62,795 nucleotides of DNA, from positions 1 to 62,795 of IMG/VR virus record IMGVR_UViG_3300027754_000091; one strand, given 5' to 3'. Source of the DNA: a virus. Both the position numbers and the translations under genes were made by a program. Below, piece by piece: positions 1-62,795 of this stretch. The notes under the pieces are model-generated. The model was not told where the DNA came from. It ran no database searches and saw only the letters and a list, made by a program, of their open reading frames with translations. Position 1 is the stretch's first letter; each line of letters opens with the position of its first letter.

Positions 1-523
1 TTCGGGAGAATATATATTTGTTTGGGAGGATGACGATATTTATCTTCCTTGGAAGATATCTTTGTCTATTAAAAGATTAAATGAAAATGGTATTTTTCAT
101 ACTGGAAATGCTTTTTTTAACACAGATAAAGATAAATTATCAATTTGTTCTAATTTACATCATTCAAGTCTTTGCATGAGTTCTAAATGTTGGCAGTCTA
201 TAGGAAATTACACTGTGTTACAAACAGACACATGTGATTTAGACATAGTTCTTTTTGATAAAATTTATAAAATGTATAAAAATGTTAGTCAATTTGTTGA
301 ACCAGAAGATATTTTTTACATATATAGATTTGGTTCTACTCAAGACTATCATTCATCTATGTTTCCTGCTGCTTCTAAAACAAATGTTTCAGATCAAGCA
401 AAACTGCATGTTGAAAACAAGGTTAAAAAAAACAAAGAACCTATTGGAAAAATATTTCTAAACCCCAATTGGAAATACGATTATTTAAAATCTAGGGATA
501 AATGTTTAACCGTTAAGGGTTAA
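1..523 (+). CDS. Glycosyltransferase, GT-A/GT2-like (5' end outside window)
   Basis: The frame is open from base 2, so only the last 173 codons are visible and the start lies to the left. Near the edge the protein reads VWEDDDIYLPWK. An acidic cluster followed by a Leu-Pro-Trp turn is typical of the metal- and nucleotide-sugar-binding DxD region of GT-A glycosyltransferases. The following ISLSIKRLNENGIFHTGNAFF stretch fits the acceptor side of that fold. The next gene starts 2 nt after the stop, so the two are almost certainly co-transcribed. Family assignment is by motif only; donor and acceptor sugars are unknown. Confidence 0.6.
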   Translation, partial: SGEYIFVWEDDDIYLPWKISLSIKRLNENGIFHTGNAFFNTDKDKLSICSNLHHSSLCMSSKCWQSIGNYTVLQTDTCDLDIVLFDKIYKMYKNVSQFVEPEDIFYIYRFGSTQDYHSSMFPAASKTNVSDQAKLHVENKVKKNKEPIGKIFLNPNWKYDYLKSRDKCLTVKG

Positions 524-525
524 GA

Positions 526-1431
526 ATGAAAATTGTTAAAGCAACATATGGAACCAATGATGTTTTTGAAGATGTCACAGAAGATATTCAAAAATTTTTT
601 ATAAATAAACAATTAACTATCCTTGTTTCCAACAAAGTATTTAAAGACCCAAAAATTGGTTTTTTAAAAAATTTAAATGTTGAATTTGAAAATGGTTTAA
701 AAATATCTCAAAAAGAAGGAAATTACTTACTTTATCCAGAATTTAATGAAAGAGTTGGAATTTTTTACACAAATAATTATGAGTCAAATTCAATAAGAAA
801 AAAGTCTTTAAATGCTAGCTTAGAAAGTTTAAAGTTGTTATCAAAAAAAAATGTTCGCATAGTTACATCAGTATGGAACACAGTACCGAATAATCCATTC
901 ATTGAATTATTTTCTCCAATTAAAGTTTCATGTCATTTAAATCAAGTTTTGCAAATATTGCAATGTCTCTATTTTATAAGAAAAAATTCAGATAAGGTTA
1001 AATATGTTAGTTTTTTAGAACATGATTGCATTTATCCAAAAGATTATTTTGATTACGATGATTTTGAATGTGACTCTATAACAAATACAAATCACATTGG
1101 GTTATCAAAAAATGGTTGGCAACCAAAAAATGATGGCATAAGACCAACATCTAATGTTGTTATGAAGTTTGATAGATCTATTGAGCACTTTGAAAACATA
1201 TTGCCACACGCACTATTGAACAATAGCGGAAGCTTAGAGCCTTGGTATTCAAAAAAAGAAGGAACAAATTCTTTGAATTGGAAAAACAAAGATTGGGAAT
1301 GCAAAAATCCATCGTTCCATATTAATCACGGTCATCATTTTACACAACATTTTACAACTTTTAAAAAAGTTTTTTCTCAATCAAATGAATACTGGGGCGA
1401 TTATTCAGAATATGCCTATCTTTTTTCTTAA
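526..1431 (+). CDS. Glycosyltransferase-like phage protein with N-terminal DUF3395-like segment
   Basis: 301 residues. The first ~45 residues (KIVKATYGTNDVFEDVTE...) resemble a short module that recurs at the N-terminus of phage sugar-modifying proteins (DUF3395-like). Residues ~80-190 look like a GT-A-type core: a strand VGIFYTNNYES, then YVSFLEHDCIYPKDYF, where EHD takes the place of the usual DxD. The remainder has several Trp and His residues (HINHGHHFTQHF) that could bind metal or sugar. It lies 2 nt behind another glycosyltransferase and is the last gene before a 185-nt gap, so it probably ends a transcription unit that begins outside the window. The exact reaction is unknown. Confidence 0.5.
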   Translation: MKIVKATYGTNDVFEDVTEDIQKFFINKQLTILVSNKVFKDPKIGFLKNLNVEFENGLKISQKEGNYLLYPEFNERVGIFYTNNYESNSIRKKSLNASLESLKLLSKKNVRIVTSVWNTVPNNPFIELFSPIKVSCHLNQVLQILQCLYFIRKNSDKVKYVSFLEHDCIYPKDYFDYDDFECDSITNTNHIGLSKNGWQPKNDGIRPTSNVVMKFDRSIEHFENILPHALLNNSGSLEPWYSKKEGTNSLNWKNKDWECKNPSFHINHGHHFTQHFTTFKKVFSQSNEYWGDYSEYAYLFS

Positions 1432-1616
1432 TTTTTCTATAAAAAACATTTCATTAAAAGTCATAAAATAGTCTTGCCACAATAAAAAAAATAAGTAAGA
1501 TTTTGATCTGTCTTACCTACAATCATGGGTGTATTTATTTTCGCTGGTAATCGCCAGTATTACATACCTTTAGAGTTCCGCTTATCCTTGCGATAGCAGG
1601 GCAGATGGAGTTTTTC
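1432..1616 (+). promoter_or_regulatory. Structured leader upstream of ribonucleotide reductase
   Basis: This is the longest gap in the plus-strand block, where most genes touch or overlap. It holds three small inverted repeats: GTAAGA/TCTTAC (1495-1500 and 1511-1516), CTGG/CCAG (1544-1547 and 1554-1557), and CCTTGC-GATA-GCAGGG (1586-1601), a 6-bp stem with a tetraloop ending 5 nt before the GGAG ribosome binding site at 1607-1610. GTAAT (1547-1551) can pair instead with ATTAC (1560-1564), which would compete with the second stem. The 3' half is visibly richer in G and C than its surroundings. I infer a promoter or mRNA control region; no consensus promoter or known riboswitch core is obvious. 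Confidence 0.4.
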
Positions 1617-3908
1617 ATGTCTATTAAAGAATTGCAAAAATATACGGCTGTTTCCAAATACGCTAGATGGATCGAATCTGAAAAAAGAAGGGAAACTTGG
1701 GATGAAAGCGTACAAAGAATAAAAGATATGATGATAGAAGTTCATCCATCCTTGCGTAAAGATATTGAAGAACATTATGAAATGATCAGGGATCAAAAGA
1801 TATTGGGTTCACAAAGAGCATTACAGTTTGGTGGTAAGCCAATTATTAAGCATAATGCAAGAATATTTAATTGTTCTGCCAGTTATTGTGATAGGTTGCG
1901 ATTTTTTCAAGAATGTTTCTACTTATTGCTTTGTGGTTCTGGAACTGGCTTTAGTGTACAAAAACATCATGTTGAGTTATTGCCAAAGTTTTCATCCACT
2001 AGATTAAATCCAGAAGCATGTTGTTATGAGCACCATATTTATAGGGTTGAAGATTCAATTGAAGGTTGGTCAAATGCTCTAGGTGTTCTTCTTTCTTCAT
2101 ATTTTGAAACCCCTATAAAAGAATTTAAAAGATATAAAGATATAGCAGTTGGATTTAGTTATGAAGACATAAGAGAAAAGGGTGCTCCTTTGGGTTGTGG
2201 TATAGGTAATGCTCCAGGCTATCAACCACTAGAAAAAGCATTAGAAAAGACTAGGGATTTACTCGATAGATGTATTGCAAACGGACAAACAGAATTACGA
2301 ACAGTGGATGCATTCGATATAGTTATGTTTGCTGCTGATGCTGTTATATCTGGAGGTGTTCGTAGGTCTGCAACCATAGCTTTATTTTCTGCTGATGATG
2401 AATTGATGATTAATGCAAAAACTGGAGATTGGTATTTTACTAATCCTCAAAGGGCTAGGGCAAACATCTCTGCATTACTCCACAGGAAAGATACCTCCAA
2501 AGAAGTATTTGAAAATCTCTTTAAGGCAACTAAAGAGTTTGGTGAGCCAGGATTTTTCTTTGCTGATTATTATGATGTCTTATGCAATCCATGTTGTGAA
2601 ATATCATGGATAACAAAACATTTTTACAAGAAAGATGATCCAGAATTAGCCAAAGCTTTGTCATTCTATGAAGGACCAATAACGACAAAAGAGTCCTGCA
2701 AAGACGATATGCCAGAAGACGAAGTTGGTCTTTCTGGTTGGGGATTCTGTAACCTATCAACAATTAATGGGAAAACGATTACATCGGAACAAGACTTCTA
2801 TGAAAGATGTGCTGCTGCTGCGTTTATTGGCACATTACAAGCATCTTTTACCAATTTCCCATACTTGGGCCATGTTACAGAACTTATTGCTCGTAAAGAG
2901 GCATTATTGGGCGTTTCAATTAATGGTATGCAACATCATCCTAAAATATTACTAAACTCAACAATTCAACAAAATGGGGCGAAAATAGTTAAAGACACAA
3001 ACAAAAAGTATGCAGAAATACTAAACATAAGTCCTGCTGCAAGAACGACTTGCGTAAAACCAGAAGGTAATTCGGCTGCTTTGTTAGGTTCCGCTTCTGG
3101 CATTCATCCAGATCATTCTAAAAGATATTTTCGTATTGTTCAAGCTAACCAGATGGAATCTCCTTATCAGCACTTTAAAAGCATTAATCCTCAAGCATGT
3201 GAAGAGTCAGTGTGGTCATCAAATAAAACAGATGATTGCATACGCTTTTGTGTACAAAGTCAAGATGGAACAGTACTTAAGGAAAACATAGATGCTATAT
3301 CTATGCTTGACGATGTTCTATCAACCTATAAAAATTGGGTCGTTTCTGGAAAAAACGAACATCTTTGCATTAGAAAAGAACTAAATCATAATGTGTCTAA
3401 TACGGTACATGTAAAAGATAATGAGTGGGATAAAGTAAAAGAATACATTTATAATCATCGCACAGAGCTTGCTGGAATATCTCTTATAGCTTCAACTGGA
3501 GATAAAGATTATAATCAAGCTCCATTTACAGCAGTTTATTCAATTGAAGAACAAATGGCTAATTGGGGTTATGAAGCCACATCTAAAGCATATGAAACTT
3601 ATCCAAAATTTTCTGAATATAATTTTAATTCTTTGTGGGATGCTTGTTCATGTGTTCTTGGTTATTTTGAACCAAAAGATGAAAAGCAAAAAGCTTGGAA
3701 AATCATGATGCAAAAATATGCAGATGAATGTTTTTCTTCTGATGTTAAGTACGCTACTTATGCACTTAAAGATGCTTATAATTTAGATTTATGGAACAAA
3801 CTAATAAATAATTATTCTGATGTTGATTATTTAAATGCTGTTGAAATTAATTCTACAATAGACATTCAAGGAGAACTTGCTTGTGCTGGTGGAGCTTGTT
3901 TAATATAA
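1617..3908 (+). CDS. nrdJ: Adenosylcobalamin-dependent ribonucleoside-triphosphate reductase (class II)
   Basis: 763 residues from ATG 1617, chosen over ATG 1605 because GGAG at 1607-1610 sits 6 nt upstream. The enzyme reduces ribonucleotides to deoxyribonucleotides for phage DNA synthesis, using adenosylcobalamin to generate its radical. Visible family marks: NCSASYCDRLRFFQE followed by LLLCGSGTGFSVQ near residues 90-120 (first active-site Cys and substrate-binding loop), NPCCEIS near residue 330 (the Cys-x-Glu radical site), and a C-terminal CAGGACLI tail with the paired redox cysteines. Length matches monomeric Lactobacillus-type RTPR. No separate small radical subunit or activase gene lies nearby, as expected for class II. 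It is the first gene after the structured leader. Confidence 0.93.
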   Translation: MSIKELQKYTAVSKYARWIESEKRRETWDESVQRIKDMMIEVHPSLRKDIEEHYEMIRDQKILGSQRALQFGGKPIIKHNARIFNCSASYCDRLRFFQECFYLLLCGSGTGFSVQKHHVELLPKFSSTRLNPEACCYEHHIYRVEDSIEGWSNALGVLLSSYFETPIKEFKRYKDIAVGFSYEDIREKGAPLGCGIGNAPGYQPLEKALEKTRDLLDRCIANGQTELRTVDAFDIVMFAADAVISGGVRRSATIALFSADDELMINAKTGDWYFTNPQRARANISALLHRKDTSKEVFENLFKATKEFGEPGFFFADYYDVLCNPCCEISWITKHFYKKDDPELAKALSFYEGPITTKESCKDDMPEDEVGLSGWGFCNLSTINGKTITSEQDFYERCAAAAFIGTLQASFTNFPYLGHVTELIARKEALLGVSINGMQHHPKILLNSTIQQNGAKIVKDTNKKYAEILNISPAARTTCVKPEGNSAALLGSASGIHPDHSKRYFRIVQANQMESPYQHFKSINPQACEESVWSSNKTDDCIRFCVQSQDGTVLKENIDAISMLDDVLSTYKNWVVSGKNEHLCIRKELNHNVSNTVHVKDNEWDKVKEYIYNHRTELAGISLIASTGDKDYNQAPFTAVYSIEEQMANWGYEATSKAYETYPKFSEYNFNSLWDACSCVLGYFEPKDEKQKAWKIMMQKYADECFSSDVKYATYALKDAYNLDLWNKLINNYSDVDYLNAVEINSTIDIQGELACAGGACLI

Positions 3909-3965
3909 TGTCAAAAAGAATTGCAAAGATTTCAAAAACCAAAAAAGAAAAATTGGTGAAAAAAA

Positions 3966-4829
3966 ATGCCAAAAAAGGGAAAAGTAAAAGGCATAGGTTC
4001 CCCTTTTAATCTTAATTTTTCAAGTTGCTCAAACAACAAACCAAATCTTTTTGATTGGTCTAATGAAGATTCAGATTTTTCTGTTCTTATGGATTATTCA
4101 ATTCTTGATTGTTATAAATACCCAAAAATTAAAAACATTCCTAAATTTGGGTGGTTGTGCGAATCAATAACAATATTTCAAAATTTGTACGATAAAATAA
4201 AATACGATTATAAAAAAATATTTAATGACATAGATTACATATTTACCTCTGATGAACACTTGCTTTCTTTAGATTCAAGATTTAAATTTTGTTATTCATG
4301 CAGCAATATTCCTTGGTCAAAAAAAGAAAATTGGAGCATTCATAAAAAAACAAAAAAGTGTTCAATGATATGTTCAAATAAACTAAGTTGCAATCTTCAT
4401 GCTCTCAGGCAAAAAATAGCAAGGAACAATACTGAAAAATTTGATTTGTTTGGTGGCTTTTTAAATTCTCCTTACACTGGTGAAAAATTAGATGATTTTT
4501 ACAACAAGGACAATGCTTTAAAAGATTATATGTTTACAGTTGTTATTCAAAATAATAATCAACCTTATTTTTTTGCTGAAATGTTGACAGATTGTTTTTC
4601 ATTCGGAACGATACCAATTTATTTGGGCAATCCTAAAATAGACTTGTTTTTTGATTCAAATGCAATAATATCTATAAATTCAGAGGAAGATTTTAACAAT
4701 ATTGTTCTTAGTGAAGATTTATATCAATCTAAGTTTGATGGCATAAAAAACAATTTTGAAAGATTGCATACGATGGAAATGAGTGATGACTATCTTTATC
4801 AGCAGTGTTTAAAGCTTATGGAGGTTTAA
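3966..4829 (+). CDS. GT10 fucosyltransferase-like protein
   Basis: 287 residues. The C-terminal half carries the pattern of alpha-1,3-fucosyltransferases of family GT10: DLFGGFLNSPY, then a Lys/Asp-rich turn, DYMFTVVIQNNNQPYFFAE, and CFSFGTIPIYLGNP near residues 215-230, matching the family's acceptor/GDP-fucose region that ends in a G-x-(I/V)-P-(I/V) strand. The N-terminal half is poorly conserved and Cys-rich (FCYSCSNIPW, CSMICSNKLSC). It would transfer a deoxysugar from a nucleotide sugar, but the substrate is not visible. It follows nrdJ by 57 nt. The start at ATG 3966 has only a weak GGTG upstream. Confidence 0.6.
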   Translation: MPKKGKVKGIGSPFNLNFSSCSNNKPNLFDWSNEDSDFSVLMDYSILDCYKYPKIKNIPKFGWLCESITIFQNLYDKIKYDYKKIFNDIDYIFTSDEHLLSLDSRFKFCYSCSNIPWSKKENWSIHKKTKKCSMICSNKLSCNLHALRQKIARNNTEKFDLFGGFLNSPYTGEKLDDFYNKDNALKDYMFTVVIQNNNQPYFFAEMLTDCFSFGTIPIYLGNPKIDLFFDSNAIISINSEEDFNNIVLSEDLYQSKFDGIKNNFERLHTMEMSDDYLYQQCLKLMEV

Positions 4830-4830
4830 A

Positions 4831-5067
4831 ATGTCTCTATTTAATATTGGTGATATAGTCGCTTTGAAGTCTGGTGGAATGCCAATGACAGTTGTGGCTT
4901 TTGGCGAAGAAACAAAAGAGGTTTTAGTTGTTTATTTTGATTTAGATGCTAATGTTATGCGAGATGGTTTTCCAGCAGAATCATTAGAGTTTACAGAAAA
5001 TAGATGGAAAATGAAATATTGTGTTGATATAAACGAAGAAGATTATACAGATGATGAGGAATTTTAA
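4831..5067 (+). CDS. Small YodC/DUF2158-like protein
   Basis: 78 residues. The N-terminus FNIGDIVALKSGGMPMTV is the hallmark of the DUF2158/YodC family: a Gly-Asp-x-Val turn, LKSGG, then M-T-V. The family is an SH3-like small beta barrel of unknown role, common in bacteria and phages. The C-terminal 15 residues are strongly acidic (INEEDYTDDEEF). The gene starts 1 nt after its upstream neighbour, and its stop codon overlaps the next ATG (TAATG), so translation is probably coupled. A DNA- or protein-binding function is plausible but not shown by the sequence. Confidence 0.65.
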   Translation: MSLFNIGDIVALKSGGMPMTVVAFGEETKEVLVVYFDLDANVMRDGFPAESLEFTENRWKMKYCVDINEEDYTDDEEF

Positions 5068-5429
5068 TGCCATACTATGAATTTTCCTGTGAGTCATGCG
5101 AATACAATTTTGAAGTTAAACTTTCTTTTTCTGAAAGCCATCCTAAAGATTGCCCAAAATGCAAAAAGGGAAAAGTAAATCAAGTTTATGATGGAAACAC
5201 TATTGTCTGCATGAAAGGTGGAGATACAATAGGGCAAGTAGGGGAAGCTAATTATAAGAAGGCTGGTGGTAAAATTAAAGAACATATGGCTAAAAAACAA
5301 GAGTTGCAAGATTCAAAATTGCCTTGGTGGAGATCTGGAAAAGTTAATGGATTAAGCAAAAAGGATAAACCTTTGAACTTGTCTAAAATTAAAGATGTCA
5401 AAAATTATATAGAAACAGGAGAAGAATAA
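5067..5429 (+). CDS. FmdB-type zinc-ribbon protein
   Basis: 120 residues. The first ~45 residues match the FmdB/CxxC zinc-ribbon family: MPYYEFSCESCEYNFEV followed by CPKCKKGKVNQVY, giving CxxC-x(n)-CxxC for one zinc ion. The rest is basic and probably helical (KKAGGKIKEHMAKKQE), then WWRSG. Family members are small nucleic-acid-associated or regulatory proteins without a defined activity. Here it belongs to a run of small genes between nrdJ and the recombinase. The neighbouring genes overlap by 1 nt on each side. Confidence 0.7.
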   Translation: MPYYEFSCESCEYNFEVKLSFSESHPKDCPKCKKGKVNQVYDGNTIVCMKGGDTIGQVGEANYKKAGGKIKEHMAKKQELQDSKLPWWRSGKVNGLSKKDKPLNLSKIKDVKNYIETGEE

Positions 5430-5677
5430 TGAATTTGATTCCTAAGTCTGGAGAAAGCTCACCACATACAGCAATAGTTAGAATACATTGGGAGGTTCTT
5501 CCAATAAGTTCTGATGGTTCATATGGATTAAATCAACCAGTTGATATTGGTTTACTGTTGTTTAGAGCAGATGGTTTATCATTTGAAGAAGCCAAAAATA
5601 AATTAGAGAATTTTTTATCTAATGCTGTTGATGACAAAAATTTTGCACATATTTGGAAAAGAGGACAGTCAATATGA
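5429..5677 (+). CDS. Small conserved-looking hypothetical protein
   Basis: 82 residues with no motif that I recognise. The N-terminal half looks like two beta strands (TAIVRIHWEVLP and VDIGLLLFRAD) followed by an amphipathic helix (LSFEEAKNKLENFLSNAV). The ATG overlaps the upstream stop by 1 nt, and its TGA overlaps the next ATG (ATGA), as expected for a translated member of the operon. No signal peptide, membrane segment or Cys cluster is visible. Function unknown. Confidence 0.6.
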   Translation: MNLIPKSGESSPHTAIVRIHWEVLPISSDGSYGLNQPVDIGLLLFRADGLSFEEAKNKLENFLSNAVDDKNFAHIWKRGQSI

Positions 5678-5967
5678 AAATTGAAGATCATGGAAATCTT
5701 ATCATAAGTTGCAGCAATTGTAATAAGCCACTCGTTGATTTATTTATAACCAATACAGATGCGGACATTCATTGGAAATGTGTTGCGGAATGCTGTTATT
5801 GTGGAGATAAGAGCTTTGTAAAAGATGTTAAAGGAATTTTTAGACCCGGTGGATGCATTACAGTAGATAGGGAAAATCCAAATCATTTTACACAAGATAC
5901 TCTTTTAACAGATATTCTTACTGAAGACAATAAAGTGGTATTTAAAACACAGAAAGGAAAAAAATAA
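5674..5967 (+). CDS. Small zinc-ribbon protein
   Basis: 97 residues from ATG 5674, supported by GAGG at 5661-5664 and an ATGA overlap with the upstream stop. An in-frame TTG at 5653 is a less likely start. Cys pairs CSNC (near residue 14) and CCYC (near 47-50) are spaced like a zinc ribbon, with a third Cys in GGCITV. The sequence between the pairs (PLVDLFITNTDADIHWKC) looks like the beta hairpin of such a fold. This is the second zinc-ribbon protein in four genes. The partner molecule is unknown. Confidence 0.65.
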   Translation: MKIEDHGNLIISCSNCNKPLVDLFITNTDADIHWKCVAECCYCGDKSFVKDVKGIFRPGGCITVDRENPNHFTQDTLLTDILTEDNKVVFKTQKGKK

Positions 5968-6287
5968 TGTTTTCTGTAATTGGATTTGATAAAAACGCAA
6001 AAGAATGCGATCATGAAAACTTCTTATCCCTTGCAAAAAAAAGCACTGATTCAGATTTGAATAGTGAAAAATTTTGGGTTAAGGTCTGTACTAATGGAAT
6101 AGATTCTGGCAAACTTTTTGACCCTTCTTCAAATTTGTTAGAAGACTTAAAGCGTTTTGATAATCATACAGATAAGTATAGGTATTCATATAAAAGTGTA
6201 AATAAGGAATGTTTTAATTTTTACATTTCATATCTGTCAACTAACAATTCTTCGTTTTTAAAAAATGCTGAAAGGAATATATCATGA
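5967..6287 (+). CDS. Hypothetical protein
   Basis: 106 residues. The fragment KFWVKVCTNGIDSGKLFDPSS and a following Leu/Asp-rich helix suggest a compact alpha/beta protein, but I recognise no family. The start overlaps the preceding stop by 1 nt, and its TGA overlaps the next ATG by 4 nt, so it is probably a real operon member. No membrane segment is visible. Confidence 0.55.
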   Translation: MFSVIGFDKNAKECDHENFLSLAKKSTDSDLNSEKFWVKVCTNGIDSGKLFDPSSNLLEDLKRFDNHTDKYRYSYKSVNKECFNFYISYLSTNNSSFLKNAERNIS

Positions 6288-6574
6288 CCAAAAAAGCCAA
6301 AGATTCTCCTTTAAATGAAGTTGAAATATATTTTATTGAAGGAAATTGTTCGTCTATGCCTTTGGGAGATATTGCACAAAAAATTAATAGAGATATTGAA
6401 TTTATTAAAGATGTTTATGATAAAGCTAGAGTAAAAAAGTCTTTAACATTTCAAACAAAACTTGGAAGCGTATCTATGACAGCAGCACAATCTAGTAAGG
6501 GCGATGATATTGTTAAACCAAGTGAAAATGCTGCTTATATGAAAAAATTTAAAAATAGTATTCATAAAATATGA
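6284..6574 (+). CDS. Small helix-turn-helix-like protein
   Basis: 96 residues. Residues ~8-50 (LNEVEIYFIEGN...MPLGDIAQKINRDIEFIKDVYDK) have the spacing of a helix-turn-helix: a first helix, a short loop with Gly-Asp, then IAQKINRDIEFI as the candidate recognition helix. This resembles the short DNA-binding domains of sigma-like or regulatory proteins. The C-terminal half is Ser/Lys-rich and probably disordered. It could regulate phage transcription, but no operator is visible. It overlaps both neighbours by 4 nt. Confidence 0.5.
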   Translation: MTKKAKDSPLNEVEIYFIEGNCSSMPLGDIAQKINRDIEFIKDVYDKARVKKSLTFQTKLGSVSMTAAQSSKGDDIVKPSENAAYMKKFKNSIHKI

Positions 6575-7026
6575 TTTGTAAGATATATGATAAAGAATAT
6601 TTTGAAGATAAGACTTGTTGGGTGGTAGAACTATCCAATGGTGAAACTGTTTATCAAAACGATGGCTTTGATCAGGCTGTTGAGTTTTCTGCTTGGATTA
6701 GACTTAAAGAATACTTGCATGAAAACAATTTAAAAATAGAAAAAATGTATGTAAGATTTAGATCAAATATTTTTTATCCTTTAGAAGATTATTGTGAAGG
6801 GTATTTTTTCTCTATGGGTATCATTGGTATGATGTCTTCTACAGAAAACATAAATTTTTACATATTGGGTTCTATCAAGAAAGATACTGTTAATATAAAA
6901 AAGATAAAAGTTCCAGAACTAATAGTTTTTGATGAAGAAGAAAGAAACATTTCTGATTGTACTGAGCAACAAGTAATTTTAAATATGAAAGAAAATTATG
7001 GCAAAAGAAAGATCTTCAAACAGTAG
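6571..7026 (+). CDS. Hypothetical protein
   Basis: 151 residues, no recognised family. The start reads MICKIYDKEYFEDKTCWVVEL. Its N-terminal ~60 residues look like a beta-sheet domain (WVVELSNGETVYQ) with a helix (VEFSAWIRLKEYLHENN). The middle carries YFFSMGIIGMMSST and the C-terminus is acidic then basic (VFDEEERNIS...KRKIFKQ). The start overlaps the upstream gene by 4 nt, and its tail overlaps the next gene by 29 nt in another frame. Placement suggests an accessory of the replication/recombination cluster, by context only. Confidence 0.55.
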   Translation: MICKIYDKEYFEDKTCWVVELSNGETVYQNDGFDQAVEFSAWIRLKEYLHENNLKIEKMYVRFRSNIFYPLEDYCEGYFFSMGIIGMMSSTENINFYILGSIKKDTVNIKKIKVPELIVFDEEERNISDCTEQQVILNMKENYGKRKIFKQ

Positions 7027-7426
7027 ATATGAATCTAGGCATGGTGGTGGTTGGATAACTCCAGCACAATTTTTAGCTGAGTTAATGTGTGAGCGTTTTG
7101 CTAAACAAAATCGTCAAGACATACCTCCAAAATTTTGGGATAAACAACCTTGGAAAAAAGAGTTTTTCAAACAGCTTTCTTTAGCAAATAAGCTTTTAGA
7201 AAAATATGATCCAGCATTAGTTTCTAAAGCTTTAAGATCACAAGAAGGTAAAAAAATATTCTCTTTAGGTGCTCCTTGGTTAATAAAACTTATAGAGTAT
7301 GAGGAATACAAATTTAAGGAAGCAGATAAGAATAAGGTTGAGGAAGTAGAATCTCTTCCAGTTAAAAAGCCTTTTGTTTTAAAAAAATCAACACTAAGTA
7401 AGTTAAAGGATATTGAAAATGAGTGA
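6998..7426 (+). CDS. Conserved-looking phage protein preceding the recombinase
   Basis: 142 residues. The N-terminus is basic (AKERSSNSRYESRHGGGW), then ITPAQFLAELMCERFAKQ leads into a helical body with PPKFWDKQPWKKEFFKQL and a C-terminal IFSLGAPWLIKLIEYEE segment. The arrangement looks like an all-alpha nucleic-acid-associated protein, but I cannot name a family. It ends 8 nt inside the recombinase gene, so the two are likely translated together; a role in loading or regulating the recombinase is inference from position only. Confidence 0.55.
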   Translation: MAKERSSNSRYESRHGGGWITPAQFLAELMCERFAKQNRQDIPPKFWDKQPWKKEFFKQLSLANKLLEKYDPALVSKALRSQEGKKIFSLGAPWLIKLIEYEEYKFKEADKNKVEEVESLPVKKPFVLKKSTLSKLKDIENE

Positions 7427-9404
7427 TGAAGTAGAAAAAATAATCAAAGAAGTATCAAAACAATATGGTGCTGGTATTGCAATAAATGCAAGCGATTTGT
7501 TGGATGAAGAAAAGCATGTAATACCGCTTTCTCCAGCTTTAAACCTTGGTTTGCATGGAGGTATACCAGAAGGTTCTTGGGTTACATGTTCTGGTCATCC
7601 AAAAAGTGGAAAAGAACAACCCATATCTGCCCTTGTTTACACGCCAAATGGACCTAAGCCAATTGGTGAATTAATGTTGGGTGAACATGTATGCACACAT
7701 GATGGTAATTCAGCAGAAATTCTTGCTATCTATCCACAAGGCATTAAAGATGTTTATCGAATAAGTTTTTCTGATGGAACATTTGCAGAATGCGGATTAG
7801 ATCATCTTTGGTCAATTAAAACAAAGGACCACAAAGATTTTGTTGTTAGACAACTTAAAGATTTTATAAATGACATTTACTACAAATCTGGAAAAGTTGC
7901 AAAATACTCTATACCAATTTCTACCCCTGCATTATTTAATGAAACAACTAAAGAAATTTCTCCATACATCATGGGCATCTTTCTTGGTGCTGGAATTTTT
8001 GGAAAAAATTCAACATATGTAACTCTTGAAAAAGATTTAGGGATTGTTGATCAGATGTCTGATAGCGATAAAAAATACATAATTTATGATAACGACTCAA
8101 AAAAAGTTTCCGTTAAAAATTGCAATCCTTTTATAAAGCTTGGACTTTTTAATATTGCTAATAATGAAAAATTTATTCCTTCAAAATATTTATTTGATGG
8201 GGTTTATAATCGAACAAGGCTAATAACTGGCATTTTAAAAGTAGCTGGTTACTTAACCAAAGATAAAAGTTTAACCATCACGGTATCGAGCCAAAGACTT
8301 GCAGAAGATATTGTCACATTGGTTCAATCTTTAGGTGGAATAGGAAACTATTCTGTGCATAAGAACAAAGATTCAAAAAGATATGTGTGCATATTAAAGC
8401 TTAACATTTTACAAAAAAGAAAAAATAAATTTGAAAGAAAAATAATATCTATAAAAAAAGTAAGAAAAGAAGAGTGTGTTTGTATTACCATAAACACGAA
8501 AGATGGCTTGTATTTAACTAATAGCTTTATAGTTACACACAATACTTTAACCTCGCTTTCTTTTGCTGCACAATGTCAAAAACCAGAGAATGGTGGTAGA
8601 CATGTGTATTATCTAAACATTGAAGGTCGATTAAAGCCTATGAATCTAAGGGGCATAGCTGGCTTAAATTTGGACAAGATGACAATCTATAGGTCTACTC
8701 AAGATAAGATTCTTTCCGCAAAGGACTACCTAAATCTGGCCTTTAAAGCTATTAATACACACCCAGGTAGTTTAATCATAATAGATAGTGTTTCTGCTCT
8801 ATGTGATGAAAAAGAGATGGATGAGGGCATTGGGTATGAAAATAGAGGGGCTGGTAATAAGCTTTTTGCTGGTTTTTGCAGACAAGCAGCTAATATAGTA
8901 CCAGTACAAAACTGTATTGTTTGGGCTATTATGCACTTAACTCAATCTCAAGGTATGTATGGTGGTTATACAGAAAAAGGCTCTAGAACATTGCAGTATC
9001 AAGCAGATGTTCAAATGAGAGTTAAATTTGATAAAGCTTGGAATGTTGGCATAGAAGGCAAAGAAAAACAAATTGGCCAGCAAGTTCATTGGTTGATTGA
9101 ATCTTGTGCTTTAGGTTCGCCAGGAATGGAAATTGATAGCTACATTCGTTATGGGGTTGGTATTGATAATACATATGAAGCCATAAATCTTGGTTGTCAG
9201 CTTGGCCTTATACTTAAAGCTGGTGCTTGGATGACACTTGATTTTATGCAAAGACATTTAAAATTGTTAGAGTCAAAAGAATGGGATGATGCAACAATAA
9301 GAAAAGTTAAAACTCAAGGTGCAGAAAAACTTTATAGACTATTGCTTGATAATCCTGCATGGGTAAAGATTCTTGAACAAGAAATAAAAGGTCTTTTATC
9401 ATGA
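7419..9404 (+). CDS. recA: RecA/UvsX-type recombinase interrupted by an intein
   Basis: 661 residues from ATG 7419 (AAAGGA just upstream; the in-frame TTG at 7413 is unlikely). After removal of a 310-residue intein, a 351-residue recombinase remains, the usual RecA/UvsX size. The N-extein ends in GHPKSGK and the C-extein begins TLTSLSF, together rebuilding the Walker A motif GHPKSGKT. Walker B is visible as SLIIIDSVSALCDEKEMDEG, followed by a strand (VPVQNCIVWAIMHLTQSQG) expected to hold the L2-type DNA-binding region. The protein would form filaments on single-stranded DNA and drive strand exchange in recombination-dependent replication. The intein sits on the ATP-binding loop, so the unspliced form should be inactive. 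A nuclease gene overlaps its 3' end by 4 nt. Confidence 0.88.
   Translation: MSDEVEKIIKEVSKQYGAGIAINASDLLDEEKHVIPLSPALNLGLHGGIPEGSWVTCSGHPKSGKEQPISALVYTPNGPKPIGELMLGEHVCTHDGNSAEILAIYPQGIKDVYRISFSDGTFAECGLDHLWSIKTKDHKDFVVRQLKDFINDIYYKSGKVAKYSIPISTPALFNETTKEISPYIMGIFLGAGIFGKNSTYVTLEKDLGIVDQMSDSDKKYIIYDNDSKKVSVKNCNPFIKLGLFNIANNEKFIPSKYLFDGVYNRTRLITGILKVAGYLTKDKSLTITVSSQRLAEDIVTLVQSLGGIGNYSVHKNKDSKRYVCILKLNILQKRKNKFERKIISIKKVRKEECVCITINTKDGLYLTNSFIVTHNTLTSLSFAAQCQKPENGGRHVYYLNIEGRLKPMNLRGIAGLNLDKMTIYRSTQDKILSAKDYLNLAFKAINTHPGSLIIIDSVSALCDEKEMDEGIGYENRGAGNKLFAGFCRQAANIVPVQNCIVWAIMHLTQSQGMYGGYTEKGSRTLQYQADVQMRVKFDKAWNVGIEGKEKQIGQQVHWLIESCALGSPGMEIDSYIRYGVGIDNTYEAINLGCQLGLILKAGAWMTLDFMQRHLKLLESKEWDDATIRKVKTQGAEKLYRLLLDNPAWVKILEQEIKGLLS
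7614..8543 (+). other. In-frame class 3-like (W-C-T) intein with degenerate LAGLIDADG domain
   Basis: 310 codons between Lys of the Walker A motif and its Thr. The intein begins EQPISALVYTPNGPKPIGEL, so the usual N-terminal Cys or Ser nucleophile is absent. It ends SFIVTHN followed by extein Thr. Block B reads CGLDHLW with Trp, block F reads ECVCITI with Cys where most inteins have Asp, and Thr precedes the final His-Asn. These are the three residues that define class 3 inteins, in which the block F Cys makes the first branched intermediate. The centre has two LAGLIDADG-like helices, IMGIFLGAGIF and LITGILKVAGYL; the acidic residues expected in each are replaced. Confidence 0.88.
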
Positions 9405-9805
9405 AAATAAGAGGATTAGATGGAAGAGTGCATTCTTGGTCATTTTATGGTCAAATGCCAGACATAAGCGATGAAAGAAAAAGATCAGAGTTGCACATAA
9501 GAACTAGGGGCTTGCTTAAATCTTTGTATCCAGTAGATAGAATACTTGAAGAAGTTCATTTGCCTGGATCTGGAAATTTATACGCAGATTTTTGGTTGCC
9601 ACTAAGGAATAAGATGGTAGAAGTTCATGGAGAACAGCATTATAAGTTTGTTCCTTTCTTTCATGGAACACAGCTAAACTTTTTGGCATCAAAAGCGAAT
9701 GACAATAAGAAGAGAGAATGGTGTTTAATTAACGGAATAGTTCTTGTGGAGTTACCATTTAATGAATCAACCGAGCAATGGCAATCAAGAATTGAACTTG
9801 ACTGA
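9401..9805 (+). CDS. PD-(D/E)XK-type nuclease, DUF559/VSR-like
   Basis: 134 residues. The motif pattern is that of a small restriction-endonuclease-fold protein: ADFWLPLRNKMVEVHGEQHY, with Asp in the first strand, then Glu and His/Gln where the catalytic E-x-K lies, followed by a helix KANDNKKREWCLING and a final strand IVLVELPF. This layout is shared with DUF559, VSR mismatch endonucleases and some homing endonucleases. It overlaps the recombinase stop by 4 nt. A role in recombination or DNA processing is likely from context, but a mobile-endonuclease origin is also possible. The replacement of Lys by His is unusual and leaves activity uncertain. Confidence 0.6.
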   Translation: MKIRGLDGRVHSWSFYGQMPDISDERKRSELHIRTRGLLKSLYPVDRILEEVHLPGSGNLYADFWLPLRNKMVEVHGEQHYKFVPFFHGTQLNFLASKANDNKKREWCLINGIVLVELPFNESTEQWQSRIELD

Positions 9806-10271
9806 AGAACAGAAAATTGATCTTGCTTTAGAGAAGTACGAATTAACTATTGGATTAACACCAATTCCTTCTGATAAGGAGTTTACATGCATAAAGTACT
9901 TATACTTATCACAAGATGATTTATCAAAAATGAGTAGTGAACAATGCTCAGAGTCATGTGTTTTACTTAATAGTTTTTCTTTTCATATAAGCAGAGTCAT
10001 AAACAAAGAAAAAACAAAGTTAAGATGGTGCAATGAGAAGATTTTAAGTGTTATAGCGAATAATCTTTCAGACTACAGATATTTTTCAGCAGAAGAAAGA
10101 ATGGCTTTATGTATAAAAGACAATGATTATGCAAAAAAAATAAAAAAGCTTTCTGCTTTAATACAAGCAAGAATAGATAGGATTGAATATTTGCCGATTA
10201 GACTTGAAAAAGTTGCTGAATCTTTGTCAAATTTAGCTTACTCAAAAAGGAGAAATAATGAACCTCGTTAA
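9762..10271 (+). CDS. Hypothetical protein of the replication cluster
   Basis: 169 residues from ATG 9762, which overlaps the nuclease gene by 44 nt; an in-frame TTG lies further up. The sequence is mainly helical (LTEEQKIDLALEKYELTIGL..., FSFHISRVINKEKTKLRWC..., KKIKKLSALIQARIDRIEYLP). The last part resembles a coiled-coil or DNA-contacting helix pair. I do not recognise the family. It shares an operon with RecA, DnaB and DnaG, so a helicase-loader or recombination accessory role is conceivable. No catalytic motif is visible. Confidence 0.5.
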   Translation: MNQPSNGNQELNLTEEQKIDLALEKYELTIGLTPIPSDKEFTCIKYLYLSQDDLSKMSSEQCSESCVLLNSFSFHISRVINKEKTKLRWCNEKILSVIANNLSDYRYFSAEERMALCIKDNDYAKKIKKLSALIQARIDRIEYLPIRLEKVAESLSNLAYSKRRNNEPR

Positions 10272-10686
10272 CATGTTGAAAACAGCAGTTGGAAAAAAGG
10301 ATTGGGGGCTAGTGTCAAAAGCATTAAACATTTTAAATGGCGATGAAGAATTTCTTGTTTTAACACATCAACCATCTACTCCAGCCAAACAAGTTGATTT
10401 TTTATCTAACAAGGCTTCTGTCGGCACTAAGTCTTTAATTGCACCAACAGCGAACAAGTTTGTTGATGATTTGACACTTGAGTCGGGATTTATAGAAAAG
10501 GGGCAAAAGGCATCAAATAAAAGTTATAGACAACCATTTAAAGAAGGCGATAATTTTTGTGATGTAAAATGTTCAAAATGTGGAGGCAATATGAAAATTA
10601 CAAAAGAAGAATATAAGTTTAGAACAATTGATTCTGAATCAGCACCATTCACATGCATTAAATGCATTAGAAATTCGAGTAGATAA
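10258..10686 (+). CDS. Zinc-binding protein upstream of the helicase
   Basis: 142 residues. The N-terminal ~30 residues form a likely helix pair (MNLVNMLKTAVGKKDWGLVSK), the middle is low in structure, and the C-terminal part carries CDVKCSKCGGNM and, ~30 residues later, CIKCI: two Cys pairs that fit one zinc ribbon. It overlaps the previous gene by 14 nt, and its stop TAA lies directly at the next ATG (TAATG). Position directly before the replicative helicase suggests a DNA-binding or helicase-associated function, but this is inferred. Confidence 0.6.
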   Translation: MNLVNMLKTAVGKKDWGLVSKALNILNGDEEFLVLTHQPSTPAKQVDFLSNKASVGTKSLIAPTANKFVDDLTLESGFIEKGQKASNKSYRQPFKEGDNFCDVKCSKCGGNMKITKEEYKFRTIDSESAPFTCIKCIRNSSR

Positions 10687-12149
10687 TGAACGATGTTGCA
10701 TCTGAAAGGGTTATATTAGCTGCTCTTTTTCAAAAAGGCTATGATTGTTATATTGAAATTTGCGATATTGTTGATGAAAATAGCTTTAGCTCTGATGAAA
10801 CGGCTGCAATATATAAATGTTTAGTAAAAATAGTAAATGAAAAAGATTCAAAAGCCGATATACCATCGATTATAGCTGTAGCAAACTCTTTAAAAATACA
10901 GCAGTTTTTTCAAAAAGATGATCAAGCTAAGTATCTTAGATCTTTAACATTGTTACCAGTTGAAATAGTTAACGCTAAAAAAGCAGCAGCAAAATTAAAA
11001 AAGATGCAAATTGCTAAGACTTTGGCGTACAACTTGTCTAATTGTGCAAGTGAGTTATTGAATATGACAGGCGATGAGCCTATTTCACAAATAGTTTCTC
11101 TTGCAGAAGCAACTGTGTTAGATCAAACTTTTAAAATTTCAAATGCAGAAGACCCAAGCCCTAAAGAAATATCTGAAGGTTTGGATGATTATGTAAAGTT
11201 TCTAGAAGATAATCCAATATCTCAACTTGGCATTTCATCAGGCTTTAAAGTTTACGATAGGGCTATTGGGGGCGGTCTTAGGCCAGGAACAGTTAATTTG
11301 ATTGGTGCAAGAATGAAAACAGGAAAATCATTTTTTGCAGACAATGTTGCGATGAATGTTTCTAAACAGGGCATACCTGTGTTAATGTTTGATACTGAAA
11401 TGACAGCTAAAGATCATTGGCATAGACTATTGGCTTGTATTGGAAATATTAAAATTGAAGAGATTGAGAATGGGTCTTTTTCAAAGGATTCATCAAAAAA
11501 GAAAAGGGTTTATGATGCATCAAAAGCATTAAAAGATATGCCTTTTAAGTACAAGTCTATTGCTGGAAAAAGCTTTGATGAGGTTTTAAGCCTTGCTAGA
11601 AGGTGGGTTATAAAAGATGTTGGTCTAGATGATTTTGGTAAAGCTAAACCATGTTTAATAATATTAGATTATATAAAATTAATGGATGATGGAGCAATAT
11701 CAAAAAATATTGCCGAGTATCAAGCATTAGGTTTTTTAATGTCAAGCTTACATAATTTCATGGTTCAATATGGTGTTGCTTGTTTAGCCTTTACTCAATT
11801 AAATAGAGATGGCATAACAAGAGAGGATACAGATGTTGCATCAGGATCTGACAGAATCTTGTGGCTATGCAGCAATTTTTCAATATATAAGCGTAAAACA
11901 GAAGAGGAAATGGCAGATGAAAGCGTTTCAGAAAATAATATTTCATACAACTTAAAACTAATACCGATTGTTGCAAGACATGGTAAAGGTATTGATGCTG
12001 GTGATTACATCAACATATCTGGAAATTATGAATATGGAAGAATAACAGAAGGTCCAACTAGGAATGAATTTTACAAACTTAGATCAACAAGAATTAATAA
12101 TGGCTTTCAAATAGAGGAACTATCAGATGAAATCTCAGGAACAAATTGA
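10686..12149 (+). CDS. dnaB: DnaB-type replicative DNA helicase
   Basis: 487 residues, the normal size. Residues ~1-100 form the helical N-terminal domain (SERVILAALFQKGYDCYIEI... like the DnaB start EQAVLGALL). The RecA-like motor follows: GARMKTGKSFFADNVA is Walker A (near residue 205), VLMFDTEMTAKDHW is motif H1a, LIILDYIKLM is Walker B, and CLAFTQLNRDG is the motif H3 Gln sensor. The protein should form a hexamer that unwinds DNA 5'-3' at the fork and contacts the primase encoded next. Its 3' end overlaps the primase gene by 23 nt. The arginine finger near the C-terminus is plausibly in IVARHGKGIDAGD. No intein interrupts this P-loop. Confidence 0.92.
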   Translation: MNDVASERVILAALFQKGYDCYIEICDIVDENSFSSDETAAIYKCLVKIVNEKDSKADIPSIIAVANSLKIQQFFQKDDQAKYLRSLTLLPVEIVNAKKAAAKLKKMQIAKTLAYNLSNCASELLNMTGDEPISQIVSLAEATVLDQTFKISNAEDPSPKEISEGLDDYVKFLEDNPISQLGISSGFKVYDRAIGGGLRPGTVNLIGARMKTGKSFFADNVAMNVSKQGIPVLMFDTEMTAKDHWHRLLACIGNIKIEEIENGSFSKDSSKKKRVYDASKALKDMPFKYKSIAGKSFDEVLSLARRWVIKDVGLDDFGKAKPCLIILDYIKLMDDGAISKNIAEYQALGFLMSSLHNFMVQYGVACLAFTQLNRDGITREDTDVASGSDRILWLCSNFSIYKRKTEEEMADESVSENNISYNLKLIPIVARHGKGIDAGDYINISGNYEYGRITEGPTRNEFYKLRSTRINNGFQIEELSDEISGTN

Positions 12150-13242
12150 TTTTAAATCAGCAAATAAAATAATTTCAAAAAATATAGATGTTGTTTTAAA
12201 TCACTTCGATATTGAATTAAATTATACGGATGCTTATCTTTCTGGTCCATGCCCAATACATGGTGGAGATAATAAGACTGCATTTAATATTTTTACATCT
12301 GGTAATACGCATGTTGGAAATTGGATATGTTACACGCACCATTGTGAAAAAAGTTTTATAAATAATACAATTGGTTTTATTAGAGGTTTGATAAGTCATA
12401 GTAAATATAATTGGTCAAAGTCTGGAGATAAAATAGCATCATTTGCAGAAACATTGTACTTAATAAAAAGCTTGTACGACTTTTCAATTGATGATACTTT
12501 ATCTACAAATAAACCTAAAAATATATTAGAATCTTCTGCATTTACAAAAACCACAAAAGAAAAACAAGATAAGTGGAGTAAGACTTCTGTAAGATCAAGC
12601 TTGTCAATACCATCTAAGTATTATCTTTCTAGGGGTTACACTGAAGAATGTTTAAATAATTATGACATAGGAGAGTCTAATTCCTCTATTGGAATATTTA
12701 AAGATAGGGTAGTTGTTCCAGTGTATGACACAGATGGAAAATTTATAGTTGGTTTCACAGGAAGAACAAGGTACAAAAAATGTGAAGCATGTAAACATTA
12801 TCATGAACAAGAAGCTAGTTGCAATGGTTATGTTCATATGTCTAAGTGGTGTCACAATAAGGGTTTTTCTAAAAAAGATTACTTATACAATTATAATTTT
12901 GCAATTGATTCTATTAAAAAAACTGGCGTTGCCATATTGGTGGAAGGACCAGGAGATGTTTGGAGAATTGCTGAATCTGGAATTAAAAATTCATTGGCTG
13001 TATTTGGATCTTCTTTAACAGATGCACAACAGATTTTATTAGAGTCATCTGGAGCTTTGCACTTAATACTACTATTTGATTCAGATGAGGCTGGTTTAAA
13101 GGCTGGCAATAGCATAGAATCTTCTCTTGGTAGAATGTTCAAAATAATTAAGCCAAAATTGCCGAATGGTTTTAAAGATATTGGTGAGATGAGTGTGGAT
13201 GATGTTAAAAGTTTTTTACTCCCTATTATGGAAAAGCTGTGA
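12127..13242 (+). CDS. dnaG: DnaG-type primase
   Basis: 371 residues, shorter than bacterial DnaG (about 580). A zinc-binding domain opens the protein: CPIHGGDNKTAFNIF then NWICYTHHC, the CHC2 type with Cys/His ligands. The central region resembles the DnaG catalytic core (KYYLSRGYTEECLNNYDIGES, then KDRVVVPVYDTDGKFIVGFTGR). TOPRIM residues follow: AILVEGPGDVWR supplies the metal-binding Glu, and LILLFDSDEAGLKAG the D-x-D. A second Cys-rich insert (KCEACKHYH...CNGY) lies near residues 217-235. The helicase-binding C-terminal domain of cellular DnaG appears to be missing. It would lay RNA primers for the lagging strand. Confidence 0.88.
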   Translation: MKSQEQIDFKSANKIISKNIDVVLNHFDIELNYTDAYLSGPCPIHGGDNKTAFNIFTSGNTHVGNWICYTHHCEKSFINNTIGFIRGLISHSKYNWSKSGDKIASFAETLYLIKSLYDFSIDDTLSTNKPKNILESSAFTKTTKEKQDKWSKTSVRSSLSIPSKYYLSRGYTEECLNNYDIGESNSSIGIFKDRVVVPVYDTDGKFIVGFTGRTRYKKCEACKHYHEQEASCNGYVHMSKWCHNKGFSKKDYLYNYNFAIDSIKKTGVAILVEGPGDVWRIAESGIKNSLAVFGSSLTDAQQILLESSGALHLILLFDSDEAGLKAGNSIESSLGRMFKIIKPKLPNGFKDIGEMSVDDVKSFLLPIMEKL

Positions 13243-13886
13243 TACAAAAAATAATTGGGTTTTCTGGAAAAAAGGGTTCTGGCAAAGATACTATTGCTGG
13301 ATTTCTTTCATTCAATTCTGTAGCCCTTTTTGGTTGTAGATCATCCATTTATTCTTTTGCACAACCAATGAAAAAAATGGCTATTAACTTTTTTGGATTA
13401 AAGCACAAACAAGTTTTTGGATCATTTGAAGATAAAAAAACTTTAACAAATTATTTATGGGAAGATCTTCCGCACTATGAAGAAATTAAAATTAGAAAAG
13501 AAGTGGCCCCAACTGGCAAAATGACAGCTAGGGAATTTTTGCAGGAATTTGGAACTGGTATAGCTAGAAGAATGTGTAAAGAAATACATATAAATGCTTG
13601 TTTTAATGAAATAAGAAATGGTCATTACCCATTGAATTTCATTACTGATGCTAGATTTGATAATGAAATAGACAGTATTAAAGAAAAAGGTGGAATTGTC
13701 ATAAGGTTAACAAAAAGCACTGAAGACGATTATCACATAAGCGAAAATGAATTGGACAATAGTGAAAAATTTGATATTGTTTTAGACAATCAAAAAATGA
13801 CAAAAGAAGAACAAAAAATAGAAATTTTAAAAATTCTTAAGAAATTAGATTGGATAAAGAGTGATTATAACTTACTTAAGATCTAG
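13239..13886 (+). CDS. Deoxynucleoside monophosphate kinase
   Basis: 215 residues starting at GTG 13239, which overlaps the primase TGA (GTGA). IIGFSGKKGSGKDTIAGFL at the N-terminus is a P-loop for nucleotide binding. TAREFLQEFGTGIARRM and NFITDARFDNEIDSIKEKGG match the substrate-binding and LID regions of T4 gene 1-type dNMP kinases. It phosphorylates dNMPs so that they feed the polymerase, complementing the ribonucleotide reductase encoded upstream. Length fits the family. The specific dNMP range cannot be read from the sequence. Confidence 0.82.
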   Translation: MIQKIIGFSGKKGSGKDTIAGFLSFNSVALFGCRSSIYSFAQPMKKMAINFFGLKHKQVFGSFEDKKTLTNYLWEDLPHYEEIKIRKEVAPTGKMTAREFLQEFGTGIARRMCKEIHINACFNEIRNGHYPLNFITDARFDNEIDSIKEKGGIVIRLTKSTEDDYHISENELDNSEKFDIVLDNQKMTKEEQKIEILKILKKLDWIKSDYNLLKI

Positions 13887-14880
13887 TTCTGTATCATCAT
13901 ACTCTTGGTGTCAGCACAAGTATTGGTTAACCTATAATCTTGGCTTTAAAGATGATTCCAATAAAAAGGCAGAAAAAGGTAATGTTGTACATAAAGGTTT
14001 AGAATTGTTGGCAAATAAAAAGCTTTGCCTACAAAATGGAACAATTTCATTCTCTGATTCTGAATTAGGGATGGAATTTATAACATCAGAAATGTCACCA
14101 GAAACAGCAATATTGGCTGGTTTTAATCATTACAAAAACAAAAGTACGCATGAGTGGACAGATGTTGATTTTAAAGAATGTACTAAGTGGTTGTGGGATG
14201 TTCTATTATTTAACAATGGCATGTTTTCACCATTAACTAGAAATATTGTCATGCCAGAACAGTATTTTGACATTGAAATTGATAAGCCTTGGGCAAATTA
14301 TGATTATTTTCTTCCAGATGGGCAAATAATTTCTGGAAAGTTACGAATAAAAGGAACTATGGACTTAATAACAAGAGTTGATTCAAAAACAGTAGAATAT
14401 GTTGATTGGAAAACAGGAGAAAGAAAGAATTGGTCAACAGGAAAAGAGAAAGGCTACGATGATTTATACAATGATTTTCAACTTAGATTATACCATTATG
14501 CTTTAAATGAACTATATCCAAATGAAAATATGATAATTATGACCATATTTTTTGTTAAAGCTGGTGGACCATTTTCTTTGTGTTTTCAAAAAGAAGACAT
14601 AAAAACAACTGAAGAAATGATAAAAAAAGAATTTGAAAAAATTAAGAATTGCAATAAGCCATCAAGGATAATAGACTATGGAAAAGATAAGTGGAAATGC
14701 ATTAGGCTTTGTAGTTTTTATAAAGAAAAACACAAGGATTCTGAAAATGAATCAATATGTGATCATATGCATCAAGAATTAATACAACTTGGTATTAATA
14801 ATGCGTATGTTAAACACGCCAAAAAAGATACTGTAAAATCTTATGGCGATGGTGGTGGTCAATCTAATAGGGAGAAATAA
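13861..14880 (+). CDS. RecB/Cas4-like PD-(D/E)XK exonuclease with probable Fe-S cluster
   Basis: 339 residues from GTG 13861. The RecB-nuclease motifs are present: GNVVHKGLE (motif I His), GTMDLITR (Asp), VEYVDWKTGE (the D-x-K core) and DFQLRLYHYAL (the conserved Gln/Tyr helix). One Cys near the N-terminus (YSWCQHKYW) and three near the C-terminus (CIRLC, then IC about 18 residues on) match the four-Cys layout that holds a 4Fe-4S cluster in Cas4 and AddB. The protein should be a metal-dependent DNA exonuclease acting on ends, probably in recombination with the RecA-type protein. There is no CRISPR array or other cas gene here. It overlaps the dNMP kinase by 26 nt. Confidence 0.85.
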   Translation: MIITYLRSSSVSSYSWCQHKYWLTYNLGFKDDSNKKAEKGNVVHKGLELLANKKLCLQNGTISFSDSELGMEFITSEMSPETAILAGFNHYKNKSTHEWTDVDFKECTKWLWDVLLFNNGMFSPLTRNIVMPEQYFDIEIDKPWANYDYFLPDGQIISGKLRIKGTMDLITRVDSKTVEYVDWKTGERKNWSTGKEKGYDDLYNDFQLRLYHYALNELYPNENMIIMTIFFVKAGGPFSLCFQKEDIKTTEEMIKKEFEKIKNCNKPSRIIDYGKDKWKCIRLCSFYKEKHKDSENESICDHMHQELIQLGINNAYVKHAKKDTVKSYGDGGGQSNREK

Positions 14881-14881
14881 C

Positions 14882-15577
14882 ATGGTTGATTGGAGATGGG
14901 AAGATATTGTTTTTACCAACAAAAAAGAAGAAGTTGCAACAACAACTACTGAACCAGAAATTATCAAATATGAACCTAAATATAATGGTGAACAGGTTCT
15001 TGTTATTAAAAACGACTTATTAAAAGATGATTCCTTTCAAGGATTTATTACTGGAAATGTAGCAAAAAATTTGCGAGATAAAATTCTTTCAACAGAAAAC
15101 ATGTTTTATATTGATCGTGATATTGCAGAAAATGATAAATCTTATAAACAGATTATACCATACTGTTTAATCAATCGTGGAGAATCAACATTTTGCTATC
15201 AAAGATCTAAAGCAGGGTCTGAAAACAGATTGCATGATTTGTGGTCGTTAGGCGTTGGTGGGCATGTTAATCCATGCGATGGATTGAGTGCTGAAACTAT
15301 TACTAATGCATGTAAGAGAGAAATTGAAGAAGAAGTTGAGTTTTCAAATTTAAAAAATGCACATTTTATAGGTTTGATAAACGATGATTCAAATGATGTA
15401 AGCTCTGTTCATTTTGGAGTTGTTTATAGTGTAAATCTTCAAGAGCATTCAACCTTTAAGGTTAAAGAAGAAGCACTAGCAGAAGGATCTTTTGTTATAA
15501 AAGAAATCGTTAAAGTTGAAGAAAAGAATTGGGAAAATTGGTCGGCTTTAATTGTAAATGAATATTTAAGAAAGTAA
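14882..15577 (+). CDS. Nudix hydrolase
   Basis: 231 residues from ATG 14882, preceded by GGGAGA; earlier in-frame starts would overlap the nuclease and lack a good binding site. The Nudix box is visible around residues 122-147: GGHVNPCDGLSAETITNAC then KREIEEEVEF, giving the metal-binding R-E-x2-E-E core with a slightly lengthened loop. Residues 1-110 form an extra N-terminal domain (VDWRWEDIVF...) found in phage Nudix proteins. Such enzymes hydrolyse nucleoside-diphosphate-linked compounds. Here it may clean up nucleotides, or act on NAD- or sugar-linked nucleotides. The substrate is unknown. Confidence 0.82.
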   Translation: MVDWRWEDIVFTNKKEEVATTTTEPEIIKYEPKYNGEQVLVIKNDLLKDDSFQGFITGNVAKNLRDKILSTENMFYIDRDIAENDKSYKQIIPYCLINRGESTFCYQRSKAGSENRLHDLWSLGVGGHVNPCDGLSAETITNACKREIEEEVEFSNLKNAHFIGLINDDSNDVSSVHFGVVYSVNLQEHSTFKVKEEALAEGSFVIKEIVKVEEKNWENWSALIVNEYLRK

Positions 15578-15594
15578 AATTTTAGGAACAGCAC

Positions 15595-17508
15595 ATGAAT
15601 AATTGGACAGCACTACATTGTCATTCTCACTATAGTCTTTTAGATGGTTTAACAAAGCCAGAATCTATGGCAAAAAGAGCAAAAAGTCTTGGGCACAAGT
15701 CTATAGCTCTTACTGATCATGGAACTATTTCTGGCTCTATTTCTTTTAATAAGGCATGTGTCGCAGAAGAAATAAAACCAATAATAGGGTGTGAGTTTTA
15801 CATATGTGGTCAAAGTGCTTTGATTCATGACAAAACTAATTCTAAAAATTCTCACCTATGTGTCCTTGCTAAAAATATTTCTGGCTGGTCTGAGCTTATA
15901 AAACTTTCGTCTTTATCAAACAATAAAGATTATTTTTATTATAAGCCTAGACTAAGCTTAGAAGATTTTGCACTACATTCAAAAAACCTAATAGCGTTCT
16001 CTGGACACCCAGGAACACAATTGGCCAGATGTATTTTTCCAGATGAGGCGTACAAGTGTGCTAGTCCAGAAGAAGCAAGAGCTTTAATTAAAGACGATTG
16101 GTTTGAAGAATGTAAGAAGTTATGTTCTAAACACCAAGATATTTTTGGCAAAGAAAACTTTTTTATTGAGATACAGCTTTTTGATAAAGACAACTTACAT
16201 TGTTCTGTAGTCCTTGCTGAATGTCTTAGAAAACTATCCAAGGAAACTGGTATTAAGGCAATAGCTACTCCTGATGCTCATTACGCTAAACAAGAGGATG
16301 CTTCTGATCAAAGAATAATCTTATGTGCATCTATGGAAACAACTCTTTCTAAAGTAAGATCGTCTTTAGACAAACATGAAGACTTTGGATTGTCTAGCTT
16401 TTTTAAATCAAACAGGTATTACATTCCATCTACTGAAGAAATTTTAGCTCTTCATGAACCAGAAGAGTTAAAAAATTGTTTGTTGATTGAAGAGATGTGC
16501 GAAAATTATTCTTTAACAAAAAAATCTGTTTTGCCAAGTTTTGAGTGTCCAGAAAGCAAAAATGAACATGATTACTTAAGAGAACTTTGTAGAAATGGGT
16601 GGAAAGAAAAGTTTTCAGATTTAGAAAAAGATTCATCAAAGTTTGAAAATTATGTTGGAAGAATTAAAAATGAGCTTTCGGTTATAGGCGATGCTGGTCT
16701 TGAAGGTTACTTTTTAATTGTTCAAGACTATTGCAATTGGGCTAGAAAACAAGGTTGGTTAACAGGAAGAGGGCGTGGGTCAGGTGCTGGTTGTATGATT
16801 TCTTATTTGCTTGGAATAACTCAAGTAGATCCAATCGAGCACAATTTAGTTTTTGAGCGTTTTTACAATGCTGGAAGAAATGTTCCAGGTCATGTAAGTC
16901 TTCCTGATATAGATTGTGACTTTCCAATTACTAAAAGAGACAAGGTTATTGATTACATTAAAGCAAAGTATAACGAAGAAAATGTTTCGCAGATGATAAC
17001 ATATAGCAGAATGCAGGGTAGGGGTGCTTTAAAAGATGTTTTAAGGGCACATGGATTTTCTTTTGATGAAAGCAATGCCATTACAAAAAACATACCTGAT
17101 GAATCTGAAATATCTGAACAACTTCAAGAAATGAAGGAAGATGGTGGAGAATCATCAATTATTGGTTGGGCATTAGAAAATATCCCTTCAAAGCTTAAAG
17201 ATTATTGCGAGATAGACGAACATGGTAATATAACAGGAAAGTTGTCAAAAGAGTTTTCACAAGCGATTAGACTTGAAGGAACTAAGCGTAGCCAAGGAAA
17301 ACATGCTGCTGGAATTGTTATAAGCCATACGCCTTTAAAAGATATATGCCCTATGATCTATGATAAGAAAAATAAGCAAATGATTGCTGGTCTTGAAATG
17401 TCAGATCTAGAATCAATTGGTTTGGTTAAGTTTGATATTTTGGGGGTTGCAGTTTTAGATAAAATAATGGGATGCATAAATTTATTGAAAGGAAAAGAAA
17501 ATGAATGA
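15595..17508 (+). CDS. dnaE: DNA polymerase III alpha, N-terminal half (PHP and palm)
   Basis: 637 residues holding the first part of a C-family polymerase. The PHP domain opens with TALHCHSHYSLLDG, then ALTDHGTISG, PIIGCEFYI and ATPDAHYAKQED, so the metal-binding His/Asp/Glu residues look intact. The palm begins at GWLTGRGRGSGAGCMISYLL, and the first two catalytic Asp residues lie in LPDIDCDFPI. The third is in LVKFDILGVAVLDKI. The protein stops just after this, at the loop that joins palm to fingers, ending KGKENE. The rest of the enzyme is a separate gene at 18412. No intein N-half sequence is attached. The SD is weak (AGGAACAG) and the gene follows the Nudix gene by 17 nt. Confidence 0.92.
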   Translation: MNNWTALHCHSHYSLLDGLTKPESMAKRAKSLGHKSIALTDHGTISGSISFNKACVAEEIKPIIGCEFYICGQSALIHDKTNSKNSHLCVLAKNISGWSELIKLSSLSNNKDYFYYKPRLSLEDFALHSKNLIAFSGHPGTQLARCIFPDEAYKCASPEEARALIKDDWFEECKKLCSKHQDIFGKENFFIEIQLFDKDNLHCSVVLAECLRKLSKETGIKAIATPDAHYAKQEDASDQRIILCASMETTLSKVRSSLDKHEDFGLSSFFKSNRYYIPSTEEILALHEPEELKNCLLIEEMCENYSLTKKSVLPSFECPESKNEHDYLRELCRNGWKEKFSDLEKDSSKFENYVGRIKNELSVIGDAGLEGYFLIVQDYCNWARKQGWLTGRGRGSGAGCMISYLLGITQVDPIEHNLVFERFYNAGRNVPGHVSLPDIDCDFPITKRDKVIDYIKAKYNEENVSQMITYSRMQGRGALKDVLRAHGFSFDESNAITKNIPDESEISEQLQEMKEDGGESSIIGWALENIPSKLKDYCEIDEHGNITGKLSKEFSQAIRLEGTKRSQGKHAAGIVISHTPLKDICPMIYDKKNKQMIAGLEMSDLESIGLVKFDILGVAVLDKIMGCINLLKGKENE

Positions 17509-17770
17509 AAAAGAAGAGGTTGAATTAATAGCAAAACTAGTATCTCAACAAATGGGATTAGTTCAAGCTCTTTCAGAATGTCAAAATTCAAAAAATCAAC
17601 TTTCTTTGCAGTTTATAAAAATACTTAAAGCCATTGTGTTAAAAAATAATGGTGACTTTGTTATAGAAAAAGAATTTTTTGATTCTGCTGATGACAATGA
17701 CTTTAAATTAGATATCACAACTGATGATGAAGAATCAATCGTTTTACAATTTTTAGAGAATGAGGAATAA
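17501..17770 (+). CDS. Small acidic protein encoded between polymerase halves
   Basis: 89 residues from ATG 17501, which overlaps the polymerase N-half stop by 8 nt and follows AAAGGA. The first half is helical (VELIAKLVSQQMGLVQALSE...) and may form a coiled coil. The second half is very acidic (EFFDSADDNDFKLDITTDDEE). I recognise no family. Its constant position between the N-half and the exonuclease, with translational overlap, makes it a candidate accessory or bridging subunit of the split polymerase; that is inference only. Confidence 0.55.
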   Translation: MNEKEEVELIAKLVSQQMGLVQALSECQNSKNQLSLQFIKILKAIVLKNNGDFVIEKEFFDSADDNDFKLDITTDDEESIVLQFLENEE

Positions 17771-18409
17771 ATGTATAGTAATACTATTATGGTTTTTGAT
17801 TTTGAAACAGGTTCTTTAGATATAAATAAGTGCGAAGTAATTCAAGTTGCAGCTATGGCAATAAATAGAAAGACTCTTGAACCAATTAAAGATGGTGTTT
17901 TTGAAACACTAATAAAACCAAGAGATTTCAACAATCTTCAAGATGAAGCTCTTGCAATAAATAAAAAAACAAGGGAAGAACTTAAGCTTGCACCAAGTAT
18001 TGATGCTGTTTGGAAAAAGCTTGCAGATTTTATTTCAATGTTCAACAACGGCAAAGGAAATATTTCTGCACCAATTCCAGCAGGGAAAAACATAAGGCAT
18101 TTTGATATGCCTATTTTTCAAAGGGTTTGCTCAGAACTTGGTTATGTAGATAAGAATGGAAATCAGACTTTGTTGAATAGAAGGAACATGTATGACCTTG
18201 ATGAAATAATGATGTTGTGGTTTGACAATACTACAGTGGTTCCAAATTATAAAATGGACACATTAAGAGATTTTTTTGGGTTATCCAAGGCTAATGCTCA
18301 TGATGCACTAACTGATGTTCTACAGACTTCTGATATTATTTTGCATTTTTTAAAGTTGCATAGAAGCATTTTTCCAAAAATTAAATTTAAAGATGCATTC
18401 AGAAAGTAA
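17771..18409 (+). CDS. dnaQ: DnaQ-like 3'-5' exonuclease (DEDDh)
   Basis: 212 residues. The four acidic residues and His of the DEDDh family are readable: MVFDFETGSL (Exo I, D-x-E), AGKNIRHFDMPIF (Exo II, Asp) and ANAHDALTDVLQTS (Exo III, H-D-A-x-x-D). It should act as proofreading nuclease of the polymerase III core, like bacterial epsilon. The gene starts immediately after the small acidic gene and ends 2 nt before the second polymerase half, so all four are probably made together. There is no recognisable clamp-binding extension at its C-terminus. Confidence 0.9.
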   Translation: MYSNTIMVFDFETGSLDINKCEVIQVAAMAINRKTLEPIKDGVFETLIKPRDFNNLQDEALAINKKTREELKLAPSIDAVWKKLADFISMFNNGKGNISAPIPAGKNIRHFDMPIFQRVCSELGYVDKNGNQTLLNRRNMYDLDEIMMLWFDNTTVVPNYKMDTLRDFFGLSKANAHDALTDVLQTSDIILHFLKLHRSIFPKIKFKDAFRK

Positions 18410-18411
18410 TT

Positions 18412-20034
18412 ATGAAATATTATAAGTTTGAATGTGGCTGTTCTTGGCCAATAATTGAACAATCTAAAATAGAAGGTGCTTTACCATTAATGGAAGTTGA
18501 TCCATTAAAATTGCCGTATTGCCAGTCAACTTGGGATTTATTTGCAAGAGGCGATACAAAGGGTGTGTTTCAGCTTGAATCAGACCTTGGTAAACAATGG
18601 AGCAAGCGATTAAGGCCAAAGAACGCAGAACACTTATCTGCGATTGGTGCATTGATAAGGCCAGGAACACTTCGTGCATTAGATGAAAACGGCATTAGTA
18701 TGACCACCCATTATTGCAAAAGAGCTAATTTTGAAGAACCTGTTGAGTCATACCACCCTGTTGTTGATGAAATTTTAAAATCAACCTATGGATCATTGGT
18801 GTTTCAAGAACAGGCTATGGAGTTATCTAAGTCTGTTGCTGGCTTTACCCTGCAAGAAGCTGATAAGCTAAGAAAAGCTATGGGCAAAAAACTTGCTAGT
18901 GAGATGGCAAAATGTAAAAAAATATTTATTGAAGGTGCTAAAAAAGTTGAAATTGTAAGCGAAAAACAGGCCGAAGAAATATTTGGTTGGATTGAACAAA
19001 GTCAAAGGTATTCGTTTAACAAAAGTCACAGTTGTTGTTATGGTTTAACTGGATATGATACTGCTTATTTGAAAAGTCATTTTCCAGTCCAATTTTATTG
19101 CAGTTGGTTATATTACGCAAAGGATAAGCTTGATTCTCAACTTGAGATAATGGATCTTGTTGAAGATGCAAGAAAGTTTAACATAGATGTTTTAGCACCA
19201 GATGCTTTTAAATTGAACAAAAATTTTGCAACTGATGGCTTAAATATATGGTTTGGTATTACCGATATTAAAGGGGTTGGTGAATCACAATTCAATAAGC
19301 TTAAAGCATCTATGGAAAAGAACAAAGATAAGCTAAATAATTGGGAAAACTTTGTAGTATTTTGTTCGGATGAAATACCAAGTTCTACTATAATAAAACT
19401 AATATCTGTTGGTGGATTCAAAAGATATAATACATGTAGACAAAAACTTTTAGCAGAATATAATTCTTGGGTACAGTTAACAGATAAAGAAAGAGAATGG
19501 ATTAAAATTAATTTTACAGAATCTACTATAGCTGAATTAATATCTTCAGCAGCAAAACCAAAAAAGGAAAATGGTGGTTGCTCTAATCAGAACAGGGTTT
19601 TGTTTTTAAAGGACTTGGCCAATTTGCTCATTAATCCACCATCCCCGCACATTGACCTTCCTCAATGGCTAATTTGGTCAGAAAAGGATGCTTTGGGCAT
19701 TTCTTTGACTTGTAATGCAATTGATTCATGCGATACAGCACAAGCTAATACCACATGTAAAGAATTTTTAAATGGAAAAACTGGCTTTATGATTTTTGGA
19801 GTGGAAATACGAAGATGTAAAGAAGTTATAACAAAAGCTGGTAAATCTCCAGGATCTAAAATGGCATTTATGTCTATATCAGATTCAACTGGAAAAATAG
19901 ATGATGTAATATGTTTTCCAGATTCGTACAAAGATAGTTGGTCTTTGTTAAAAGAGGGCAACACTGTTTTAATTCATGGTGAAAAAAGCAGAGGTAGCGA
20001 TTCTCTTTTAGTTAAAAAAGTTTTTCAAATTTAG
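18412..20034 (+). CDS. dnaE: DNA polymerase III alpha, C-terminal half (fingers, beta-binding, OB)
   Basis: 540 residues. After a short Cys-bearing leader (YYKFECGCSWPII), the sequence enters family order at LPLMEVDPLKLPYCQSTWDL and GVFQLESD, the fingers of DnaE. Further matches are SAIGALIRPGTL, LVFQEQAMELSKSVAGF, DKLRKAMGKK and YSFNKSHSCCYGLTGYDTAY. IWFGITDIKGVGESQF near residue 280 is the helix-hairpin-helix region, and MIFGVEIRRCKEVITKAG to the end is an OB-fold with DSTGKIDDVICFP. Together with the gene at 15595 it makes one full-length alpha subunit. The two halves must associate without covalent joining, because no intein is present on either. Confidence 0.92.
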   Translation: MKYYKFECGCSWPIIEQSKIEGALPLMEVDPLKLPYCQSTWDLFARGDTKGVFQLESDLGKQWSKRLRPKNAEHLSAIGALIRPGTLRALDENGISMTTHYCKRANFEEPVESYHPVVDEILKSTYGSLVFQEQAMELSKSVAGFTLQEADKLRKAMGKKLASEMAKCKKIFIEGAKKVEIVSEKQAEEIFGWIEQSQRYSFNKSHSCCYGLTGYDTAYLKSHFPVQFYCSWLYYAKDKLDSQLEIMDLVEDARKFNIDVLAPDAFKLNKNFATDGLNIWFGITDIKGVGESQFNKLKASMEKNKDKLNNWENFVVFCSDEIPSSTIIKLISVGGFKRYNTCRQKLLAEYNSWVQLTDKEREWIKINFTESTIAELISSAAKPKKENGGCSNQNRVLFLKDLANLLINPPSPHIDLPQWLIWSEKDALGISLTCNAIDSCDTAQANTTCKEFLNGKTGFMIFGVEIRRCKEVITKAGKSPGSKMAFMSISDSTGKIDDVICFPDSYKDSWSLLKEGNTVLIHGEKSRGSDSLLVKKVFQI

Positions 20035-20042
20035 GAGCAGAA

Positions 20043-20414
20043 ATGAATATTTGTAGCTTTATGGGTCGTTTAACTAGAGAACCAGAATATGTACAATTGC
20101 AAAACGGAAAAAATGTAATAAATTTTTCTATGGCTGTTAGAAACCCAAACACTAGCAATAAAGATAAACCAGATACAACATTTATTGATTGTGTTGCTTG
20201 GGAAGCAACTGCTGATTTAATAAACAAATATTTTAAAAAAGGCTCTAGAATATTAGTACACACATCTGCAAAAACAGATAATTGGATTGATAAAGACACT
20301 GGTAAAAACAGGTATAAGATTAAGTTTCTTGTCCAAAAATTTTGGTATGTAGATCAAAAACAAGAAGATGCATATTCAAATATTGAAGATGTTGATGTAG
20401 AAGAAGTGATTTAA
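20043..20414 (+). CDS. ssb: Single-stranded DNA-binding protein
   Basis: 123 residues. The OB-fold core matches bacterial SSB: MNICSFMGRLTREPEYVQLQ, then NFSMAVRN and FIDCVAWEATADLINKYFKKGSRILV, with the aromatic and Gly positions of the family. The C-terminus is acidic (YSNIEDVDVEEVI) but lacks the classical D-D-D-I-P-F end, so its partner contacts may differ from those of host SSB. AGGAGC lies just upstream of ATG 20043. It follows the polymerase by 8 nt and would coat template strands for the polymerase, primase and recombinase encoded upstream. Confidence 0.93.
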   Translation: MNICSFMGRLTREPEYVQLQNGKNVINFSMAVRNPNTSNKDKPDTTFIDCVAWEATADLINKYFKKGSRILVHTSAKTDNWIDKDTGKNRYKIKFLVQKFWYVDQKQEDAYSNIEDVDVEEVI

Positions 20415-20415
20415 T

Positions 20416-21915
20416 ATGAAAAAAAGAAAAGTCCTTCTTGTTGGTGAAGCCTCCTATCTTAATTCTGGATATGCCAATTATGGTTTTCAGATAATGAAAA
20501 GGTTTTACGACACTAAGGACTTTGATCTTGCTGAAATAAGTTGTCATGGGAGTGATAAAAGATCAGATGAGATACCTTGGAAAAGTTATGTTGTTCCCAA
20601 AAAATCAAATATCTTTGGCGAAGACATATTCAATGATGTTTTAATTGATTTTAAACCAGATATTGTTTGGTCATTTAGAGATCCTTGGGTAGATGAATTT
20701 ATTGGTGACTCTGTATTAAGAAATAATTTTAAATGGGTTTACATGCCAACTGTTGATGCTTTGCCCTTAGATATTGATTGGGTTGATACCATAAGCAGAG
20801 CAGACCATATTTTGACATATTCTGATTGGGCAGCAAAAGAACTTACGAGTTTATATCCTAGTATAAACATTTTAGGTTCAGCATCTCCTGGTTTTGATAC
20901 CAACTTTAAGCCTGTCGAAGATAAAATTAAATTTAAAAAACAAAATGGCATAAATGAAGATTCGTTAATTATTGGCTCTGTAATGAGGAATCAAAAAAGA
21001 AAACTTATTCCAGACCTACTTGATGCATTTTCTGAGTTTCTAGATAAAGCATCAAAAGAAATTTCTGAAAAATGTTTTTTATATCTTCATACAACTTATC
21101 CAGATGTTGGTTGGAATATACCTAGACTTATTGCGGAGAGGCCAAAAATATCAAACAAGGTTCTTTTTTCTTATAATTGCAACAATTGTTTTAAACTTTC
21201 AATCTCTTCTTTCTGTGGTGCAATTATACAATGCAATAGCTGCAAACAGGTTAATTGCACATTTCCTAGAGTGTCAAAAGGCTCAAAAAGAGATGATATG
21301 GTTATGGTGTATAACCTTATGGATCTATATGTGCAATACTCTTGTGCAGAAGGTTTTGGTATGCCACTAGTTGAAGCAGCATCATGCGGTGTACCAGTTT
21401 GTGCTGTAGACTATAGTGCAATGACTGATATAGTTAAAAAATTAGAAGGTTATCCAATAAAAGTACAAAGATATACATATGAGGTTGAGACAAACAGAAA
21501 GTTTGCTTTGCCAGACAATTCTAGCTTTAGCGATATTTGCATAGATTTTTTTAAGAAACCATACCCTATAAGAAAAGCAATATCTAAAAAAACAAGAGAT
21601 TTAGTTGTTAAAAATTACACATATGAAAAAACATTTGAAAAAATTAAAAACATTTTTTATTCAATAGAACAAGAAAACAAATGGGATTCGCCTTCAAAAT
21701 TTGTTGAAATGCCAAAAGATTTTAAAGACTGCAATTCTAACAACGACATTATTGAAAAGATTTTTAAAAAAATGCCAATAAATATGGGTCATATTAAGCA
21801 GAAATGTTTATTTAAATTAAACAATAGAATGCACGATAAGCAAAAGGTTTTAAAAGAACTGGCTTCAATATTTGATTCTTATAACCACTATGAGTCTTTA
21901 AGGGTAAAAAAATGA
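20416..21915 (+). CDS. GT4 glycosyltransferase with inserted zinc-ribbon
   Basis: 499 residues. The GT-B fold is shown by the N-terminal strand KVLLVGEASYLNSGY, IIGSVMRNQKRKLIPDLLDAF at the start of the second Rossmann domain, and SCAEGFGMPLVEAASCGVP, the E-x7-E sugar-nucleotide motif of family GT4. Residues ~255-285 add an uncommon Cys cluster (NCNNC, then FCGAI, QCNSCKQVNC) that looks like a zinc ribbon inserted before the E-x7-E region. It starts 1 nt after ssb, with which it probably shares a transcript, and overlaps the next glycosyltransferase by 4 nt. Donor and acceptor are unknown. Confidence 0.85.
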   Translation: MKKRKVLLVGEASYLNSGYANYGFQIMKRFYDTKDFDLAEISCHGSDKRSDEIPWKSYVVPKKSNIFGEDIFNDVLIDFKPDIVWSFRDPWVDEFIGDSVLRNNFKWVYMPTVDALPLDIDWVDTISRADHILTYSDWAAKELTSLYPSINILGSASPGFDTNFKPVEDKIKFKKQNGINEDSLIIGSVMRNQKRKLIPDLLDAFSEFLDKASKEISEKCFLYLHTTYPDVGWNIPRLIAERPKISNKVLFSYNCNNCFKLSISSFCGAIIQCNSCKQVNCTFPRVSKGSKRDDMVMVYNLMDLYVQYSCAEGFGMPLVEAASCGVPVCAVDYSAMTDIVKKLEGYPIKVQRYTYEVETNRKFALPDNSSFSDICIDFFKKPYPIRKAISKKTRDLVVKNYTYEKTFEKIKNIFYSIEQENKWDSPSKFVEMPKDFKDCNSNNDIIEKIFKKMPINMGHIKQKCLFKLNNRMHDKQKVLKELASIFDSYNHYESLRVKK

Positions 21916-23045
21916 AGGTTCTTTACATAGGCGTTTATCGTGACGGAACAGGCTATGGTCAGGCAGCAGAAGATTACATTCTTTCTTTGGATTCTGTTGG
22001 CGTTGATGTTGTTTGTAGACCCTTAAAACTTAATGATGTCGATTATGCTCCTAATCCAATAGTGTCTAAGCTTGAATCTAAAAGCTCAAAAAATTGTGAT
22101 GTTGTTATTCAACATATGTTGCCAATCCATATGCAGTACAATGGCGATTTTAATTATAATATTGGTCTTTTTGCTTATGAAACCAGCAATTTTAAAATGT
22201 CTGGATGGAAAAATTATTTAAATTTGATGGATGCTAATGTTGTAATAAATAAGCAAATGATTAATTCTTGTTTAAATAGCGGAGTAAATACGCCATTACA
22301 TGTAGTTCCTCATGCTAGAGATTTTTCTAGGTATGTTGAAAAATATGAAAAGCTTGAAACAATAACATCTCAAGTTTCAGATTCTGATTTTATATTCTAC
22401 ACAATAGGCGAAATGACAAAAAGAAAAAACTTTTCTGCATTGTTAAAGGCTTACTTTACAGAATTTTCCGAATCTGAATCTGTTTGTCTTTTAATTAAAA
22501 CCAATAAGTCATCTTATGAATTTTACGATTATTGTGGAAAAATTCTCGATGGCCTTTGCATAAAAAATCCACCAAGAGTTATTGCTGTTACAGAAAGAAT
22601 GTCAAATGAAGACATTAATAGGCTTCATTATACATGTGATGCTTTTGTTCAACCGTCTTACGGTGAAGCTTGGAGCATACCAGCTTTTGATGCAATGGGT
22701 TTTGGTAAAACGCCAATTGTTACTAATTGCACTGGGTATGTTGAATACATAGATGAGTCTGTTGGTTGGCTGGTTAACGGTTTTGAGGAACCAGTATTTG
22801 CTGCTGATAAACAAACAGATGATATATACACATCTGGTGAAAATTGGTTTTCAGTAGATATACTGGATTTAAAAAGAAAGATGAGGCAATGTTATAAAGA
22901 AGAAGGAATTAGGAGGTCAAAAGCTGAAAATGCTTTAGATCGTGCTTACGAATTCTCCCATGAAAAAGTGGGTTCAATCTTTCTTGAGGTATTAAAAAAT
23001 GTCACAAAAGAAAAGAAAACAGAATTGGTTAGAAGAAGCTACTAA
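21912..23045 (+). CDS. GT4 glycosyltransferase
   Basis: 377 residues. Opening KVLYIGVYRDGTGYGQAAE and middle FYTIGEMTKRKNFSALLKAY are typical of the two Rossmann domains of GT4 enzymes. The motif PSYGEAWSIPAFDAMGFGKTP corresponds to E-x7-E, here with the second Glu replaced by Asp. GYVEYIDESVGWLVNG completes the donor site. It overlaps the previous glycosyltransferase by 4 nt and the phoH-like gene by 47 nt, an unusually long overlap that nonetheless keeps both reading frames open. Substrates unknown. Confidence 0.82.
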   Translation: MKVLYIGVYRDGTGYGQAAEDYILSLDSVGVDVVCRPLKLNDVDYAPNPIVSKLESKSSKNCDVVIQHMLPIHMQYNGDFNYNIGLFAYETSNFKMSGWKNYLNLMDANVVINKQMINSCLNSGVNTPLHVVPHARDFSRYVEKYEKLETITSQVSDSDFIFYTIGEMTKRKNFSALLKAYFTEFSESESVCLLIKTNKSSYEFYDYCGKILDGLCIKNPPRVIAVTERMSNEDINRLHYTCDAFVQPSYGEAWSIPAFDAMGFGKTPIVTNCTGYVEYIDESVGWLVNGFEEPVFAADKQTDDIYTSGENWFSVDILDLKRKMRQCYKEEGIRRSKAENALDRAYEFSHEKVGSIFLEVLKNVTKEKKTELVRRSY

Positions 23046-23745
23046 GGTAGAAGTAGAAAAAACCATTTCTTGGAGAGATGAAAGAGATAAAGCTGCTGAT
23101 GAGCAAAAAGAAAATGCCAATAGCAATAAGTTAAAAGCAAAAACAAAAAATCAAGAAATATATATAAATTCTGTATACACTAAAACTGTAACAATATGTT
23201 CTGGTGTTGCTGGAACAGGTAAAACATATATAGCCTGTGGAATAGCAGCAGAAATGCTTATTGATTTGAAAATAGAAAAAATAATTATTGCTAGACCTTT
23301 AGTTGAATGCGGTCAAAGACTTGGTGCGTTCCCTGGAGATTTAAAAGAAAAAACAGAACCATTTATGACAGCTATGCTTGAAGTTTTTAGTAAATTTATG
23401 ACTAAAACAAAAATGCGTAAAATAAAAACAGATGAAGTTTTAGAAATATGTCCATTGGAAATAATGAGAGGAAGAACATTTCATAATTCTGTAATTATTT
23501 TAGATGAAGCACAAAATGCCACTAGAAGACAATTAAAAATGTTTCTAACTAGATTTGGGCAAGAATCAAAAGTTATTATCTGTGGAGATCATACGCAAAC
23601 AGATTTACCGCACTCAGAAGGAAATACAATGAATTGGTTGCTTGATAGACTTGACCACGATGATATCGGTAAGGTATTCTTGACATCTGAAGATGTTCAA
23701 AGACATGGCCTTATTCGATATATAATAGAACAGCTTGGTGAATAA
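22999..23745 (+). CDS. phoH: PhoH-like P-loop ATPase
   Basis: 248 residues. After a charged N-terminus, VTICSGVAGTGKTYIACGIA is Walker A and SVIILDEAQNATRRQLKMFLTR is Walker B, both in the PhoH arrangement. IIARPLVECGQRLGAFPGDL and KVIICGDHTQTDLP are further family marks. Family members are RNA- or DNA-binding helicase-like ATPases. PhoH is common in phages, where its function is unsettled. The gene sits inside the glycosyltransferase cluster and overlaps both neighbours, so it is likely transcribed with them. Confidence 0.9.
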   Translation: MSQKKRKQNWLEEATKVEVEKTISWRDERDKAADEQKENANSNKLKAKTKNQEIYINSVYTKTVTICSGVAGTGKTYIACGIAAEMLIDLKIEKIIIARPLVECGQRLGAFPGDLKEKTEPFMTAMLEVFSKFMTKTKMRKIKTDEVLEICPLEIMRGRTFHNSVIILDEAQNATRRQLKMFLTRFGQESKVIICGDHTQTDLPHSEGNTMNWLLDRLDHDDIGKVFLTSEDVQRHGLIRYIIEQLGE

Positions 23746-24725
23746 TGCACCATAATGTCAGCAACATATTACGGTCTTCGACTAGAAAATCTAATCAAAG
23801 ACTTAATATTTTAACCTTTTCTACTCATGAAAGATATCAGTCTAATATGGCTGATGTTAATGCAAATTTTTGGGTTATTAATAATCCTAAAATTAAAGCT
23901 TGGAATTTAAATTTTTCAGACATTCCTAAAAATCATACTATGTTAAACAATATTTCACTTTTAAGTGATATACCAACATATATAGATTTTGATTTAATAA
24001 TTTCTCAAAGCAAATTTGTACAATTTAATTTAGCTGTTGAAATAGCGAACTGCTTAAATATTCCACTTGTTTGTATTGAGCATACTGAGATGTTTGAAGA
24101 TAGGAAAAAATTTAAACACATGATTGGTGATACAAACATATTTATATCTGATTATTCTGCCAAAACATGGGAGGCAGATTATGCGTACTATGTTATTGAT
24201 CATGGAATAAATAGTTCTTTGTTTCACAACAAAAATATAAAAAGAGAAAATCAAGTATTAAGCATTGTAAACGATTGGATAAATAGGGATTACGAATGCG
24301 GTTTTACACTTTGGAAAGAGGTTACAGAAGATTTCCCAGTTTATGTGGCTGGAGATACGCCCAACTTTTCTAAACCAGCTAAAAATACAGAAGAACTTAT
24401 TGACATCTATAACAGAAACTCTATATTTTTAAATACCTCGATACATAGTCCAGTTCCAACCACCTTGCTCGAAGCTATGTCTTGTGGCTGTTGTGTTGTT
24501 ACAACTAAAAATGAAATGATAGAGTCATTTATAGAAAATGGCAAAAATGGTTTTATTTCAAACGACAAAGATGAAATTAGAAAAAATTTAGAAGTTTGTT
24601 TGAATAATCCAGAAATGTGTAGAGAAATTGGAAAAAATGCTAGGCAAACAATCATTGACAAGTTTTCTTTGAATGTATTTACACAAAAATGGGATTATGT
24701 TTTAAATAGATCTTTAGGTAAATAA
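23745..24725 (+). CDS. GT4-like glycosyltransferase
   Basis: 326 residues. LNILTFSTHERYQSNMADV starts the first Rossmann domain, and LDIYNRNSIFLNTSIHSPVPTT-type sequence (NRNSIFLNTSIHSPVPTTLL) leads into EAMSCGCCVVTTKNEM, the C-terminal donor site, where the first Glu of E-x7-E is replaced. NGKNGFISNDKDEIRKNL and a C-terminal helix ending KFSLNVFTQKWDYVL are usual for GT4. The ATG overlaps the phoH stop by 1 nt. Loss of the first acidic residue may alter the donor choice or catalysis. Confidence 0.75.
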   Translation: MHHNVSNILRSSTRKSNQRLNILTFSTHERYQSNMADVNANFWVINNPKIKAWNLNFSDIPKNHTMLNNISLLSDIPTYIDFDLIISQSKFVQFNLAVEIANCLNIPLVCIEHTEMFEDRKKFKHMIGDTNIFISDYSAKTWEADYAYYVIDHGINSSLFHNKNIKRENQVLSIVNDWINRDYECGFTLWKEVTEDFPVYVAGDTPNFSKPAKNTEELIDIYNRNSIFLNTSIHSPVPTTLLEAMSCGCCVVTTKNEMIESFIENGKNGFISNDKDEIRKNLEVCLNNPEMCREIGKNARQTIIDKFSLNVFTQKWDYVLNRSLGK

Positions 24726-24726
24726 A

Positions 24727-25197
24727 ATGAAAATAAACATTTGTTTTGGAAACTCAAACGAATATTTGAATGGATATATTAATACTAATTTTGTTAAAAA
24801 CAACAATTTTGAAAATTGCCATCCTGAGAATTTAGATTCAATTATAGATGATGGTGAGGCAGATGAAATATTGGCTATCAATGTTTTAAATTATATTGAA
24901 TTTAAGAAAACAAAAGATGTTTTGATTAATTGGTATAAAAAATTAAAATACGATGGTACAATCGTCATATCTTTTTTTGATTTTGCAGAGGTGTGTAGGG
25001 CTTTAACCTCTGGACAATTAGATGTTTTAGATGCAAAGAAACTTATTTATGGCGAGCAAAATGAAGGTTGGCAATTTTTTAAATCTGGATCTTCATTGAT
25101 TGAATTAAAGAAGTTTTTTTTGTCCATTGGTTCTAAGATAGAATATTGTAAAATAGACGGTTTTATTTCACATATTAAAATCAGGAGAGTTAAGTGA
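24727..25197 (+). CDS. SAM-dependent methyltransferase-like protein (short)
   Basis: 156 residues. The layout follows predicted class I methyltransferases of sugar clusters: INICFGNSNEYLNGYINTNF in place of the L-x-G-C-G-x motif I, ADEILAINVLNYIEFKKT for motif IV with its following helix, and LKYDGTIVISFFDF for the next strand. The canonical Gly-rich motif is weakened (CFGNSNE) and the protein is short, so SAM binding may be lost. Two nt after the preceding gene. It could methylate a sugar, or be a non-catalytic remnant. Confidence 0.6.
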   Translation: MKINICFGNSNEYLNGYINTNFVKNNNFENCHPENLDSIIDDGEADEILAINVLNYIEFKKTKDVLINWYKKLKYDGTIVISFFDFAEVCRALTSGQLDVLDAKKLIYGEQNEGWQFFKSGSSLIELKKFFLSIGSKIEYCKIDGFISHIKIRRVK

Positions 25198-26021
25198 GCA
25201 ATTTACATACAAGCTGTAGAGATTGTTTTTATGCAATTTATGAAGAGTCTGAAAAAACTCAAATAGGTTGTCATTTTAATAAACTGGAAAAAATTAAAGA
25301 AAACGGTATTACAATAACCGAATCTTTTGATGAAGAAAAAGAATTTTTTGTTTTAGAGAAACATGCTTGCATGGCCTATAGAACTAAATCATCTATGATT
25401 GCTGCTAATCAAGATGTTCAAGAAAGTATGACATTAACTAGAAAACAAATGTCGCCCAAAATTGCTGCTGTTATAAATGTATTTAGTAAAGATGAGGAAG
25501 ACTTAAAGAAAACAATTCAGCAAATATCTGATCAAGATGTTCAATTTTACGAAGTTATTTTTTGTGTTTCATCAGATATAAAACCATCAGAAATCATATC
25601 TTTGATGCATAAGTTAAATTGTACATTTAAATGGAATATAAAACAAATAATAGATGAGTACTGGTTAGGTTCTAGGGCTATAAATGTATCTGTTCAAAAT
25701 AGTAAGTCTACATATTTTGCACTTTTTAATTCTGGATTTAATATACCTAAAGCTTTTGTCAAAGAAATTGATGAGGCTATTTGTGATCAGATGAAAAGGT
25801 TTATTGTGCTTCATGGGGTCGATGAACAAGGGAATGGCTCTGTTTATCAAACATATGCATTTAATGCACTTAGGGGCAACGAGGATGCTTTTATCGAACA
25901 AGAAAATGATAAGCCAGCACACACTTTTTTAGAAAAGCTTAATTATCTTGCAGCCCAAAGTGATTTAATGCACCTACTTAAGAAATGTGAAGAAGTATGT
26001 CCTTGCATGAAAAACCAATAG
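25194..26021 (+). CDS. GT2-like protein with N-terminal zinc-binding module
   Basis: 275 residues from GTG 25194, with AGGAGAG just upstream and a 4-nt overlap with the preceding gene. The N-terminal ~65 residues carry SCRDCFYAIYEESEKTQIGC and later KHACMAYR, four Cys that could bind zinc. From residue ~90 (PKIAAVINVFSKDEEDLKKT) the sequence looks like the start of a GT-A domain, and ALFNSGFNIPKAFVKEID stands where the DxD loop would be. No clear DxD is present. This Cys-plus-GT2 pairing recurs in large phages. It may be an inactive or regulatory glycosyltransferase relative. Confidence 0.55.
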   Translation: MSNLHTSCRDCFYAIYEESEKTQIGCHFNKLEKIKENGITITESFDEEKEFFVLEKHACMAYRTKSSMIAANQDVQESMTLTRKQMSPKIAAVINVFSKDEEDLKKTIQQISDQDVQFYEVIFCVSSDIKPSEIISLMHKLNCTFKWNIKQIIDEYWLGSRAINVSVQNSKSTYFALFNSGFNIPKAFVKEIDEAICDQMKRFIVLHGVDEQGNGSVYQTYAFNALRGNEDAFIEQENDKPAHTFLEKLNYLAAQSDLMHLLKKCEEVCPCMKNQ

Positions 26022-26767
26022 TATCGATAGTGATACCAAATTATAATTATGGTAAATGGATAGAAGATGCTATAGATAGTGTTGTTAATGATGATTACTC
26101 TAATAAGAGAATAATTGTTGTAGACGATGGATCTACGGATGGCTCTGCTAAAAAAGTATATGGTCTTTTATCAGATGCAAAAGGTTCTGAATCATCTGGA
26201 ATTTCTGGAATAACAGGCAAGTACAAAGAAACAGATGTTGAAACAACATTAATAGCTTGTAATCAATCTAGAGGGCCATCTGCTGCAAGAAATATAGGGA
26301 TAAAGTTTTATTGGGAAAATACTGATGTTTATTCGTTTTTAGATTCCGATGATATGCACATAAATGGAAAAATAAAAGAAAGTTTGTCAGCTTTAATAGT
26401 TGGATGGGGTTCAATTGGTGCTGTATATTGCGATTATACAAACTTTGATTACGAAAATAATATAAGTTTTAAACAGCATAAAGAAGCTTTTTGTTCTGAA
26501 AGAATATTAGAAGAATGTATAATGCCATCATGTAACTTAGTTCCAAAATATGTTTTTGAAAAAATAGGTCTTTTTGATGAGACTATGCGTGTTGCAGAAG
26601 ATTGGGATCTTTGGATAAGAATGTCTAAGCATTTTATTGCTTATCATATTCCAAAAAATCTCAGTATTATCAGGACAGGAAGCTATAATTCTACAAATAC
26701 CGTTTCTGAGGAAGTGTGGTCTAAAAACTGGCAAAGAATACTAGAAAAAATAAAAAATGACAAGTGA
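25997..26767 (+). CDS. GT2 family glycosyltransferase
   Basis: 256 residues. Family GT2 motifs are clear: PIVSIVIPNYNYGKWIEDAI at the N-terminus, RIIVVDDGSTDGSAKK (nucleotide binding), GPSAARNIGIKF, and VYSFLDSDDMHINGK with the D-x-D metal site. AEDWDLWIRMSKH near residue 205 supplies the E-D and W/R acceptor-site residues. This is the most complete GT-A enzyme of the cluster and is likely active. It overlaps the previous gene by 25 nt and the next by 11 nt. Substrate unknown. Confidence 0.9.
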   Translation: MSLHEKPIVSIVIPNYNYGKWIEDAIDSVVNDDYSNKRIIVVDDGSTDGSAKKVYGLLSDAKGSESSGISGITGKYKETDVETTLIACNQSRGPSAARNIGIKFYWENTDVYSFLDSDDMHINGKIKESLSALIVGWGSIGAVYCDYTNFDYENNISFKQHKEAFCSERILEECIMPSCNLVPKYVFEKIGLFDETMRVAEDWDLWIRMSKHFIAYHIPKNLSIIRTGSYNSTNTVSEEVWSKNWQRILEKIKNDK

Positions 26768-27443
26768 CATGTGCATCATTATTCCAGTTGCTGGTCTTGG
26801 CAAAAGAATGAAGGCATATGGCCCCAAGGCATCAATACGAATTGATAAAGATGAAACAGTATTAAGTAGACAAATTAAAATTTTAAGAAACTTCTTTCCA
26901 AAATCAAAAATAATTGTTGTTTGCGGTTTTCAAAAAGAAAAAATATTTGAAATAATTGACGAAGATATTGTTTGTGTTGAAAATAAAAAATATAAAAATT
27001 CCAATGTTTGTCTTTCAATTAAAATAGCACTAGATAAATGTCATTGCAAAAAGATTCTAATAGTTAATGGTGATTTGGTTTTTACTGGTGAAATATTTAA
27101 CACAATGCCAAAAAACACATCTTGGATTGCTATTGACACTAACATAAATCAAAGATCATCTGAGGTTGGCGTTAACATAGTGGAAGGCCAGATAACCAAT
27201 TTCTGCTATGGGTTAAATCCTAAATGGGGCCAGATAGTTTGTTTAATAGGAAAAGAAATGGATTTCTTTAAAAAAATAGTTATTCTAGAAAGGTCTGAAA
27301 AAAAATTCTCTTTTGAAATATTAAATGATGTTATAGATATGGGCGGTATTATAAAGCCACAAATAAACAAGAAGTGGAAGCTTGTTGAAATAGATACATC
27401 TAAAGATATAGCCAGAGCTAAAAAGCTTGTAAGGAAGGTTTAA
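26757..27443 (+). CDS. Sugar-1-phosphate nucleotidyltransferase
   Basis: 228 residues. CIIIPVAGLGKRMKAYGPKA carries the G-x-G-x-R-M-x(n)-P-K signature of nucleotidyltransferases. ILIVNGDLVF provides the metal-binding Asp. FSFEILNDVIDMGGIIKP and WKLVEIDTSKDIARAKKL match the C-terminal substrate part of LicC/HddC-type enzymes. It would activate a sugar- or choline-phosphate as its NDP form to feed the adjacent glycosyltransferases. The specific NTP and sugar cannot be decided. The presence of a GHMP-kinase-like gene three genes downstream hints at a heptose- or similar sugar pathway. Confidence 0.8.
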   Translation: MTSDMCIIIPVAGLGKRMKAYGPKASIRIDKDETVLSRQIKILRNFFPKSKIIVVCGFQKEKIFEIIDEDIVCVENKKYKNSNVCLSIKIALDKCHCKKILIVNGDLVFTGEIFNTMPKNTSWIAIDTNINQRSSEVGVNIVEGQITNFCYGLNPKWGQIVCLIGKEMDFFKKIVILERSEKKFSFEILNDVIDMGGIIKPQINKKWKLVEIDTSKDIARAKKLVRKV

Positions 27444-28322
27444 ATGAATGTTCTATGCGACATGGAATATCCATTAGATGAAAAAGAAATGTTTGGATGG
27501 GGCAAAGCGTTTTCCTCAATAGATTATGATTTCTTTTTTTTAAACAGGAAAGAAAAAGCAATAATTGATGCTTTTGAAGAAAAAAAACCCTCTATATTTA
27601 TAACTCATGCAGCATTATTAAATAGGGCATCATGCAAAGCCATTATTAAAAACGAATATTGTAAAGCATTTGTTTTTATTGATTCAGAAGAAGATAAAGA
27701 AAAACTAAAAGATAAACCAAATGTTTTTTACATTTCAAAAAATAAAAATTTAAATTGTATGTTCGTAGAAGAATCTTGTGATCTTTACTTATGTTTAAAA
27801 CCAAAAACAAATATTCATATGATATCTGACATATGTTACATAGGTGATTATGTAAAAGAACACATTCTTTCAAAGTGCTTTCCTATGTTTAGAGTTAAGT
27901 GTTGGGGAAATACAAAGTGGCCTTTCACAACATATTTAGGCAAAATTAAGCCAGACAAAATAAAAGATGCAATATGTTCTTCAACAACATCTTTGTATTT
28001 AGATGATTTAAACAATAGAAGCTGGCCACTCTATACATACATGTGCAATAGGCCGATACTATCCTATAATAGCACATGGTTAAAAAATATTTTAAAAGAC
28101 AAATCTTTATGTTTTTCAGATGAAGAATGTTTTTTTGAAAATCTTTTAAACATAATTAGAAATCCAGAAATTGCATACGAAAACATAAAAATCAATTCGC
28201 AAATTATAAAAAATAATCATTTGTCACATCATAGAGTTTCAGCTATACTAGACACTATAGGACTTAAGGAGGATTCAATAAGATGTACGAATGTTGCGAT
28301 GGATCTAACAAAGAAGTATTAA
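27444..28322 (+). CDS. Glycosyltransferase-like protein (GT-B C-terminal type)
   Basis: 292 residues; starts directly after the preceding stop. The first half is a series of strands and helices (FITHAALLNRASC, AFVFIDSEEDKEKL, NVFYISKNKNLNC). The second half, TSLYLDDLNNRSWPLYTYMCNRPILS, resembles the donor-binding part of CgeB-like glycosyltransferases, where a conserved Gly-x-Pro strand is followed by a glycosyl-acceptor loop. The E-x7-E pair is not evident. I give it a tentative glycosyltransferase label; it may be a divergent or inactive member. Confidence 0.45.
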   Translation: MNVLCDMEYPLDEKEMFGWGKAFSSIDYDFFFLNRKEKAIIDAFEEKKPSIFITHAALLNRASCKAIIKNEYCKAFVFIDSEEDKEKLKDKPNVFYISKNKNLNCMFVEESCDLYLCLKPKTNIHMISDICYIGDYVKEHILSKCFPMFRVKCWGNTKWPFTTYLGKIKPDKIKDAICSSTTSLYLDDLNNRSWPLYTYMCNRPILSYNSTWLKNILKDKSLCFSDEECFFENLLNIIRNPEIAYENIKINSQIIKNNHLSHHRVSAILDTIGLKEDSIRCTNVAMDLTKKY

Positions 28323-28972
28323 GTATTCTATTAGGGTATGGCCAATCTCCAGAGGTTATTAAAAAGTCCTTATGGTGGATATCCGAAGAACTAAATAACA
28401 ACGAATACAATGTGATAGCCATAGACGATGGTAAATGTGGTGACATATCAAAAGAAATGTACAATTATGTTGCAAGGATATGCCCAAAAATAATAAAGAT
28501 AAATAATGCTGCACTTTTAGAACACTATAAAATAGACTCTATAAGAAAAAGCAAAAAACTTGCTTACGCAATTTGTGAAAAATTTTCTTCTAATAAAAGA
28601 GTTTATGTAAGCCCAAGATCAATATGTTATGGCAAATCTTTTAAATCATTTTGTGATGAAGTACAAAACGATAAAGTTATGCAGATGAGATCGTACTTAG
28701 TGCCGTTATATGTTCAAGAGGCAATAAGTGAATACTCTTCAAATTTTTGTAATTTTTTAGTCAATGAATGCAAAAAACACCCAATATATACTGAAAACTA
28801 TCCTGAGAAAAGCATAGATTATATAACTCAATCAACAGTTGATTTATTAGAGGGTAAAGATACTATATTCTCAGAACACGAATGTTTTTATTTAGAGCCA
28901 AAAGAGCCTGACCCAAAAGAACATCTTGAAACAATAGATTTAGAATTAATAGATAAAATCTTGGAAAATTAA
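28283..28972 (+). CDS. Hypothetical protein, weakly GT2-like at the N-terminus
   Basis: 229 residues, overlapping the preceding gene by 40 nt. VLSILLGYGQSPEVIKKSLWW and YNVIAIDDGKCGD resemble the first strand and the D-D-G turn of GT2 enzymes, but the later D-x-D metal motif is missing. The rest (FSSNKRVYVSPRSICYG...) has no family I recognise, and the C-terminus is acidic. It may be a degraded or accessory sugar-transferase relative. Its place inside the cluster is the main support for a sugar-related role. Confidence 0.4.
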   Translation: MYECCDGSNKEVLSILLGYGQSPEVIKKSLWWISEELNNNEYNVIAIDDGKCGDISKEMYNYVARICPKIIKINNAALLEHYKIDSIRKSKKLAYAICEKFSSNKRVYVSPRSICYGKSFKSFCDEVQNDKVMQMRSYLVPLYVQEAISEYSSNFCNFLVNECKKHPIYTENYPEKSIDYITQSTVDLLEGKDTIFSEHECFYLEPKEPDPKEHLETIDLELIDKILEN

Positions 28973-29706
28973 TGATAATATACAAAGTACCAAAACCAAT
29001 CTCTATAATTGGAGAGTGTTCAACAAAGTGCATGATTTTTTCATCGTGCAACTTTAGTTATTTGAGCAAATTTGGTAATGTTAAATCTTTCTTTATAGAC
29101 AAAAAAACAAAAGACTTTTACAAAAGATGTTTTAAAAATTATAGCACAGTAAAATCAAAGTTGTTAAATTTAGTAGAACTTGATGATTTCCCCTCTTGCT
29201 ACACATCTATATTTGGAAAATTTAACTATATAAATAAAACTTCAACAGCATGGAATAATATTCAAGTAGATAACTCTAGCAATTTTTTTGACAATCTTTT
29301 AATTTTTCACATAAGAAGAAAATATTTTAAATACAGTATGATAAAACCAATAGAAAATTTTAATATTGGAATTATTCACAAAATGGTAGACGATGCTTAT
29401 AATGCATATATAGATAACGACTTTAAATTTATGGGAAAGCTAATAGATTCTTATTGGAGAATGAAAACTCAGCTAGATCCAAATTCTGCAAATGAATTTG
29501 TTTATAAGATTTACTCTGATTGTAGACTGTCTGGTGCTTGGGGTGGAAAGATGGATGAGAATACAATGATTATTTTAGCACCAAAAGAAAAACATGAAGA
29601 CATATGTGCGATAATGAAGGACCATATAAGACTGAACTCTTCTGTTAACACAACAGGAATAGTAAGAGAGGAACTGTTTAGTGGAAATAGCAATTGCTGT
29701 AAATAA
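28972..29706 (+). CDS. GHMP-kinase-like protein, possibly degenerate
   Basis: 244 residues. The C-terminal third, FMGKLIDSYWRMKTQLDPNS then CRLSGAWGGKMDENTMIILA, mirrors the C-terminal region of heptose-7-phosphate and related GHMP kinases, where a helix F-G-x-L-x-x-S-W-x-x-K leads to a G-A-x-G-G-K turn. The N-terminal opening YKVPKPISIIGECSTKC is like the family's first strand. The central P-x-x-x-G-L-G-S-S ATP loop is not visible, and the protein is about 80-100 residues short, so kinase activity is doubtful. Three genes upstream lies a nucleotidyltransferase, the usual pathway partner. Confidence 0.5.
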   Translation: MIIYKVPKPISIIGECSTKCMIFSSCNFSYLSKFGNVKSFFIDKKTKDFYKRCFKNYSTVKSKLLNLVELDDFPSCYTSIFGKFNYINKTSTAWNNIQVDNSSNFFDNLLIFHIRRKYFKYSMIKPIENFNIGIIHKMVDDAYNAYIDNDFKFMGKLIDSYWRMKTQLDPNSANEFVYKIYSDCRLSGAWGGKMDENTMIILAPKEKHEDICAIMKDHIRLNSSVNTTGIVREELFSGNSNCCK

Positions 29707-30133
29707 GATTAAAAGAGATCAGCTTCTTTTTGATATAAGAAATCAATGTTCAAAACACAACATTGTCGTATATTCAAATAAGGAAATGTTTCTCAATAAA
29801 AGTTTTGGTTTTAGTGTTCTTACATATTACGATATGTGGTATTCAAATGCTGATTATCATGTAGCCACATGCCTATACTCTGCTAAAAACATGTTGTTAA
29901 ATCCAAAAATTAAAACCGTATATTTTTATGTGTGGGATTTAGAGTGGGTTTATGGTGTGCATGAGTACGAAGATATTAAAAATATTTATACAAATAATAG
30001 AATAGAGCTTATTGCAAGAAGTGAAGATCATAGTAAATCGATATATGATTCATGGAACATTAAAGCTAGAATAGCTTATAACTTTGACTTGGACAACATA
30101 GTAGGGAAAAAGCATGAAAAAGTTAACATATGA
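29681..30133 (+). CDS. Hypothetical protein of the sugar cluster
   Basis: 150 residues from GTG 29681, with AGAGAGG upstream and 26 nt overlap with the preceding gene. Strand-helix alternation (MEIAIAVNKIKRDQLLFDIR..., VYFYVWDLEWVYGVHEYEDI, IELIARSEDHSKSIYDSW) resembles the N-terminal half of a GT-B fold, ending where a donor domain would begin. The protein is too short to be a complete enzyme. I cannot name a family. It overlaps the next gene by 20 nt. Confidence 0.45.
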   Translation: MEIAIAVNKIKRDQLLFDIRNQCSKHNIVVYSNKEMFLNKSFGFSVLTYYDMWYSNADYHVATCLYSAKNMLLNPKIKTVYFYVWDLEWVYGVHEYEDIKNIYTNNRIELIARSEDHSKSIYDSWNIKARIAYNFDLDNIVGKKHEKVNI

Positions 30134-30878
30134 ATTTCTGCATAAACAATATGTTGAATTACAAAAATCAACTTATGAAATAGCTGAAGTTTCAGAGACT
30201 TACCCTAATAAAGTAAGAAGGGCACTAGTTTCATTCGGCATACCGTTAAGAGATAAATCAGAAGCTCAAGCAAAGGCTTTAGCCACAGGTAGATGCTTTC
30301 ATCCAACCAAAGGCAAAAAGCTAACAGAAGAAACTAAAATAAAGATAAGTGACTCTATGGCCAATTCTTGGGAATTGATGGATAAGACTGAAAGAGAAAG
30401 AAGATCAATTGTTTCTAAGAAAAATTGGGAAGCTATGCCTTTAAGCAAAATTGAAGAAATGCAAAAAAAAGCAGCGGAATCAGTTAGAGAAGCTGCTGAA
30501 AATGGTTCTAAGCTTGAAAAGTTTTTAATTAACGGAATAAGAAAAAGTAAAATTAAAGCAGATTTCCATAAAGAATTCTATGTGATAGGCGAAAGACAAC
30601 ATATAGACATTTATATTCCCGAATACAAAGTGGGGATAGAAGTTGATGGCCCAACACACTTTAAGGCTATTTGGGGAACGGAAAAATATGAAAAGCAATT
30701 GAAAAGTGACACTAAAAAAACTGGATTGCTATTGAATTCTGGAATGAAGTTGATAAGAATAAAAAACATAAGCGGTAACAGTTCTGGATTTTATATGAGA
30801 ACTATCTTGAAAAAACTTCTTGATACGCTAGAATTAATAAAAGAAGGATCACTAGAAGGATTGTACGAACTGGAGTAA
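30114..30878 (+). CDS. NUMOD3-containing VSR/DUF559-like endonuclease
   Basis: 254 residues. Residues ~1-45 form a probable helix-turn-helix (STYEIAEVSETYPNKVRRAL). KGKKLTEETKIKISDSMANSW near residue 65 is the NUMOD3 DNA-binding module seen in homing endonucleases. The C-terminal domain has the PD-(D/E)XK/VSR pattern HIDIYIPEYKVGIEVDGPTHF, then SDTKKTGLLLNSGMKLIRIKN, with Asp, Glu and His in catalytic positions. This composition fits a free-standing homing endonuclease (EDxHD-like). A conserved role in phage DNA metabolism cannot be excluded. It is inserted in the run of genes without disturbing their spacing. Confidence 0.75.
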   Translation: MKKLTYEFLHKQYVELQKSTYEIAEVSETYPNKVRRALVSFGIPLRDKSEAQAKALATGRCFHPTKGKKLTEETKIKISDSMANSWELMDKTERERRSIVSKKNWEAMPLSKIEEMQKKAAESVREAAENGSKLEKFLINGIRKSKIKADFHKEFYVIGERQHIDIYIPEYKVGIEVDGPTHFKAIWGTEKYEKQLKSDTKKTGLLLNSGMKLIRIKNISGNSSGFYMRTILKKLLDTLELIKEGSLEGLYELE

Positions 30879-30880
30879 AA

Positions 30881-31573
30881 ATGGTTAAGAAAGCAGCAGA
30901 AGAATTGCAAGTTGTAGAAGAAAAAATTAACAGCAACAGCCCCGAATGGAACGAACATGTTCTTTCGCATTTTCAGCAAGATGAGCTAGTTGATGGAAAT
31001 CCAACTGTGGATGGATTAAGGCGTGTTGCTGAACTTTTAATTGGTCCAATCACCTCTGGAAAAGCAAATGTTGTTCAATCACCCAATCCAGATAATGATG
31101 GGCGATGTGTAGTATCATACACTGTAATAGTTAAATCCTTAAATGGCTCTGACTTAATATTTGAGCAAACAAGCATAGCAGATTGTTTTGCTGGAAATTG
31201 TGATCCAAGGTTTGCAGTCTTTGCATCAGCAGTTGCAGAAACTAGGGCAGAAGGAAGAGCATTAAGAAAATTGCTTAGACTACGAAAAATAATTGCAGCA
31301 GAAGAAGCTGGCCTTGTTCCAGCCGAAGAAAACGGGTCTAACGGAAAAATAACGGCTACTCAAATGAGTTTTATCGAAACTCTGTGTAACAGGAATGATA
31401 TAAATGTTCCTGTTTATTTGGGTGACTCAAAAAGCTTCAGCTTTAGTGGTAGGTTGGAGGAAGTTCCTTATAGGTCAGCAGTGGCTATTATAGCCCATCT
31501 ATCTGAGCTTCAGCGTAATAATGCATCGATTAACCCTAAGTATAAGGGTTATAACCCCAATTGGAGGAAGTAA
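30881..31573 (+). CDS. Probable phage recombination-associated protein
   Basis: 230 residues. NPTVDGLRRVAELLIGPI and AVAETRAEGRALRKLLRLRK are motifs repeated in a family of phage proteins that I associate with recombination mediators (Rad52/Erf-like annealing proteins often share an A-x-T-x-A-x(3)-R-A-L helix). The central region is beta-rich (CVVSYTVIVKSLNGSDLIFE). The C-terminal ~75 residues form a separate helical part followed by a basic tail (PKYKGYNPNWRK). It ends at the next gene's start codon. Family assignment is tentative. Confidence 0.5.
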   Translation: MVKKAAEELQVVEEKINSNSPEWNEHVLSHFQQDELVDGNPTVDGLRRVAELLIGPITSGKANVVQSPNPDNDGRCVVSYTVIVKSLNGSDLIFEQTSIADCFAGNCDPRFAVFASAVAETRAEGRALRKLLRLRKIIAAEEAGLVPAEENGSNGKITATQMSFIETLCNRNDINVPVYLGDSKSFSFSGRLEEVPYRSAVAIIAHLSELQRNNASINPKYKGYNPNWRK

Positions 31574-31947
31574 TGAAAGCTATTGTACCTTTTAGTATTT
31601 GCACTGTAGAAATTGAATGCGAGTCTGTAAAAGATCTTTTTAGAGAAATCGCAACTCTTGCTGAAGTACTCAACGAGCAAAAGTGTGGTGTCTGTGGTGA
31701 AGAAGATGTTGTACCTAAGACAAGAAATGTAGAAAAAAATAAAAAGGTCTACGAATACTTTGAAATGAGTTGTTCTAATCCAAAATGTAGGGCAAGGTTA
31801 AACTTTGGTCAAAAGCAAGATGGTTCTGGAATTTTCCCAGTTCGCAAGCTTGATGCCAATGGCAAACCAGACCGTGAAAATGGCTCATACGGCTCACATA
31901 ATGGTTGGTCTAAGTACAAGGGCGGTAATGTAGATGAAGTGCCTTAA
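31573..31947 (+). CDS. Zinc-ribbon phage protein
   Basis: 124 residues from ATG 31573, which follows a strong GGAGG at 31563-31567; the in-frame TTG at 31561 is inside that site and unlikely. KCGVCGEEDVV and, about 30 residues later, MSCSNPKCRARLNFGQ give Cys pairs for one zinc ion. The fold suggested is a zinc ribbon with a following beta strand, then a Gly/Asn-rich tail (NGSYGSHNGWSKYKGG). The family is widespread in phages next to recombination genes, but its role is unknown. Confidence 0.65.
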   Translation: MKAIVPFSICTVEIECESVKDLFREIATLAEVLNEQKCGVCGEEDVVPKTRNVEKNKKVYEYFEMSCSNPKCRARLNFGQKQDGSGIFPVRKLDANGKPDRENGSYGSHNGWSKYKGGNVDEVP

Positions 31948-32101
31948 TATCGAATCTATGACAATAGATGATATAAAAGAAGAACTCCTTTGGCTGAAGG
32001 GCTTTGATGCCGATTGGTCAAAGGAGCTTTGTATTTTACTTAAAAAAGAACTATCTGTTAGAGATATTCAAGCTCAATCCAAAGAGCGTACTGAGTCTTA
32101 G
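31934..32101 (+). CDS. Small 55-residue protein at the convergence point
   Basis: An open frame ATG 31934 to TAG 32101 encodes 55 residues (MKCLNIESMTIDDIKEELLW...), helical and acidic, with IKEELLWLKGF and KELCILLKKELS. The start overlaps the preceding gene by 14 nt, in keeping with the operon style, and GGGCGG lies upstream. An internal ATG (31958) would give a 47-residue protein. The 3' 44 nt overlap the convergent minus-strand gene. Short length leaves it uncertain; no family recognised. Confidence 0.45.
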   Translation: MKCLNIESMTIDDIKEELLWLKGFDADWSKELCILLKKELSVRDIQAQSKERTES

Positions 32102-32669
32102 ATCCAATCGTATCTGGACTAGCGGAAAGTGCTAAATACCAATCGTGTCTGCTATCAATAGTATTAGAACCACTTGGGCTTAATCCTGACATACCAGGAG
32201 AATCCGCAAGGGTCATATAGCCAGTTCCTGCTGGTGTTGACCAAGTATTGCTTCCAGATCCAATCAAACTTTCATTTGATGCTGGATGAATAAGTTCTGC
32301 AACTTTGGTAGTAACACCGCTTGCTTCATTAGATATGCTTGTCCTGTCATAAATTCTAAGCTTTGTATTCTGAGTTTTAACCCCAGTAGAATGGGTAAAT
32401 CTAACATTTAAAGTGGCAAGACCATTTGCTATTGTTCGTAAGTGCCTTGCAGCACTACCGTTAGGATAACCAGATGCAGTATTGTAATACTTTACATTTT
32501 TGGCTTTACCGCCATTTGTTGCACCTTGACTATCAGTTATATAGGTATCATCTTGATATTGCCCAACAGCAACAGATGATCCAAAACCGCTAGACCCATA
32601 AAAACCTATACCGCTAGATATAATGTTTTCAAAGGAAGCATCGCCCGCAAAAAAACTAATTGTAGCCAT
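32058..32669 (-). CDS. Virion structural protein (distal tail or decoration)
   Basis: 203 residues. The start MATISFFAGDASFENIISSG and the later GFGSSVAVGQYQDDTYITD resemble a beta-sandwich phage structural protein seen at the end of tail modules. Gly, Ser and Thr are abundant, as in exposed virion proteins. C-terminal KTQYALWIELEYL is the kind of final strand found in such domains. GGAG lies 8 nt upstream of ATG. It is the last gene of the minus-strand block and its 3' end meets the plus-strand genes tail to tail. Confidence 0.65.
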   Translation of the reverse strand: MATISFFAGDASFENIISSGIGFYGSSGFGSSVAVGQYQDDTYITDSQGATNGGKAKNVKYYNTASGYPNGSAARHLRTIANGLATLNVRFTHSTGVKTQNTKLRIYDRTSISNEASGVTTKVAELIHPASNESLIGSGSNTWSTPAGTGYMTLADSPGMSGLSPSGSNTIDSRHDWYLALSASPDTIGSKTQYALWIELEYL

Positions 32670-32693
32670 ATTTTTTCTCCTATGTACATAATA

Positions 32694-33893
32694 TTATACA
32701 CCAGTCACAGTCACAGTTCCAGCTTTGTATATTTCATTTGGGGAACTTCTTGACATTTGTGTCGCACAGTCATACTCTGAGAAGTATGTAGTTGGGGCAT
32801 TATTCCAATAACCATTAAAGACTGCTGTTTTTTCATCTATTAAATGCCTATTGTGTGGATCATCGTAATAAGTACAAAATGGACTAATTTGATGTAGTGG
32901 TCCACAAAATATTGTACCATCAGGATTTCTTCTGTATCCCCCCAAGATGTTTCCACAACAGTTCAGATTATCAGGATCATTAGCACACCAAGATGGGGGG
33001 GCATCGCCACACATGTTCCCATATAATCCAGTAAAACCCATTGTAAACGGATATAAATAGCCACATTGTGGATTAATCATCACAAGTATCTTTGTAGCTT
33101 TATTATTTACTGTTTCGGAAACATATCGATTATCACAATTTTTATAAATAAAACTTACAGTTCCATCATATGATCCGTATGATATACAATTTATTAGAGG
33201 TATAGGAAATTGTATTATTGATCTAGTGACCCAATCTGCCTGTCCAGACACAACATATGTTCCAGGCGTTATACTGCATGGGTCCACACAAAAAAATCTT
33301 AGTTCTACACTATCTGGTCCACTAAATCGTTCACCAGGTATTGAAACAATTGTTTCTGGTCCAGCAGGAATATCCCATTTAACAAAATGGAGCAATTCTA
33401 ACTCAGACCAAGGCCCATCTTCCCAAACATTCATAGTTGAATTGTAACTCCACTTTTTAAATTTAACCCATAGCTGACATTCCCTTTTGACAAGATCTTG
33501 TTTTTCTTCAAGGGCAAAAACTGTTAAATTGGGAATAGGTGCATTAGTTCTGCCCATGTAAGTTGCTGAATTATTGCCGTCATAATCTTCAACTACATAG
33601 CCTCCAAAGAAAGAACTAATATATGCTGGCATACCTCTTCTGCTATAGTTACTAATATCACCATAAAAATCTAATGGGTTAGATGGATTAGTCAGCACTG
33701 CATCTGCGTTACTTGCAACATATCTGTTTAGATCTTCACGCCAAGTTGCCTCAAAAATTGGCTCTGGATATCTTCTATGTATCCAAGGAAGCGTTTTATA
33801 GGTAAAATTATATGTAAAGCTATAAACTACAGCATTTTCAGCATTAGAAAGTTTGCATTTACAACCACCTGGTGTGCAACAATTACATGCCAT
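32694..33893 (-). CDS. Cys-rich distal tail protein
   Basis: 399 residues, family not recognised. The first 15 residues hold six Cys (MACNCCTPGGCKCK), and Cys recur through the C-terminal 150 residues (DNLNCCGNILGG, HQISPFCTYYDD, SEYDCATQMS). The middle is rich in beta-prone and aromatic residues. The gene starts 1 nt after the stop of the large hub-like protein, which has similar Cys-rich units, so the two may be disulfide- or metal-stabilised parts of the same tail tip. Role inferred from order. Confidence 0.55.
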   Translation of the reverse strand: MACNCCTPGGCKCKLSNAENAVVYSFTYNFTYKTLPWIHRRYPEPIFEATWREDLNRYVASNADAVLTNPSNPLDFYGDISNYSRRGMPAYISSFFGGYVVEDYDGNNSATYMGRTNAPIPNLTVFALEEKQDLVKRECQLWVKFKKWSYNSTMNVWEDGPWSELELLHFVKWDIPAGPETIVSIPGERFSGPDSVELRFFCVDPCSITPGTYVVSGQADWVTRSIIQFPIPLINCISYGSYDGTVSFIYKNCDNRYVSETVNNKATKILVMINPQCGYLYPFTMGFTGLYGNMCGDAPPSWCANDPDNLNCCGNILGGYRRNPDGTIFCGPLHQISPFCTYYDDPHNRHLIDEKTAVFNGYWNNAPTTYFSEYDCATQMSRSSPNEIYKAGTVTVTGV

Positions 33894-33894
33894 G

Positions 33895-36800
33895 TTAAAA
33901 CACCTTTATGTCATTTTTTTCAAGAGTGGCAACCAATTGAACAAACTTTTTAGTTAAAGCTTTAAGCTCTGCTCTTAGCAGTTTAACTTCTAGGTTTGGA
34001 AGGCCACCAAAAACTGCTTGAACAGGAGCACAACCCTTAACATCAACCGTTTTTATCCATATGTCGCCACCACCAGATGCATAGCCATTGCCAGGACTAT
34101 TTGGCTGACACTTAACATCTTCAACAACTGTTACACATGGGGCAACGGTAGTAGTGGTAGTGGTAGTTGTAGAAGTAGTTGTAGAAGTAGTAGTTGTTGT
34201 TGTTGTACATATCGGAACACATTGAGAATTTTTCAAATCTGCTTCTAGTATACAATCGTCATAATTTGTATACTCCCCTGATTCACCAATTTCACAACTT
34301 CTACATGTAAAACAAGTACTTTGATCACAAGCACCAGTAATCTTATAGCAACCTTGGCAATTTACTGAAGAAGCATCTGCTAATACTCTTGCAGCTTCAC
34401 AACCATTTTCACAAACCCCACCAACAAGTGTTCCAGGATATATTCCAGTGTTACCCTGTTCTGATTGTGAGCAATAATGACAATAAGTGTCTGGATTTTG
34501 ATGTAAGTAATATGTTGGGCAAGGAGTGGTTGTGGTGGTGGTGGTTGTTACACATGGGTATCCTAAACCATCATTGTAAACTTTCGCTGCTGCTTCACAA
34601 TCTGCCAGTTTATTTGGTCCAGTAAATTCTCCAGTAGCAGAATAGTAACATGCCCAACATGGATTATCAAAATTTAAATGTACAGCACAATTGGCATTAA
34701 GTCCTGGTAAATACGATTCGCATTCAGCTTTTGGGTATGGTCCTTGTAAAAAGAATTGGCTTTCACAATACTGAGTACAATTAAAGCATTGTGTTCCTAA
34801 ACCTGTTTCGACAACACAATATCCTGGTGCGGGGGTGGTAGTAGTGGTAGTAGTGGTAGTAGTGGTAGTAGTACTAGTATCAGGATCTTCATGCCCATCA
34901 CATTCATCTCCTGGCTCTGGATAAATAATCTCTTTTGCAAGACCATGCCAAAACCACAGCGTATTTATGATTGGAACTATTGCTCCATCTGGACATAGAG
35001 TCAACCCAATTACATATGGCACACCAGCATTCATACCATGTGTTCGCACAATGTCTACAACTTTATGCTCTGGACAAAGCGTTGTTTCTCCATTGTCCTT
35101 TAATCTTGCAACTGTATAAATGTCTGTTGTTTGTTCTGTTATGTCAAAATCCGCATAGTATTTAAATGAACTTTTCTCATTGCCAGTTGTAATATTATAA
35201 TCGCAAATTGGTGGAGGGGGTGCTGGATTAGGACCAATAGTATTACATATTGAAGCATATATTTGTGCTTGTAATTTTAAATCATTGTATCTAGGGATAG
35301 CACCTTCGCCCTTTATGTACCACCTATTGTCATAAACAGAATAGTGTGCAAGAGTTTGAGTTGCTGGATATTGTGGTTTGCTTGAAAGATTGTACACTTC
35401 AACTAACTGATTGCTTAGTAGGTCATTAGCATACATTCGCACAAATGCTTTTGAAAGCCTTTCAGATTCATTGCATGTAAAATTGCTTCCATAAACAGTT
35501 GCCGATGGTTGCACTCTAACAACATCATGAGAAGTCCACACGCCTCTTGCTGAATCCCATATGAGATCAACTGGGCCAGTCATTTTATTTTCTGCTGCTT
35601 CCCAAGGAGCATTTGCCTTAACAAAAGGATCTCTAGCAAACTGATTTGTTAAACCATAATCGATGCTTGGTATAACATCACCTGTCCAAAGATCAATACC
35701 CCATCCAGAAACCATCAATGGTCCACGAAGAGCAATAGCGTTAACATCTATGGGTTGAGAACCAGCACCTACAGATCCTGCGATTAAGTCATATTCTGTT
35801 GGTCTATTGTGATTATCCCAATAATCTCGTTTATAATCCATCAATGTATCAAAATGACAAAATCTTTTAAAAGGATTATATGTTATACATGTTGGAACTT
35901 TACCCTGTCTCACATCAACTAATTTATCACCTCTTTCATATTGTGGATCTCTATAATTTGTAAACTTTTGACTCACTAAAGTATTTGGTGTTACTGGCCA
36001 CAAATGTGGCAAGTATCCAGATGATGGCCTCCATGTATCAGGGGCAGAACCAATATTATTTCTAAAAGGAACATAAAGCGTATCCATCGATGCTGCTGCT
36101 TTAGAATTTATTTGCATCCAATCAATTAACTTATCACCAACATCTTTCACTGCTTCAGTTTGTTTATATGATGCACCAAGAGTTTTTGTTCTTGTGTACA
36201 TACCAAGACCAAAATATGCACCGGGACCAGCATCAGCAAGACCTATACCCATAACTATTAAAGCATGTGGACTCATTCTGTCGTGTCTTCGACCTAAAAA
36301 GTCTAAGAAGAAAGACCTTATCTTACTGCCCATTTCTGCACGATTTGAAGACTGTTGTCGTGCAATTGTATCCATATAGGCTTTTAAAATATTTCTTCTG
36401 TCTTCATTTTGTTTTAAGACTTGTTGTTTTATTCTATTTATTACAACCTCTGATGTTACGCCAAACCTTGGTGTAAATGTCCTAAAAGAATATTGACTTG
36501 TTACTCCATTAGGCCCATAACTTGCACTAATAGATGTTACAATAGCACCATTTGCAACTAGCTCATCTCCAAGTTGATGTTCTGGAGCATTAACCATTGT
36601 CAAGCTTCCAGTTTCAAACTTATCAATTGGCTGTATGTCTTTTAGCTTTGCTGAAAAAACTTGCCCTAAGTTTGCACCCGAACCAAATTCCCAAGGCGTA
36701 AGGCTTGAGTCGTTTTCAACTTTAGTAAGACCACCTTTCCCACTATTCATATACCAAGGACCATAAGCATCATTGGTTGTAGCAACAAAACCTATAGCCA

Positions 36801-38679
36801 TTAATCTTGGTGTAATTGGAATAAAACCCACTTTGAAAAGTTCAGATGAACCAATCTGAGTTACCCCACCAAATATTCCAAAAAGAAATCTCGATAAAGT
36901 ATCTTGTCCAAGCTCTGATCTTTCTTTTTCTGGCCCTAAAGCTAATACTGATTGTGGCAAAGATACATGAACATGTTCTACACCATTTACCATTACATAC
37001 TTATCAGACACATTTAATTTTATATAATTGTAAACTCCTAATTTATAAGCATCTGGACTTGTGTCATCTAAGCTACCTTGTCCTGGAATTTCTTGTATTA
37101 CTGCCCAATTTTGCAGTTTTCCTTTAGGGTCTTTAAACTGTCCATCAAATATTTCTTTTGGAATGCTTGCAAATGGACTAGAAGCAACTTGAGTTGGGTC
37201 CATCCACCCGCTTTGAGATGGGAGAATGTTGTATGTTCCCTTTTGGTCATCTGTTAATGGGTCTTGTGCTGCTTTTTTTTCTAACTTATTTCTTACTGTT
37301 AAACCGCCAGTTACGCTAGTTTCACCATCAGGACCGATGTTGTTGAATTTTCCTTTAAGATTAGAACCAAGCCCACTATTTACTTGAACCAAATATTGTT
37401 TTCCCCAATATGTTTCACAATAACTTTTTAAATACGCAAATAATCTTGCTGCTCTTCTTACGCCAATATCGTTTTCTTTTTCTGAAAAACTTCTTTTTAA
37501 TTGAAATGAACCAGCACCTCCAAAGCGACTCCAATAAAGCCTATCAGCATCCCAATCTCTAGGTGCTCTTAAAAATATGTTTTGATATCTTGCCCCCTGA
37601 TAAAGCTCAAGATAAAATTCCCAAGCTTCTTGAGAACCCATAACGCATTGTAGTTCTGTAGAATTTGTTAAATAAATATTTCCACCTTCTATATCTTCAA
37701 TACCGATAGCTGGAATTGGTATATTTAACATTTTGTCATAAAAATAAAATTCACCCAATAAATTGTAATCTGTTGTTGGCTCGTAGTTGATTGTGTACTG
37801 GGCGTTTCCATTAATGTCTGTTCCCCAATACTGTTTAATAACTGCATTCATTGGATCAAAATTAGTGCCTGATCCTTTGTCAAACAATATGGTTTGTTCT
37901 TTTGCCCCACCCCACACAACAAAATTAGAAGTTATTCCAGTTGTTGCTTCATTTCCAGCATCCCAAGATATGCATTTTTTATTTAATGCCATTGTCTTTA
38001 TGGTGTCTACAACTTTTTGATTAGCTGCATCTTGTGCAAGAGATTGGATTTTTACCCTAAAAGTTTTTCCTTCTAAAACTAATCTCCACATATGACCAGT
38101 GGCTTCACATATTTGTGAAATAACATCTAGTAATCCAACTTTTGGCCCAGGTATTCTATAATAATCAGGAAGACCTGTTAATATTGCAGATATATCAACG
38201 CTATAAGTTTCCGCACCATTTTTAACTCCACATAGACCAGACATTGCTGCAACACCCGCAACAAATACATTGGCACTCATTCCAGATGAATTAGAATTTG
38301 CTTTTCCGTAACCACTTGATTCATAATATCTAAAAATATTAAAATAATTATCAACTAAACAAATTTTGTCATCTTTGTTACCATACAAATTTCCAACGAT
38401 ACATTGAACATTTCTTAAAATTTCTTTACCTTCGCTCAATGTTGCTTCATAAGTAATACCACTACTACTGTGTCTTTCTACAACCCTGTCTAAAAAACCA
38501 ACAAAATTAAACGATTTAAATGAAAAATCTTTAACCTCGCCAATTGTATAAGCCCCTATAGACTCACCATCTTCGGGAGCCATCTTTATCGTTAGAGTTG
38601 AACCAGCATCATTCCATCCAACACTAGATGAAAAATCTATAACTTTAAGATTAAGAAAAGGCTGTATACTAAACGGCAT
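33895..38679 (-). CDS. Large tail hub/tip-like protein with Cys-rich and poly-Thr region
   Basis: 1594 residues from ATG 38679; the longer TTG start at 38733 would overlap the upstream gene. The first ~450 residues (MPFSIQPFLNLKVIDFSSS, then FVGFLDRVVERHSSSG, then LPDYYRIPGPKVGLLDVISQ) resemble phage tail-hub/baseplate proteins with a gp27-like beta domain. The centre is a long beta-rich part typical of a tail-tip or receptor-binding structure. From residue ~1270 there are three threonine tracts (nine to fifteen residues with a few Ser) separating Cys-rich units with repeated CxxC pairs. The last 50 residues look helical (LEVKLLRAELKALTKKFVQL), a likely oligomerisation or anchor helix. Exact function is unproven. 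Confidence 0.7.
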   Translation of the reverse strand: MPFSIQPFLNLKVIDFSSSVGWNDAGSTLTIKMAPEDGESIGAYTIGEVKDFSFKSFNFVGFLDRVVERHSSSGITYEATLSEGKEILRNVQCIVGNLYGNKDDKICLVDNYFNIFRYYESSGYGKANSNSSGMSANVFVAGVAAMSGLCGVKNGAETYSVDISAILTGLPDYYRIPGPKVGLLDVISQICEATGHMWRLVLEGKTFRVKIQSLAQDAANQKVVDTIKTMALNKKCISWDAGNEATTGITSNFVVWGGAKEQTILFDKGSGTNFDPMNAVIKQYWGTDINGNAQYTINYEPTTDYNLLGEFYFYDKMLNIPIPAIGIEDIEGGNIYLTNSTELQCVMGSQEAWEFYLELYQGARYQNIFLRAPRDWDADRLYWSRFGGAGSFQLKRSFSEKENDIGVRRAARLFAYLKSYCETYWGKQYLVQVNSGLGSNLKGKFNNIGPDGETSVTGGLTVRNKLEKKAAQDPLTDDQKGTYNILPSQSGWMDPTQVASSPFASIPKEIFDGQFKDPKGKLQNWAVIQEIPGQGSLDDTSPDAYKLGVYNYIKLNVSDKYVMVNGVEHVHVSLPQSVLALGPEKERSELGQDTLSRFLFGIFGGVTQIGSSELFKVGFIPITPRLMAIGFVATTNDAYGPWYMNSGKGGLTKVENDSSLTPWEFGSGANLGQVFSAKLKDIQPIDKFETGSLTMVNAPEHQLGDELVANGAIVTSISASYGPNGVTSQYSFRTFTPRFGVTSEVVINRIKQQVLKQNEDRRNILKAYMDTIARQQSSNRAEMGSKIRSFFLDFLGRRHDRMSPHALIVMGIGLADAGPGAYFGLGMYTRTKTLGASYKQTEAVKDVGDKLIDWMQINSKAAASMDTLYVPFRNNIGSAPDTWRPSSGYLPHLWPVTPNTLVSQKFTNYRDPQYERGDKLVDVRQGKVPTCITYNPFKRFCHFDTLMDYKRDYWDNHNRPTEYDLIAGSVGAGSQPIDVNAIALRGPLMVSGWGIDLWTGDVIPSIDYGLTNQFARDPFVKANAPWEAAENKMTGPVDLIWDSARGVWTSHDVVRVQPSATVYGSNFTCNESERLSKAFVRMYANDLLSNQLVEVYNLSSKPQYPATQTLAHYSVYDNRWYIKGEGAIPRYNDLKLQAQIYASICNTIGPNPAPPPPICDYNITTGNEKSSFKYYADFDITEQTTDIYTVARLKDNGETTLCPEHKVVDIVRTHGMNAGVPYVIGLTLCPDGAIVPIINTLWFWHGLAKEIIYPEPGDECDGHEDPDTSTTTTTTTTTTTTTPAPGYCVVETGLGTQCFNCTQYCESQFFLQGPYPKAECESYLPGLNANCAVHLNFDNPCWACYYSATGEFTGPNKLADCEAAAKVYNDGLGYPCVTTTTTTTTPCPTYYLHQNPDTYCHYCSQSEQGNTGIYPGTLVGGVCENGCEAARVLADASSVNCQGCYKITGACDQSTCFTCRSCEIGESGEYTNYDDCILEADLKNSQCVPICTTTTTTTSTTTSTTTTTTTTVAPCVTVVEDVKCQPNSPGNGYASGGGDIWIKTVDVKGCAPVQAVFGGLPNLEVKLLRAELKALTKKFVQLVATLEKNDIKVF
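34146..34208 (-). repeat. Poly-threonine/serine tract, third copy
   Basis: An imperfect run of ACN and TCN codons (seen on the plus strand as GTAGTG/GTTGTT-type triplets) encodes about 20 Thr/Ser near residue 1500 of the hub-like protein, between CVPIC and APCVTVV. The codons vary within the tract, which suggests selection on the protein rather than simple slippage. Mucin-like tracts such as this are usually extended linkers. Confidence 0.8.
34525..34552 (-). repeat. Poly-threonine tract, second copy
   Basis: Encodes about nine Thr after GLGYPCV and before PCPTYYLHQ in the hub-like protein. It separates two Cys-rich units. Confidence 0.8.
34836..34880 (-). repeat. Poly-threonine tract, first copy
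   Basis: Encodes about fifteen Thr/Ser after HEDPDTS and before PAPGYCVVE in the hub-like protein; visible on the plus strand as repeated GGTAGTAGT triplets. It marks the boundary between the beta-rich body and the Cys-rich C-terminal region. Confidence 0.85.
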
Positions 38680-38705
38680 TTTTTGACCCGCCAATAAAAT
38701 TGTTT

Positions 38706-39950
38706 TTAAACAAAATCCCCGCCATAAGTCCAAGTAACACTTCTGGTAACTTTTCCAGATCTTTCATCATAAGTTTTTTCATCTTTATCAACAAAAGAAT
38801 TTCCTGCTGGCTTATACTTGGCGACCGATGGTTCACCATTACCACCATTCTTATATATTACCGTAATATTTACAGATAAACTACCCTGTTTTTTAGTTCC
38901 AAATCTTTGTAAAATTGGCCCATCTGATTTTCCAATAGCAGCAATAGAAGCATAAAATTCTGTTGGCACATTATCAGTCACATCTACAGTCCTATAAATT
39001 TCACCAGCCTCTTCAATTCCACCAGAAGCATCCATGTTTATCGTTATAGTTCCACTTATGATATTCCTTGCAACAGATATAGACTTTATTTTATCAGTGG
39101 TAGAACCATCATAGCCATCTCCAATTTCTGGAATTGTTATTGTTCCAAGATAAGCATTTGCATTTGCGTACTTATTTCCACCTCCTGGACCAGCAAGACC
39201 TTTTATACTTATTTGTTTTGAAAAACTTTTAAAAATTGAATCAGCAGATTCTTTTATAGAATATGTTTCCTCAACTAAGGCACTTGTGCCACATATAGTC
39301 CAACTTTCTGTGCATTCAACTGAATTTTTTTCAGTATTAACTGTATAGTTAGTGGTTTTATTATAAGCTGAACCTGTTGTGGTTGGCAAATAACTTGCAC
39401 CATCATCAACACTAGATGAAGCTGGTAATTTTGCTATAGCCAATTGATAAGTTGCAGTTTCAGAACTGTTTAATGTAATACTTCTAGATCTTGTCACTTT
39501 TACAAATCTGTTATATTCGTCTGCTGGATCTAAAGACCAATTTTCATCAACTTCTTGTGATTCAAATAAAACCTTTTCAAAAACTATTGTGTAATCAGCA
39601 AAAACACTACTTGGATCGGCCTGATAAGATTTTGATTTTAATTTTACCTTGCCAGAAAGAAAAGGGGCACTCATTGTACCAGTAACAAACAAATTATTTA
39701 CGGAATGAACAACTAGTCCTTCTATTGCTGAATATGCTGCATTTATTATCCCAAGTCTTCCAACTTCATTATCTTGTGCAAGATCTACAACATTTCCGTC
39801 ATTGTCTTTTGCAAGAGAAAGGGCTTTTCCTTTTAAGGTTACCACTAATGTACTTTTTTTTACTTTTCCGTTTTCTTTAAATTCATTTTCTGTTTGTGCT
39901 GTTACAAGGGGTGTTGGAATTATAGTTGTTCCGTTAAGAGTGATTGCCAT
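38706..39950 (-). CDS. Tail protein, paralogue of the adjacent upstream gene
   Basis: 414 residues; GGGAG lies 6 nt before ATG. Residues ~120-160 contain DYTIVFEKVLFES, then NWSLDPADEYNRFVKVTRSR, which align with DYTIEMEADSFVY and SWTVEVNDEDNRFTKVSHKI of the neighbour, so the two genes arose by duplication. The rest is beta-rich with many Thr, Ser and Gly. Position between the LamG-like protein and the hub-like protein suggests a tail tip or distal tail component. No enzymatic motif is visible. Confidence 0.65.
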   Translation of the reverse strand: MAITLNGTTIIPTPLVTAQTENEFKENGKVKKSTLVVTLKGKALSLAKDNDGNVVDLAQDNEVGRLGIINAAYSAIEGLVVHSVNNLFVTGTMSAPFLSGKVKLKSKSYQADPSSVFADYTIVFEKVLFESQEVDENWSLDPADEYNRFVKVTRSRSITLNSSETATYQLAIAKLPASSSVDDGASYLPTTTGSAYNKTTNYTVNTEKNSVECTESWTICGTSALVEETYSIKESADSIFKSFSKQISIKGLAGPGGGNKYANANAYLGTITIPEIGDGYDGSTTDKIKSISVARNIISGTITINMDASGGIEEAGEIYRTVDVTDNVPTEFYASIAAIGKSDGPILQRFGTKKQGSLSVNITVIYKNGGNGEPSVAKYKPAGNSFVDKDEKTYDERSGKVTRSVTWTYGGDFV

Positions 39951-39953
39951 TTA

Positions 39954-41240
39954 TTACTCCCATATAAAAACTGTAGTTCTTGTTGTTTTTCCAGCAGCAA
40001 GATTTTTTTGTATATTATCAGATTCAATTATGTAATCATCAACACTTGGAGCATATTCTTCTGTGTCTAATGTAGGCTCAGTAAGAGAAACAGCTTCTAT
40101 GGTTACTGTTTTTGTATGAACCTTTTTTATACCAATGTCTTGAAACAATGGTCCTCCACCACCATAAATTGTTTGATGTGTGACATATGTATCTGGTGGA
40201 GCAGCTAATGGACCCATTTCTGTTATATTTACCTTTTTACTTTTTGAACCATCTGTTGGTTTAGGATAATCTTCTACTTGATAATCGTAATTAATTATTC
40301 CTTTAACTTCATCATGGCTTTCTGATGTTGACACAATTGTAATATCTTCGTAAGTTGTAATTAATGCAGCCTTAACAGTTTCCCATAAAACAGATGCTGG
40401 ACCATATCTATCATTGCTTCCACCGTTTAAACCCGATATGGTTCCGCTAATTGAAGTTGTTCCCCTAAAAGAATTAGAATCATGTTTTTGCGTTATTGTT
40501 TGCTCATGAGTAGCTAATGCAGCTTCGCCACTAGCTGGATTATGATATGACAATTCAATATCGGCAGAAACTTCGCCAGTTGATATGTTTACCCTATAAG
40601 ATATTTTTTTATTGTGAGAGTTACTAAATGTTCCATCAGTAGCACTACTTATATCATTTGGTATTGTAGAAGCTATATTTGCATCAACTTTTGCTTTAGC
40701 CTTTTTCCATCCTGATTCCCATATACCGCCAACATTTATATCTTTGCATTTTGAAGAGATTTTGTGAGATACTTTTGTGAATCTGTTATCTTCATCATTT
40801 ACTTCTACGGTCCAAGATTCATCAAAATTTAGATTTATCTGATTTGCTGCTGGAACTTTTACCCCATTGTATACAAATGAATCCGCTTCCATTTCGATGG
40901 TATAATCTGAATAATCAACCCAAATGCCTTCATCAAAAGAAACTGATTTTATCCTACCGCTACAAGAAAATGTTCCAGTTCCATTTCTAGATGTAAATGA
41001 AAAATCCTTTTTTTCGTCATCTGAACTATATTTACATGTAGAATTTATAGCTTGTTGTTGTGCAAGTATATATGCGTGTTTTGTAGCAGTTTTTGCACTT
41101 TGAGAAGCTACTATTTTTCCTTTTACAGATATGTTAAAAAGATATTCTGACAGCTTTCCACTTGTCAAAAATTGTGTTTGTTGAGATACGCTTACTGATT
41201 GTATTGGGTTTAATTGTAAACCATTAAAAATTGCTGGCAT
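39954..41240 (-). CDS. Tail protein, paralogue of the adjacent downstream gene
   Basis: 428 residues, with GAGG 7 nt before ATG. The N-terminus MPAIFNGLQLNPIQSVSVSQ and the shared block around residues 110-160 (DYTIEMEADSFVY, then DEDNRFTKVSHKI) mark it as a copy of the gene at 38706. C-terminal beta-rich sequence ends KTTRTTVFIWE, matching KVTRSVTWTYGGD of the paralogue. A tail-tip structural role is inferred. Two homologous copies in tandem may build a heteromeric ring or a duplicated tail segment. Confidence 0.65.
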   Translation of the reverse strand: MPAIFNGLQLNPIQSVSVSQQTQFLTSGKLSEYLFNISVKGKIVASQSAKTATKHAYILAQQQAINSTCKYSSDDEKKDFSFTSRNGTGTFSCSGRIKSVSFDEGIWVDYSDYTIEMEADSFVYNGVKVPAANQINLNFDESWTVEVNDEDNRFTKVSHKISSKCKDINVGGIWESGWKKAKAKVDANIASTIPNDISSATDGTFSNSHNKKISYRVNISTGEVSADIELSYHNPASGEAALATHEQTITQKHDSNSFRGTTSISGTISGLNGGSNDRYGPASVLWETVKAALITTYEDITIVSTSESHDEVKGIINYDYQVEDYPKPTDGSKSKKVNITEMGPLAAPPDTYVTHQTIYGGGGPLFQDIGIKKVHTKTVTIEAVSLTEPTLDTEEYAPSVDDYIIESDNIQKNLAAGKTTRTTVFIWE

Positions 41241-41241
41241 T

Positions 41242-43221
41242 TTATACCTCGCTTACTTTTATGAACATGTTCATATCAGCAAAATGGTTTGTGTAAAAAT
41301 TAAGTCCATGCATATGTAAATATAGTTTATTATCTACCCCTACTACAACATTTGGAATGCTTAAATTAACAGAGGAATTTAAATTGTCGTGTCCTTTTTG
41401 AAATAAGTCTACATAATTATTTGAAGGTGCTTTACCTTTTACAAATAAATTCATAATATTTGCATAGTGTTCATTATCTCTAGAAACAAATAAGTCCATT
41501 TGCCCATTATTTGGCAGATAACCTTGAGATGTTCCAGTTCCTTCTATGTAAAGTGTTTTCTGTATGGTTTCACCCAAAGTGTCATTAAACAATGTTAAAT
41601 TTAAATAGTTTTGAATATTTTCTTTAATTGTTAAAGACTCTGTGTATAAACTCATTCCACCAGAAAGATCCCCTATTAATGGAACTTCCATGTATAAATT
41701 AAAACTTTGATGCTCACAGCTTCTAATGAAAAGGTCTATGCCTCTATAGAATATTCTTATTGCCTCATCTCCCTGCATATAAAGGTTTGTTTTACCATCA
41801 AAAGCTATTCTATTTGGACCACTAATATAAAGTGGCAATATTTTTTGAGGGTCTTGTTTTAAAAATAATTGTATTTTTTCATCAACTATGCATTTTACAA
41901 ACATAGTTAAATTTGATTGTATATTTGAAAGTGTGAACAATGAGATTGAATTTTCTGGAAACGATTTTACAAATAATCTTCTAAGTCTTGCACTTTTTCC
42001 AGCACCGTCTATAAACAATGTTGCAGTATTTGAATAAGCACCTCTGATATACAGATTTTTTAAAGATGTGTTTTTAGCGTTTGATTTAACGAATAAGTTT
42101 AATGCAGATGTGGGATCTGCTTTTAAAAACATCATCATGATTTTAATAAAGTCTTTATTACCATGAGTAAATAAGTTTAAATCATTTTCTTCTGCGTTTT
42201 TAATAAATAGTGAGACATTAGGTATTCCAACATCTATTGAATCTAAAAAATAAATTAAAGAAAAACTGTTACTTATGGCAGGGGTTACACAAGGATTTGT
42301 AAACCTTAAGGTAAAATCTCCACCAGGATATATTTTTAAATTTGAAAATGTTGCTATACCATCTACAGCTTGCACCATAGTTGTACCGATAAATGTTCCA
42401 GTTCCAGTATATATTTCTGCTGTGACTCGTAAGTTAGAAGAGGTTACTACTTGATTATAAGCATCTCTAACCTCTATAACCGTATTACCTAAAGTAACAT
42501 TGGTGTAAGTGCCTGTTGGCTGAGTAGTTATGACCAATTGTGTTTCATCAGTTATCTCGTTACAGTAAATAGTTTGTATAAGGTCTATTTCTGTAGAATC
42601 AATTACTTCATCATATATTCTTAAGTCATCTAACTGATAACCGTTAGAGGTATTGGTTATAAAAAATATGTTTGTATTATCAACTATCCCTTCTGTGCTA
42701 AAAGGTATTGAATAATCTAATGTGTTTGGACTTGGTGTTGTACCGTCAAAAAAAAGCTCTTGTTGTGTTCCATTTAACCACAACGATAATGGTTCAGTCG
42801 GACTTTTATAAGCAATTATTATGTTTGTGAACTGTTGATTAAAATCATTTACGCCCAATTTTATTAAAGCTACTCCAGAATCAAAACCATTATTAAATCC
42901 AACGCTTAAGCTGTCTGTCGATGTTTTTATTGAAATATAAAATCTTGTATCTCCACCACCATAAATCTGAAAAATAATATCTTCTTCAACACTTTTTACC
43001 CAAAAAGATATTGTCCAAGGTGCATCTACCGTTGATGGCAATGGGTTTGATTGTGTAAATACGCCACTGGTTAATGGTCCATGATAGCCATCTTGAAAGT
43101 TTAAACACTTTTGAACTAAGCCATCAACAAATGTGACAAGACCTCTAGTATTGGAAAAATCTAAGTTTCCTATACTGTCAGTCAAGTCGTTGTTGAATTT
43201 CCATTGATGCGTTAATGGCAT
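41242..43221 (-). CDS. Tail protein with LamG-like lectin domain, Ig-like domain and LF(V/I)K repeats
   Basis: 659 residues. Residues 1-220 have the LamG/concanavalin layout: HQWKFNNDLTDSIGNLDF, then PWTISFWVKS, then PLSLWLNGTQQELFF and YQLDDLRIYDEVI. Residues ~230-320 look like an Ig-like/filamin beta domain (TLGNTVIEVRDAYNQVVTSS, then GGDFTLRFTNP). The remaining ~340 residues consist of more than 20 short units with the pattern x-L-(F/Y)-(V/I/L)-(K/R/E)-(G/S), for example NLFVKSNAKNTSL and NLYIRGAYSNTA. The lectin-like head suggests carbohydrate binding to the host surface, and the repeat part a long beta-solenoid-like stem. GAGGG precedes the ATG. Confidence 0.75.
   Translation of the reverse strand: MPLTHQWKFNNDLTDSIGNLDFSNTRGLVTFVDGLVQKCLNFQDGYHGPLTSGVFTQSNPLPSTVDAPWTISFWVKSVEEDIIFQIYGGGDTRFYISIKTSTDSLSVGFNNGFDSGVALIKLGVNDFNQQFTNIIIAYKSPTEPLSLWLNGTQQELFFDGTTPSPNTLDYSIPFSTEGIVDNTNIFFITNTSNGYQLDDLRIYDEVIDSTEIDLIQTIYCNEITDETQLVITTQPTGTYTNVTLGNTVIEVRDAYNQVVTSSNLRVTAEIYTGTGTFIGTTMVQAVDGIATFSNLKIYPGGDFTLRFTNPCVTPAISNSFSLIYFLDSIDVGIPNVSLFIKNAEENDLNLFTHGNKDFIKIMMMFLKADPTSALNLFVKSNAKNTSLKNLYIRGAYSNTATLFIDGAGKSARLRRLFVKSFPENSISLFTLSNIQSNLTMFVKCIVDEKIQLFLKQDPQKILPLYISGPNRIAFDGKTNLYMQGDEAIRIFYRGIDLFIRSCEHQSFNLYMEVPLIGDLSGGMSLYTESLTIKENIQNYLNLTLFNDTLGETIQKTLYIEGTGTSQGYLPNNGQMDLFVSRDNEHYANIMNLFVKGKAPSNNYVDLFQKGHDNLNSSVNLSIPNVVVGVDNKLYLHMHGLNFYTNHFADMNMFIKVSEV
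41250..42240 (-). repeat. Array of short x-L-F-(V/I)-K-G protein repeats
   Basis: Codes for the C-terminal ~340 residues of the LamG-like protein. Over 20 units of 12-20 residues share a hydrophobic strand of the type N-L-F-V-K-G followed by a short polar loop; examples are VSLFIKN, NLFTHG, NLYMQG, TLYIEG, DLFVSR and NLFVKG. The units vary too much at DNA level to be recent tandem copies, so the repeat is an old structural feature. Confidence 0.75.
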
Positions 43222-43222
43222 T

Positions 43223-46200
43223 TTATGCCCTCATTTGATCGTTATTGTTGCCCCTAATGGCTGAATCAATCATTCCTGCAACATTAGTTGTTATACCAGA
43301 TAGCGATTGCTGTATTGCTGTCAATACACTTGGAGTATTAAAATTTACATTTAATGATAATGGTGCAATAGCCAAAGTTATTGTTTTTGGTATAAGGCTT
43401 AGTGCAGATGTTAGATTGTTGACTGCTCTTTCAAAAGCAAGACTGCTAGAGTACATGCTTGCTGATGAGCTATTCATCATTGCTGCAACCTTATCAATTA
43501 GCGATATTGATGATGTTATTGTACCAGCAGTTTGTGCAAGATTTGATCCTAATAATGATGCACCAGAAGCCACAGAAGCTGCTACATCTTGTATACTTGC
43601 GAATCCAGCTTTAAGCGTTGTAAGATCAAGGTTAGCACTAGAACTGCCACCGCCACTACCTCCAGTACCATCTTGATAATAGCCAACTTTTCCACCCTTG
43701 GCATAATTATTAACCTTATCTAAAAATGCAGTTCCAACTCTATCTACTGCTGGCTTACTTACAACAAACTCACCCGGTGTTAACATAGCTGGTTGAGTGT
43801 CAGTGCTTGAACCACCGTTGGCAAAACCTCTAAAATAACTAGGCCCAGAACCAAAGACTGAATTTCCTTGTACTCTATTTCTTTGCACATTTGCTAATTG
43901 ATAATAAGGGTTAGGGGTTGGTCGGGGTGGATTAATTTGTTGATACGGTTGATTGTTCTGCGACATTCTTGCATTTTTAATAGTGTCTAAAGCTTTAGTT
44001 GCTGCCACATCTGTATTATTTACTGATAAACTTCCTAGCCCATCTTTTTGCAACTTAGATATTGCCTGTTGAGCTATACTTACATTGCTTCCTGGGGCAT
44101 CTGCAAGGGTTCCAGAAGCTAATGCTTTGTTTGCACTAACGCCTTGGAATGATTGATTTCCAGCTTTGCTAAAGCCAAGCTCATTTATGTAGTCTTTAAG
44201 ACTAACCTTATCATAGTTTTGACCATTGTCGCCATGATTTGGTGGACCACCAATTAATCCAGATATATAACGACTTCCAACAGCCGATGTTCTATATCCA
44301 GTTATTGGTGCTCTAGAAATTTCTTTGTTGTTTAAGATGTCATTAAAAGCTGCATCTTCCTCTGCGAATTTTGCAGCACCAGCCATTTTTGCTGAACCAT
44401 ATGGCGAATCAGATAATGCATTTAATCCACCAACATAATCGGGGATTGGGCTTCTACTGCTAAAAGAAGTGTAACCAGATCCAGATCCACCAAATTCTTT
44501 CGAATGCTTTGGTCCATATTCAGTAGCGTAAGTGTAGCTTCTATATTTTTTATTTAAAAATCCTGATCGATCTGCCCTATAGTTAGCCAAATTACCAAGA
44601 GTGTTTGCATTGACTCTAGGGTTAAAGACTCTAGAAGCTAAATAACCCTCTGTTCCTATGTCAAAATCTGTCCTTTGTCTTTCATATCTGGTAGGTCTAT
44701 ATCGACCACCACTAGCAGGGTCATAATACCCAGTTCCTTGATCAGCCCTTTGATCCATTGGATTGTCATACATTGGTCCAGAGCTTATATATCCCCTGCC
44801 TGGAGATTGTCTAGAATATGCAGCATAAAATGGGTTTATAGCTGTAAGATTACCACCACGGTATAAGTACTTTACCGCCCCACCACTGTTAAGATTTTGC
44901 AAGAGAGGGAGATTAGCGGAAGTTGCCCTAGCATTAACTACATACTCACCAGGAGATAGTATTGCTGGTACAGTATCACTACCCTTTGCCTTAAAGAAGG
45001 ATGGGTCAGGGTTTGGAGCACTGCTTGGAACAATACCGCCAGAGGCGAGAGCAAGAGGTTGTTTTTGACCATTCCAAGAATAGCCTATGTCCTTATTTTT
45101 TGAAAAATATTCAAGTATGTCTTTAGATGAAAGCTCAGATAGTTTTGGTAAGTTTAATTCTTTCCTTATTTTATTGCCGTCAAAGTTATAAAAATCTGTT
45201 TCGTCTAAGACATCGCCTTCAAAGCCTTTATTTATATAGCTTAAAATGTCTTGATCTTTATTATCAAATAGTTTGTTTCCATAAAAAGCTTGAACAATTT
45301 CTTTATTTCTGCCAGAATTTGCTAAAGACTTATTTATGTTTTTAAAATCTATTCTGTTAGTATTTTTTATTCTTTGAGGAATTATACCTTCGTAATTAGA
45401 TATTGGTCTTCCTTCAGCATTTGAAAAACCACTGTTGCTATCTTGATAAAATAATTCCTTGTTTGCGACTATCATTAAATCAATATAAGACTTAAGATCT
45501 TCCACTGTTGTTCGTTCTTTATACACACCGCCAAATAAATCTGTTTCCATTTCTTCTTTTAATTTTTTTATGTATTCCTGATTTTCATTTTCATTTTTAT
45601 TTTTGTTAATATCTTGCGTTGTACTTGTATTACTAAGCTCTTTATACGATGGTGGTATTTCAAACTTTTTACCAATTAAATCATATTCATTTTTTAACTT
45701 TGAAACTTGATTGCTTTTAGTATTTATGTATTCTGGACTTCTATATTTTTGAACAAAACCATTTTCTACTTTAAGAGACTTAAGAATTTCTACAATTTTT
45801 TCTTGTTCTAACATTCCAAGTTTTTCATTTATGCGTGTTCTATTGTCGGCTTCATTTAAATTTATTTTTTCATTTTCTATTTCATATTGTTCTTTAAGAA
45901 TTCCAAAATCATATTCAGACAGTTCTTTTTCTGGAACTATGCCTAATCTTGATGCTATTTCAGCAATCCTGCTTTCATTCTTTCTGTCGTTTAAAATTTT
46001 ATCTTTCAAAGATGATACATTTGTATCTTTGTTAATAAATAATTTAGAAAACACATCTGCTTTATCAGAATCTAAAACGCTTTCGTTTTTTGTTTTGCCA
46101 TCAAGAAATGCTGTACTATAGTTAGCACTATATCTGTCTCTTACTGCTTGTAAAGACTTTTGATCTGCTGTGCCTTTTTGCAACTCAGATATTTCTGACA

Positions 46201-49200
46201 TAAAGGCTTCTATAGAACCTTTCTTATCTGATTCTAATTTTTCAGCCAAGACAGCATCTGGAACTGCTGAAAAAGGATATTGGTTTAAATACTTGTTGCT
46301 TTTTAAATTTTTAAAATCAGGATCAGAGTAAATTCCATAAGATTCAATTTCATCAGAAAAATTATTAAAATAAGTTTGTGGTTTATTTAAAGCAAAATTA
46401 ACATAATCTTTACTATCGTACTTGTCAAAAAAATCAGGGCTAAAGTTTCCTTGACCTCTTTTGTCATATCTTCCTTGTAGATTTTTTCTAAGATCTCTTA
46501 CTTTTTGCATTTCTGCTTTTTTGAAACTTGCAGCTTGTGCATTTTGATAAATTTTATAACTAGCAATTAACAAACCAGCAGTTGCTCCAATAGCTATACC
46601 CGGCAAACCAAATGCTGCACCAGCACCAGCACCAGCAGCAGTTGTTCCAACTACATTTGTAATATCTCCTGCTAATGTAGTGTCTGCCTTTCCATTAAGT
46701 CCATCTACTGCTTGTTTATCGAATAATTGTTGAACGCCAGGAAAAACGCCACCGTATTTTGCGATAACTTTTTCTTGTTTTCCAGCAGATGATTTATCAG
46801 AGCTAAAGGCATCTCCTAAATCTTGTAATGCGTTACTGGTATCTCCTAAAAATGTAATTCCAACACCAGCAGCAAGAAGTGGTGAAGCAGAACTAGCAGC
46901 CATAATTGCTGCCATCATAGGCAACGATTCGCCAATACCTGTTGCGGTTTCTCCAAGGCCACTTTTTATTTCTGCAATACTATAGTCATTCATATAGTTG
47001 CTTATTGGATCAACTAAAAACGGCAAACTCATTTCAGCAAGATTTGTAATACTTGCAAATTTATGAGCAGCACGACTTGGTTTTCCAGCAGAAACCTTTT
47101 TTATCTGAGATGCATTATTGAGCCATCTTTTTACTTGTTTAGCAACTTCTTCAACTTTGTCTAAATCTAAATAACCTCCCTCATCTTTAGCAAAAGCTTT
47201 AATTCTCTCGCTAAGAGTTGAACTTTCTTTAACTGTTTTTGTTCTAATAATAGATCTAATGTCATTAACACTTTTTAATTTACTAAGCTCTGGATTAATT
47301 TCTATGTATTTGTCAAAAGCGTTTAACGGATCACTAAATTTAGGATTTTCACCAATGGTTGAACCAATTATAGACTTTAATAATGGTGCATCCTTTTCAG
47401 CAGGTATTTTTGTAGGATTAATAGATCTTTTATACATATTTGCTATTTCATCATATATTGCATTATCAACTGTTTTATCGCCAGGTTTTTTTCCTTTAGA
47501 TAATTCTACAATATTGTCAAGCCTAGTTTTAAAATCAGCAAGTCCATCTTTTGTTGTACCTTGAGTTGATGCTGATACAGTTGGTACAACTTTTTGAGTA
47601 TTTAGTCTGTTTTTAATAAAATTATCTTGCTCCACTTTACTAAGATCGTCATATAATATTTGTTCGGATCTAGTAAGACTTGAAAGGATTTCCTTAATTT
47701 TTGCTGATGGATCAATAGTTTCTGGTGGTTTTTGCCTTATCCCTCTTTGAATTAAAAAATTGTTTCTTCCATCTGCATCCAAAGATGTATATTTTTCAAG
47801 CTGTTTTTTGTTTAGGGTCGCTGTTTCTATTTCTTCTGAAGGGGTAAGAGTGTTTTTTCCTTGAAGTGCCTCTTTCATTTCTCCTGGAATATTTGTTATA
47901 TCTATTCCTCCACCAATCATTTTATTAATTTTTTCAAAAAAACCAGCTTTCTTAGGGGCATCACCAACAATTTTTTTAGGGTCTTCAATAACACCAGTTT
48001 TCTTAGGATCTTCAACACCAACTTCGCCATCTTTCTTTTGCCCAAAAAGGCTATTATAACCCTTTTGAAGACCAATGGTTGTCAATCCACCCACTGTCGC
48101 TAGACCAAGACCAGCTAATACATATGTTAGAGTTTGTCCAGCATCCATATCCTTAGTGGGTTGTGGTGTATTTTTACCAATCGGTTTTTCTTCAGCGTTT
48201 ACATTTCCACCGAATAAAGATGATGCTATTCCCAATCCTATTCCTAAAGCACTAGCCTTTTTACCTCTAAGTTTTTGATAGGCAAGAGTACCAGCAACAC
48301 CAACACCAGCAGCAGCTAAAAGAGCAGTTCCTGTGTATGTTGTGGCTTGTCCAGCATCAATTTCCTTAGTGGGTTCTGGTGTACGACCAAGGTCTATATC
48401 TGCGTTTGCATTTCCAGCAGATAGTGATGCTGCAAGTCCTGCAAGTCCTCCAAGTCCTACCGTTTTTAAGAATGCTTTTCCAAGTCCTGGTTTTGACTTT
48501 GGTTTAGGTTCAAATTGGAATTTTTCTTGTGCAGTTCTAGCTATAGCTTCTTTAGTCCAAGGCTCATATAATTGAGAAATTTTTGCTTTTGGTTGTGGTC
48601 CAAACATATCTAATTCAGCAATTTTATTTTTTCCTATTTCTGGATCATTAGGATAAGTTCTCATTATAAATTCTTCAAGCAATGCTTGCTCGTAGCCCTT
48701 ATTGGCAAATTCTGGTTTACCAAAAATGCTATTTAATTCAATTGGTTTTTTACCACTAATAGCACTTGCAACATCTCGATGATATGAACTATTATAGGTT
48801 TCTGCCAAACCAAAATCTTTAGCATGATCAAGAACACTTAATGTTGAAGTTGATGGTGGTCTTTTTAAAGTATCTCCTGGTGATGGAGCTTTACCGTTAA
48901 TAAGCTTAGGATTTGCTGAGAAGCCTCTTTCTAAATCATTTGATTGCAGTTCAGCAAGCATGGTATCTACACCATAGCCTTGACCATACCTAGACATATC
49001 TATAGCACCAAAAAGTGAATTATGTATAGGAGATAATGGATTTTGAGCAGCAGATTGAACCCTATGACCAAATTCATGAAATCCTGTTTCAACTTCACCA
49101 GTTCTGCTATTTGATCTACGAGAATAAGTAGTTGCTAAATTTGGAAATTCATTAGCATCACCAAAAGTATTAATCTGTGTCTGTTGACTTATTACTTTAT

Positions 49201-52200
49201 CTTTAAATGCAGCAATAGCATTTGCTATTCTTTTATTGCTTGGTTGCTCAGACAATCTTTTTTCTAGTTTTATTATATCTTCACTATACTGATTGTTTTG
49301 AACCTCTTGATACCCAGTTTCAAAAGTAGTTAATATAGTTTCTTTTGGACCAGTGTCACCTTTAAGTGGTGGTCCTTGCATTGGCCCTCTTATTTTTCTA
49401 CGGTTTTGTACTTCCAACTCTTCTATGAGGTTGGCATCACCTAATCTATCTTGCAGATTAAGATATCTTTCAAATCGTTTTGCTTTTCTAGTTCCAAGGT
49501 ACTTTTCTGATTCTGCAAGGAAAAAATTTCTATTTTCATATGGATCATAGTTTTGTTTAGTTAAAAAAGCCTTTTGTGATACCATTGGATCAAAATCAAC
49601 ATTATTCTTATTATACTTATCCATAAAAGGGGTTGGATCTCCCGCTTTCAGAGTAGGTTCTTTAAACCTAAGAGTTCCAGTATTTTGCAATGCCTCTTTT
49701 AAAGCTGGATAACCCGGATTAAATGTATTATCTAAAAATTTCTGAATTTTTACTTGTTCTTGTTGAGCTTCGGAAAATCGATGAGTTGGTTTTTCATCCT
49801 TTTTAAGAGCACCCCAAAGATGATCTTCGTCACCATAAAGTGGCCTGTCTAATAAACTTGGCCTATCTTTCTGAATTATGCCTTTGTCAGTAGAAGTTTG
49901 TTGATTAGCAGAAAGCGATTTTTGTAATATGCTTGTTGTTTTAGGTTGATACTCAGATGCCCTTCTTTGAGCTTCATTAAGAAGATCCATTTCTCTTCCT
50001 TGACCAGCATATTCAAGAATACCAGAAACTGGAAGTGGTTTATCATCCTTAATTGCTAGAGCAATATTTCTATGAGCTTCACTTTGATAATTTTTTGCTT
50101 CTTTTGAAGAAGAAGAAAATTCAGTAAGCCTTTTTAATTTATCTGCTGGATCACTGCCCATCCCATAAACTGCTGATGCTTCATAACCAAAAGTTGTTTT
50201 ACCCTTATCTGTTAGATCAAGATATTTGTCTGTATTCAAAGATCCAAAAATTGAATTATTAAGAGGCGATTTTGATGATTGACTATTATTTGTTACTGCA
50301 TGAAAACGCTCATGTTTTGCAACGGCAATATTTTCTATTGGGTCTGGACCTGGGAAAGTTGCTGCCACATTATCTAATGGTGAATAACTACCACTGGCTC
50401 CTGTTCCTGTTTTATTTTCCTTAAAACCCCTATTGTACATTCTTGGGAATAATTCAATTTCACTTCCTAATCTAATGTTCTGTGGTTCATTTAAAAGATT
50501 TTTAATCTTTATTTTTTCTTCGTTGTTTGGAGATCCAACTATTTGTGAATCAGCAAGCCTAGATAATTCTTCAAGCCTTTTTTGATATTCAAGATATCTT
50601 TGAAATTGATTTGATTTTCTTTCCCCAAGATATTTTGCTGTCTTATCTTTAAAACTAAGTTCTGGTAAACTTGGATCTTCACGCTGAGGTTCAAGTAAGA
50701 ATTTAAGTTCTCCAGTATGCCTTAATGTTCTTTTTAATTTTTCAACACCAGGATTAAAACTGTTTCTAATAAAATCATCTGGTTCACCGCCCAAGTTCAA
50801 ATAACTAACCTTGCCCCCACTATTCATATAATCTAAAAGACCTTTATTCTTTTTGGCCTTGTCAGCACCAATAATAAATTCTCCAGACTGAACCATAGCT
50901 GGAGTTTTACGGTCAGCTTGACCCCCCTTAGAAAAACCCATCACTTTAATGTTTTTTACATCTTTTAAACCATAAACTCTTTCAAAATAACCCCCCCCAA
51001 TAGTAGTAATGTCTGGTGGACTTCCAGCCATTAACAAATCTTCAAAATATGGTTTTAAATTTGCTCTTCTTTCGTAATACGCTCTGCTGTTACCATCATT
51101 ATCAACAGGATCAATTGCTTGTGCTCCTTGCAACATTGCATTACGATTAGCCCTTAAATAATCTTCTGTAGCATCTAATATTTGTTGGTAAGGAACTTGC
51201 TTTATAGCTAATGGCATTGCATAAATTTGACCACCGATAGCCATTCTATTAATTTTATCTAGTTTTTGTGGATTAAGATTTTGTATATTTAAACCAGTAT
51301 CACTTATGTTTGTTATCATAGACCAAGGAGCAATGTTTTGTTTTGAAACCACTGCACTAATCGGCAAAGACCCATCACGATAAGGAATATTTGTAAGATT
51401 ATCATCGCCCTGCATTATTCTTAAAGAGTTGTTTAAAGCATTTCTTCTCCAAGAACCTCTAAGATTTCCAAACTTTGTTAACACTGCAATAGCAATATTT
51501 TGCTCCCTTTGCATTTTTGCAATTCTTTGTGCTTCTATCCGATTAACATTTAGTGGGGCAGCAAGAGCAGCAGCAGGATCAACAAAAGCACCGTCAGCTA
51601 AATATTTAACAGCACCGCCAGCATTCATTGCTTTTGTAGGCTTAACTGTTCCACCGCCATTTAAAGCTTGTAGCAAAGGAAGATTTTCAGATGTTGCTTT
51701 TGCGTTAACCACATATTCGCCATGATTTAACATGGTGGGTATTGTATCTGGACCTATTGGTTTGAATACAGTTGGATCTGCACCAACCATTGCAGAAGCA
51801 TGGGTTACCATACCGCCAGTGCTTTTCCCACCAGCCCTTGGAGCAAGTGGATTAACTGGAGCAACTAAGTTTCTTGGGGCATTTAAAAGATTTAACTGGA
51901 CATTTAAATTTTGTACAGTATCTGCTGCAATATTTGATTGTGCTTGAAGATCTCGAATTTGTTGAAGAAATGCACTTCCAATAAAACCGCCCAGTCTTTG
52001 TATATCATCTACAGCTTTTGAAAAAACTGATGAGGTAACATTTTGTTGAAGTAAATCTTTAACAAAACTTCCTAAGTTTATTTGATCTCCTTGAGCATTT
52101 GGATTGTTTTCAAAACTAAAACCATTTTTATCACTTCTTCTAATTAAACCTAATTTATCAGATAGTCCAACTTGAGTTTGAACTTCTTTAGATTGCATAG

Positions 52201-55200
52201 GGATAAATTGTTGTTCAACAGCATAATCTATGGCTTGTACAAGTCTTCCAGGCTTAAATTTACCACTTGCATCGCCATATGATTGAACTTTTGCAGCAAT
52301 AGCATTAATGTCTAAACCAGCAAGGTTTTTATTTTGAGCAAGTTGATTAAGTAAACGACCAACATTTAGAGAATCATCTTGATTTACAGAGTTAGCAGCA
52401 ATAACATTTGCTTGATAATTACCTTGTTCATCTTTAGTCTTTGCAAAATCTGTGGCTTTTGCTTCTAAGTTTTTTTGTTTTTCAACAGAGCTTAAAAATG
52501 TAGTAATATCTTTACTATTTGGTGCTACATATTTAGTATAACTTTCTTGTGTTACAAAATTAGCCATACCTTTAGCAGATGGGGCTATTGATTGTAAGTC
52601 TTTTATTTTTGCATCATTAGTTCTAATTGATTGTTCTTGTTGAGCTATTTGTGTTCTTGATAGCTCTGCGGATAACCTTGTAAAAAATTGTTCATTCTGC
52701 AATGTTAGTTGTGCAAAAAATTGGCCTTGTAAAGTTTGTTGATCTTGTATTATTAATAATTGTGCTTGTTCTCTTACTGCCATAACAGCAAAAAGTTGTG
52801 CGTTTAACTGAAGTAATTGTGGTCCATATTTATCTTGGGCTTTTGTTTCTGGTTTAGATACAAATCCACTTGCTTGTAAAAATTCAGATTTTAATTTTTT
52901 ACCTTCTTCTCCAGAAAAATCTAAGTATTCAAAAATTGCTTTTCTTTGCTCAACATTAAATCTTAAAAGATTTCCACCAAGTTCTTTAGCAATACTAGTC
53001 AATTGACTACCAGCTTGAAGTCTTTGCAATTGTTCTGGCGATGATGTTAAAAGTTTTTCACCCTTATTTTCTGTTTCAGATTGTTTTCTTGCATTATCCT
53101 GTTCTTCATTTGCTATTTCTTGTCTTATCTTTCCAACCCTTTGTTCAATTGCAGACACTTCTTCAGTTGAATCAGCAAGATTTCTCATTGCCTGATTAAG
53201 AAGTGAGGCTTCTACCTTCAATCTTCCTAACTCATTTGTCGCATCAGTATCTTGGCCCCTTCCATTGGCTCCCGCTGTAAATCTAGCATTTTTTCTTTTT
53301 GCTTCTGCTGCTTCTGTATTAATTCTATTCTGATTGATTCTATCTTGTATTTGTTGAGGATCTAATTGATTACCATTATTAAGACCAGTAAGCCTAGCCT
53401 GTTGTTCTGCAAATGCTTTTGTCTGATCAGATATGTTGGTCATATCAAGACCTATCTGACCTTCTTTTATTTCACCAAATCTTGCCCCTAATGGATTCGC
53501 CTTTTTTTGTTTATTTATTTCTTTTTCAATATCGATATTTTTTGAAAAAGTTCTTGTTTGTTGTTGAATTTTTGAAAGTTTATCAAATTCTTGTACAGTT
53601 TTTATTGTTTCTTGAGCCAGCTTGTTTATTCCAGCCACATATGTATCTGAGGCTTTTTCTAAATCCTCTGCAATTTTTTGATAAGCTTTTAAGAATGGTT
53701 CTGAAACACCAGACATTATTTTTTTTGCAAATTCACCGTAATCTCCACCAGACTCATTAAGCATTTTGTTGAAGTCTTCACCCATTTTTCCAACAATTGA
53801 ATTAACATATGCTATTGTTTGCGATGGGTCAAATCCTCTATTTTTTAATTCTTGTGTTAAAACACCCCTTAAAACAGTTTGTGGGTCTTTACCACCTTTA
53901 ATATCATTTGGGTTTATATTCGCAAGTATATCTGGAAGTAATGAAGATATATTTGCAACTATGTTTCCAGATTTTTGAAAATTAGCCCCACTTGAACCAA
54001 GCCCGCTTGAAACATCTTTTAAGTTTTCTGCAAATGCACTTGGGTTTAAAAACGATGATTGAACATCAGTAGATATTTTTCTCTTTTGACCTATAGAAAA
54101 ATTTGAAGATAATGCATCCGTTATTGTTTGAAATGCTGGACTTAAATTATTTAATGTTGAAGCAGCATTAGATGAAGCATTTGCCAAAAGTGAAAATGCT
54201 ATATTAAGTTGTTCTGTACTTTTAATTGCTAAAGTTTGATTTTTAATAGAAATTTGTTGTTTTTCAAAATCTTTTGCAAATGTTTCAAATTGTTTTTTTA
54301 ATTTTTCTATTGGTTGATCTAAACCAATTGACAATTTAGCAAGTTGTGATGAATTGGCCGAGTCTTCAAAAAATTTATTTAAATCAAATTTTTGATCATC
54401 TTGTGCTTTAAAAGTATTAGTTTTTACATCAAGTGTTATAGTTGGTTTTATTTCTTCTTCAATTTGCTTTGATAAAAGAGAATTTATTCCAGATGCTTGT
54501 CCTGCATATTGTGTTCTTCTTTCTGCTTTACCAAAAGTGGCTTGTTGTTCAGCCCTACTAGTAAATGAAAAAAATGAAGAACTTGATTTAACCTTTTCGT
54601 CTATTGAAGCATCAATTTTATCTTGTAAATCTGTAACTTCTTTTAAATTTGTAGCCGATATTTTATTGAATGATGTAGCTGCAACAGCAAAAGCATTCTT
54701 TAATTGAGTTCCAGCTTGTTCCAATTTTATATCTGCAATTTGTTTTGCAGCATCTCTAAGACCAGTTGAAAGACCAGTCAACCCGCCAATAACAAATCCA
54801 GCAGCTATTCCCAACGGACCTAAAAAGCTACCAACAGCAGCACCAGCAGCAGCACCAGTAAGAGCACCAGAAGTTGCAGCCCCTGCCTTATATGAACCTT
54901 CATTTTTATTAGCAACAGCCTCTTTTGCTTTAGCATCACTTAAATCAAATGAGCCTCCAATCATGCCAAGGCCAGTACTAGCAGCAAAAATATTGTTCTG
55001 TAAATTATCTCTGGAAAAAGTGTTTTTTAGAAAATCTGATCCTTTTCTAAATAATCCTTTTTTTCCTGTGTCTGAATAACCTTCTTTTTGTAATCTTTTA
55101 GCTAAAACTGGATCATAAAATTCGCCCTTGTCTGAAACTTCAAACTTCCTTCTTCCAGCAACAGTTTCTCTAGCCATTTGTTGAGCTTGCTTATTTGCAA

Positions 55201-58200
55201 ACTTTTCATCGAATTCTAAACCTTTTGCTTCAGAAAAAGATTTTATTTGATTAAAATAACCAGCCTTCAATCTTTGAGCAGTATTTTCTCTAATTTCTTT
55301 ACGAGTGCCCCCAGTTGCCTCTTCTCCATAAAGTGCTTTATAGTTAGCAAGTTCTTTTCTTATTTCTTTTTTATAACCATCACCATAAGTTGATGTTATT
55401 ACCTTTCCATCTTTTGTAATATTTCCATCTGGATTATCTTTGTATTTGTTCTTTAATGCATTAATTTCTGATCCTGTTTTTTCCAGATCTTTTTGTGCCT
55501 GATTAACGAATGCTTTATTTCTAGCAGCACTTTGATTTACTTGTTTTAAATTATCGACACTTTGACCAACATTTTTTTGTGCTTCTGCTGTTGTTGAAGC
55601 AGCAGCATCAATACTTGCTTGTTTATTGGCTGCTAAGTTTTCATAGTTTGTTTTAACTCTTGTTGCAGATTGTATTTTTTTATCAATTGCTTTTTCTTCT
55701 CTACTTCCAACAGCAACGCCTCTTTTTTGAGTTTCAAGACCTCTAATTTCTTGCTCTTTAGCTTTAGCGTTTGATATGTGTCTAGATTGAATATCTCTTT
55801 CTTCTTGTTCTTTTGCTTTAACATCTTTTAATATGCCCTTTCTTTCTTCCATTGTTTTTAAAATGTCTGCTCTTCTAGCATTTATGTTTTCCTCATTTTT
55901 TTGACCTTGAGCAACCTTATTTGCTTGCTGTTTATAAAGAGGTTCAAGTGCTTTTACTTGTTTGCTTGTATTAGTAATATCTTCCGCAACAGCTATTGCT
56001 TCTTGTCTATTCTGTCTTTTTTCTGCTTTATTTGTTGGTATTCTAAGTTGTCTTTCAACTTGTTTTGCATTTACTATTTCTTCTCTTGTTAAAGTTCCAT
56101 AACCACCACTAGCAAATTTCTTTCTACCAGTCGTATTCATATGGTCTAAATTAGAAACGCCAATCTGCTTTGTTTCATCTGGATTATAGATGTATTCACC
56201 TGGCATAACTAATGATGGAATAACCCCACCACTAGCTCTTCCAAGTCGAGATAAGTTTGAAGCACCTATGCTGTTAACTGAAGATTTTTTAATTACATAA
56301 GAACCAATCGGCAAGTCTAATGGAACACTGTCAGTGTTGCCAACGCCTGGAACTAAACCGCCAAGAGCTTTTGGTTTTCTTAAAGCATCATTAGCTTTTT
56401 TATTTAATTTTGATTCTTGATTTTCAAGATTAGCAAGTTTTGGATCGCCTTGTGCATAATTATTAGCTTTTACAATTTTTTCATATTCGCCTTCTTTAAA
56501 CTTTGCAGTATTGTAAACAACTCCAATATCGCCAAGATTTATAGTGTCGGACTCTATGGTATTTGAAAATGATTTTTTGTTTCCAATTCGCATTTTATAT
56601 CTGGCTAACTTGTCTACTAATTCAGCATCTGAAACTGCTTCTCCTACATTTTTTACTTCATATGGAAAATTGCCTTTTCCAATTAGATCAACAGGATAAC
56701 CAGGTTTTGTTCTTGGAGCACCCAATTGTTGGGCTGCAAATGATTCAAAAGAATTTCCTTGAGCAGCAATACCTTTTAAACTTGCCGATTTTTTGTCTTC
56801 TAATGGAAAACTAATTATGTTGTAATTAATTTTATCGGTTGGATTAATTAGATTACCAGACCTATAATCACTATCCTTGGGCGTTTTTGATGAATCAAAT
56901 AGTTTTAAAAGTAATTCTTTTGATATAAATTGTGTGGCTTCAATAGAACCACCACTACCAAAACGACTTCTTGGAATAACCAACTCACCAGGTTCTAACA
57001 ATGCAGGAACCTTATCGCCCCTACCAACTCCTGGTACAACTCCACCCTTCGCCATTTTAATTATCCCACCAGAAGCCCTTCTTGTTCCAGTTGGCAAAAA
57101 TGGAGAAAATGTACTTGGTTGATTTGCTGGTGCAGGAGCAAAAGCCGTACTACCAAACCCCTTTGCAAAACCAGTCAAGCTTTGAACCGTCTTTACTGCT
57201 GCAATTGCAGTTATAACTGGCAAAACTCCTTTTAAAGAATCGGCAAGTGCAATACCAGCAGAAGCAGCACCGAGAAGTAAATCTATTAGTGATTTAAAAG
57301 AAGATGTGTTAGTAAGATTTCTAATAAAGTCTGCAAATTCTTCTTTAACCTTTTGTATTTTTACGCCAAAAGCCTCTTGTGCTTGTGCAGCATTTAGAGC
57401 AAGAGAAGCACCACCTATTTGGGCGACACCTAAAGCTTTCTGTGCAACACCAAATTCTTGAATAAGTGGTATAACCTTGGAGATCTGCCTATATCCACCA
57501 AGTTCTTCGATAATGGCACTAAACCTTGGATCAGTAGATCTAAGCTCATTAAGAGCACCAGAAAGCCTTTTAACAGCCTCGTATGGCCCAACAAACTGGT
57601 TTGCAAGACCTAGATCACCAGCAGCTTTAGCTTCATCTGCTGTATACCTTAGTTGTACGCCAATATCCTTAAGTGCTTCAACAGTTTCATTACGCTGTAC
57701 CCTAGTAAATATAGTTCTAAGTCCAGTTCCAATACTTTCTGCACTTTCTCTAGTTGTTTGCCTAATCGATGTGAATAATGCTAAAAATTCATTTAAGTCA
57801 CCACCAGCAGCTTTAAAAGCACCACCAGCCTTACGAACACCTTCAATTAAGTCTTGAGCTTCAACAGCAAATTCAGCAGCAACAGCGTTAATTGAACCAA
57901 GGGCGTTACCCAAGTCTTTTGCACTTATGCCAAACTGATTCATAACCGCAATAGCACCTTCTGTGGTATCTTTGAGGTTATCAAAGCTTGGGGCTAATGC
58001 AGCTTGAGCCAATGCTTCAAGTGCAACCTTAGTGTCTGCTAAACTTAAGTTAGCTTGTTTTAATGTCACTGCCGTTGTAAGTAGGTCTTTGCTAGAAACA
58101 CCATAATTTTTTGATAGCCTAGTTACTTCATTACCAACAGCACCAACTTGTCCAACACTGTCTGTAGAAACCTGAGTTAATCTAATCATTTCACGATCAA

Positions 58201-58504
58201 AATCTACAGCAGCAGTTAATGCTTGCTTTAGAGAAGATGTAAAAGTGATGATAGCTCCAGCAGTAAGTGTAAAAGCGACAAATCTTTTAGCAGCTAAACC
58301 TGACTGTCTACCAAATTGTTCCATAGCAGTACTAGCTTCTGCTGCTTGCACTTTAATATATCTTAAATTATCTGCATCATTTTTTGGTATACCCAAAGAT
58401 ACTGCACCAACATCTTTCAATTGACTATTGATAGTGTTAGCAGCATTTTTTAAAGATGCCGTATTTAATGCTACACTCAACTGTGCCGTTAAATTAAAAG
58501 CCAT
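43223..58504 (-). CDS. Giant tail tape measure protein with embedded enzyme-like domains
   Basis: 5093 residues. The first ~400 residues match the phage tape measure family: FDREMIRLTQVSTDSVGQVG, then LTTAVTLKQANLSLADTK, FGISAKDLGNALGSINAVAA and GIGTGLRTI-type sequence. Residues ~850-1120 are long charged helices, probably coiled coil. Six copies of a PGE(F/Y/L)(V/I)-type motif have their Glu at residues 507, 770, 2263, 2542, 4520 and 4912. Between them lie a PD-(D/E)XK-like motif (D606, E616, K618) and two HExxH domains (H2731 and H3143). Hydrophobic segments occur near 1230, 3400, 3470, 3875 and 3970. It sets tail length; a mostly helical protein of this size would imply a very long tail. 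The embedded domains may be carried into the host. Start chosen at ATG 58504, with GGGGTG upstream. Confidence 0.88.
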   Translation of the reverse strand: MAFNLTAQLSVALNTASLKNAANTINSQLKDVGAVSLGIPKNDADNLRYIKVQAAEASTAMEQFGRQSGLAAKRFVAFTLTAGAIITFTSSLKQALTAAVDFDREMIRLTQVSTDSVGQVGAVGNEVTRLSKNYGVSSKDLLTTAVTLKQANLSLADTKVALEALAQAALAPSFDNLKDTTEGAIAVMNQFGISAKDLGNALGSINAVAAEFAVEAQDLIEGVRKAGGAFKAAGGDLNEFLALFTSIRQTTRESAESIGTGLRTIFTRVQRNETVEALKDIGVQLRYTADEAKAAGDLGLANQFVGPYEAVKRLSGALNELRSTDPRFSAIIEELGGYRQISKVIPLIQEFGVAQKALGVAQIGGASLALNAAQAQEAFGVKIQKVKEEFADFIRNLTNTSSFKSLIDLLLGAASAGIALADSLKGVLPVITAIAAVKTVQSLTGFAKGFGSTAFAPAPANQPSTFSPFLPTGTRRASGGIIKMAKGGVVPGVGRGDKVPALLEPGELVIPRSRFGSGGSIEATQFISKELLLKLFDSSKTPKDSDYRSGNLINPTDKINYNIISFPLEDKKSASLKGIAAQGNSFESFAAQQLGAPRTKPGYPVDLIGKGNFPYEVKNVGEAVSDAELVDKLARYKMRIGNKKSFSNTIESDTINLGDIGVVYNTAKFKEGEYEKIVKANNYAQGDPKLANLENQESKLNKKANDALRKPKALGGLVPGVGNTDSVPLDLPIGSYVIKKSSVNSIGASNLSRLGRASGGVIPSLVMPGEYIYNPDETKQIGVSNLDHMNTTGRKKFASGGYGTLTREEIVNAKQVERQLRIPTNKAEKRQNRQEAIAVAEDITNTSKQVKALEPLYKQQANKVAQGQKNEENINARRADILKTMEERKGILKDVKAKEQEERDIQSRHISNAKAKEQEIRGLETQKRGVAVGSREEKAIDKKIQSATRVKTNYENLAANKQASIDAAASTTAEAQKNVGQSVDNLKQVNQSAARNKAFVNQAQKDLEKTGSEINALKNKYKDNPDGNITKDGKVITSTYGDGYKKEIRKELANYKALYGEEATGGTRKEIRENTAQRLKAGYFNQIKSFSEAKGLEFDEKFANKQAQQMARETVAGRRKFEVSDKGEFYDPVLAKRLQKEGYSDTGKKGLFRKGSDFLKNTFSRDNLQNNIFAASTGLGMIGGSFDLSDAKAKEAVANKNEGSYKAGAATSGALTGAAAGAAVGSFLGPLGIAAGFVIGGLTGLSTGLRDAAKQIADIKLEQAGTQLKNAFAVAATSFNKISATNLKEVTDLQDKIDASIDEKVKSSSSFFSFTSRAEQQATFGKAERRTQYAGQASGINSLLSKQIEEEIKPTITLDVKTNTFKAQDDQKFDLNKFFEDSANSSQLAKLSIGLDQPIEKLKKQFETFAKDFEKQQISIKNQTLAIKSTEQLNIAFSLLANASSNAASTLNNLSPAFQTITDALSSNFSIGQKRKISTDVQSSFLNPSAFAENLKDVSSGLGSSGANFQKSGNIVANISSLLPDILANINPNDIKGGKDPQTVLRGVLTQELKNRGFDPSQTIAYVNSIVGKMGEDFNKMLNESGGDYGEFAKKIMSGVSEPFLKAYQKIAEDLEKASDTYVAGINKLAQETIKTVQEFDKLSKIQQQTRTFSKNIDIEKEINKQKKANPLGARFGEIKEGQIGLDMTNISDQTKAFAEQQARLTGLNNGNQLDPQQIQDRINQNRINTEAAEAKRKNARFTAGANGRGQDTDATNELGRLKVEASLLNQAMRNLADSTEEVSAIEQRVGKIRQEIANEEQDNARKQSETENKGEKLLTSSPEQLQRLQAGSQLTSIAKELGGNLLRFNVEQRKAIFEYLDFSGEEGKKLKSEFLQASGFVSKPETKAQDKYGPQLLQLNAQLFAVMAVREQAQLLIIQDQQTLQGQFFAQLTLQNEQFFTRLSAELSRTQIAQQEQSIRTNDAKIKDLQSIAPSAKGMANFVTQESYTKYVAPNSKDITTFLSSVEKQKNLEAKATDFAKTKDEQGNYQANVIAANSVNQDDSLNVGRLLNQLAQNKNLAGLDINAIAAKVQSYGDASGKFKPGRLVQAIDYAVEQQFIPMQSKEVQTQVGLSDKLGLIRRSDKNGFSFENNPNAQGDQINLGSFVKDLLQQNVTSSVFSKAVDDIQRLGGFIGSAFLQQIRDLQAQSNIAADTVQNLNVQLNLLNAPRNLVAPVNPLAPRAGGKSTGGMVTHASAMVGADPTVFKPIGPDTIPTMLNHGEYVVNAKATSENLPLLQALNGGGTVKPTKAMNAGGAVKYLADGAFVDPAAALAAPLNVNRIEAQRIAKMQREQNIAIAVLTKFGNLRGSWRRNALNNSLRIMQGDDNLTNIPYRDGSLPISAVVSKQNIAPWSMITNISDTGLNIQNLNPQKLDKINRMAIGGQIYAMPLAIKQVPYQQILDATEDYLRANRNAMLQGAQAIDPVDNDGNSRAYYERRANLKPYFEDLLMAGSPPDITTIGGGYFERVYGLKDVKNIKVMGFSKGGQADRKTPAMVQSGEFIIGADKAKKNKGLLDYMNSGGKVSYLNLGGEPDDFIRNSFNPGVEKLKRTLRHTGELKFLLEPQREDPSLPELSFKDKTAKYLGERKSNQFQRYLEYQKRLEELSRLADSQIVGSPNNEEKIKIKNLLNEPQNIRLGSEIELFPRMYNRGFKENKTGTGASGSYSPLDNVAATFPGPDPIENIAVAKHERFHAVTNNSQSSKSPLNNSIFGSLNTDKYLDLTDKGKTTFGYEASAVYGMGSDPADKLKRLTEFSSSSKEAKNYQSEAHRNIALAIKDDKPLPVSGILEYAGQGREMDLLNEAQRRASEYQPKTTSILQKSLSANQQTSTDKGIIQKDRPSLLDRPLYGDEDHLWGALKKDEKPTHRFSEAQQEQVKIQKFLDNTFNPGYPALKEALQNTGTLRFKEPTLKAGDPTPFMDKYNKNNVDFDPMVSQKAFLTKQNYDPYENRNFFLAESEKYLGTRKAKRFERYLNLQDRLGDANLIEELEVQNRRKIRGPMQGPPLKGDTGPKETILTTFETGYQEVQNNQYSEDIIKLEKRLSEQPSNKRIANAIAAFKDKVISQQTQINTFGDANEFPNLATTYSRRSNSRTGEVETGFHEFGHRVQSAAQNPLSPIHNSLFGAIDMSRYGQGYGVDTMLAELQSNDLERGFSANPKLINGKAPSPGDTLKRPPSTSTLSVLDHAKDFGLAETYNSSYHRDVASAISGKKPIELNSIFGKPEFANKGYEQALLEEFIMRTYPNDPEIGKNKIAELDMFGPQPKAKISQLYEPWTKEAIARTAQEKFQFEPKPKSKPGLGKAFLKTVGLGGLAGLAASLSAGNANADIDLGRTPEPTKEIDAGQATTYTGTALLAAAGVGVAGTLAYQKLRGKKASALGIGLGIASSLFGGNVNAEEKPIGKNTPQPTKDMDAGQTLTYVLAGLGLATVGGLTTIGLQKGYNSLFGQKKDGEVGVEDPKKTGVIEDPKKIVGDAPKKAGFFEKINKMIGGGIDITNIPGEMKEALQGKNTLTPSEEIETATLNKKQLEKYTSLDADGRNNFLIQRGIRQKPPETIDPSAKIKEILSSLTRSEQILYDDLSKVEQDNFIKNRLNTQKVVPTVSASTQGTTKDGLADFKTRLDNIVELSKGKKPGDKTVDNAIYDEIANMYKRSINPTKIPAEKDAPLLKSIIGSTIGENPKFSDPLNAFDKYIEINPELSKLKSVNDIRSIIRTKTVKESSTLSERIKAFAKDEGGYLDLDKVEEVAKQVKRWLNNASQIKKVSAGKPSRAAHKFASITNLAEMSLPFLVDPISNYMNDYSIAEIKSGLGETATGIGESLPMMAAIMAASSASPLLAAGVGITFLGDTSNALQDLGDAFSSDKSSAGKQEKVIAKYGGVFPGVQQLFDKQAVDGLNGKADTTLAGDITNVVGTTAAGAGAGAAFGLPGIAIGATAGLLIASYKIYQNAQAASFKKAEMQKVRDLRKNLQGRYDKRGQGNFSPDFFDKYDSKDYVNFALNKPQTYFNNFSDEIESYGIYSDPDFKNLKSNKYLNQYPFSAVPDAVLAEKLESDKKGSIEAFMSEISELQKGTADQKSLQAVRDRYSANYSTAFLDGKTKNESVLDSDKADVFSKLFINKDTNVSSLKDKILNDRKNESRIAEIASRLGIVPEKELSEYDFGILKEQYEIENEKINLNEADNRTRINEKLGMLEQEKIVEILKSLKVENGFVQKYRSPEYINTKSNQVSKLKNEYDLIGKKFEIPPSYKELSNTSTTQDINKNKNENENQEYIKKLKEEMETDLFGGVYKERTTVEDLKSYIDLMIVANKELFYQDSNSGFSNAEGRPISNYEGIIPQRIKNTNRIDFKNINKSLANSGRNKEIVQAFYGNKLFDNKDQDILSYINKGFEGDVLDETDFYNFDGNKIRKELNLPKLSELSSKDILEYFSKNKDIGYSWNGQKQPLALASGGIVPSSAPNPDPSFFKAKGSDTVPAILSPGEYVVNARATSANLPLLQNLNSGGAVKYLYRGGNLTAINPFYAAYSRQSPGRGYISSGPMYDNPMDQRADQGTGYYDPASGGRYRPTRYERQRTDFDIGTEGYLASRVFNPRVNANTLGNLANYRADRSGFLNKKYRSYTYATEYGPKHSKEFGGSGSGYTSFSSRSPIPDYVGGLNALSDSPYGSAKMAGAAKFAEEDAAFNDILNNKEISRAPITGYRTSAVGSRYISGLIGGPPNHGDNGQNYDKVSLKDYINELGFSKAGNQSFQGVSANKALASGTLADAPGSNVSIAQQAISKLQKDGLGSLSVNNTDVAATKALDTIKNARMSQNNQPYQQINPPRPTPNPYYQLANVQRNRVQGNSVFGSGPSYFRGFANGGSSTDTQPAMLTPGEFVVSKPAVDRVGTAFLDKVNNYAKGGKVGYYQDGTGGSGGGSSSANLDLTTLKAGFASIQDVAASVASGASLLGSNLAQTAGTITSSISLIDKVAAMMNSSSASMYSSSLAFERAVNNLTSALSLIPKTITLAIAPLSLNVNFNTPSVLTAIQQSLSGITTNVAGMIDSAIRGNNNDQMRA
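48050..48450 (-). repeat. Tandem duplicated hydrophobic segment within tape measure protein
   Basis: Two adjacent copies of about 65 residues: copy 1 has SAGNANADID, then PEPTKEIDAGQATTYT and a hydrophobic stretch ALLAAAGVGVAGTLAY; copy 2 has FGGNVNAEEK, then PQPTKDMDAGQTLTYV and LAGLGLATVGGLTTIG. The same duplication is visible in the DNA, for example CCTTAGTGGGTT at both sites. Each copy joins a hydrophobic helix to an A/N-x-A-(D/E) sequence that looks like a signal-peptidase site. Confidence 0.75.
48630..49747 (-). other. Zincin-like HExxH domain 2 inside tape measure protein
   Basis: Residues ~2920-3290. HEFGH at 3143-3147 (DNA 49064-49078) gives a canonical HExxH zinc and catalytic motif within ETGFHEFGHRVQSAAQNPLS. 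The domain begins TFNPGYPALKEALQNTG and ends near QALLEEFIMRTY, with Glu residues that could provide the third zinc ligand. It aligns along its length with the preceding domain, so the two are a tandem duplication. Confidence 0.65.
49925..50780 (-). other. Zincin-like HExxH domain 1 inside tape measure protein
   Basis: Residues ~2575-2860. HERFH at 2731-2735 (DNA 50300-50314) lies in AVAKHERFHAVTNNSQSSKS. Shared blocks with domain 2 are SFNPGVEKLKRTLRHTG / TFNPGYPALKEALQNTG, KYLGERKSNQFQRYLE / KYLGTRKAKRFERYLN, and SPLNNSIFGSLNTDKY / SPIHNSLFGAIDMSRY. Whether it is catalytically active is unknown. Confidence 0.65.
56435..56752 (-). other. PD-(D/E)XK nuclease-like domain inside tape measure protein
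   Basis: Residues ~585-690. NSFESFAAQQLGAPRT is followed by YPVDLIGKGNFPYEVKNVGE, in which D606, E616 and K618 give the D-x9-E-x-K pattern of restriction-endonuclease-fold nucleases. The next helix (DAELVDKLARYKMR) and strand (LGDIGVVYNTAKF) agree with the fold. The domain lies between PGE-type repeats at 507 and 770. The match is by pattern only. Confidence 0.5.
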
Positions 58505-58587
58505 TTTTTCACCCCAATAAAAAAGGGCAGGGAATAAGCGTAAATGTACGATTACTCACTACCCATCTTTGAAGATACTGTCCGTTA

Positions 58588-59463
58588 TTACTTACTTTCG
58601 ACAGGCTCAACTGTTTGAACCTTTTCAACTGTCTCGACTTTTTCGACTTTCTCAACTTTTTCGGCAAGTGGCTTGCCTTCGTCATCCAAGAATGGAGTAA
58701 ATTCAACAATATACTCCCCTTTTTCATCAACCAGATTGCCATGAATATCAATTAGTTCATCTTTTTCATTGATATATCTGCCATCTTTGTTGACTAATCT
58801 TCCTTCGGAATCAACCCTGTGGCCACTTTTATTAACAAAATTCAAGTCTTGATCTACAAACTTATACTTCTTAAGAAATTCATTCTCTGGAAGCTTTTTT
58901 TCATAGTCTGGATCAAGGTTATACAGCATCAACGCTAGGTTACTTGCTGCTGGATTAGTTACTGGGTCATCATCCCTATTTAGATAATCTTCATAATTAG
59001 CATAATAAGTTTTACCCGTATCTGAATACACCGTACAAGCACTAACCCAGTAGTTGAATTGAGCATTATCTGCTTGACCTTCAGCAGTATTTGAATCTAA
59101 CGAAGAACGCTCAGATGTAAGCGACCTAAGTTCAGCCCTGTCCTTCTTCATTTGGAGTGCTAAGTCCTTTGCCTCAGACAGTTTAATACCGCCAGACTTG
59201 ATCTTTCTTTCATTAGAATTAATTTTTTCAACTAGTTTTTTATACTGAGCTTCCTTACTATCATCCCACAAGTTCTGCTCTCGCATAACATTGTTGACTT
59301 TAGCACGAAGGATAGCACCTGATTCGACTGCATCCCGAAATGCCTTATTGTATGTCTTCTGCCCCTCTTGTCGTTGTTTGACATTAGGGCGAATTACGCA
59401 CAATTCCATCTCTTTGCTATCAAGAGTTACCTTAAAAACCTTCTTGTTATCGTTGACACTCAT
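58588..59463 (-). CDS. Putative tail assembly protein upstream of tape measure gene
   Basis: 291 residues; an excellent AAAGGAGG lies 5 nt before ATG. The N-terminus VFKVTLDSKEMELCVIRPNV is a beta-hairpin start, followed by a helical coiled-coil-like part (KLVEKINSNERKIKSGGIKL). Residues ~205-260 contain seven or so octad units such as DSEGRLVNKDGRYINEKDE, each with a G-x-(L/Y)-(V/I)-(N/D) core, and the end is a run of E-K-V triplets. Position directly before the tape measure gene is that of tail assembly chaperones, but no slippery site for a frameshift product is clear. Confidence 0.6.
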   Translation of the reverse strand: MSVNDNKKVFKVTLDSKEMELCVIRPNVKQRQEGQKTYNKAFRDAVESGAILRAKVNNVMREQNLWDDSKEAQYKKLVEKINSNERKIKSGGIKLSEAKDLALQMKKDRAELRSLTSERSSLDSNTAEGQADNAQFNYWVSACTVYSDTGKTYYANYEDYLNRDDDPVTNPAASNLALMLYNLDPDYEKKLPENEFLKKYKFVDQDLNFVNKSGHRVDSEGRLVNKDGRYINEKDELIDIHGNLVDEKGEYIVEFTPFLDDEGKPLAEKVEKVEKVETVEKVQTVEPVESK

Positions 59464-59830
59464 CTTTGTCCTCCTTTGTTTTTAGAAAAGTCTGGTGTCT
59501 ATTCCAAGAAATCAAATACTGGCCCATCTCATTTTCTACTGCTCTTATTTGATGATTGCCGTTATTGAGTACTGCCGTTCTACATTCTTCCCATAATTGC
59601 TTCCATTCTAACTGTTCATCTGTCAGTTCACTTTCTGACAAACGATGCCCCCAAAGCTCTCCAAAATTTTGCTCAAAAGAAGATAACGCACCAATAAAGG
59701 CAGTCCTAACTTTTGTGCTAGTGATTTTGAAAAGTCTAGCCCTTGAATCTGATTGATATTTTTTTTTGCCCTTTTCATTTTCCTCCTGACTTAATCTTAA
59801 CGCATCCTGCATTTGCTTTTCAAGATCCAT
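59447..59830 (-). CDS. Conserved-looking tail module protein
   Basis: 127 residues; AAGGAG precedes the ATG. The N-terminal third is a charged helix (KQMQDALRLSQEENEKGKKK). The rest reads RTAFIGALSSFEQNFGELWG, then WKQLWEECRTAVLNNGNHQI and EMGQYLISWNRHQTFL, a pattern that recurs upstream of tape measure genes in large phages. It overlaps the next gene by 17 nt. A chaperone or assembly role is inferred from gene order. Confidence 0.55.
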   Translation of the reverse strand: MDLEKQMQDALRLSQEENEKGKKKYQSDSRARLFKITSTKVRTAFIGALSSFEQNFGELWGHRLSESELTDEQLEWKQLWEECRTAVLNNGNHQIRAVENEMGQYLISWNRHQTFLKTKEDKDECQR

Positions 59831-59832
59831 TT

Positions 59833-60879
59833 TTATCTCCTTAATTTATTAGATTGCATCTGTAAATCAAGTTTTGTATCTGGCATGTCTGCTTCGTTTA
59901 TAAAACCCTTTTGTTGAATCATTTTCAATCTTTGCCTTTTTATATTTTTTGCATTATCGTCATTCAATGAATCAATTCTTTCCCGATCACTTTTCGATTG
60001 CCCTATAACAAAAACTTCCCCGCTATTCTTAATCTTATCATTAGATATCAGGTCTTCTACTTGTAATTTTGTTTGACTTTTCTGTCTTTCTTTTCTTTGC
60101 ACAATCATCCACCCATCTATCAAGTCATCATCGTCAACTATTTCTTGCTGTGGACAATTTGGGTGTTCATAAATATTATCATACATACTGGACCAAATCA
60201 CCAAAGATTTTTGATCTTCTGTTAAATCTACGGTTGGAACGCCAAAAACTTCTCGTTCACACTTCTTGCAAGACCAAGTAGATCTCCAAGGCTCTGTTCT
60301 AGCCATCTCTCTAAATTCTTCTTCGTTTATTCTACTGTCTATAAAAATTGTTGTGACTTCTTCTAGTAGAGGTTCTACATTTTTCCAAAAGTCTTCATTT
60401 TCCCAAACCCTAGTGCCATCTTCGTGATATAGGCTTTTACCAACCAGATAACGAATCCTCATCATTGAAGCTGTTCCAGAACATGATAAATGATTGTATG
60501 AATTCTTTTGTTGCAATAACTCAGAGAGTTTTTCTTTTGCCATAATTAGGAATTTTCTAAGCACTTTTCTTTCTTCAGATTTGAAAGCTGCTTGAAAAAG
60601 TTTTACCTTATAATCTTCTATATCTTGTTGGACTTGTTTTAAATCGTTTTCTTTTTCTTCAGACCAAATTGAGTTTTCATATAAAAATTCTTTTATTTCT
60701 TTGTCATTATATAATCCATCTAATTCAGCATCCCTCAATGCTTCTAAAAATATCTCTTGTGCGATATGTCTTGTGTGACGATCTGGTTGTTTTATTAGAT
60801 AAACTTTTTCGTTTACTTTGCAACGAAAAAATCCAGAAATGATTCTACTAATGTAGAGTTCCTTTATTGCCTGTTCCAT
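59833..60879 (-). CDS. Tail module protein of unknown function
   Basis: 348 residues, starting after a weak AGGA. Mostly helical: RHIAQEIFLEALRDAELDGL, then a long coiled-coil-like part (KENDLKQVQQDIEDYKVKLF). A CxxC (STWSCKKCEREVFG) near residue 205 could bind zinc together with NCPQQ. The C-terminal 90 residues are charged and probably flexible. The gene is separated from the tube gene by a hairpin terminator, so it may be expressed at a lower level. No family recognised. Confidence 0.55.
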   Translation of the reverse strand: MEQAIKELYISRIISGFFRCKVNEKVYLIKQPDRHTRHIAQEIFLEALRDAELDGLYNDKEIKEFLYENSIWSEEKENDLKQVQQDIEDYKVKLFQAAFKSEERKVLRKFLIMAKEKLSELLQQKNSYNHLSCSGTASMMRIRYLVGKSLYHEDGTRVWENEDFWKNVEPLLEEVTTIFIDSRINEEEFREMARTEPWRSTWSCKKCEREVFGVPTVDLTEDQKSLVIWSSMYDNIYEHPNCPQQEIVDDDDLIDGWMIVQRKERQKSQTKLQVEDLISNDKIKNSGEVFVIGQSKSDRERIDSLNDDNAKNIKRQRLKMIQQKGFINEADMPDTKLDLQMQSNKLRR

Positions 60880-60900
60880 CCAATGTTCCTAAATTTAAAG

Positions 60901-60925
60901 GAGTCGCAAGGGTTAGTTGCGACTC
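60901..60925 (-). terminator. Hairpin terminator after the tail tube gene
   Basis: A perfect 9-bp inverted repeat, GAGTCGCAA and TTGCGACTC, encloses a 7-nt loop. It lies 25 nt downstream of the tail tube stop codon. On the minus strand it is followed by CTTTAAATTT, a short imperfect T-run, so it may be a partial terminator that lowers transcription of the following tail genes relative to the abundant tube protein. Confidence 0.7.
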
Positions 60926-60950
60926 GTTTATTAAAATCAAAAAACCATTT

Positions 60951-62039
60951 TTATGGTCTAAGAGCAGCATTAGGATCTTGACTATGTTGCACATTAAAAT
61001 CATTAAAGGTCTGGAAGCTATAAGTAGTAGTAGCGTTACCACCGTCAGTTCCACCACCTTGATAATTTGCAGATTGCAACTTGTTCTTAGTACCAAGATT
61101 AATAATTGTACCTTCGGTTAAAACCAATTTAATGGTTTCATTACTAAGATTGTTACCATTTCCAAGAGTTCCTGCTTCAGTTGCACCAATTTGATCGCCA
61201 TTCTTAGTTAGAACTGCCAATTCGCAAGTAACTGCTACTGGAAATTTAACATAACGGAAATATGGTGCTTTTCGACCAAGTTCAAGAATCTGTTCACGAC
61301 CAAGATTAGCAGAGGTCGAAAAAGATTGGAAAGATGTTTTATAACAGTTGAGAACAGTATCCAAAGTATTTTTACCTGATCCATTAATACCATCGATACA
61401 CTTTGGAAATATTGATTCAACCATATCGACATGCTGTCTGCGAGCAATACCAGAGGCAATTTGACCAGCATTAGCAGTATCTAGATATGGATCAGCATCC
61501 CAAGTACTGCCTGGATTAGCACCTGTTCCAGGAACATCTTGTGGTTGGAAATCAGCGGTCCAAGTAGTGCCAGTTGACCAAGTTTTATTATTAGCAACCA
61601 AAGTTACTGATTCAGTAGCATTTCCATCTACTGCGACCTTGTAGCTAACTTGGCTAACAAAACAACCAGAGATAAAGCAAGTTGTGTTTGGTGTTCCAGA
61701 AGCAGCTTCAAAAGTATCATTAACAATAGAAAGTGCTAGGCCAGCTTTTGCATTAGATCTACCAACAAGGGTAGAAGTGCTAGAACCACCACTAGTAGCA
61801 AGATGATAAATCAGTGGGAAACCATCGAGAACTTTTTCAAGAGTTACTTCGACATCTGGAATATTTTCGATGTTTTCATAAATTGAAATCATACCAATTT
61901 CAAAAACCTGTTCAAGATTAAAGGTGGTATTAATACCAACACTTTGTAAACCACGAATTTCAGTAACATCAGCAACTGCAACACCGTCATTACCAATGCC
62001 TACAGCTTGGCAAGCATAAAAAATTCTTCTATTTGACAT
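60951..62039 (-). CDS. Probable major tail tube protein
   Basis: 362 residues from ATG 62039, which has AGGAGA about 6 nt upstream; a longer frame reading to 62087 lacks such a site. SNRRIFYACQAVGIGNDGVA and RGLQSVGINTTFNLEQVFE open the protein. IYENIENIPDVEVTLEKVLD follows, a pattern of tube-type proteins in which a first beta sheet is followed by a long hairpin. Size and composition (beta-rich, Thr/Asn/Gly) fit a tail tube. The terminator immediately behind it, and its place before the tape measure genes, also fit. No sheath gene is visible in the window. Confidence 0.65.
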   Translation of the reverse strand: MSNRRIFYACQAVGIGNDGVAVADVTEIRGLQSVGINTTFNLEQVFEIGMISIYENIENIPDVEVTLEKVLDGFPLIYHLATSGGSSTSTLVGRSNAKAGLALSIVNDTFEAASGTPNTTCFISGCFVSQVSYKVAVDGNATESVTLVANNKTWSTGTTWTADFQPQDVPGTGANPGSTWDADPYLDTANAGQIASGIARRQHVDMVESIFPKCIDGINGSGKNTLDTVLNCYKTSFQSFSTSANLGREQILELGRKAPYFRYVKFPVAVTCELAVLTKNGDQIGATEAGTLGNGNNLSNETIKLVLTEGTIINLGTKNKLQSANYQGGGTDGGNATTTYSFQTFNDFNVQHSQDPNAALRP

Positions 62040-62105
62040 TTCTTTTCTCCTAAGTATATTGTCTATCCAAACAAGACTGCCCCTCACCTAAGAAATACAC
62101 CAAAA

Positions 62106-62795
62106 TCATAAAGAATCTATTGAGAAAGTAACTCTAATGGTCGCTGCAAACATTGGTGGAGCAGTAATTTGCTCCTGAGATCTGATTTTATCCCAAGAAA
62201 CAGGCTGTAAACTGTATCCAGTAGTCAACATTTGATCATATGTTATGCCAGAAGGTGCTATATTGCCCTCAAAATTAAGAGGATATTTATTATCTGACAA
62301 CAATTTTTTCTTATTTATTAAAGATATTCTTTTTTGATACTGATTTACAATTATGTCATGTATCTGTTTTCTATCCCAAGGTGTTTCCGCTATAACATGC
62401 ATGAAAACATCTTGATAATGAGTCCTATTTATAGATCCAAGTTCATATGGCTTCATATTTACTGCTGGTAATGACTCTAAAACAACCGCAGGAAGCTGAA
62501 CCCTATTCATTGCCAATATATCCCAAGTTCCAGAACCCTTTTGAGAAAATTGAACATCATCTCCACGAAAAGTATTGAATTGTACAGACTGAAACCAATT
62601 GGTGTCTGATGATGCAACCCTAACATTTCTATATGAATGAGCACATTTAACAACTGAAGTTGCTGGTAATGCTGTATTAAAAACTATTTTACCTTCTGGA
62701 TAATTTATTTTAAAACCAGATGGGCCAGTAGTAGTGTTTGAATAAAAGTTGTTCCCTACAAAAACACCACTAATAGATATTGGCTGAGTTGTATA
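62106..62795 (-). CDS. Structural protein, head-tail or tail completion type (5' end outside window)
   Basis: The frame is open from the right edge to the stop at 62106, so 229 residues are visible and the start lies beyond the window. Near the edge: QPISISGVFVGNNFYSNTTT and KINYPEGKIVFNTALPA. The C-terminal part carries NRVQLPAVVLESLPAVNMKP and YQDVFMHVIAETPWDRKQIH. These beta-rich segments, followed by a helix and a strand, resemble tail completion or connector proteins, and the gene precedes the tail tube gene. Function is inferred from position. Confidence 0.55.
   Translation of the reverse strand, partial: YTTQPISISGVFVGNNFYSNTTTGPSGFKINYPEGKIVFNTALPATSVVKCAHSYRNVRVASSDTNWFQSVQFNTFRGDDVQFSQKGSGTWDILAMNRVQLPAVVLESLPAVNMKPYELGSINRTHYQDVFMHVIAETPWDRKQIHDIIVNQYQKRISLINKKKLLSDNKYPLNFEGNIAPSGITYDQMLTTGYSLQPVSWDKIRSQEQITAPPMFAATIRVTFSIDSL

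Follow-up and report, generated by a model that had tools for sequence, protein, structure and literature searches.

Organization of the split polymerase locus

The window is a virus record of 62.8 kb (62,795 nt), and at positions 15595-20034 it carries a C-family DNA polymerase (DnaE, Pol III α) that is encoded by two genes. Both ORFs were confirmed where the preliminary description had put them, as were the two complete genes reported in the gap between them, an ORF of 89 codons and an exonuclease gene (Table 1). All four ORFs are co-directional and abut one another, and a gene for SSB starts 8 nt after the last of them. Upstream of the N-half lie genes for a DnaB helicase, a Toprim primase, a dNMP kinase, a PD-(D/E)XK nuclease and a NUDIX protein.

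Table 1. Coordinates of the features of the split dnaE locus in the window.
Feature	Position	Strand	Remarks
DnaE N-half (α-N), 637 aa	15595..17508	+	PHP, palm, thumb region; catalytic D438, D440, D614
Codons of catalytic Asp 438 and 440 (PDIDCD)	16906..16914	+	100% conserved
Codon of third catalytic Asp 614 (KFDILG)	17434..17436	+	100% conserved
89-aa ORF	17501..17770	+	Overlaps the N-half end by 8 nt; no Pfam or PHROG match
DnaQ/ε-like DEDDh 3'-5' exonuclease, 212 aa	17771..18409	+	Pfam RNase_T, PHROG 192, active-site residues; 0 nt from the 89-aa ORF
DnaE C-half (α-C), 540 aa	18412..20034	+	Fingers, helix-hairpin-helix, OB fold; 2-nt gap after the exonuclease
Three-Cys motif, C-half N-terminal extension	18433..18522	+	C8 18433-18435; C10 18439-18441; C37 18520-18522

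The N-half matched the Pfam models PHP (3e-39) and DNA_pol3_alpha (2e-75), and the C-half matched DNA_pol3_finger (4e-39), HHH_6 and, weakly, an OB-fold model; the last match lies below the Pfam gathering score and is supported by profile and by structural model. The PHP, palm/NTPase, fingers, helix-hairpin-helix (HhH) and OB regions of a C-family polymerase are hence all present and in order, distributed over two proteins. Likewise, in the phage DNA polymerase family PHROG 405 (1190 positions) one protein covers positions 41-616 and the other 632-1073. The catalytic residues D438, D440 and D614, together with K612, were invariant in 91 N-half sequences and nine PHP metal-ligand positions are conserved among the N-halves, while the C-half motifs TKG, RPG, RK..KK and FN.SH are invariant or nearly so. 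Since α-N holds the catalytic Asp triad and α-C the fingers, HhH and OB regions, the active site is incomplete in either half alone.

Profile searches against PDB placed the break between residues ~634 and ~637 of Taq α, of which the N-half covers 6-634 and the C-half 637-959, and between ~575 and ~584 of E. coli α. This position is the palm-fingers linker, just past the helix following the third catalytic Asp, in agreement with the location between palm and fingers proposed beforehand. The ends of the halves had been described less exactly. The N-half does end past the third Asp, but it extends 23 residues beyond D614, through the following helix; the C-half does begin before GVFQLES, but it does so 50 residues before that motif and with an extra N-terminus of ~30 residues. 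AlphaFold2 models of each half alone reached a pLDDT of 90 (N-half) and 88 (C-half). The best PDB match of the former was Taq Pol III α and those of the latter were full-length DnaE structures; both models find the same full-length enzymes.

Given its conserved PHP ligand positions, α-N could be a nuclease, and the two genes might then provide separate functions, a PHP nuclease with nucleotidyl transferase on the one side and a DNA-binding factor on the other, with the host replicase copying the phage. We regard such a division as improbable, because the palm Asp triad and the four C-half motifs are kept invariant together, the exonuclease is constantly interposed and, as shown below, the halves share one history.

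Conservation of the break and of the intervening genes

A profile-based survey identified the split at 103 non-identical loci with 36-98% identity, where non-identical means differing over a 150-residue stretch, so that many of these loci are closely related. They belong to a clade of uncultured phages, mostly from lake and sea metagenomes. Relatives on viral contigs were found at 98%, 66-68%, 57-58%, 48-51% and 40-46% identity, and contigs binned into metagenome-assembled genomes (MAGs) extend the range down to 36%. The survey found no fused relative above ~36% identity; the fused DnaEs retrieved share at most 31%, except where MAG contigs gave partial matches of short length at up to 36%. 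Among the best-ranked matches in cultured phages, none was closely related (>36%) to either half. The order N-half, exonuclease, C-half was observed within the stretch examined in 101 of the 103 loci, where the halves are 834-4501 nt apart. The two exceptions, L030 and L034, have the N-half on the same contig but ~6.8 kb upstream.

Compared with relatives at ~98% identity, both halves showed a dN/dS of 0.019-0.027 at a dS of ~0.32; compared with those at ~67% the ratio was 0.13-0.19, with dS near saturation. The pairwise distance matrices of N- and C-halves correlate with r=0.96, a value that demonstrates shared history and not contact, as the exonuclease gives 0.95. The break is thus ancient, conserved and under purifying selection. 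Since the contigs derive from metagenomes, an assembly or sequencing artefact, or else a recently broken pseudogene, had to be considered, and an artefact had indeed been named beforehand as the finding that would overturn the split. None was seen: the identical break recurs in assemblies made independently from numerous samples, as well as in cultured phages, fused relatives are missing above the identity level given, dN/dS is ~0.02 and the catalytic residues are all retained. The conservation data and dN/dS rule out an artefact or a decaying gene, to which we assign practically no probability.

The exonuclease matched Pfam RNase_T at 1.7e-16 and belongs with PHROG 192, the DNA polymerase exonuclease subunit. 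Its residues D10, E12, D112, H177 and D182 occur at ~100% in 99 homologues, in accordance with a DEDDh enzyme, and a tblastn search found no relatives in cultured phages. It is the sole constant gene of the spacer and usually overlaps or touches the C-half. The 89-aa ORF is retained in the nearest freshwater clade, with a dN/dS of 0.08-0.15 against relatives at ~98%. Other lineages carry different genes in its place, such as uracil-DNA glycosylase (L021, L035) or ORFs of ~60 or ~70 aa, and in one spacer (L192) ThyX and a DUF1559 protein are part of a longer cargo. The cargo of L034 encodes an aldehyde dehydrogenase, a DDAH-like protein, a class III aminotransferase, a UDP-glucose dehydrogenase and a saccharopine dehydrogenase.

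The presence of the exonuclease in 101/101 loci with a full stretch, and the translational overlap of the 89-aa ORF with the N-half in the nearest clade, raise the question whether one or both proteins are obligatory bridges, which would refine a two-subunit enzyme into a core of three or four subunits. Yet the small gene is swapped for unrelated genes elsewhere and is therefore no universal bridge, and the cultured phages phiT1, P1201 and Fowlmouth share the break without an exonuclease between the halves. Hence we consider obligatory bridging unlikely, while giving it an appreciable minority share of our judgement.

The extra N-terminus of the C-half, which was not seen where the two parts meet in the fused phage DnaEs examined, carries a C-x-C and, four residues upstream of a conserved Trp, a third Cys. 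In 106 C-halves all three Cys were present in 91, none in 13 and the third only in 2 (Fisher p=7e-15 for co-occurrence, a value not corrected for phylogeny, which the pattern follows). AlphaFold2 placed the motif in a β-hairpin knuckle with a pLDDT of ~90. This co-occurrence suggests that the knuckle is a small metal-binding site at the new terminus. A search for a fourth, co-varying ligand in the N-half and the exonuclease found no Cys or His; only E528 and D264 covary with the motif, probably by descent.

Inteins, introns and possible rejoining of the halves

Neither half in the window matched any model of the described intein types, as the preliminary description had maintained. Furthermore, the gap (17300-18700) gave no match to the described Rfam families at E≤1, and the whole window showed no intron at the Rfam gathering threshold. 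Spacings of -8, 0 and 2 nt leave no room for an intron or splicing sequence. Splicing, the second finding that had been named as contradicting the split, was thus not detected by intein models in the halves or by Rfam in the gap. The split-intein DnaE of cyanobacteria is also encoded by two genes, but it is rejoined by protein trans-splicing and is broken at another position, within the C-terminal part at the FNKSHS region.

Inteins do occur in the same gene family. In L195, L211 and L224 the N-half is interrupted at GPGRG|SAAG by a split intein whose parts flank an endonuclease-like ORF (the L195 intein matches TIGR01445 at 1.5e-8), and L135 has a mini-intein within the C-half. The polymerase of the former three is consequently in three pieces, of which the intein could join the first two, while the palm-fingers break is still without an intein. 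These four cases serve as positive controls from the same family, being easily recognised and located elsewhere in the gene.

With split inteins and homing endonucleases at hand in the family, the halves could in principle be reunited covalently by a cryptic split intein, a trans-splicing intron, ribosomal bypass or a frameshift. We consider this highly improbable in view of the negative intein and Rfam searches, the tight gene spacing and the ready detection of genuine family inteins at other sites. Moreover, bypass is untenable, as the spacer differs by lineage and in L034 and L030 extends to 6.8 kb and holds five intact metabolic genes.

Recurrence of the break and the proposed two-subunit polymerase

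In a phylogeny, 28 split polymerases group together as a single clade (SH-aLRT 100). A structural comparison with viral proteins directed attention to half-length DnaEs in cultured phages, of which those of Mycobacterium phage Fowlmouth (gp85/gp86) and Corynebacterium phage P1201 (gp59/gp58) have their break at the same linker. Rossellomorea phage phiT1 (gp20/gp18) is broken there too. The search for further phages with this split, recommended at the outset, hence yielded these three besides the 103 loci, and any notion that the split is singular has to be given up. Cruella, the sister of P1201, has a fused DnaE. A single origin of all four split lineages was rejected (AU p=3e-23). When phiT1 alone was constrained to share an origin with the aquatic clade, the AU test gave p=0.535, so that these two could have a common origin. 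By these tree comparisons the same break arose independently in the aquatic clade and in unrelated cultured phages, in at least three lineages. DnaE is broken elsewhere in Anakin, between PHP and palm, and in Jayan and 8014-B2, near the catalytic motif; in phage G the break comes with an intein and a homing endonuclease.

A split Pol III α is in itself already known, from jumbo phages (PMC7824862) and from P1201, Fowlmouth and phiT1, whose pairs are annotated in GenBank. Group 2.2 jumbo phages encode a minimal split Pol III α, described in 2021, in distant genes, with neither PHP nor other accessory domains and with a co-resident PolB (PMC7824862). As in the window, two standalone proteins are predicted to reconstitute the enzyme without splicing. 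In contrast, the window encodes a full PHP-to-OB enzyme in a single operon that places the gene of a DnaQ exonuclease between the halves, and no other recognised polymerase is seen; having a PHP domain, adjacent genes and no PolB on the 15 contigs considered below, it does not belong to the minimal type. The P1201, Fowlmouth and phiT1 pairs share with the window the palm-fingers break with no intein seen, but their genes overlap or flank a 49-aa ORF, and they have neither an interposed exonuclease nor the three-Cys extension; P1201 and Fowlmouth also differ from the aquatic clade in origin.

Replication genes divided into two ORFs by intervening ORFs are likewise found among fractured genes that carry split inteins and a homing endonuclease (Dassa 2009, cited in PMC6892783) and in the split PolB of phage MIJ3 (PMC6892783). 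Those are rejoined by split inteins, to which L195, L211 and L224 are similar at another site. In the OM43 phages MEP401/402 a small unknown ORF separates the two ORFs of a replicative polymerase, as in the window, but the enzyme is the A-family PolA, and an intron was not excluded by the authors (PMC10580990). Our search of the open-access literature, a scope that makes it weak evidence, returned no paper that reports the clade or its break, the exonuclease placed between the halves, the Cys knuckle or the convergence. New here are the three-Cys motif in the C-half extension and the convergence on the same linker.

Fifteen contigs of 63-231 kb encode no Pol III α besides the split DnaE, and no PolA, PolB or bacterial β clamp was found on them; these contigs are perhaps incomplete genomes, so a second polymerase could still lie elsewhere. 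Taken together, the break in a linker, the retained catalytic residues, the purifying selection, the lack of another polymerase on these contigs and the lack of a detectable intein or intron make non-covalent reassembly the best reading, although the earlier statement that the enzyme must assemble in this way is too strong. We therefore propose, with a probability of roughly 85%, that this clade of uncultured phages has a two-subunit, non-covalently assembled C-family replicative polymerase in which both subunits are obligate. α-N and α-C would fold separately and dock non-covalently over the palm-fingers interface, which is internal in ordinary DnaE. The three-Cys knuckle would have been added with or after the break, and plausibly caps the new terminus or aids docking. 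The DEDDh exonuclease would be the dedicated proofreader, probably bound to the PHP domain like E. coli ε, and the phage DnaB, Toprim primase and SSB, with the host clamp if any clamp is used, would join in genome replication. More tentatively, and with clearly less than even odds, the palm-fingers linker of DnaE may be a natural, recurrent subunit boundary, with a two-subunit state that here is obligate, stabilised by the knuckle and organised by the exonuclease, and whose assembly is possibly regulated.

Replicative polymerases are usually pictured as a single chain in which palm and fingers move together. If the proposed two-subunit polymerase is real, the fingers/OB part can act as a docked subunit. 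Split polymerases could then be designed on a natural model, and the closing of C-family enzymes on the nucleotide could be tested directly. Furthermore, half-length DnaE genes in viromes may then be whole enzymes and not fragments, a warning for their annotation.

Inteins and additional breaks in DnaE

The split intein in the DnaE N-half of L195 (table) is also present in the surveyed loci L211 and L224, and in all three an endonuclease-like ORF sits between the intein halves, a layout that is the fractured-gene arrangement. With the break between palm and fingers counted as well, DnaE is in three pieces in these loci. In phage G, whose DnaE is broken elsewhere, gp329 seems to have an intein at this site too. 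A different second break of the N-half was found in L037 and likewise in L076 and L114, where a LAGLIDADG-type ORF splits the gene beside the site of the catalytic Asp pair; no clear intein was seen at this break, and no Rfam intron was found in L037 at E ≤ 1. The N-half is absent from the 10.8-kb contig of L135.

Features of the surveyed DnaE loci
Locus	Coordinates	Feature	Site or source
L195	2044-5120	Split intein, DnaE N-half	GPGRG|SAAG
L037	3347-5127	Second N-half break, LAGLIDADG-type ORF	Adjoining catalytic PDID motif
L135	4293-6584	Lone C-half with mini-intein at GFNR|SHA	Phycisphaerales MAG contig
L233	1031-4638	Unannotated DnaE, two overlapping ORFs	Bacillus phage vB_BpsS-140

Ambiguous loci and large ORFs

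The L233 ORFs comprise a PHP part of 363 aa and the remaining 852 aa of DnaE, and represent either a real split or a frameshift. On the 206-kb contig of L178 (IMGVR_UViG_3300024358_000009), two Pol III alpha matches lie ~146 kb apart, reflecting either co-assembly of two viruses or more than one genome length. On the minus strand of the window (43223-58504), one ORF of 5093 aa takes up a quarter of the contig, and its neighbours are also large (1612 and 659 aa).

Operon cargo and possible hosts

Between the N-half and the exonuclease gene, L034 and L030 carry ~6.8 kb with five genes of amino-acid/sugar metabolism, and this spacer looks like an insertion hotspot. The split DnaE of L117 and L118 (36-38% identity) lies on contigs included in a Lokiarchaeota MAG bin, through either a binning error or an archaeal virus. 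Insertions of 2.6-3.6 kb separate the exonuclease gene from the C-half in L192 and L201, containing a ThyX-like gene, a tRNA gene (L192) and a DUF1559 prepilin-like gene, of a kind typical of Planctomycetes; this content hints at a planctomycete host.
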